From the IMG/VR virus record IMGVR_UViG_3300024968_000004, positions 1 through 21,321 of that record: a stretch of DNA of 21,321 bases; one strand, given 5' to 3'. The position numbers were made by a program, and so were the translations under genes. The notes below the pieces were generated by a model. The model saw nothing but the letters and a program-made list of their open reading frames with translations. It searched no databases and had not been told where the DNA came from. Positions 1 through 21,321 of this stretch are shown here, one piece after another; position 1 is the stretch's first letter, and each line of letters begins with the position of its first letter. Source of the DNA: a virus.

Positions 1-29
1 ATACCGATCGATCCGATCAACTCGTGCAT
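1..29 (-). CDS. Start of a leftward gene, cut by the window edge
   Basis: On the minus strand an ATG at 27-29 opens the frame MHELIGSIG, which runs off the left edge. A purine-rich GGAGG lies about four bases upstream, close to the stop of the lipoprotein gene at 42-386. The gene would therefore be the next member of the same leftward operon. Only nine residues are visible, so no function can be given; the start is supported by the ribosome-binding site alone. Confidence 0.4.
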
Positions 30-41
30 AATGCCTCCGTC

Positions 42-386
42 CTACCTTGACGACACAGGGCCGATGTTTTTCACCCCGTTGCATCGATAATATTCAGCCA
101 GCGTGGTGCCTACGCTGCCTTGGTGAAACTTGCCAGACCACGGCGAAAAAGTCGCCTGATTTTGTTCTTTTGTCTGGGTAACAACCACGGTGTTTGCGTC
201 GAACAAGGTCGCGCGCTGCTTATGCCAGTTGTAGCATTTCAGGCCCGGCTCAATGCAGACCTCCTGCATTTTGTACACGCAATTTTCCGGTACTTTATCT
301 TCCAGTCGCACGTATTCCCACCCGGCATATTTGGTGGCACAACCCGCGAGAACGAGGCAAAGCGCGGAGGCCATTCGTTTTTTCAT
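42..386 (-). CDS. Small putative lipoprotein of unknown function
   Basis: This 114-residue protein opens with a short basic stretch, a hydrophobic core and the lipobox LAGC (Cys at residue 16), so it is predicted to be lipid-modified and anchored in the membrane facing the periplasm. The mature part holds four more cysteines, which could form disulfides, and no repeat or enzyme motif that I recognise. The start is well supported by AGGAG seven bases upstream. It lies beyond a REP-like palindrome from the repressor operon, so it could be a host gene next to the prophage or a prophage cargo gene. Which of the two is not decided by the sequence shown. Confidence 0.75.
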   Translation of the reverse strand: MKKRMASALCLVLAGCATKYAGWEYVRLEDKVPENCVYKMQEVCIEPGLKCYNWHKQRATLFDANTVVVTQTKEQNQATFSPWSGKFHQGSVGTTLAEYYRCNGVKNIGPVSSR

Positions 387-414
387 TGTTATCTCCTATA
401 GGGTACGCAGTACA

Positions 415-479
415 GTAGGGCGGAGCCGTCAGGCGATCCGCCATCATTCGGCGGAACCGATGCCGCGTTCCGCCTTACG
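415..479. repeat. REP-like double palindrome
   Basis: Two inverted repeats sit side by side between two leftward genes. The first has arms GGCGGA (419-424) and TCCGCC (437-442). The second has perfect 8-base arms GGCGGAAC (450-457) and GTTCCGCC (467-474). The outermost sequences, GTAGGGCGGA and TTCCGCCTTAC, also pair with one mismatch, so the whole unit is a nested palindrome. Composition, size and position just after a stop codon are those of a bacterial REP/BIME-type intergenic repeat. Such repeats are normally chromosomal, which hints that host DNA may begin near here. Copy number in the genome is unknown from this window. Confidence 0.6.
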
Positions 480-484
480 AGTTA

Positions 485-1201
485 TCAATGCTGAGCGGCA
501 TCAAGCTTGGCTTTGATCCGCTTGCCAATATATGTTGGCGCAATAAGTGTAGTGGCAGCGAGAATTAGCGCCACGCAGAACAACACAAACTGCAACGCAT
601 CATAGCCTACTTGTGAAATGGGCTGTTTGATCAAGATGAGTTTGAGCGCCAATAACGCCAAACCCAATGCACTCAGGGCTGCCGCAACCCCTCCCAATAA
701 AGGTTCAAGCACAGGAATCGTGATTCGTAGCCTGTCGTTTTCATAGTCGAGCACATTGCCTAACCAGACTTTTTTGATTTGCCCTGGATGAAAATCGGCC
801 ATCAGGCGAGTCAGCGCCTCACGTTCCTGCTTGGCGGCACGGATACCGGTGCGCCGAAAGAATTCTTCGTATTCATTCATTTCTTTCGTAAACACCGCAT
901 GACTGTCCTGTTTTTGCGTCTGAAGCGCGACATTGAATTCGGCGGCGATATTTTGCAGCTTTGCCAGCTCATTCACGCCTAAATCCTTGAAAATCGTCGT
1001 GCCATACAGTACCTGACTGATTCGCTCGATTACCGGTTGACAGTTGGTTTCGCCGCAGGTTTTCAGCAGCACATGAGCGGCCCGCTTGATGGGATCAGGC
1101 TTGTTTTCCGGTACGTTCGCCACATGGATATTGATGATTGCGCCATCCTCGGCATTCACGGCGACGCCCGTATCGCCGTTGATTTCCACCTTAGTGTTCA
1201 T
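485..1201 (-). CDS. Two-TM membrane protein coupled to the repressor
   Basis: A 238-residue protein that I cannot assign to a family. Residues 6-28 form a short polar/beta segment (NGDTGVAVNAEDGAIINIHV). Residues 35-155 are mostly helical and charged, and two hydrophobic segments follow at about 164-192 and 203-225, with a basic tail. The bulk is therefore predicted to be cytoplasmic with a C-terminal hairpin anchor. Its start overlaps the repressor stop by four bases (ATGA), so the two are translationally coupled and should be expressed in the lysogen. The GD-G...N-I segment resembles the C-terminal end of the repressor, which suggests the two proteins work together. Superinfection exclusion or a defence role is possible by position only. 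Confidence 0.8.
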   Translation of the reverse strand: MNTKVEINGDTGVAVNAEDGAIINIHVANVPENKPDPIKRAAHVLLKTCGETNCQPVIERISQVLYGTTIFKDLGVNELAKLQNIAAEFNVALQTQKQDSHAVFTKEMNEYEEFFRRTGIRAAKQEREALTRLMADFHPGQIKKVWLGNVLDYENDRLRITIPVLEPLLGGVAAALSALGLALLALKLILIKQPISQVGYDALQFVLFCVALILAATTLIAPTYIGKRIKAKLDAAQH

Positions 1202-1869
1202 TCCTTCTCCTTTTTATTTTTCCTCATATCGATCGTGAAATTACTAAGCGTTTGCGAGCCGTGCAGTTGTTGGCCTACGTCGCCATGCGTAACAAATTTC
1301 GCTTGGGAGGACGCCGTAGTCTTTGCTTCGGCACCTTTCGCAGCCAATGACGCCATGCGCTTGATGGTATCTTGATCTCCTTGGGTGCAGTGCTCCAGAT
1401 TGTCCAACAGCGCCTTTTGATCAGGGCGCAACGCTTCATAGGAATCCAACGATTCCTTGATCATTTCCATATCGCCAATCTGCGCGGCATAAAGAATATC
1501 CCGAATCAATAACAGTTTGTCTTCCGGCAAATCAAGGCCGGCTACCAATTGTGTGGTCGTTTTAACCGCGTCCAATCGCTGATTCAGTACTTTTTCTCGC
1601 TCGCTTTGCAGCATCGGGCCGACGCCCGTGCCTAGCCAGTGCGCCGAGACTCCCATATTGATCAGCCTCTCAAGTTCTTTGGCACTGAATTTTTCGGCTC
1701 TTCCAGAACTTAGCCTTTTAACTCGATCAAGAGATACATCAAGCGCTTCACTTAATGCCCTCTGATCCATGCTGAAGTGGGACATTATTTGTTTTGTAAG
1801 TTTTTCTATCACACCAATACCAAAATAATTTGACAGAGTGCGATTAACGCACTTATACTTTTTCTTCAC
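1198..1869 (-). CDS. Prophage repressor, HTH type, no peptidase domain
   Basis: A 223-residue DNA-binding protein. Residues about 20-85 resemble the N-terminal domain of CI-type repressors: a helix-turn-helix at about 36-56 (ALSEALDVSLDRVKRL) and the sequence HWLGTGVGPM. The rest is helical. There is no Ser-Lys S24/LexA peptidase domain, so RecA-stimulated self-cleavage is not expected; inactivation by the antirepressor encoded at 11702-12388 would fit. The C-terminus (193-215) carries the GDVGQQLHGSQ motif echoed in the next gene. The full ORF overlaps the early promoter at 1830-1859, so a start at GTG 1812 or ATG 1788 is at least as likely as ATG 1869. It faces away from the early operon, the usual position of c in Mu-like phages. 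Confidence 0.75.
   Translation of the reverse strand: MKKKYKCVNRTLSNYFGIGVIEKLTKQIMSHFSMDQRALSEALDVSLDRVKRLSSGRAEKFSAKELERLINMGVSAHWLGTGVGPMLQSEREKVLNQRLDAVKTTTQLVAGLDLPEDKLLLIRDILYAAQIGDMEMIKESLDSYEALRPDQKALLDNLEHCTQGDQDTIKRMASLAAKGAEAKTTASSQAKFVTHGDVGQQLHGSQTLSNFTIDMRKNKKEKE
1830..1859 (+). promoter_or_regulatory. Early promoter with embedded operator-like palindrome
   Basis: A perfect -35 box TTGACA (1830-1835) is followed after 18 bases by TATACT (1854-1859), reading rightward to the gp16-type regulator gene at 1916. The spacer holds AGTGCG-ATTAA-CGCACT, an inverted repeat with perfect 6-base arms that would be a natural binding site for the divergently encoded repressor or for the 1916 product. 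This is inferred from position and symmetry. Confidence 0.65.
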
Positions 1870-1915
1870 TCAACGTAGAGCGCAAATTTACTTAACAACA
1901 AACCGAGAGCCAACC

Positions 1916-2116
1916 ATGAAAACCATCGAACAATTCATGGCCGAACTGGAAGCCGAAGGCAAAACGGTCGTCCAGTGGGCCGAAGAGCACGAATTTCCGC
2001 TCTGGGCCGTTTACCGCGTCACGTGCGGCGGCAATAAAGGACGCCGCGGCCGTGCCCACGCCATCATGGTCGCAATGGGCGTCAAGCCCGGCAGCACCAA
2101 CCAACAAGCCGCCTAG
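1916..2116 (+). CDS. BcepMu gp16-like early DNA-binding regulator
   Basis: A 66-residue protein starting MKTIEQFMAEL. It has the pattern of the BcepMu gp16 family of phage proteins: an N-terminal helix, a WA-x-x-H...WAVYRV recognition-helix region, then a GRRGRAHAIMVAMGVK tail. Small proteins at this place in transposable phages (Ner in Mu) bind the early control region and turn down repressor or early transcription. An in-frame start at 1838 would add 26 residues but lies between the promoter boxes, so the ATG at 1916 is preferred. It is the first gene of the rightward operon and ends nine bases before the next ATG. Confidence 0.75.
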   Translation: MKTIEQFMAELEAEGKTVVQWAEEHEFPLWAVYRVTCGGNKGRRGRAHAIMVAMGVKPGSTNQQAA

Positions 2117-2124
2117 GAGGCATC

Positions 2125-2679
2125 ATGCCGCAAGAATCTTGGAAAAACATTAACCCGCCTGATGGCTGGGGAACCGGCCCATTAAAAACGCTTGATCAAT
2201 TAGCCCAGGCCGTCATCGCCGACTTTGACCCCAGTAACGGTGGCAATTTTCGCCAACTGGCGGAGCAGTACGGGATGACCTTGCTACAAATGCACAATCT
2301 TATTCATGCCCGCCGTCCCGATCTTTACCAGCAGTACCTTGACCGGCGGTCATGTGCTGAAAAATCGTCGCCAGCGTTCCATGCACCGCAACCAGACATT
2401 TCGGCTGCATCAACCCCTTCTCGCACGTCGCATCGTACTGATCGTGCTGCCAGCAATCAGAAGCGTTGGGGCAGCTTGAAAAAATGGTGGCGGACCAAGC
2501 GCGTTGGCCAATCGCCAGCCAATACGGCAACGGCACCGCGAACCGGTTGCAGCGTTCACATAACCGGCGATATAGCGGGTCTATCGCTTTCCATTTCGCC
2601 GGCCAATGGTCAGGCTCTGGAATTGGTGTTTTCATCCGATGTCCACAATGCGGACAAACGTAGGTCATGCCGTGATTAG
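2125..2679 (+). CDS. Hypothetical protein; C-terminal half doubtful
   Basis: The start is well supported: AGGAGG lies just upstream and the preceding gene stops eight bases before. The first 75 residues look like a genuine small phage protein, with a possible helix-turn-helix around NFRQLAEQYGMTLLQMHNLI. From about residue 80 onward the composition changes to Ser/Thr/Ala/Arg-rich low-information sequence. That part lies opposite a minus-strand ORF (2300-2689) that has its own ribosome-binding site and zinc-binding cysteines. The gene may be complete at 184 residues, or an early gene whose 3' part has been replaced by the antisense gene. I know of no function for it. Confidence 0.5.
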   Translation: MPQESWKNINPPDGWGTGPLKTLDQLAQAVIADFDPSNGGNFRQLAEQYGMTLLQMHNLIHARRPDLYQQYLDRRSCAEKSSPAFHAPQPDISAASTPSRTSHRTDRAASNQKRWGSLKKWWRTKRVGQSPANTATAPRTGCSVHITGDIAGLSLSISPANGQALELVFSSDVHNADKRRSCRD

Positions 2680-2689
2680 AGTCGCTCAT
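2300..2689 (-). CDS. Putative zinc-ribbon protein on the opposite strand
   Basis: This 129-residue minus-strand ORF has a good GGGAG eight to nine bases before its ATG. Its N-terminus carries CPHCGHRM (Cys 12 and 15) and, about 28 residues later, LCERCNRF (Cys 44 and 47), a plausible four-cysteine zinc ribbon. Small zinc-ribbon proteins are common phage regulators (Ogr/Delta, Com), but the cysteine spacing does not match those families closely. The ORF overlaps most of the rightward gene 2125-2679, so at least one of the two is probably not coding over its full length. If real, it is a single leftward gene inside a rightward early operon, perhaps an inserted cargo gene. Confidence 0.45.
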   Translation of the reverse strand: MSDSNHGMTYVCPHCGHRMKTPIPEPDHWPAKWKAIDPLYRRLCERCNRFAVPLPYWLAIGQRAWSATIFSSCPNASDCWQHDQYDATCEKGLMQPKCLVAVHGTLATIFQHMTAGQGTAGKDRDGGHE

Positions 2690-2801
2690 TTTTCAATCTC
2701 CCGTCTGCGTTTGAGGCGGGGTTATTTTCGCACTGTAAAACAATTTTGTACCAGATGCAAAGCGGCTTTTTGTTTGGCAGGCGGGTTTTGGGGGAGTGCC
2801 A

Positions 2802-3275
2802 ATGGCTAAACGCAATTGGAAACACGCACAGCCGCTGGATTTGCGTCATGCGATGGACCTGTGCCTGGAATACGCCAAGGAAAAGCACAACCGTTCCGCC
2901 GACAACATCGCCGACCTGATGGGCGAGGTCAACAAGTGGACGCTATATAAATGGATCGAGGCCGGCTCGATGCCGGTGCGCCTGGTGAAGCCCTTCGAAC
3001 ATGCCTGCGGCATCGATTTTTTGAGCCGCTGGCTGGCAATGAGCGGCAACAAGCTGGTGATCGAGATTCCGATCGGCAAGATCGCCGACGCAGAAGACAT
3101 CCACTCGCTGCAGGAGATCACCCATGAAGCGGTCGGCTCGCTGATCAAGTTTTACCACCAGCAGGCCGGCGCGGACGAAACCCTGGCTGCCGTGCAGAAC
3201 GCCTTGGAACGCCTCGCCTGGCACCGAGGCAATGTATCGAAGTGCCAGCAACCGGAAATTCCTTTTGATGATTGA
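2802..3275 (+). CDS. Putative phage regulatory DNA-binding protein
   Basis: A 157-residue protein whose first two thirds have the layout of phage CII/HTH-type regulators: a helical start (LRHAMDLCLEYAKEKHNRSADNIADLM), then KWTLYKWIEAGSMP as the likely recognition helix, then a conserved-looking PFEHACGIDFLSRWLA segment. The C-terminal third is helical and may mediate oligomerisation. The ATG at 2802 is chosen over the GTG at 2796 because GGGGGAG at 2789-2795 is then spaced about six bases away. It follows a stretch of about 110 bases without a convincing gene and leads the next group of small regulators. Its exact role, early control or lysogeny, is inferred only from position. Confidence 0.65.
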   Translation: MAKRNWKHAQPLDLRHAMDLCLEYAKEKHNRSADNIADLMGEVNKWTLYKWIEAGSMPVRLVKPFEHACGIDFLSRWLAMSGNKLVIEIPIGKIADAEDIHSLQEITHEAVGSLIKFYHQQAGADETLAAVQNALERLAWHRGNVSKCQQPEIPFDD

Positions 3276-3308
3276 GCACAACAAAACAAACAGAATTTTA
3301 GGAACGAA

Positions 3309-3575
3309 ATGAGCAAAACACGAATAGACCAACGCCAGGGGGCAAATCTGCTAAAGACCTTGGACGCCATGACTGGCGATTTCGCCAACGGCTACACGGT
3401 TCAGGACTTGGCCGATAAAACCGGATTCAAGCCGCGCACCATAAAAAAACATTTGGCGCTTTTGCAAAGCGTGAGCCACGCCGAAATTATCCCGGAAACC
3501 GGGCGGCACCGGATCAGCGAGTCATTTGCAAGGGCCATGGTGCAGGCCGCCAGAGCCAGAGGGATTGCGATATGA
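3309..3575 (+). CDS. Small winged-helix DNA-binding protein
   Basis: The 88-residue product has a winged-helix layout: LLKTLDAMTGDFANGYTVQDLADKTGFKPRTIKKHLALLQS is a typical H1-H2-H3 arrangement with the recognition helix at RTIKKHLALL, followed by a two-strand wing (AEIIPETGRHRIS). Its stop overlaps the next ATG by four bases (ATGA), and that product has the same kind of fold, so the pair is co-translated. It probably binds phage or host control sites; the target cannot be read from the sequence. Confidence 0.7.
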   Translation: MSKTRIDQRQGANLLKTLDAMTGDFANGYTVQDLADKTGFKPRTIKKHLALLQSVSHAEIIPETGRHRISESFARAMVQAARARGIAI

Positions 3576-3883
3576 ATCCGGATGTTTACAAACAGAGCGA
3601 CATGCTTGTGCACAACGTCGCCATTATCCGCGTCTTGGCCGGCCATACCTTCAACGGGCTGAGTAATACGGAAATCAGCAAGTCGATCGGGATCAAGCCG
3701 GACAAGGTGACGCGCTATTTGGCAAACCTGAGCAAGCTGGGCGTCGTGCAGGAAACCAAAGTGCCGGACAGATGGCGCCTGGGGCCGGCTTTTGTGCAAA
3801 TCGCCCTGGCACATCAGGCCCACATGCAGCGGGTCGAAGCCGAACTCGAAGAAGTCAAACAACGTTATAGCCGCAAGGATTAA
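3572..3883 (+). CDS. IclR/MarR-like winged-helix protein
   Basis: A 103-residue protein. After a short N-terminal helix, LSNTEISKSIGIKPDKVTRYLANLSKLGVVQE forms the helix-turn-helix, and VPDRWRLGPAFVQIA forms the wing as in the IclR N-terminal domain. The last 30 residues are a charged helix (HMQRVEAELEEVKQRY) suited to dimerisation. Its start lies inside the end of the previous winged-helix gene, and the large coiled-coil gene begins two bases after its stop. Two adjacent winged-helix proteins suggest a duplicated or heterodimeric regulator. Confidence 0.7.
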   Translation: MNPDVYKQSDMLVHNVAIIRVLAGHTFNGLSNTEISKSIGIKPDKVTRYLANLSKLGVVQETKVPDRWRLGPAFVQIALAHQAHMQRVEAELEEVKQRYSRKD

Positions 3884-3885
3884 TC

Positions 3886-4887
3886 ATGGCACGCACAGAA
3901 AGACCACAGATAGAAGAAGCCGAATTTACCGCAGCGATTGATTTGCAAGCCGCCAATGCGCCGGCCGTGAAAGCCGAACAGGAACTGGCCGAGATCAAGA
4001 GCGCCTTTGGGGAAGAACAGCGGCGAACGACCCTCTTGATCGGCCAGCGCGTCGGTCGCAAGCAAATGATCAATGCGATCCAAAAACTGGTAACCGTTAC
4101 CGATTTGATTGATTTGCAAAATATCAAGGAAACCAAGCAATACAAGGGTTACGAGCATATCACCTCGGATGGAAAACTGGTAATCATTACCACTTTTTCC
4201 GAATATTGCCTGTATGTCGAAGGCCGATCAGCGGAAGCCGTGAATCTCGACCTTCTCAACCTAAAGGTATTGGGGGAAGAATTTTTCGATGCGATGCGTC
4301 AAATCGGCATCGGCCCCGGCACGATGCGCGACCTGCGGGCCTTGCCGGAAGACGAACGGCAAGCGTTGTTACAGGTTGCCCAGGAAGCCGACAAAGACGC
4401 CTTTGTCGATCTCGCTTCGACACTGATCGCCAAACACGAAGCCGACAAACAAGCCGCCAAGAAACAGCATGACGAGCTCAAAGCCACGCTCGATGCCAAG
4501 GACGCGGTGGTGCAGAAAAAACAGGAAGAGCTGGCGAAAAAAGACCGGATGATCGACGGGCTCAACGAGAGAATTGCGCTGCATGAGCGCAAGGCGCTCA
4601 CCGCCACGCCGGACGAAAAAGCCTTGGCCGCGCGCGATGCGGTACTGCGCGCCGCCGAGCGCGTTAAGGCGGCGGTAATGGCCGACCTGCGCGCGGCCAT
4701 CAAGATTCTGGTCGAAGACGCGCCAGGACAGCATGCCCTGTACGCTTCCGCCTGTCTGATCGAGATCGGCCGGGAGCTGGCCATTTTGCGCGGCGACTTC
4801 AACCTGCCGGATACCTTGTCCGAAAGCCTGATGCCTGAATGGCTAACCCAGGAAGATCTGGATGCCATCCAAGGTAAGGGGGCCTGA
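3886..4887 (+). CDS. Coiled-coil early protein upstream of transposase
   Basis: A 333-residue soluble protein. Residues 25-65 are helical, and 66-115 contain a mixed alpha/beta part (KGYEHITSDGKLVIITTFSEYCLYVEGR). GIGPGTMRDLRALPEDERQAL at about 141-161 looks like a compact helical DNA- or protein-binding element. Residues 182-234 form a strongly charged coiled coil, and a helical tail follows. The stop shares one base with the transposase start (TGATG). A large coiled-coil protein directly before A suggests a transpososome or replication accessory role, but I do not recognise the family and this is inference from position. Confidence 0.7.
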   Translation: MARTERPQIEEAEFTAAIDLQAANAPAVKAEQELAEIKSAFGEEQRRTTLLIGQRVGRKQMINAIQKLVTVTDLIDLQNIKETKQYKGYEHITSDGKLVIITTFSEYCLYVEGRSAEAVNLDLLNLKVLGEEFFDAMRQIGIGPGTMRDLRALPEDERQALLQVAQEADKDAFVDLASTLIAKHEADKQAAKKQHDELKATLDAKDAVVQKKQEELAKKDRMIDGLNERIALHERKALTATPDEKALAARDAVLRAAERVKAAVMADLRAAIKILVEDAPGQHALYASACLIEIGRELAILRGDFNLPDTLSESLMPEWLTQEDLDAIQGKGA

Positions 4888-6647
4888 TGAGCGCCGCAAT
4901 GCTGGAACGATTGGCGGCGGTGGCGCTGGCGGCGCAAGAGGCTCCGCACGGCCAGCGCGGCCAGCTGTACCAAGCCGCCTGTGTCGAGCTGGGTATTTCT
5001 CTGCAAACGCTGCATGCCAAGCTGAACGCGATCAGTGTGCGCCCCAAGCGCAAACAGCGCAACGATGCCGGCACGACCAGCCTGCAGCGCGCCGAAGCGG
5101 AGATCATCGCTCAGTACTACCTGGAGCATATCCGCAAGAATGCCAAGCGCGTAAAGCCCTGGGAGCAGGCGATGGCCGAACTGCGCAAGAACGGCATGAT
5201 TGTGGCTGGGCGGGTCGATCCGGAAAGCGGCGAATTGACCTTGCTATCGACCACCGCGATTCAGCGGGCGATGCGCGGCTACGGCCTGCACCCCGAACAA
5301 TTGCAGGCGCCCGACCCAGTGACGCCGCTGACCAGCAAGCACCCGAACTGGTGCTGGCAGATCGATGCATCGCTGTGCGTGCTGTACAAGCTGCCTGACC
5401 AAGGCTACGGCATCGAAGAGGTAAAAACGGTGGAGCGCTACAAGAACAAGCTCAGCCATTTCGCCAAGATCGAGCACAAGCTGGTACAGCGTTATTTGAT
5501 TACCGATCATGCCAGTTGCGCGGTATTCATCTATTACGCGCTCGGCGGCGAAAGCACTGAGAGTCTGTGTATGCTGCTGGTGCTGGCGATCCAGCAGCGC
5601 GAAGCGTACCCGTTTTACGGTATTCCACGCATCATCATGCTCGACCGGGGCAGCGCCAACCGCAGCGCGATGTTCCGCAATTTGTGCAAGGGGCTCGGCA
5701 TCAAGCTGATCTTTGCGCAGCAGGCGCGCGCCAAGGGCCAGGTCGAAAAAATGCACGATGTGATCGAGCTGGGCCTGGAATCCGGCCTGAAGATGGCGAC
5801 GCATATCCGCGATGTCGATGCGCTGAACGCCTTGGGCCAGCGTTGGATGCACTGGTTTAACGGCACCCGCAAGCACTCCCGGCACGGCATGACGCGCTAC
5901 GCGGCCTGGCAGCGGATTACCGCAGAGCAACTGATCGCGACGGATTTATCAACCGCGGAACTGTTGCAGTTAGCGCGCGACAAACCGCAGTCGTGCAAGG
6001 TCTCGCCGTATTTGACGGTGCGGTTTAAAGGCATCGACTACGACGTATCGCAAGTTCCTAATGTACTGGTCGGCCAAAAACTCGACGTGTGCCAAAGCGG
6101 CTGGCAGAGCGGCACGGCGCTGGCGGTATTGGTGGATGAGGAAGGCTACGACGTATTTCATCCCCTGGCGGAAAAGCCGCGCGATGAGGTATGGGGCTGG
6201 TTTACCGACGGTGCGGACATTGGCGAAACCCATGCGCGCCATGCCGACACGCCGGCACAAACCGCGCGCAAGGCGCTGGAACGCTTGGCGATCGGGGCCG
6301 AAACGGATGCGGAAGCAGAAGCCAACCGTAAGGCCAAGGTCGCGCCGTTCGGCGGCCAGATCAACCCCTACAAGGAAATGGAAGCGTATCAGGCTCCGGA
6401 CTATTTCCCGAACCGGGAAACTCCAGCCAAACTGGCCCGCGCCCAAATCGAGCTGATCCGCATGAACATGGTGCAGATGGCTAAATGGCTGCAAGGCCGG
6501 CTGGGCGAGGACTATCAGCCTGCCATGCTGGCTGATCTGCAAAAACGGTTTCCGGACGGTGCGACCGACCCGGAACTGGAAGAAGTGCTCGCCGATCTCC
6601 GTGCAGGACGCACGGCGGCCGGGCGGGCGAATTTGAAGGCTGTTTAA
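4887..6647 (+). CDS. A: DDE transposase (Mu A-like)
   Basis: This 586-residue protein carries out DNA cutting and strand transfer at the phage ends during integration and replicative transposition. The catalytic triad is visible: D160 in WCWQIDASL, D253 in IIMLDRGSANRS, and E287 in ARAKGQVEKMHD, giving the D-D(34)-E spacing of the integrase/RNase H fold. The N-terminal 130 residues are helical and include an HTH-like LQTLHAKLNAISVRPKRK. Residues about 365-440 form the beta-rich domain that follows the catalytic core in MuA. The C-terminal helical region should contact the B-like ATPase encoded two small genes downstream. The start is coupled to the preceding gene (TGATG). Confidence 0.93.
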   Translation: MSAAMLERLAAVALAAQEAPHGQRGQLYQAACVELGISLQTLHAKLNAISVRPKRKQRNDAGTTSLQRAEAEIIAQYYLEHIRKNAKRVKPWEQAMAELRKNGMIVAGRVDPESGELTLLSTTAIQRAMRGYGLHPEQLQAPDPVTPLTSKHPNWCWQIDASLCVLYKLPDQGYGIEEVKTVERYKNKLSHFAKIEHKLVQRYLITDHASCAVFIYYALGGESTESLCMLLVLAIQQREAYPFYGIPRIIMLDRGSANRSAMFRNLCKGLGIKLIFAQQARAKGQVEKMHDVIELGLESGLKMATHIRDVDALNALGQRWMHWFNGTRKHSRHGMTRYAAWQRITAEQLIATDLSTAELLQLARDKPQSCKVSPYLTVRFKGIDYDVSQVPNVLVGQKLDVCQSGWQSGTALAVLVDEEGYDVFHPLAEKPRDEVWGWFTDGADIGETHARHADTPAQTARKALERLAIGAETDAEAEANRKAKVAPFGGQINPYKEMEAYQAPDYFPNRETPAKLARAQIELIRMNMVQMAKWLQGRLGEDYQPAMLADLQKRFPDGATDPELEEVLADLRAGRTAAGRANLKAV

Positions 6648-6705
6648 CCGACCATTACGAGGGCAACCGCGCAATGGTCTCCCCAACCCAACCGAGGAAT
6701 TTTGA

Positions 6706-6903
6706 ATGCTGAATGTGATTAAACGCTATCTGAAACCCAAAACCACCACCCAGTCGACAAGCGCCGAAAAGGGCAAGACCGATGCCGAGCTGCTGATCCT
6801 GTACCGCCGCTTTGCCCGCAAGGCGCTGTTCCACAAAAACGTCAAGGTCCATATGGCCAAGATCGAGGCGGATATTCGCGGCGAGGAGGTCGGACATGGC
6901 TAG
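6706..6903 (+). CDS. Small hypothetical protein between A and B
   Basis: A 65-residue basic protein (MLNVIKRYLKPK...) with a central helix (DAELLILYRRFARKALFHKNVKVHMAKIEADI). A GAGG lies just upstream. Its stop overlaps the start of the next ORF by eight bases. No motif is recognised. Its place between transposase and ATPase genes suggests a transposition or early accessory role, but there is no direct evidence. Confidence 0.6.
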   Translation: MLNVIKRYLKPKTTTQSTSAEKGKTDAELLILYRRFARKALFHKNVKVHMAKIEADIRGEEVGHG

Positions 6904-7111
6904 ATACACCATCACCATAGAAGACGGCGCCCCGGGCGAGCCGGTCAAGGTCATAGTCGACAAGCAGGTCCCGGCAAATGAAGACCCGCAGGCGCTGACC
7001 CGGGCGGGAAAGCTGGCGACCTATGCGCGGATCAAGCTGTTCGAACTGGAACTGGCCGCCAAAGCCGACCACGGGCAACGCATGCAAGAGGCCGATAAAT
7101 GCTGCCACTGA
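6896..7111 (+). CDS. Small hypothetical protein upstream of B
   Basis: A 71-residue protein beginning MARYTITIEDGAPGEPVKVIVDK, two beta strands, followed by a helix (ALTRAGKLATYARIKLFELELAAKAD) and a Cys-Cys-His end. GAGGAGG directly upstream fixes the start at 6896 rather than at upstream in-frame ATGs. It overlaps its neighbours on both sides (8 bases and 13 bases), typical of a tight early operon. Function unknown. Confidence 0.65.
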   Translation: MARYTITIEDGAPGEPVKVIVDKQVPANEDPQALTRAGKLATYARIKLFELELAAKADHGQRMQEADKCCH

Positions 7112-8259
7112 AAGCGCTGTTGCAGCAAAAAGGCATGAGCCAGGCGCGCCTGGCGCGCAAGGTGAAGCTGAGCCCGGCGACGATCGCACAGCTGTTGAAT
7201 AAAGGCATTTGGCCGACCAATCCACCGCGCGATGCGTTGCAGGCATCGATTACGGCGGTATTGACGGCCAAGGGCATCGCGGTTTCGGCCGCGCACTTCG
7301 AACCCGCGCCTATTGCAGAGGACGCGGAAAAAAACCATAACGCCCAGGAGGGCATTGATATGCTATTACGAAAACAAACCTTAAGTCCACAAGCCCGCAA
7401 ACATTTTGGCTTGTTCCGCGATCCTTTCGACAACGATGTGACCGAAGCCAGCGACGTGTTCGTGACGCCGGACAGCCGCTATGTGCGGGAAGCGATGTGG
7501 AGCACCGCCAAGCTCGGCGGCTTTATCGCGGTGGCCGGCGAGTCCGGCAGCGGCAAGTCGACCCTGCGCCGCGACCTGATCGACCGCATTGCCCGCGAAG
7601 ACGCGCCAATCGTGATCATGGAACCCTATGTGCTCGGCATGGAAGACAACGATCTGAAGGGCAAGACGCTGAAGGCCGGATCGATAGCCGACTCGATGAT
7701 CCATGCGCTGAGCCCGCTGGAAAAGCCGCGGCAGACGATGGAGGCGAAGGGCCGCCAGTTGCACCGACTGCTGAAGGACAGCCGCAAGGCCGGGTTCGTG
7801 CATTGTCTGATCATCGAAGAGGCGCATGGCCTGAGCGTGCCGACGCTGAAGCACCTGAAGAGATTCTTTGAGTTGGAGGACGGATTCAAGAAGCTGCTGT
7901 CGATCATCCTGATCGGCCAGACCGAACTGAAAACCAAGCTCTCGGAGCGGGCGCCGGAGGTGCGGGAAGTGGTGCAGCGCTGCGAGCTGGTGGAACTGGC
8001 GCCGCTGGACAGCCACCTGGACGCTTACCTGAAATTCAAGTTCGACCGCGTCGGCAAGCCGTTCGACGAGGTATTCGAGGCCGGGGCGCTGGACGGCCTG
8101 CGCGCCCGGCTGATCTTCAGCAATGGCGGCAAGAACGACCGGGGCACGATCAGCCTGATGTACCCACTGATGGTGAATAACCTGGTCACAGCCGCATTGA
8201 ATCAGGCCGCGTCGCTGGGCTTTCCGAAGGTTTCGGCGGATTTGATTAGGGAGGCGTAA
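7099..8259 (+). CDS. B: AAA+ transposition target ATPase (Mu B-like)
   Basis: A 386-residue protein. Residues 1-60 form an HTH domain of the kind found at the N-terminus of MuB (MSQARLARKVKLSPATIAQLLNKG). The AAA+ core follows, with Walker A AGESGSGKST at 146-155, a Walker B-like segment LIIEEAH at 237-243, and IILIGQTEL as sensor 1. MuB-family proteins bind target DNA as ATP filaments, deliver it to A and provide target immunity. The start overlaps the end of the previous small gene. Phages of this type often carry an ExeA-like version of this ATPase, and the C-terminal half here looks closer to that type than to classical MuB. Confidence 0.9.
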   Translation: MLPLKALLQQKGMSQARLARKVKLSPATIAQLLNKGIWPTNPPRDALQASITAVLTAKGIAVSAAHFEPAPIAEDAEKNHNAQEGIDMLLRKQTLSPQARKHFGLFRDPFDNDVTEASDVFVTPDSRYVREAMWSTAKLGGFIAVAGESGSGKSTLRRDLIDRIAREDAPIVIMEPYVLGMEDNDLKGKTLKAGSIADSMIHALSPLEKPRQTMEAKGRQLHRLLKDSRKAGFVHCLIIEEAHGLSVPTLKHLKRFFELEDGFKKLLSIILIGQTELKTKLSERAPEVREVVQRCELVELAPLDSHLDAYLKFKFDRVGKPFDEVFEAGALDGLRARLIFSNGGKNDRGTISLMYPLMVNNLVTAALNQAASLGFPKVSADLIREA

Positions 8260-8675
8260 TGGCGAATCAACTGGATGCCATCGGCAACGATGCCGCGAGC
8301 CTGCCCGACCTGATCGATGCCGCCCAGGTAGCGGCATTGTGCGGCCGGAAAACGCCGGGGTTCACGCATATGAAGATTCGCGACGACCGCAGTTTTCCGC
8401 GCCCGCTGAACGGACGCACAGGCGCAGGCGGCCCGCGCATGCTATGGCGGCGCTCGGAAATTTTGCAGTGGATCGAGCAGAAGGAAAACGGCAAAAAAGA
8501 GCAGGCGCAGCCCGCCGTCACCGAGCGGCTGCATATCGATACCGCGTTGAAATTCATCAGCGGCCATTTCGACGCGCCGCACGCCCAGAAGGCCTGCCTG
8601 CGCCGCATCGAGCGTGCCCGCAAAAACAACATCAAAAACCAAAAACGCATCCGCATCGAAGGGGACTGGAAATGA
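8259..8675 (+). CDS. Putative small DNA-binding protein (AlpA/MerR-like HTH)
   Basis: A 138-residue protein. The first 75 residues look like an excisionase/AlpA-type HTH: LIDAAQVAALCGRKTPGFTHMKIRDDRSFPRPLNGRT...LWRRSEILQWIEQ, with the usual helix, recognition segment, beta hairpin and final helix. The C-terminal part is basic (RRIERARKNNIKNQKRIR) and may add nonspecific DNA binding. It shares one base with the end of the ATPase gene and four with the next gene, so it is part of the early transposition operon. Confidence 0.65.
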   Translation: MANQLDAIGNDAASLPDLIDAAQVAALCGRKTPGFTHMKIRDDRSFPRPLNGRTGAGGPRMLWRRSEILQWIEQKENGKKEQAQPAVTERLHIDTALKFISGHFDAPHAQKACLRRIERARKNNIKNQKRIRIEGDWK

Positions 8676-9160
8676 GTTTTGCAGACCATGACATTGAAAG
8701 ATTCGGCGAATTGTTTTGCCGGCTGGAATCCATGTATCGGGTGCGCAGTCAGCATGCGCTCTCGTTCGACCTGTTCATGACCGCGCCGGAGCAGAACGAG
8801 CGCTGGGTCCACATTTATTTCGCAAATCGGCACCTTCTGGCCCATCGCCGCGAAGGCGCCCATGTCACGCTGCTGGCCTACCTGCAAAACGGGGCGTCCT
8901 GCGTGCTGCTCGGCGCGCAACTGATGGACGAGCAACAGCGCGACTCGATCGGCCTGGTCGCCGAACATGCGCTGCTGCCACGGCAGCGGGCGGCGGGCCA
9001 GGTGTTCGACACGATGAATGAATATGCGCTGCAAGAAGCCGCCGACAACCGCTTCGAACGCACGCATACGGTCGAGCGCCGCGGCGCCTGCTATGTCGAG
9101 GCATTCCACGACTATCACCCGCCGGTCAAATGGAAAACGCGAGGTGTGCATGTCGCATAA
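8672..9160 (+). CDS. Hypothetical early protein
   Basis: A 162-residue protein with no membrane segment, starting MSFADHDIERFGELFC at an ATGA overlap with the preceding gene. A much earlier in-frame ATG at 8339 exists but lies in the upstream HTH gene and is rejected. The composition is ordinary globular, with many aromatic residues and histidines (WVHIYFANRHLLAHRREGAHVTLLAYLQNGASCVLLGAQLMDEQQRD). No motif is recognised. Its operon position suggests an early accessory function. Confidence 0.65.
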   Translation: MSFADHDIERFGELFCRLESMYRVRSQHALSFDLFMTAPEQNERWVHIYFANRHLLAHRREGAHVTLLAYLQNGASCVLLGAQLMDEQQRDSIGLVAEHALLPRQRAAGQVFDTMNEYALQEAADNRFERTHTVERRGACYVEAFHDYHPPVKWKTRGVHVA

Positions 9161-9482
9161 CGCAGCGCAAGGTTTGCCGGTGTTGGCTCTGGCCGTTGGC
9201 ATTGGCGCGATCGGACTGATCGGGATCGGCATGATGATGGTTCAATTGCTTCGGGAGATGATCAGGGCTTCGGCTCCGCTCAGCCGGCGGGGGACTGTGG
9301 CCGAGCGGATGGCGGCTGCGGATCTTAAAGCGGCAGCCAAGCAGATAGCGGCGGCCGAGTGGAAAAGCGCGGAAAGAAAAGAGCCGGAGTATTGTTTTTA
9401 TCCCGAATGCACCTGCCCTTTCGATGCGCCCGGCGGGACGGATTGGTGCCTGCGCAAACTGCCGCACAGGGAGCGCAAATGA
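9150..9482 (+). CDS. Small single-TM protein with Cys-rich tail
   Basis: This 110-residue product has one long hydrophobic segment (about residues 8-35, LPVLALAVGIGAIGLIGIGMMMVQLL), a basic/alanine-rich helix, then CFYPECTCPFDAPGGTDWC with four cysteines that could bind a metal. The ATG at 9150 overlaps the previous gene by 11 bases; the earlier ATG at 9018 lies inside that gene and is rejected. A membrane protein among early genes could act on host physiology or exclusion, which is speculative. Confidence 0.6.
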   Translation: MSHNAAQGLPVLALAVGIGAIGLIGIGMMMVQLLREMIRASAPLSRRGTVAERMAAADLKAAAKQIAAAEWKSAERKEPEYCFYPECTCPFDAPGGTDWCLRKLPHRERK

Positions 9483-10081
9483 AGGTAGCATGCCCATCCT
9501 GCGGCGCCCTGATGAGCCTGGACATTATCGTCGCCCACGACGGCGCCCGCGACGCGGTGCAGATGGCGCTGAATCTGCCCGCGCCGCTCGGCAAACTGAT
9601 CATCCAGTACCTGACCCTGTTCCGCCCGCAAAAGCGGCAGTTGACCCTCGACCGGGTCGCCGACATCCTGGCCGAACTGCTGCCGATGATCCTGGCCGAG
9701 CGCATCAGCCGCAACGGCAAGGACCATAAGATCGCGCAATTCGTCTGGGCGGCCGGGCTGAAGGAGATCATGATCCGGCACAGAGACAAGCCGCTGACGA
9801 CGCCGCTGAAAAACCACGGCTACCTGTGCGAGATATTGATTAGCCAGGCGGCCACCGCCGAGGCCAAGCTGGAAGCCAAGGTCGAGCAGCAACGCCGGCA
9901 GCCGCCGGCGCGGGAGCAGGAACAGCGCAGCGGCGGCATGAAGGATGTCGGCCAGCATCTGGCCGGCATGAAAGCCGCGCTGAAAGGCCAGGAGCCGTCG
10001 ATCAGTTTTGCGGAGCTGACCGCGATGGCGCAACAGAAAGAAATTGAACGTAACCAACCCCAAGAGGCAACACATGAGTGA
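9479..10081 (+). CDS. Early phage protein with N-terminal CxxC
   Basis: A 200-residue protein starting MKVACPSCGALMSLDIIVAHDGARDAVQMALNLPAPLGKLIIQYLTLFRP. The single CPSC pair may be half of a metal site. Residues 40-115 are helical (VADILAELLPMILAERISRNGKDHKIAQFVWAAGLKEIMI), and the tail 120-200 is charged and coiled-coil-like. I recall similar proteins between B and GemA in BcepMu-type phages, of unknown role. The start at 9479 overlaps the preceding stop (ATGA). Confidence 0.65.
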   Translation: MKVACPSCGALMSLDIIVAHDGARDAVQMALNLPAPLGKLIIQYLTLFRPQKRQLTLDRVADILAELLPMILAERISRNGKDHKIAQFVWAAGLKEIMIRHRDKPLTTPLKNHGYLCEILISQAATAEAKLEAKVEQQRRQPPAREQEQRSGGMKDVGQHLAGMKAALKGQEPSISFAELTAMAQQKEIERNQPQEATHE

Positions 10082-10700
10082 TGTAGTAGAACAACCGATC
10101 AACACCCAGTATAAGCGCAACGCGCTTGGGCACCTGGTGCCCGTCGAGCAGATCGACGAAATCGACCTGATCAGAGACGAGCTGGTGGACGAGATCATCA
10201 AGAACAGCCGCCACCTGCAAGCCGCGATGCGCGACTTTAAGGACCGCACGCTAACCGAAATCGACGCCTTCATCGACCTGTCCGCCGCCGAATACGACAC
10301 GCAGATCGGCGGCGCCAAGGGCAACGTGACGCTGACCAGCTTCGACGGCAAGTACCGGGTGCAGATCAAGAACCAGGCGAACATCGCCTTCGATGAGCGC
10401 CTGCAAGTCGCCAAGCAGTTGATCGACGAACTGATTCACGAATGGGCGCAGGGATCGCGAGGCGAGATCCGCGCGCTGCTGGAGCATGCCTTCCAGACCG
10501 ACAAGGAGGGCAACATCAACAAGGGCCGCGTGATCAGCCTGTTCAAACTGAAGATCGACGACCCGAAATGGCTGGCGGCGATGGATGCGATTCGGGACAG
10601 CATGCAGGCCAGTCACAGCAAGGAGTATCTGGGCCTGTACGAGCGGGTCGGCAATGAAGACAAGTACGTGCGCATTAGTCTCGATATTGCGGGGCTGTGA
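10074..10700 (+). CDS. DUF3164 family phage protein
   Basis: A 208-residue protein matching the DUF3164 pattern known from Mu-like phages: YKRNALGHLVPVEQIDEIDLIRDELVDEII at the start, GAKGNVTLTSFDGKYRVQIK in the middle, and LYERVGNEDKYVRISLDIA at the end. The family is always found in the early region of such phages, and its members are sometimes mislabelled as sulfate transporters although there is no membrane segment. The biochemical role is not known to me. The ATG at 10074 is preferred over 10044, which lies in the previous gene. It ends at a TGATG junction with the next gene. Confidence 0.85.
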   Translation: MSDVVEQPINTQYKRNALGHLVPVEQIDEIDLIRDELVDEIIKNSRHLQAAMRDFKDRTLTEIDAFIDLSAAEYDTQIGGAKGNVTLTSFDGKYRVQIKNQANIAFDERLQVAKQLIDELIHEWAQGSRGEIRALLEHAFQTDKEGNINKGRVISLFKLKIDDPKWLAAMDAIRDSMQASHSKEYLGLYERVGNEDKYVRISLDIAGL

Positions 10701-10966
10701 TGGTTTGGGTAACGATCGACCTTTGTGACGGCAAAGAACCGCTCGGATTTTCCGTGAAAGAGGCAGACGAGGCAAGGCTGCGCCAGTTCATGGCCGACTG
10801 TCATGCAGACAAACTGGATGCGACGAGATACCGCCGGCTGAGAATTGAAAATGCAAAGCCCTCTGCAGAGGGCTCATTGTTTGTCGGTTACGACAATGAA
10901 CAAGGCGGTTGTTGGGTTGGTTGCGATCTGGACGCGGCTATTGACGGCCTATTACAGGAGGGTTAA
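10700..10966 (+). CDS. Small hypothetical protein with internal palindrome
   Basis: An 88-residue protein (MVWVTIDLCDGKEPLGFSVKEADEARLRQF...), compact alpha/beta in appearance, with no known motif. The ATG overlaps the preceding stop as TGATG; a GTG three bases earlier is also possible. An 18-base perfect palindrome (10857-10874) lies inside its coding sequence. The gene is slightly more AT-rich than its neighbours, which may mean it was acquired separately. It shares one base with the start of gemA. Confidence 0.6.
   Translation: MVWVTIDLCDGKEPLGFSVKEADEARLRQFMADCHADKLDATRYRRLRIENAKPSAEGSLFVGYDNEQGGCWVGCDLDAAIDGLLQEG
10857..10874. repeat. 18-base perfect palindrome inside a coding region
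   Basis: AGCCCTCTGCAGAGGGCT reads the same on both strands, with no unpaired centre. It lies inside the small ORF before gemA. It could be a protein-binding site or a hairpin that modulates transcription reaching gemA. It is too symmetrical to be expected from codon use, but one such site in 21 kb is not by itself proof of function. Confidence 0.6.
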
Positions 10967-11436
10967 TGGACGCAAAAAAAACTGACAACCGCCAGCGCCT
11001 GTACACGCTGCTGCAAGTCGGCAAACAGCAGCTCGGCTGGGACGACGAGTTCTATTACGGCATCTGGCTGCCGATGCAGGGCGCGACCAAGAACGCCGAC
11101 GGCCGGTATTCGGCGACCACGCTGGACATCGGCAAGCTGACGCAGGCGGTCGAGACGATGAAGCGGGCCGGCTTCAAGGTCAAGGCCAAGGCCGATACCA
11201 GCAACCGCCCATTGGCCGGCGATGCGCAGTCGAAGAAGATCCGCGCGCTATGGCTGCATCTGCACGATATCGGCGCGGTGCGCGATCCGTCAGAGGCATC
11301 GCTGAACGCCTACGTCAAACGGCAGACCGGCATCGAGGCGCTGCAATGGCTCAGCGAGAAGCAGGCCAGCGGGGTGATCGAGGTGTTGAAGCGGTGGCAG
11401 CAGCGCGTCGGCGATAAAGCAAACTCTGTACAATAA
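10966..11436 (+). CDS. gemA: GemA-family regulator (Mu gp16-like)
   Basis: This 156-residue protein matches the GemA/DUF1018 family: LYTLLQVGKQQLGWDDEFYYGIWLPMQGA at the start and a C-terminal half with SKKIRALWLHLHDIGAVRDPSEASLNAYVKRQTGIEALQWLSEKQASGVIEVLKRW. In Mu, GemA is an early protein that alters host gene expression and DNA supercoiling, though the mechanism is poorly defined. AGGAGGG lies just before the ATG, which also touches the preceding stop. It closes the first early block; about 265 bases of RNA-level control sequence follow. Confidence 0.9.
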   Translation: MDAKKTDNRQRLYTLLQVGKQQLGWDDEFYYGIWLPMQGATKNADGRYSATTLDIGKLTQAVETMKRAGFKVKAKADTSNRPLAGDAQSKKIRALWLHLHDIGAVRDPSEASLNAYVKRQTGIEALQWLSEKQASGVIEVLKRWQQRVGDKANSVQ

Positions 11437-11439
11437 CTA

Positions 11440-11469
11440 TTGACAAAACCTTTTCCGAGAGGCTAGATT
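11440..11469 (+). promoter_or_regulatory. Promoter of the antirepressor/C4 module
   Basis: A perfect TTGACA (11440-11445) is followed, 18 bases on, by TAGATT (11464-11469), a moderate -10. It lies right after the gemA stop and reads into the leader, C4 RNA and antirepressor. A GC-rich imperfect hairpin (CCCGCGCCG / CGGCGCGCGGG, 11473-11497) would form at the start of the transcript. This fits a constitutive promoter whose transcripts are mostly stopped or processed early. Confidence 0.55.
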
Positions 11470-11498
11470 ATCCCCGCGCCGCACATCGGCGCGCGGGA

Positions 11499-11705
11499 TT
11501 GGCGTCTCGGAATAACACGGCACAGGCCGCATCATGCGGTTTTTTTGTGCCTTCGCTCCAGCTCTTCATTTTGTCGGGCTGGGCGGGCTCCATCGAGAGA
11601 TGGGGGCCGGTCCGTGTTACCGGTACGCCAACCCGTCCAGTCCCGGCACCCATGTTTGGCGTCATGTTGCCGGGTTTAAATCAATTAACACGGAGTTCAA
11701 CATGA
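11499..11705 (+). CDS. Icd/Ash-like reading frame over C4, coupled to ant
   Basis: A 68-residue frame starting at TTG 11499 and ending in a TGA (11703-11705) that overlaps the antirepressor ATG (ATGA). It contains FILSGWAGSIERWGPV...GTPTRPVPAP, the kind of sequence that arises where a C4 RNA is read as protein and that databases label ash family or Icd-like. In phage P1, icd lies over c4/ant control sequences and its translation is needed for ant expression; the stop-start overlap here suggests the same coupling. The protein itself may be unimportant. TTG is a weak start, and translation starting at an internal codon is possible. Confidence 0.45.
   Translation: MASRNNTAQAASCGFFVPSLQLFILSGWAGSIERWGPVRVTGTPTRPVPAPMFGVMLPGLNQLTRSST
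11519..11551 (+). terminator. Attenuator-like hairpin with T-run in the ant leader
   Basis: CCGCA-TCA-TGCGG (11527-11539) is followed by seven T residues (11540-11546), the form of an intrinsic terminator. A second, outer pairing GGCACA (11519-11524) with TGTGCC (11546-11551) encloses it. It lies upstream of the C4 RNA and antirepressor, so it may stop a fraction of transcripts started at 11440 or set the 5' end of the processed RNA. Confidence 0.6.
11572..11648 (+). ncRNA. c4: C4-type antisense RNA controlling the antirepressor
   Basis: The fold can be read off. A long closing stem pairs 11572-11587 (TGTCGGGCTGGGCGGG) with 11632-11648, including G-U pairs and one bulged T. Inside are hairpin CTCCATC-GAGA-GATGGGG (11588-11605) and hairpin CCGGT-CCGTGTT-ACCGG (11607-11623). 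This is the C4 RNA layout known from P1/P7 and many prophages, always upstream of antirepressor genes. TCCGTGTTA (11611-11619) is fully complementary to TAACACGGA (11686-11694), which includes the ant ribosome-binding site. ACGCCAA (11625-11631) is complementary to TTGGCGT (11656-11662). The first copy of each target lies at 11513-11520 and 11499-11505. The RNA should block ant translation in trans. The ends are approximate. Confidence 0.88.
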
Positions 11706-12388
11706 ACGAACCACAATCCCTACAAGCGCAAGCTCAGCAACTGGAAACCGTCTGGTTTCACGATCATGCCATCCTGATCGCTACCCTAGATCAAACCCAT
11801 TATGTGGCGATGAAGCCCATTGTCGAGACAATGGGGCTTGATTGGCACGGCCAGCGCCAACGTATAAATCGCGACCCTATTTTATCGACCTGCGCGGTTA
11901 TGATAACCTCTCAGCTCCCCGGCGATAGCCAACGCCGGGACATGATGTTTTTGCCGTTCGAGTTCTTCCACGGCTGGCTGTTCACCATCGACGCCTCCCG
12001 CGTCAAGCCCCAATTGCAGGAGGCCATCCTGGTTTACCAAAGGGAATGCTACCGCGTGCTGGCGGCGCATTTTTCCAAGCGGGATACTCAGGAGCCGGTT
12101 TTAAAGCTGCAAAATCAGTTGCAAAAGGTACAAACACAGCTCACCAAGCTGGAAGCCGCTTGGTTCGCCAAATATCCGCACTGGCGCACGATCCGCGACG
12201 ATTATTATGTCGGCTACCCGTTCAGCTACATTGCCAAAATGGCCGGCAAGTCGGTCAGCGCCTGCCGCCGGGCGGTCAAGCGCATGGAGGCATGCGGCCT
12301 GATCAATCCGCGCCATGCCGCCCTGCACCGCTTATCGCACGGCCAGTACGAGCTGTGGCGCCAAGCCAATCCCACTCTTGGCTGGTAA
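11702..12388 (+). CDS. ant: P22-type antirepressor
   Basis: A 228-residue protein. Residues about 13-125 match the P22 antirepressor N-terminal domain: WFHDHAILIATLDQTHYVAMKPIVETMGLDWHGQRQRI, then MMFLPFEFFHGWLFTIDASRVKPQLQEAILVYQRECYRVLAAHF. The C-terminal part has a coiled coil (LKLQNQLQKVQTQLTKLEA) and an HTH-like end (SYIAKMAGKSVSACRRAVKRME). Antirepressors bind and disable phage repressors. Here the likely partner is the S24-less repressor at 1198-1869, or the repressor of a co-resident phage. Translation is predicted to be controlled by the C4 RNA and the overlapping upstream frame. The long in-frame extension back to 11534 starts inside the attenuator hairpin and is rejected. Confidence 0.88.
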   Translation: MNEPQSLQAQAQQLETVWFHDHAILIATLDQTHYVAMKPIVETMGLDWHGQRQRINRDPILSTCAVMITSQLPGDSQRRDMMFLPFEFFHGWLFTIDASRVKPQLQEAILVYQRECYRVLAAHFSKRDTQEPVLKLQNQLQKVQTQLTKLEAAWFAKYPHWRTIRDDYYVGYPFSYIAKMAGKSVSACRRAVKRMEACGLINPRHAALHRLSHGQYELWRQANPTLGW

Positions 12389-12398
12389 GGAGACGAGC

Positions 12399-12623
12399 AT
12401 GGAAACCCTGGAAGCCCATTTCGAGTTGTCCGAAGCGCAAGAGCACCGCATGTACCGGGTTCGCCACATCATGAAGGTGATGTGCGCGATGGCCGACGCC
12501 ATCCCGCCTGGCAAGGAGGTCTGTCTGAATCCTGAGTCATTATTCTGCCTGCTGTCCACCCTGGAAGAATTGCTGCCGCAGGATAAGGAGCTAGAGTTTA
12601 AGATTCAGTCGCTAACGCCTTAG
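12399..12623 (+). CDS. Small hypothetical protein before Mor
   Basis: A 74-residue acidic, helical protein (METLEAHFELSEAQEHRMYRVRHIMKVMCAMADAIPPGKEVCLNPESLFCLLSTLEELLPQDKEL). AAGGAG lies seven bases upstream and fixes the start at 12399, ten bases after the antirepressor stop. It is therefore likely to be co-expressed with ant. No family is recognised. Confidence 0.7.
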   Translation: METLEAHFELSEAQEHRMYRVRHIMKVMCAMADAIPPGKEVCLNPESLFCLLSTLEELLPQDKELEFKIQSLTP

Positions 12624-12634
12624 TTTGTTAAAAT

Positions 12635-12661
12635 GCGGGGGTCTTATTCAAAGGTCCCCGC
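12635..12661 (+). promoter_or_regulatory. Leader hairpin before the Mor-family gene
   Basis: GCGGGG (12635-12640) and CCCCGC (12656-12661) form a 6-bp stem ending two bases before the ATG at 12664. The only Shine-Dalgarno-like AAGG (12651-12654) lies in the loop next to the 3' arm. The hairpin could therefore limit ribosome access, or on DNA be a protein-binding dyad. No clear separate promoter was seen between 12624 and 12634. Confidence 0.4.
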
Positions 12662-12663
12662 CC

Positions 12664-13065
12664 ATGATTGACCTCCCCCTGCACCTGTTACCCGTCAAAC
12701 TCCGCGAAATCGCCGAATACTGCGGCGCCGACACCGCGCTACTGCTGCTCGAACACGCCGGCGGCGGCACCCTTCTCGTCATCCGTCCCGAACATTTAGA
12801 CGCCATGCATAACCTGGTCATTTGGCTGGGCGTCGAGCGTGCACAGAAGTTCTGCGACGCCTTTGCCGGCGAGATCATCAAAGTCCCCCGCGCCGCGGGG
12901 GCGCTGCGCGCGATCCGCAATCAGAAGATCCGCGAGGAACGCAGGTCCGGGGCGACGCTATTCACGCTGGCCCGGCGCTACGGCATGACTGATCGCCAGA
13001 TTTCGACCATCCTCGGCAACGAGGAGGCGAAAGCCGACCAGTTCGATCTATTTGGCATGGAATGA
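12664..13065 (+). CDS. mor: Mor/C-family transcription activator
   Basis: A 133-residue protein of the Mor family: an N-terminal dimerisation part (LPVKLREIAEYCGADTALLLLEHAGGGTLLVIRP), then KFCDAFAGEIIKVPRAAGALRAIRNQKIREERRSGATLFTLARRYGMTDRQISTILGNEE with the C-terminal HTH. In Mu, Mor switches on middle transcription and C activates late promoters by contacting RNA polymerase at sites with poor -35 boxes. Only one such gene is seen here, placed before lysis and head genes, so it may serve as the single middle/late activator. The next 126 bases are its likely target. Confidence 0.88.
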   Translation: MIDLPLHLLPVKLREIAEYCGADTALLLLEHAGGGTLLVIRPEHLDAMHNLVIWLGVERAQKFCDAFAGEIIKVPRAAGALRAIRNQKIREERRSGATLFTLARRYGMTDRQISTILGNEEAKADQFDLFGME

Positions 13066-13191
13066 CGACCTGGCACGTCGGCCCTTACTGAAATCCCCTG
13101 TTCAGAACCCCTTCGTATTATCCGCACGATCCGCCCCCGCTAAACTACTCCGGACTTCGTTATTTACCGCTACCCGTCCGGAGCGCTGCAT
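13066..13191 (+). promoter_or_regulatory. Candidate late promoter region with two dyads
   Basis: This is a gene-free stretch between the activator and endolysin genes. It holds two inverted repeats: CTGAA / TTCAG (13088-13105) and the perfect 8-base arms CTCCGGAC / GTCCGGAG (13148-13155 and 13176-13183). A poor -10-like TAAACT lies at 13141-13146, with no matching TTGACA. Lack of a -35 plus dyad symmetry is what a Mor/C-activated promoter would show. The second dyad overlaps the endolysin ribosome-binding site (CGGAG), so it could instead act on translation. Confidence 0.4.
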
Positions 13192-13749
13192 GTGAACCCC
13201 AACAACCCGCATACGATCGGCCCTTCCGGGCTGGACATCATCAAGACCTATGAGAAGCTGCGGCTGACGCCGTATTTGTGCCCCTCGAACAAGCTGACCA
13301 TCGGCTGGGGCCATGTGCTGGTGCCCAGTTGGGATGCCGGTCTGTTCGGCATTGCGACGGACACACTCAAGCGCATTATCAGCGAATGCCAGCGCCTGCA
13401 CTGGGTAACTAAGGATGCGCGAAACCTGCGCATCAGCCCCACCCAGGCCGACGATCTGCTCGACCGCAACGCCAACCAGGTCGCGCTGTTTTTGCGCTCG
13501 GTGACGCCGGTGGCGCTGACCCAGAACCAGTTCGACGCGCTGGGCTCGTTCGTCTTCAACATCGGCCAGGGCAACTATGCCGAATCCACCCTGCGCAAGA
13601 AGCTGCACGCTGGCGATTTTGACGGCGCGGCGGCCGAGTTTGCGCGCTGGAAATACGGCACGGTGGACGGCAAGAAAACCGTGCTGGATGGCTTGGTTGC
13701 GCGGCGCGCGGCCGAGCGGGCTTTGTTTCTTACTCCGGAGGCATCATGA
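13192..13749 (+). CDS. Endolysin, GH24 phage lysozyme
   Basis: A 185-residue muramidase that would cut peptidoglycan at lysis. The GH24 signature is present near the N-terminus: E21 in TYEKLRLTPYL, C30, and T36 in KLTIGWGH, fitting E-8x-(D/C)-5x-T. NQFDALGSFVFNIG (about 114-127) and the late WKYGTVDGKKTVLDGLVARRAAE segment are also typical. The start is GTG at 13192; the ATG two bases earlier is followed at once by a stop. There is no signal or SAR membrane segment, so export should need a holin, probably among the small membrane genes behind it. It is the first gene of the presumed late operon. Confidence 0.92.
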   Translation: MNPNNPHTIGPSGLDIIKTYEKLRLTPYLCPSNKLTIGWGHVLVPSWDAGLFGIATDTLKRIISECQRLHWVTKDARNLRISPTQADDLLDRNANQVALFLRSVTPVALTQNQFDALGSFVFNIGQGNYAESTLRKKLHAGDFDGAAAEFARWKYGTVDGKKTVLDGLVARRAAERALFLTPEAS

Positions 13750-14066
13750 AAATGAAGGTGATTAACTGCGTATTGGCGTGGATCGTTGCGCTCTCTATTT
13801 GGACGATTTGCGCTTCGGCACAGGCCGAAACGCCCTGCGAGCGCAGCCGCTTGCAATACGAGGCCGGCGAGGCGGCATGGGATCGCCATTGCGGCCCCGA
13901 GCCTGGCAAGCCCTTCCTGGAAGAGCTGAAGAAAGACTGCGCGACCACGACAATGCTGATCGCGGCGCGCAATGCCGTGCCGGGAAATTTTGCATCGTGG
14001 AACAGCGAATACGGCTGGGCGTTCGACAGCGCTTGTGAATCCTTATCCCGAGGCGACAAACAATGA
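13746..14066 (+). CDS. Small exported protein in the lysis block
   Basis: A 106-residue protein with a clear signal peptide (MKMKVINCVLAWIVALSIWTICASAQA), likely cut after about residue 27. The mature part has four cysteines (ETPCERSRLQYEAGEAAWDRHCG...KDCATTTM...DSACESL), suited to two disulfides in the periplasm. It overlaps the endolysin stop (ATGA) and the next start, so it belongs to the lysis operon. It lacks the long coiled coil of an Rz i-spanin. Function unknown. Confidence 0.7.
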   Translation: MKMKVINCVLAWIVALSIWTICASAQAETPCERSRLQYEAGEAAWDRHCGPEPGKPFLEELKKDCATTTMLIAARNAVPGNFASWNSEYGWAFDSACESLSRGDKQ

Positions 14067-14284
14067 GCGGCTGGAAAACCAAGGCGGCGGCGTTTGTTTC
14101 TGTCCTGTACGGCCTGGTCGGCTGGTGGGCCGGGCTACACGGCGCGGACGGGGCGATGCAGTTTATTGTCGCCGGCATGACGACGCTGGGCGTCGGCCAT
14201 AAAATCGAAAAAGCGGGAGCGGCCTATGCGCAAGCACAAAGTAGTTCTGCGGCTGACCTGGTCCGCCGCAATTCTCAGCCTTAG
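14063..14284 (+). CDS. Small membrane protein, candidate holin
   Basis: A 73-residue protein with two hydrophobic segments (about 7-26, AAAFVSVLYGLVGWWAGLHG, and 31-45, AMQFIVAGMTTLGVG) joined by a short polar turn, and a hydrophilic tail. Size, two helices and position behind an endolysin that lacks its own export signal make a class II-type holin the best guess. Its 3' end overlaps the following lipoprotein gene by 59 bases in another frame. Confidence 0.6.
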   Translation: MSGWKTKAAAFVSVLYGLVGWWAGLHGADGAMQFIVAGMTTLGVGHKIEKAGAAYAQAQSSSAADLVRRNSQP

Positions 14285-14486
14285 CGGCTGCATGGTGATC
14301 GGCGGCGGCTCCAAGGCCGCCGTGCCGGACTTGTGCGCGGCGCTACCGGAGCCGAAGCCCTTCGCCAAGCAGGTCAACCTGGAGATAGTCGAGGGCGATC
14401 TGCTGCATGCCGATGCAGGCGGCGAACAATTGATCCGCGAATATACCGGGGCAATTGCGGCGCACCGGGCGGCATGCGGCAAGTAA
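14226..14486 (+). CDS. Small lipoprotein, possible o-spanin
   Basis: An 86-residue protein with a lipoprotein signal ending in the lipobox LSGC (Cys at residue 22). The mature part is about 64 residues with two further cysteines. It overlaps the putative holin gene by 59 bases in a different frame, a nested arrangement often seen for Rz/Rz1-type lysis genes. No partner with a clear i-spanin coiled coil was found, so the o-spanin idea is tentative. Confidence 0.65.
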   Translation: MRKHKVVLRLTWSAAILSLSGCMVIGGGSKAAVPDLCAALPEPKPFAKQVNLEIVEGDLLHADAGGEQLIREYTGAIAAHRAACGK

Positions 14487-14611
14487 TGCTGCTGACGCTG
14501 GCGTTATCGGGGTGCGCGTCGCCGTGTCATTTGGCGCTGACCTACGACGGCGAGCTGACGCGGCCGCTTTATCTGTACCAGTTTCAGCCGGGGGTGAAGT
14601 GTGTTTATTGA
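14474..14611 (+). CDS. Very small lipoprotein, possible Rz1-like
   Basis: A 45-residue protein (MRQVMLLTLALSGCASPCHLALTY...) with a lipobox LSGC. If the start is the ATG at 14486, which touches the previous stop as TAATG, it is 41 residues. The mature peptide of about 30 residues has Cys-Pro-Cys-like spacing and tyrosines. It is the second lipoprotein in a row, and either could be the outer-membrane spanin of the phage. Confidence 0.5.
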   Translation: MRQVMLLTLALSGCASPCHLALTYDGELTRPLYLYQFQPGVKCVY

Positions 14612-14741
14612 ATGGCGCAAACGAATTGAACACCGGCTGACGGTGTATTTGCTGGCGGACTATCGCGGCAGCCGGATTGATGGCTATTGCTGGGCGATGG
14701 TAGCAGTTTTGATTATGGGATTGGGAGTGATCTATTTATGA
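14601..14741 (+). CDS. Very small single-TM protein
   Basis: A frame from GTG 14601 gives 46 residues: a basic amphipathic start (FIEWRKRIEHRLTVYLLADYRG) and a C-terminal hydrophobic segment (CWAMVAVLIMGLGVIYL). It overlaps the previous gene by 11 bases and the next by 4 (ATGA). AAG-rich sequence before the GTG gives only a weak ribosome-binding site. A membrane role in lysis or its regulation is possible. Confidence 0.45.
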   Translation: MFIEWRKRIEHRLTVYLLADYRGSRIDGYCWAMVAVLIMGLGVIYL

Positions 14742-14935
14742 CCCTGCAACAAATTGGCGAGTGGCTGAAATCGCTGCTCAAGTTCGCGACCGGCGCCGTG
14801 AAGACGCTGGCACCCGCCGCTCAAGCCGTGGGTGCGGCGACCGGCAATAAGGAAGTCGTCGATGCGGCAAAATTGGCCGAAGCCTCGGCGACGGCAGTCG
14901 ATAAGGCGATGGATGAAGCGGAGCGGGAAAAATAA
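14738..14935 (+). CDS. Small amphipathic protein of unknown function
   Basis: A 65-residue protein (MTLQQIGEWLKSLLKFATGAVKTLAPAAQAVGAATGNKEVVDAAKLAEASATAVDKAMDEAEREK). It has an amphipathic N-terminal helix, an Ala/Gly/Val-rich middle of moderate hydrophobicity and an acidic helical end. It is coupled by ATGA to the preceding gene. It could be a pinholin- or antiholin-like peptide or a virion component; nothing decides this. Confidence 0.6.
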   Translation: MTLQQIGEWLKSLLKFATGAVKTLAPAAQAVGAATGNKEVVDAAKLAEASATAVDKAMDEAEREK

Positions 14936-14936
14936 C

Positions 14937-15107
14937 ATGCGCCGTGCACATATGCTTATCGCTGCGATAGCCAGCTTGGCATTTTCTGCCCCTTTAGAGC
15001 ATGTGCCGCGAATGGTTTTATCGCCCAGCCCCATGGAATCCATCGCATTTCATCGCGAAGCCAAAGGCAAGCGCAGACGCTCACGACATGAAGTAAGAGG
15101 CTGGTAA
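14937..15107 (+). CDS. Small exported basic peptide
   Basis: A 56-residue product with an N-terminal hydrophobic segment (MLIAAIASLAFSAPL) that looks like a short signal or anchor, and a very basic C-terminus (HREAKGKRRRSRHEVRGW). It begins one base after the preceding TAA and shares one base with the next ATG (TAATG). Function unknown. Confidence 0.45.
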   Translation: MRRAHMLIAAIASLAFSAPLEHVPRMVLSPSPMESIAFHREAKGKRRRSRHEVRGW

Positions 15108-15298
15108 TGGACATCGCCGACCGCGCCGATCTGGAGATCGAAATACAACAACGGGTGCAGCGTGAGCACATGCACCGCGATACGCCCGAGGCGATCGCGA
15201 TCGGCGAATGCCTGTTTTGCGGCGAGCCGCTGGCGGTCGGCATGCGCTGGTGCGGGACCGAATGCCGGGATGATTGGGAAAAAGAGGTCAGCCGATGA
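15107..15298 (+). CDS. Small zinc-finger protein (TraR/DksA-like start)
   Basis: A 63-residue protein. MDIADRADLEIEIQQRVQREHMHR resembles the helical start of short TraR/DksA proteins, and CLFCGEPLAVGMRWCGTEC provides four cysteines for one zinc. Phage TraR-like proteins bind RNA polymerase in its secondary channel and mimic DksA/ppGpp. The finger here is shorter than in TraR, so a simple zinc-binding protein is also possible. It shares four bases with the next gene. Confidence 0.65.
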   Translation: MDIADRADLEIEIQQRVQREHMHRDTPEAIAIGECLFCGEPLAVGMRWCGTECRDDWEKEVSR

Positions 15299-15684
15299 GC
15301 ACTGTATTGGAATTTTGGCCCCTTTTCGTCGCCGCCGGCGCGATCATGACCACTTTTGTCGGGGCGCTGTGGGCGGTCGGCAAGGTGCTGATCAAGCAGG
15401 TGATGGCCCGGCTCGACGAACGTTTCCAGGCGATGGAGACCGCGCGCATCGAGGCAAGCCGGCACTGGGACAACAAATTTGCCGCGCTGGAGCAGGCCGC
15501 CAGCGCCAACGAACAGGAATGGCGGCGCGTCGAGCGCGACGTGCTGACGCTGAAGGCCGACCTGCCGCTGCATTACGTGCGGCGCGAGGATTATGTGCGC
15601 AACCAAACGGTCATCGAAGCCAAGATCGACGGCCTGGCGATACGACTTGAAAACGCATTTTTAAAAGGAACCCACGATGGCTGA
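15295..15684 (+). CDS. Small TM plus coiled-coil protein (DUF2730-like)
   Basis: A 129-residue protein with one N-terminal membrane segment (FWPLFVAAGAIMTTFVGALWAVG, about 7-29) and a long charged helix rich in Glu/Arg/Ala. The layout is that of the DUF2730 family found before the terminase genes of Mu-like phages, though I assign it only from shape and place. Its topology, one anchor and a long helical domain, would also suit an i-spanin. The start at 15295 overlaps the preceding stop. Confidence 0.6.
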   Translation: MSTVLEFWPLFVAAGAIMTTFVGALWAVGKVLIKQVMARLDERFQAMETARIEASRHWDNKFAALEQAASANEQEWRRVERDVLTLKADLPLHYVRREDYVRNQTVIEAKIDGLAIRLENAFLKGTHDG

Positions 15685-15988
15685 CATGCAAAAGATCAGA
15701 CGCGAAACGATTCGCTGGATGATCTTGCTGACCCTGAACAACGCCCGCCCCGAAGGCGCCTACGAAAAGATCCCTCTGTCGGTGGTGCAATCGGAATACC
15801 CGGATTCGACGCAGCAGGAAGTCCGCCGCGAGCTGGATTATCTGCACGAGCGCGACCTGATCATGATCGACAAGCAGCCGGACGGCCGCTGGAAGTGCAA
15901 GCTGGACCGCTACGGCATCGACGTGGTCGAGTACACGGTGCCGGTCGAACCGGGTATTGCGCGGCCGGAGAAATACCACGATGCCTAG
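15677..15988 (+). CDS. Winged-helix-like late protein (Mu gp26 position)
   Basis: A 103-residue protein. MQKIRRETIRWMILLTLNNARPEGAYEKIPLSVVQSEYPDSTQQEVRRELDYLHERDLIMID has the order of a winged-helix domain, and PDGRWKCKLDRYGIDVVEYTV would be the wing and last strand. Proteins at this place, just before the small terminase, are conserved in Mu-like phages (gp26 of Mu) but of uncertain role. AAAAGGA upstream supports the start. It overlaps its neighbours by 8 bases on each side. Confidence 0.7.
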   Translation: MADMQKIRRETIRWMILLTLNNARPEGAYEKIPLSVVQSEYPDSTQQEVRRELDYLHERDLIMIDKQPDGRWKCKLDRYGIDVVEYTVPVEPGIARPEKYHDA

Positions 15989-16532
15989 ACCGTCGCCGAT
16001 CGACGACTTTACGCCGGAGCAGCGCGCCGCATTCGAGAGCGAGCTGATCCGGCGTAACTTCAAGGATTATGACGGCCTGGTCGACTGGCTGAAGGCCAAC
16101 GGCCTGGAGCTTTCGCGCAGCGCGGCCTATCGGCACGGTAGCAAGTTGCAGCGCCGCTTGCAGGCTGTGCGCAACAGCACCGAGGCCGCCAAGCTGATCG
16201 CGGAGGCCGCGCCGGACGATGCGGATTTAAGGTCGGCGGCGGTGATTTCTATGGTGCAGAGCGAGCTGTTCGATGTGATGGTCACGCTGCAGGATCTGGA
16301 TGAAGCTGAGCCGGCCGAGCGAGTGATGCTGCTGAAAGAGGCGGCGCGCTCGGTGCTGGATATGACCAAGGCGAGCGTGTTGCAGAAGAAGTGGCAGGCC
16401 GATATCAAGGACAAGCTGGATAAAGCATTCAGCAAGCTGGAAACGCAGGCCGGCGAGACGCAAAGCGGGCCGAAGAAGCTCGATGCAGACACGTTGGCGG
16501 CTGTGCGGAGGGAAGTTTATGGTCTCGTTTGA
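15981..16532 (+). CDS. DUF3486, probable small terminase (Mu gp27-like)
   Basis: A 183-residue protein of the DUF3486 family: PRPSPIDDFTPEQRAAFESELIRRNFKDYDGLVDWLKANGLELSRSAAYRHGSKLQRRLQ is the N-terminal HTH-like part, followed by a helical assembly domain. In Mu the gp27 equivalent is thought to be the small terminase subunit, recognising packaging DNA for the large subunit. The ATG at 15981 overlaps the previous gene. A small membrane-protein gene is interposed before the large subunit. Confidence 0.85.
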   Translation: MPRPSPIDDFTPEQRAAFESELIRRNFKDYDGLVDWLKANGLELSRSAAYRHGSKLQRRLQAVRNSTEAAKLIAEAAPDDADLRSAAVISMVQSELFDVMVTLQDLDEAEPAERVMLLKEAARSVLDMTKASVLQKKWQADIKDKLDKAFSKLETQAGETQSGPKKLDADTLAAVRREVYGLV

Positions 16533-16680
16533 GTTGAAGGCCTATGCACTAATCGGCGCCATCGTTGGAGCATTATTTGCATTACCGGTTTACATATTGT
16601 TTGGGATCTGTGAGGGCGTAGTCAAGGCAGCAAAACACGCGATTGCAGACTATAACGAAATAATAGCTCCATTCAAATGA
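16519..16680 (+). CDS. Small membrane protein between terminase genes
   Basis: A 53-residue protein with one strong hydrophobic segment (ALIGAIVGALFALPVYILFGICEGVV) and a mixed tail. GGAGGGAAG lies just before its ATG, inside the end of the small terminase gene, and its stop overlaps the large terminase ATG (ATGA). The codon use is AT-richer than in its neighbours. An inserted small membrane gene inside the terminase pair is unusual; its role is unknown. Confidence 0.6.
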   Translation: MVSFELKAYALIGAIVGALFALPVYILFGICEGVVKAAKHAIADYNEIIAPFK

Positions 16681-18047
16681 CCGCCCTCGATCTCTACCCC
16701 TACCAAAAAACCTGGCTGAAAGACAACGCCCGCTTCAAGCTCGGCCGCTTCGCCCGGCAGACAGGCAAGACCTTCACCACCACGCTGGAGCTGGTCGATG
16801 ACGTACTGGAATCCGAGGCCAAAGGCATCAAGTCGCCCTGGGTGATCCTGTCCCGAGGCGAACGCCAGGCGCGGGAAGCGATGGAAGAAGGCGTATTCCG
16901 CCACCTGGAAGCCTACGGCCGCGCCGCATCGAGCTATGGCGTGGAAGAGATAGACTGGTATGACGAGGACTCTGGCCTCAAGCGCAAGGCGTTGCAGGTG
17001 GTCCTCAGCAAGCTGAACAAGATCACCGCGCTGCCGGCCAATCCGGACACCGCGCGCGGCTTTTCGGCGAACGTGTTTTTGGACGAGTTCGCCTTTCATG
17101 CCGACAGCCGCAAGATCTGGACCGCGCTGTTTCCGGTCATTTCCGCCGGCTTCAAGCTGCGCGTGACCAGCACGCCCAACGGCAAGGGCAACAAGTTTTA
17201 TGACCTCTGCACCAGCGAAGACAGCGCCTGGTCGCGCCATACCGTCGATATTTATCAGGCGGTGGCGGACGGCTTGCCGCGCGATGTGGAGGAAATGCGC
17301 CAGGCGTTGAACGATGAGGATGCGTGGGCGCAGGAATTCGAGCTGCAATGGCTCGATGAGGCGTCGGCCTGGTTGTCGTTTGAGTTGATCAATAGTGTGG
17401 AGCACGATCATGCGGGGATTACGGAGCATTATGCTGGCGGTGGTTGTTTCGTGGGCGTTGATATTGCCGCCCGGAACGATTTGTTTGTCATCTGGGTGTT
17501 TGAGGCGGTGGGCGATGTTCTCTGGACCCGCGAAATCATCTCCCGGCGCCGTATCAGTTTTGCCGAGCAGGATGCCCTTTTATCTGATGTGTTTGCACGA
17601 TATCGAGTGTTGCGCTGCTGCATGGACCAGACAGGCATGGGAGAGAAACCTGTTGAAGATGCACAGCGCCGCCATGGTTCGAGCCGCGTCGAGGGCGTGT
17701 TATTTACCGGCCCGAATAAGCTCTTATTGGCGACGACAGGCAAGGAGACGTTCGAGGACCGTCGGCTACGCATCCCCGCGGGAGTCGCCGAACTTAGAAA
17801 TGATTTGCATAAGCTGAAAAAAGAAGTCACGGCAACCGGAAGTCCGCGCTTTGTCGCGGACTCCGACAGTGCAGGCCACGCCGACCGGGCGTGGGCCTGC
17901 TTTTTGGCGATTCATGCGGCATCTAATCCACCGTCATTGATAGAGTTCGAATCGACCGGCAAACGCCGGGTGATACAGGATGCGGTTTCTATCCATGACG
18001 ATGGCGATCGGGTCGCAGGCATCAACGATTTTCACGGGTACATATGA
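16677..18047 (+). CDS. Terminase large subunit (Mu gp28-like)
   Basis: This 456-residue packaging motor has both expected domains. The ATPase shows Walker A-type RFARQTGKT (24-32), Walker B VFLDEF (133-138) and coupling motif TSTPNGKG (164-171). The nuclease domain shows acidic residues D262 (FVGVDIAARND), D317 (CCMDQTGMGEKPVED) and D403 (GHADRAWA). It cuts and pumps host-flanked phage DNA into proheads. The length is somewhat short for the family. From about 17350 the sequence becomes less GC-rich, and two strong hairpins (17841-17905) lie in the part encoding the last catalytic motif. Starts and stops overlap both neighbours by four bases. Confidence 0.92.
   Translation: MTALDLYPYQKTWLKDNARFKLGRFARQTGKTFTTTLELVDDVLESEAKGIKSPWVILSRGERQAREAMEEGVFRHLEAYGRAASSYGVEEIDWYDEDSGLKRKALQVVLSKLNKITALPANPDTARGFSANVFLDEFAFHADSRKIWTALFPVISAGFKLRVTSTPNGKGNKFYDLCTSEDSAWSRHTVDIYQAVADGLPRDVEEMRQALNDEDAWAQEFELQWLDEASAWLSFELINSVEHDHAGITEHYAGGGCFVGVDIAARNDLFVIWVFEAVGDVLWTREIISRRRISFAEQDALLSDVFARYRVLRCCMDQTGMGEKPVEDAQRRHGSSRVEGVLFTGPNKLLLATTGKETFEDRRLRIPAGVAELRNDLHKLKKEVTATGSPRFVADSDSAGHADRAWACFLAIHAASNPPSLIEFESTGKRRVIQDAVSIHDDGDRVAGINDFHGYI
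17841..17905 (+). terminator. Two hairpins, the second terminator-like, inside terminase
   Basis: The first hairpin has perfect 8-base arms AGTCCGCG / CGCGGACT with a 6-base loop (17841-17862). The second pairs GCAGGCCACGCC (17871-17882) with GGCGTGGGCCTGC (17888-17900), about 12 base pairs with one bulge, and is followed at once by TTTTT (17901-17905). That is the textbook form of an intrinsic terminator, but it lies about 140 bases before the end of an intact ORF. In a translated message ribosomes should suppress it. Confidence 0.5.
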
Positions 18048-19600
18048 CCTATAAGGTGCAAAACGGCGTATTGATTCCGGCAAGTTTCGCCGAAGAACGG
18101 CCAACCAAACCGATTTTCGAGGAAGTGGCGACTACGGCCGATGGCCGCGATATTACGCGGGGGTTCGTCGATGGCTTGCAACTGTTGCCGCCGACCGACA
18201 GCATCCAGCATCTGCGCGGCGTGGATCTGCGCGTGTACGACGAAGTGCGCCGCGACGACCAGGTCGCCACCGTCCTGCAGCAGCGCAAACTGGCGCTGTC
18301 GAGCAAGGAATGGACCGTCGAACCGGGCGGCACGAAGCGCGCGGACAAGGCCGCGGCGGATTTTATCGAGGAACAGCTCGACAATATCCCCTTCGACCGG
18401 TTGACCGAGAAAATGCTGTCGGGCCTGTTTTGGGGCTATGCGGTAGCCGAGTGCCTGTGGGTGCGCGACGGCCAGTTTATTGCGCTGGCCGATGTAAAGG
18501 TCAAAAAGCAGCGCCGCTTCGGCTTTGCGCCGGACGGATCGCTCCGCCTATTGACCTCGAAATCGCCGCAGGGTGAGGAATTGCCTGCGCGCAAGTTCTG
18601 GGCGTATGCCACCGGCGCCGACGATGACGACGATCCGTATGGTCTGGGCTTGGCGCACTGGCTGTATTGGCCGACGTTTTTCAAGCGCAACGGCATCAAG
18701 TTTTGGCTGATCTTCTTGGAAAAGTTCGGCATGCCGACGGCGGTCGGCAAATACCCATCGTCGGCCAGCAGCGAGGAGAAAAACCGATTGCTGCAGGCGC
18801 TGTACGCGGTGCAGGTGGACAGCGGCATCCGGATTCCGGACACGATGCAAATCGAGCTGCTGGAAGCGGCGCGTTCAGGATCGGCCGATTACACGGCGCT
18901 CTATGACCGCATGAACGCGGCGATCAGCAAGGTCGTGCTCGGGCATACCGGCGCTTCGGATTCGACGCCGGGCCGTCTGGGCGGCGAGGACATGGCGTCG
19001 GAGGTGCGCGGTGACTTGATCCAGGCCGACGCGGATCTGATCTGCTCGTCGTTTAACCTGTCAGTCGTGAAGTGGCTGACCGACTGGAATTTTCCCGGTG
19101 CCGTACCACCCCGCGTCTGGCGTGAAGTGGAAGAGCCCGAAGACTTGAAGGCGAGGGCCGAGCGCGACAAGGTGATTTTCGATATGGGTTACAGGCCCAC
19201 GCTGAAATACGTCCAGGAGACCTACGACGGCGAATTCGAGGCAAAACCAGAAGCCAATCCTAATACCCCTCCGAGAGAGCCGGCATTAGCTCCGGCCAAC
19301 CGTTTGCCCGCCCAGCTGGATAATGCTGGGCGGGAGGCTCAGTTTTCCGAAAATCCGGATCAACTGACACCACCGGAACGGATGGTCGATCGTCTGGCGA
19401 AAGACACGGCCAAGCCCGGCCGCGCCTGGATGGACAAGATCATGGCGATGGTGGATGCGGCCGACTCGCTGGAGCAGCTGCGCGACATGCTGACGAACGC
19501 CTACGGGGATTTGCCGAGCGATGACATGACCAATGTAATGGCGCTGGCATTTGCTGCGGCTGACCTGGCGGGGCGATTCGATGTTAAGCAAGGCAATTAA
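18044..19600 (+). CDS. Portal protein, DUF935 (Mu gp29-like)
   Basis: A 518-residue protein of the DUF935 portal family. Typical segments are RGVDLRVYDEVRRDDQVATVLQQRKLALSSKEWTVEPG near the start, FWGYAVAECLWVRDGQFIALADVKVKKQRRFGFAPDGSLRLLT, and FLEKFGMPTAVGKYPSSASSEEKNRLLQALYAV in the core. It forms the dodecameric ring through which DNA enters and leaves the head. Around residues 405-445 there is a Pro/Ala-rich linker (NPNTPPREPALAPANRLPAQLDNAGREAQ) whose DNA contains a strong 10-bp hairpin. The C-terminal helical tail follows. Four-base overlap with the terminase, and one base with the F-like gene. Confidence 0.93.
   Translation: MTYKVQNGVLIPASFAEERPTKPIFEEVATTADGRDITRGFVDGLQLLPPTDSIQHLRGVDLRVYDEVRRDDQVATVLQQRKLALSSKEWTVEPGGTKRADKAAADFIEEQLDNIPFDRLTEKMLSGLFWGYAVAECLWVRDGQFIALADVKVKKQRRFGFAPDGSLRLLTSKSPQGEELPARKFWAYATGADDDDDPYGLGLAHWLYWPTFFKRNGIKFWLIFLEKFGMPTAVGKYPSSASSEEKNRLLQALYAVQVDSGIRIPDTMQIELLEAARSGSADYTALYDRMNAAISKVVLGHTGASDSTPGRLGGEDMASEVRGDLIQADADLICSSFNLSVVKWLTDWNFPGAVPPRVWREVEEPEDLKARAERDKVIFDMGYRPTLKYVQETYDGEFEAKPEANPNTPPREPALAPANRLPAQLDNAGREAQFSENPDQLTPPERMVDRLAKDTAKPGRAWMDKIMAMVDAADSLEQLRDMLTNAYGDLPSDDMTNVMALAFAAADLAGRFDVKQGN
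19307..19334. repeat. 10-bp perfect hairpin in the portal linker
   Basis: CCCGCCCAGC and GCTGGGCGGG pair perfectly across an 8-base loop. A weaker GCCGG / CCGGC hairpin lies just upstream (about 19279-19296). Both fall in the low-complexity Pro/Ala linker of the portal protein, which suggests an inserted palindromic unit kept in frame. Confidence 0.55.
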
Positions 19601-20871
19601 TGCCATTTAATATCAAGCCAGAAAAAATAGGCTTCAATCCGCGCGAAAACGGTGCGTTTCAGTTGCCGTTTCCGGAGCAGATCGATTTTTTTCGGCAAAA
19701 ACTGAATCTGCCAACCGAACATTACGACGACATCATCAAGAGCGCGCATGATCGCGCGTTTGTGGTCGCCGGCGCGGCCAAGGCCGATCTGCTGAACGAT
19801 CTGCGCAAGGCGGTAGATCGGTCTATTGCCGAGGGCAAGTCGATCGGCTGGTTTCGCCAGGAATTCGACAAGATCGTGGCGAAACACGGCTGGACAGGCT
19901 GGACGGGGGAAGGGACCGACGCAGGCCGAGACTGGCGCACGCGCGTGATTTATAGGACCAATCTGTCGGCTAGCTATGCCGCTGGAAGGTATGCCCAACT
20001 GACGAATCCGGCGCTGCTAAAAAGCCGGCCATATTGGAAATACATCCATAATGATACGGTCCAACATCCTCGCCCATTGCATCAGAGTTGGAACGGTCTG
20101 GTGTTGCGCTATGACGACCCGTTTTGGCAATCGCATTTCCCGCCGAACGGTTGGGGCTGCCGCTGCCGGATAACCGCGGTGCGAGCGGATCAGTACAAGG
20201 GCGACAGAGCGCCTGACGACGGCACGTATGAGTTCGTCGATCGGCACGGCGAGGTTCACCGCATGCCGCAGGGCGTCGATTATGGATGGGATTATGCGCC
20301 GGGGGCGAGCCGCAGCACGCCGCTAATAGATATTGTTAACAAAAAACTGATCGATTTGTCGGCGCCGATCGGTGCCAATATGGCACGGGAGATAGCGCCA
20401 GTCATCGCGATGGAAAGGCAACTATCATGGACGGATACATTGACGGAGTGGCTGTCTACACCGCAATCTGGCCGTGTTGCGGTTATTGGTAGTATTTCGC
20501 CATCTATTTTGGATTGGCTTGCCATCGAAAAGTTGGCAAGTCCTGGAACGGCAGAAATATCGATCCGAGAAGGATTAATACGTGGAACAAAACAGGCTCG
20601 CCACGACAAACAAGGCGATGGACTCAACGAGGAAGAATGGCGTAGATTGCCCGGAATTATCGATGATCCCGACCAAATTTTGTTCGACGTGCAAACAGGC
20701 AAACTGATATATATAGTGTCATCAGCCGATGCCGGCATCAAAGTGGCGGTCGAATTCGACTATTCGAAGAAAGGACAGAAGACGAATATGTTGGTCTCCG
20801 CCTTTCGTCAGTCGGAAAGGATTATTGCGGACCGCATCAAAGGCGGCCTGTACAGGGTGATAAAAAAATGA
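19600..20871 (+). CDS. Mu F-like head protein with C-terminal nuclease-toxin-like domain
   Basis: A 423-residue protein. Residues 40-195 are the MuF domain, a minor head/morphogenesis protein: TRVIYRTNLSASYAAGRY, then HQSWNGLVLRYDDPFW, and PPNGWGCRCRITAV. From about residue 295 a second domain begins: REGLIRGTKQARHDKQG...WRRLPGIIDDPDQILFDVQTGKLIYIVSS..IKVAVEFDY...TNMLVSAFR. This looks like the PBECR type (Barnase-EndoU-ColicinE5/D-RelE-like nucleases) known to be fused to MuF proteins, with H335 as a candidate active-site residue. The protein would be packaged in the capsid and the toxin domain delivered with the DNA. The C-terminal part is more AT-rich than the MuF part, in keeping with domain swapping. 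Confidence 0.85.
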   Translation: MPFNIKPEKIGFNPRENGAFQLPFPEQIDFFRQKLNLPTEHYDDIIKSAHDRAFVVAGAAKADLLNDLRKAVDRSIAEGKSIGWFRQEFDKIVAKHGWTGWTGEGTDAGRDWRTRVIYRTNLSASYAAGRYAQLTNPALLKSRPYWKYIHNDTVQHPRPLHQSWNGLVLRYDDPFWQSHFPPNGWGCRCRITAVRADQYKGDRAPDDGTYEFVDRHGEVHRMPQGVDYGWDYAPGASRSTPLIDIVNKKLIDLSAPIGANMAREIAPVIAMERQLSWTDTLTEWLSTPQSGRVAVIGSISPSILDWLAIEKLASPGTAEISIREGLIRGTKQARHDKQGDGLNEEEWRRLPGIIDDPDQILFDVQTGKLIYIVSSADAGIKVAVEFDYSKKGQKTNMLVSAFRQSERIIADRIKGGLYRVIKK

Positions 20872-20945
20872 GAGCGGGAGGACGGCAATCCCTCCATTCG
20901 TCCTATGGACGCCACGTGGAAGCCGATTTTCCACGCCTCGCTCTC
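20870..20945 (+). other. Structured four-way-junction element after the toxin gene
   Basis: Starting inside the stop codon of the F-like gene, 76 bases form an outer stem GAGAGC (20870-20875) / GCTCTC (20940-20945) enclosing three perfect hairpins in a row: GGGAGG / CCCTCC (20876-20895), CGTCC / GGACG (20899-20911) and CGTGGAA / TTCCACG (20915-20935). The size and cloverleaf form recall a tRNA, but there is no 7-base anticodon loop and no TTCGA T-loop. It may be a structured RNA, a terminator-like 3' end or a mobile palindromic repeat. Confidence 0.55.
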
Positions 20946-21144
20946 GTCATCGTAGGATAGTTTGAGCTTCGAAAAATTCCAATTTTTTTTATTTTCACAT
21001 CGCGCAAAATATTTTTATTTTTTGTTCCTCTTTATTTCGTTTCGTTTCGTTTTATTCCGATTTATCTAGCTTTCCCCCTTCCATTTATCTAATCTCTGTT
21101 CAGCTTACCAAAAATATGTTGATGAAATCGTCGGCGTTCAGCGC
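20946..21144. other. AT-rich spacer with pyrimidine repeats, no gene seen
   Basis: This stretch is far more AT-rich than the rest of the window, with T-runs, three tandem TTTCG units (21035-21049) and several stop codons in all frames. No convincing gene or clean sigma-70 promoter was found. It separates the F-like/toxin gene from the next ORF, in contrast to the overlapping genes upstream, and looks like a recently acquired segment. Confidence 0.5.
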
Positions 21145-21321
21145 ATGGTTGCCAACATGATAATTAACCGAAAGGTAGAAGAGATTAAAAGTGATGAAAG
21201 CGATAAAGCGGGTTCACTGACGCGTGACGGTGAAATGAGCTTGACTCTCATCCTGGTGGTTAAGAAACAAAGCAAATTTTTTACCTTGGACGATGTTGAT
21301 TTGGAAGGCTTGGAAAAATGG
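21145..21321 (+). CDS. Partial hypothetical protein at the right edge
   Basis: An open frame runs to the window end, encoding MVANMIINRKVEEIKSDESDKAG...MSLTLILVVKKQSKFFTLDDVDLEGLEKW. The same frame is open upstream to 21070 and codes for plausible protein (YQKYVDEIVGVQR), but it has no ATG, GTG or TTG before 21145, so the 5' end may be lost or the start unusual. It does not resemble the Mu G or I proteins expected next. It could be an immunity protein for the toxin domain or a cargo gene. Only 59 residues are visible. Confidence 0.5.
   Translation, partial: MVANMIINRKVEEIKSDESDKAGSLTRDGEMSLTLILVVKKQSKFFTLDDVDLEGLEKW

Follow-up and report, generated by a model that had tools for sequence, protein, structure and literature searches.

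A probable C4-type antisense switch with co-varying pairing words in an exchangeable antirepressor cassette of a transposable phage

The C4 RNA of phage P1 is produced by processing and acts in trans. In both P1 and P7, a promoter is followed by a leader with two short targets (a1 and b1), a terminator-like hairpin and the C4 RNA itself (Rfam RF01695); the leader targets have given their name to a second Rfam family, RF03163 ('c4-a1b1'). The words of P7 run a1 TTAGCAG, b1 GATTGTG, C4, a2 TTAGCAG and b2 GATTGTGA; a2 and b2 lie across the ribosome-binding site of the gene that follows. For the C4 family, processing by RNase P to an RNA of ~77 nt and repression in trans of the antirepressor gene ant are established (PMC5320573, PMC12197685). 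The Group 1 small RNAs of Acinetobacter baumannii are C4-like and processed from longer transcripts as well, but unlike the locus described here they are present in many dispersed copies, and their targets are not established (PMC5320573).

The IsrK/orf45/anrP locus of the Salmonella prophage Gifsy-1 (isrK, RF01394) has been studied separately. Translation of anrP is increased about 140-fold by IsrK in trans, mutations of the segments termed a1 or a' below derepress in cis, compensatory mutants (G28A/C162U and G31A/C159U) have been constructed, and two alternative folds of nearly equal energy (-85.66 and -84.21) were described (PMC4825925). That paper makes no mention of C4 antisense or C4 RNA, and no paper connecting IsrK with C4 was found in the literature searched. 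A Xylella table (PMC12189769) lists IsrK and C4 side by side, unlinked, and the APSE phage annotation likewise places the two next to each other with no link drawn.

The window analyzed here is a stretch of viral DNA of 21,321 nt (IMG/VR record IMGVR_UViG_3300024968_000004). It contains a comparable arrangement between gemA and mor, with the following features, all on the plus strand.

10966-11436, plus: gemA, upstream of the cassette (PF06252, Pfam 1.3e-29)
11411-12617, plus: insertion or replacement cassette comprising promoter, leader, C4, ant and small ORF (blastn against the relative L158)
11440-11469, plus: sigma-70-like promoter TTGACA-18-TAGATT, predicted start ~11476 (consensus scan, -10 spacing)
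11476-11546, plus: IsrK-like leader RNA with 5' hairpin, a1 hairpin, b1 and terminator (Rfam isrK match)
11499-11505, plus: target a1, TTGGCGT, complement of a'
11513-11520, plus: target b1, TAACACGG, complement of b'
11524-11546, plus: intrinsic-terminator-like hairpin with T run, between b1 and C4 (scan; the T run is common in C4 loci)
11567-11653, plus: C4 antisense RNA (RF01695; predicted three-way junction fold)
11611-11619, plus: antisense segment b', TCCGTGTTA (sequence; P3 hairpin loop of the fold)
11625-11631, plus: antisense segment a', ACGCCAA (sequence; junction strand of the fold)
11656-11662, plus: target a2, TTGGCGT, complement of a'
11686-11694, plus: target b2, TAACACGGA, 9 bp, overlapping the ant Shine-Dalgarno sequence GGAG (11692-11695), ATG at 11702
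11702-12388, plus: ant, antirepressor with P22_AR_N, 228 residues (Pfam PF10547, 1.4e-33; phrog_524 anti-repressor Ant, 1.3e-40)
12399-12623, plus: small ORF of 74 residues that travels with the cassette (homology to the L171 small ORF)
12625-13065, plus: mor transcription activator, downstream of the cassette (PF08765, Pfam 1e-9)

The initial annotation had read 11440-11704 as a C4-type antisense switch, and its positions for all a and b words are exact to the base. The Rfam C4 model, which it had proposed as a check, matches 11567-11653 over its complete length (model positions 1-87) with a score of 46.3 bits, a narrow margin over the gathering cut-off of 45, and C4 is the only Rfam family detected at curated thresholds across the 21.3-kb window. 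Folded alone, this segment is predicted to adopt the C4 three-way junction at -48.8 kcal/mol; the loop of the P3 hairpin presents b', a' lies on a single-stranded part of the junction, and both are mostly unpaired and accessible. The matches of a1, b1, a2 and b2 to these segments are all perfect, over 7, 8, 7 and 9 bases respectively, and b2 does cover the antirepressor ribosome-binding site as had been proposed. The a/b pairing is indeed that of P1/P7, every element being present in P7; the pairing words differ, however, P7 is a plasmid prophage rather than a B3-like transposable phage, and its b2 covers icd with ant after it, whereas b2 of the window lies directly on ant. The duplication of both targets, which had been singled out, is real but represents the standard C4 design (P7, RF03163) rather than a special feature. 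Assignment of 11440-11704 to the already known kind of C4-type switches is supported by the Rfam match, by the fold, and additionally by co-variation over 60 loci and matched three-site changes in near relatives.

Upstream of both C4 and ant, the sequence scan places the promoter-like site within the stretch where a promoter had been claimed, and the spacing from its -10 element to the start of the isrK model is equal in the window and Gifsy-1. A LexA box was not found near this promoter, nor was a 9-base word common to the promoter region and the repressor/early region. The attenuator-like hairpin that had been noted is present, but it consists of two separate elements, a 5' hairpin (11476-11492) and the terminator-type hairpin after b1. 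The predicted fold of the leader contains the 5' hairpin, an a1 hairpin and the terminator, and a T run between b1 and C4 is found in 56 of 60 C4 loci. At permissive thresholds on the local stretch, isrK matches 11476-11546 with 39.7 bits (E 2.4e-7), below its gathering cut-off of 50, and c4-a1b1 matches 11463-11513 with 27.4 bits (E 4.4e-5), below its cut-off of 46.7, with a1 and b1 themselves present. We infer that the leader resembles IsrK in its working and do not claim membership of the isrK family. An outer stem (GGCACA...TGTGCC, 11519-11552) surrounds the terminator and T run and is similar in P7 and other C4 loci; it could be a mark of read-through transcripts.

Comparison with Gifsy-1 extends this likeness to the pairing itself. 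IsrK corresponds to a leader with a1/b1 and terminator, with C4 after it, and the a1:a' heptamer TTGGCGT:ACGCCAA is identical to that of the window, forming the same seven base pairs. In contrast, the b words differ and the Gifsy-1 antirepressor is an ORF6N protein. The IsrK/orf45 locus (34131-34316, minus strand) contains a C4 match of 69 bits over 'orf45'. The published positions were mapped manually, using the sequence as printed, with the start set at isrK model base 1 by two pair sums (28+162 and 31+159). On this scale a1 TTGGCGT contains G28 and G31, a' ACGCCAA contains C159 and C162, G114/C175 belong to the C4 stem, and position 107, where the first orf45 start codon is, falls at the C4 5' strand. 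The IsrK mutants therefore already probe the pairing found in the window, and the published experiments support a role of a1:a' in governing antirepressor translation in Gifsy-1, a locus homologous to that of the window. IsrK would then be the partner of C4, and the window switch looks like the same device as IsrK. A need for an 'orf45'-like peptide was considered and found no support: the reading frame that passes through C4 into ant is uninterrupted in the window (11534-12388) and the related locus L171, but not in L170.

The ant product is intact, and its P22_AR_N domain scores 115.9 bits (cut-off 30.7). Its C-terminus is unlike that of P22, with a weak HTH_24 match (20.9 bits, below the cut-off of 21.9) as the sole C-terminal hit and no P22_AR_C. 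A search with the Ant protein gave a single weak match in viral_contigs and nothing closely related in genome_contigs. Pfam confirms gemA and mor as the neighbors that had been named, and a phrog_310 DDE transposase, B protein, GemA, Mor and a Mu-type portal make up the gene set of a Mu-like transposable phage. The Mu half of the proposed Mu/BcepMu-like affiliation is thus borne out, but kinship with BcepMu was rejected, as none of the 58 records matched by transposase is a Burkholderia phage. The nearest transposase matches, at 41-44%, are to B3-like phages, and on these matches the window phage is classed as a B3-like transposable phage. A candidate repressor at 1198-1869 (minus strand) has an Xre-like HTH match below the Pfam cut-off; no recognized self-cleavage domain was found in it with Pfam, which is weakly consistent with induction driven by an antirepressor.

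The window module is most probably a C4 antisense switch that keeps the antirepressor silent in the lysogen, a reading to which we assign a probability of roughly 0.85. Transcription would start after gemA from a constitutive or repressor-controlled promoter, and much of it probably stops at the terminator after b1, yielding a short IsrK-like RNA, while read-through would yield C4 and the ant mRNA. C4 would be excised from this transcript, and pairing of b'/a' with b2/a2 would mask the ant ribosome-binding site, such that no antirepressor is made. For the leader copies a1/b1, pairing to these C4 segments may take either of two routes: in cis it would lock the transcript as it emerges, and in trans the leader would compete for C4 and so release ant. 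Whenever C4 is outcompeted or absent, for instance just after the phage has entered a naive cell, Ant would be made and would presumably inactivate the phage repressor.

Evolutionary constraint on the pairing words was assessed in 60 C4 loci; an Rfam search supplied the genome loci among them, and the others are the window, P7, Gifsy-1 and further phage or prophage records. For each C4, the longest stretch exactly complementary to a' or b' in the flanks of its own locus was compared with that in the flanks of the other loci. Median matches for a1, b1, a2 and b2 are 7, 7, 7 and 8 bases. The summed own-flank matches (427, 438, 410 and 475) are far above the permuted means (289, 321, 278 and 304), and all four exceed the maxima (321, 351, 311 and 344) of 10,000 permutations; the 60 loci are partly related (e.g. 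L194/L202, L195/L198 and L199/L203) and not all independent, but the contrast is still very large. The window locus is regarded as a member of the known C4 kind because the antisense segments and the four targets co-vary across these loci. Additionally, Rfam scans of 18 fetched loci, near-duplicates included, gave in every case an isrK match immediately before C4; it is weak in four (E 0.01-0.05), and 11 of the 18 were recruited by their similarity to isrK-C4 of Gifsy-1, so that only the seven from C4 or GemA searches are unbiased in this respect. Judged by this co-occurrence, the leader and C4 form one module. At the DNA level, the window locus had no match in the phage collection. A strict C4 word pattern gave no match in viral_contigs, and a looser one gave eight stretches there, two of which are C4 above the Rfam cut-off; the 103 stretches that it gave in genome_contigs, many in unrelated taxa and likely due to chance, were excluded from the statistics.

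The same comparison bears on a different reading, in which IsrK-type activation is the main mode: pairing of a1/b1 with a'/b' in cis would silence the transcript, the terminated leader would activate in trans, and C4 would not be a separate repressor. The full window leader is predicted to fold with a1b1 on b'a', the joined transcript (11476-11655) preferring this long-range pairing at -91.5 kcal/mol versus about -84 kcal/mol for the separate folds, the two alternatives being those printed for Gifsy-1 at nearly equal energy; the leader copies are the stronger partner of the C4 loops in 51 of the 60 loci; and the effect of IsrK in trans on anrP and the derepression in cis by a1 or a' mutations point the same way in Gifsy-1. 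However, the lowest-energy fold includes such cis pairing at only 28 of the 60 loci, and a2/b2 by the start codon co-vary as strongly as a1/b1, a match that cis-locking alone does not need. P1 C4, moreover, is established as a processed RNA acting in trans. We therefore consider it unlikely that activation of the IsrK type is the main mode, and retain the antisense switch acting on ant as the preferred reading.

Comparison with relatives indicates how the module is exchanged and lost. The locus L158 is ~90% identical to the window over kilobases but is without the whole block 11411-12617; window segments 8256-11410 and 12618-13080 are adjacent in it (4448/4455), with six bases between them (blastn), and the last gemA codons of the window differ from those of such cassette-less relatives. 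The cassette is not essential, since close relatives lack it. In the near relatives L159-L161, an unrelated spacer of ~170 bases (~4450-4617) lies between gemA and mor, where the window has the cassette. C4 was found in five of 28 GemA relatives, twice in one of the five records, and a sixth C4-positive record (G792) was recruited through Ant rather than GemA; among 78 more distant transposase relatives, many of which are fragments, it was found once, near one end of a record of 57 kb. Of 80 contigs matched by transposase, two show 100% identity to the window, L209 over 1-7307 and L210 over 1-10417, and end before the cassette; both come from other samples and extend the window upstream.

The C4 leaders of related transposable phages in IMG/VR records G768, G774, G775, G776 and G777 reach 81% identity to window 11497-11706. 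Downstream, as in the window, lie an antirepressor gene and a homologous small ORF, but these antirepressors are of the Bro-N or KilA-N type rather than P22_AR_N. In G776 (L170) and G777 (L171) the cassette is after mor instead of between gemA and mor, the leader is 81% identical to that of the window and the small ORF is homologous, while the Bro-N ant shows no BLAST similarity to the window ant. The leader homology stops at the ant start codon; thus, RNA and protein parts have been recombined at this codon. The small ORF of the window (12399-12623) has no Pfam or PHROG match and is 37% identical (E 8e-16) to the ORF behind the C4-ant of L171 (5955-6155). L171 comes from another transposable phage, and the ORF is conserved there although the antirepressor ahead of it is not homologous. 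It may be a third functional component of the cassette.

Near-identical phages differ by replacement of the entire switch. G774 and G776 share 98-99% identity to either side, but a segment of roughly 1 kb, the C4 leader included, is wholly different, and the start of ant has diverged. Judging from such pairs, the C4 module is a swappable cassette among close relatives. For G768 and G776, most of the flanking sequence shows 98-100% identity, yet a' is AGACCAA in the former and ACGCCAA in the latter, and a1 and a2 have changed to match (TTGGTCT versus TTGGCGT), giving six substitutions in register. This three-site change is the strongest evidence within the group that the a sites are selected to pair.

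The compensatory change in relatives also argues against a decayed remnant, a former C4 switch that no longer works in the window. The C4 score barely exceeds its cut-off and both leader families, isrK and c4-a1b1, fall below theirs, but all four target matches are perfect and promoter, terminator and ant are intact; we regard decay as very improbable. Shuffling of 11440-11704 (20,000 dinucleotide-preserving shuffles) produced a 7-mer present twice with its complement in between in 375 cases (about 2%), an 8-mer so arranged in 30, and the complete order a-b / b'-a' / a-b in one; this order is absent elsewhere in the window. A chance likeness of repeated words with no regulatory RNA, to which words as short as 7-8 bases and the frequency of 7-mer triples might incline, can practically be dismissed given the rarity of the full order, the Rfam C4 match and the co-variation over 60 loci.

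By these data, the window locus would carry C4 antirepressor control into B3-like transposable phages, for which no earlier report of C4 was found in the literature searched. The comparison is more useful than the single locus, as it reveals that the a/b words of the antisense RNA and of the four targets change together. We tentatively suggest, as a possibility that we hold to be somewhat short of even, that C4 loci in general are three-part switches of decoy, antisense and target in which the terminated, IsrK-type leader titrates C4, that IsrK of Gifsy-1 and C4 of P1 are separately described halves of one system, and that entire switches, each with its own matched words, are exchanged between transposable phages as immunity alleles. 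If this were true, two well-known prophage RNAs would be one device, and heteroimmunity classes could be read from the a'/b' words.

More than one switch may be present in a single genome. Record G777 (L207) has two C4 switches, at 2596 (minus strand) and 13679 (plus strand), which differ in their pairing words and antirepressor type (Bro-N and KilA-N). The genome of Pseudomonas fluorescens HK44 (source of locus L034) contains 26 scattered C4 matches, 24 of them above the cut-off; the eight loci fetched from it (L119-L126) have their own matching a/b targets and mostly small ORFs next downstream.
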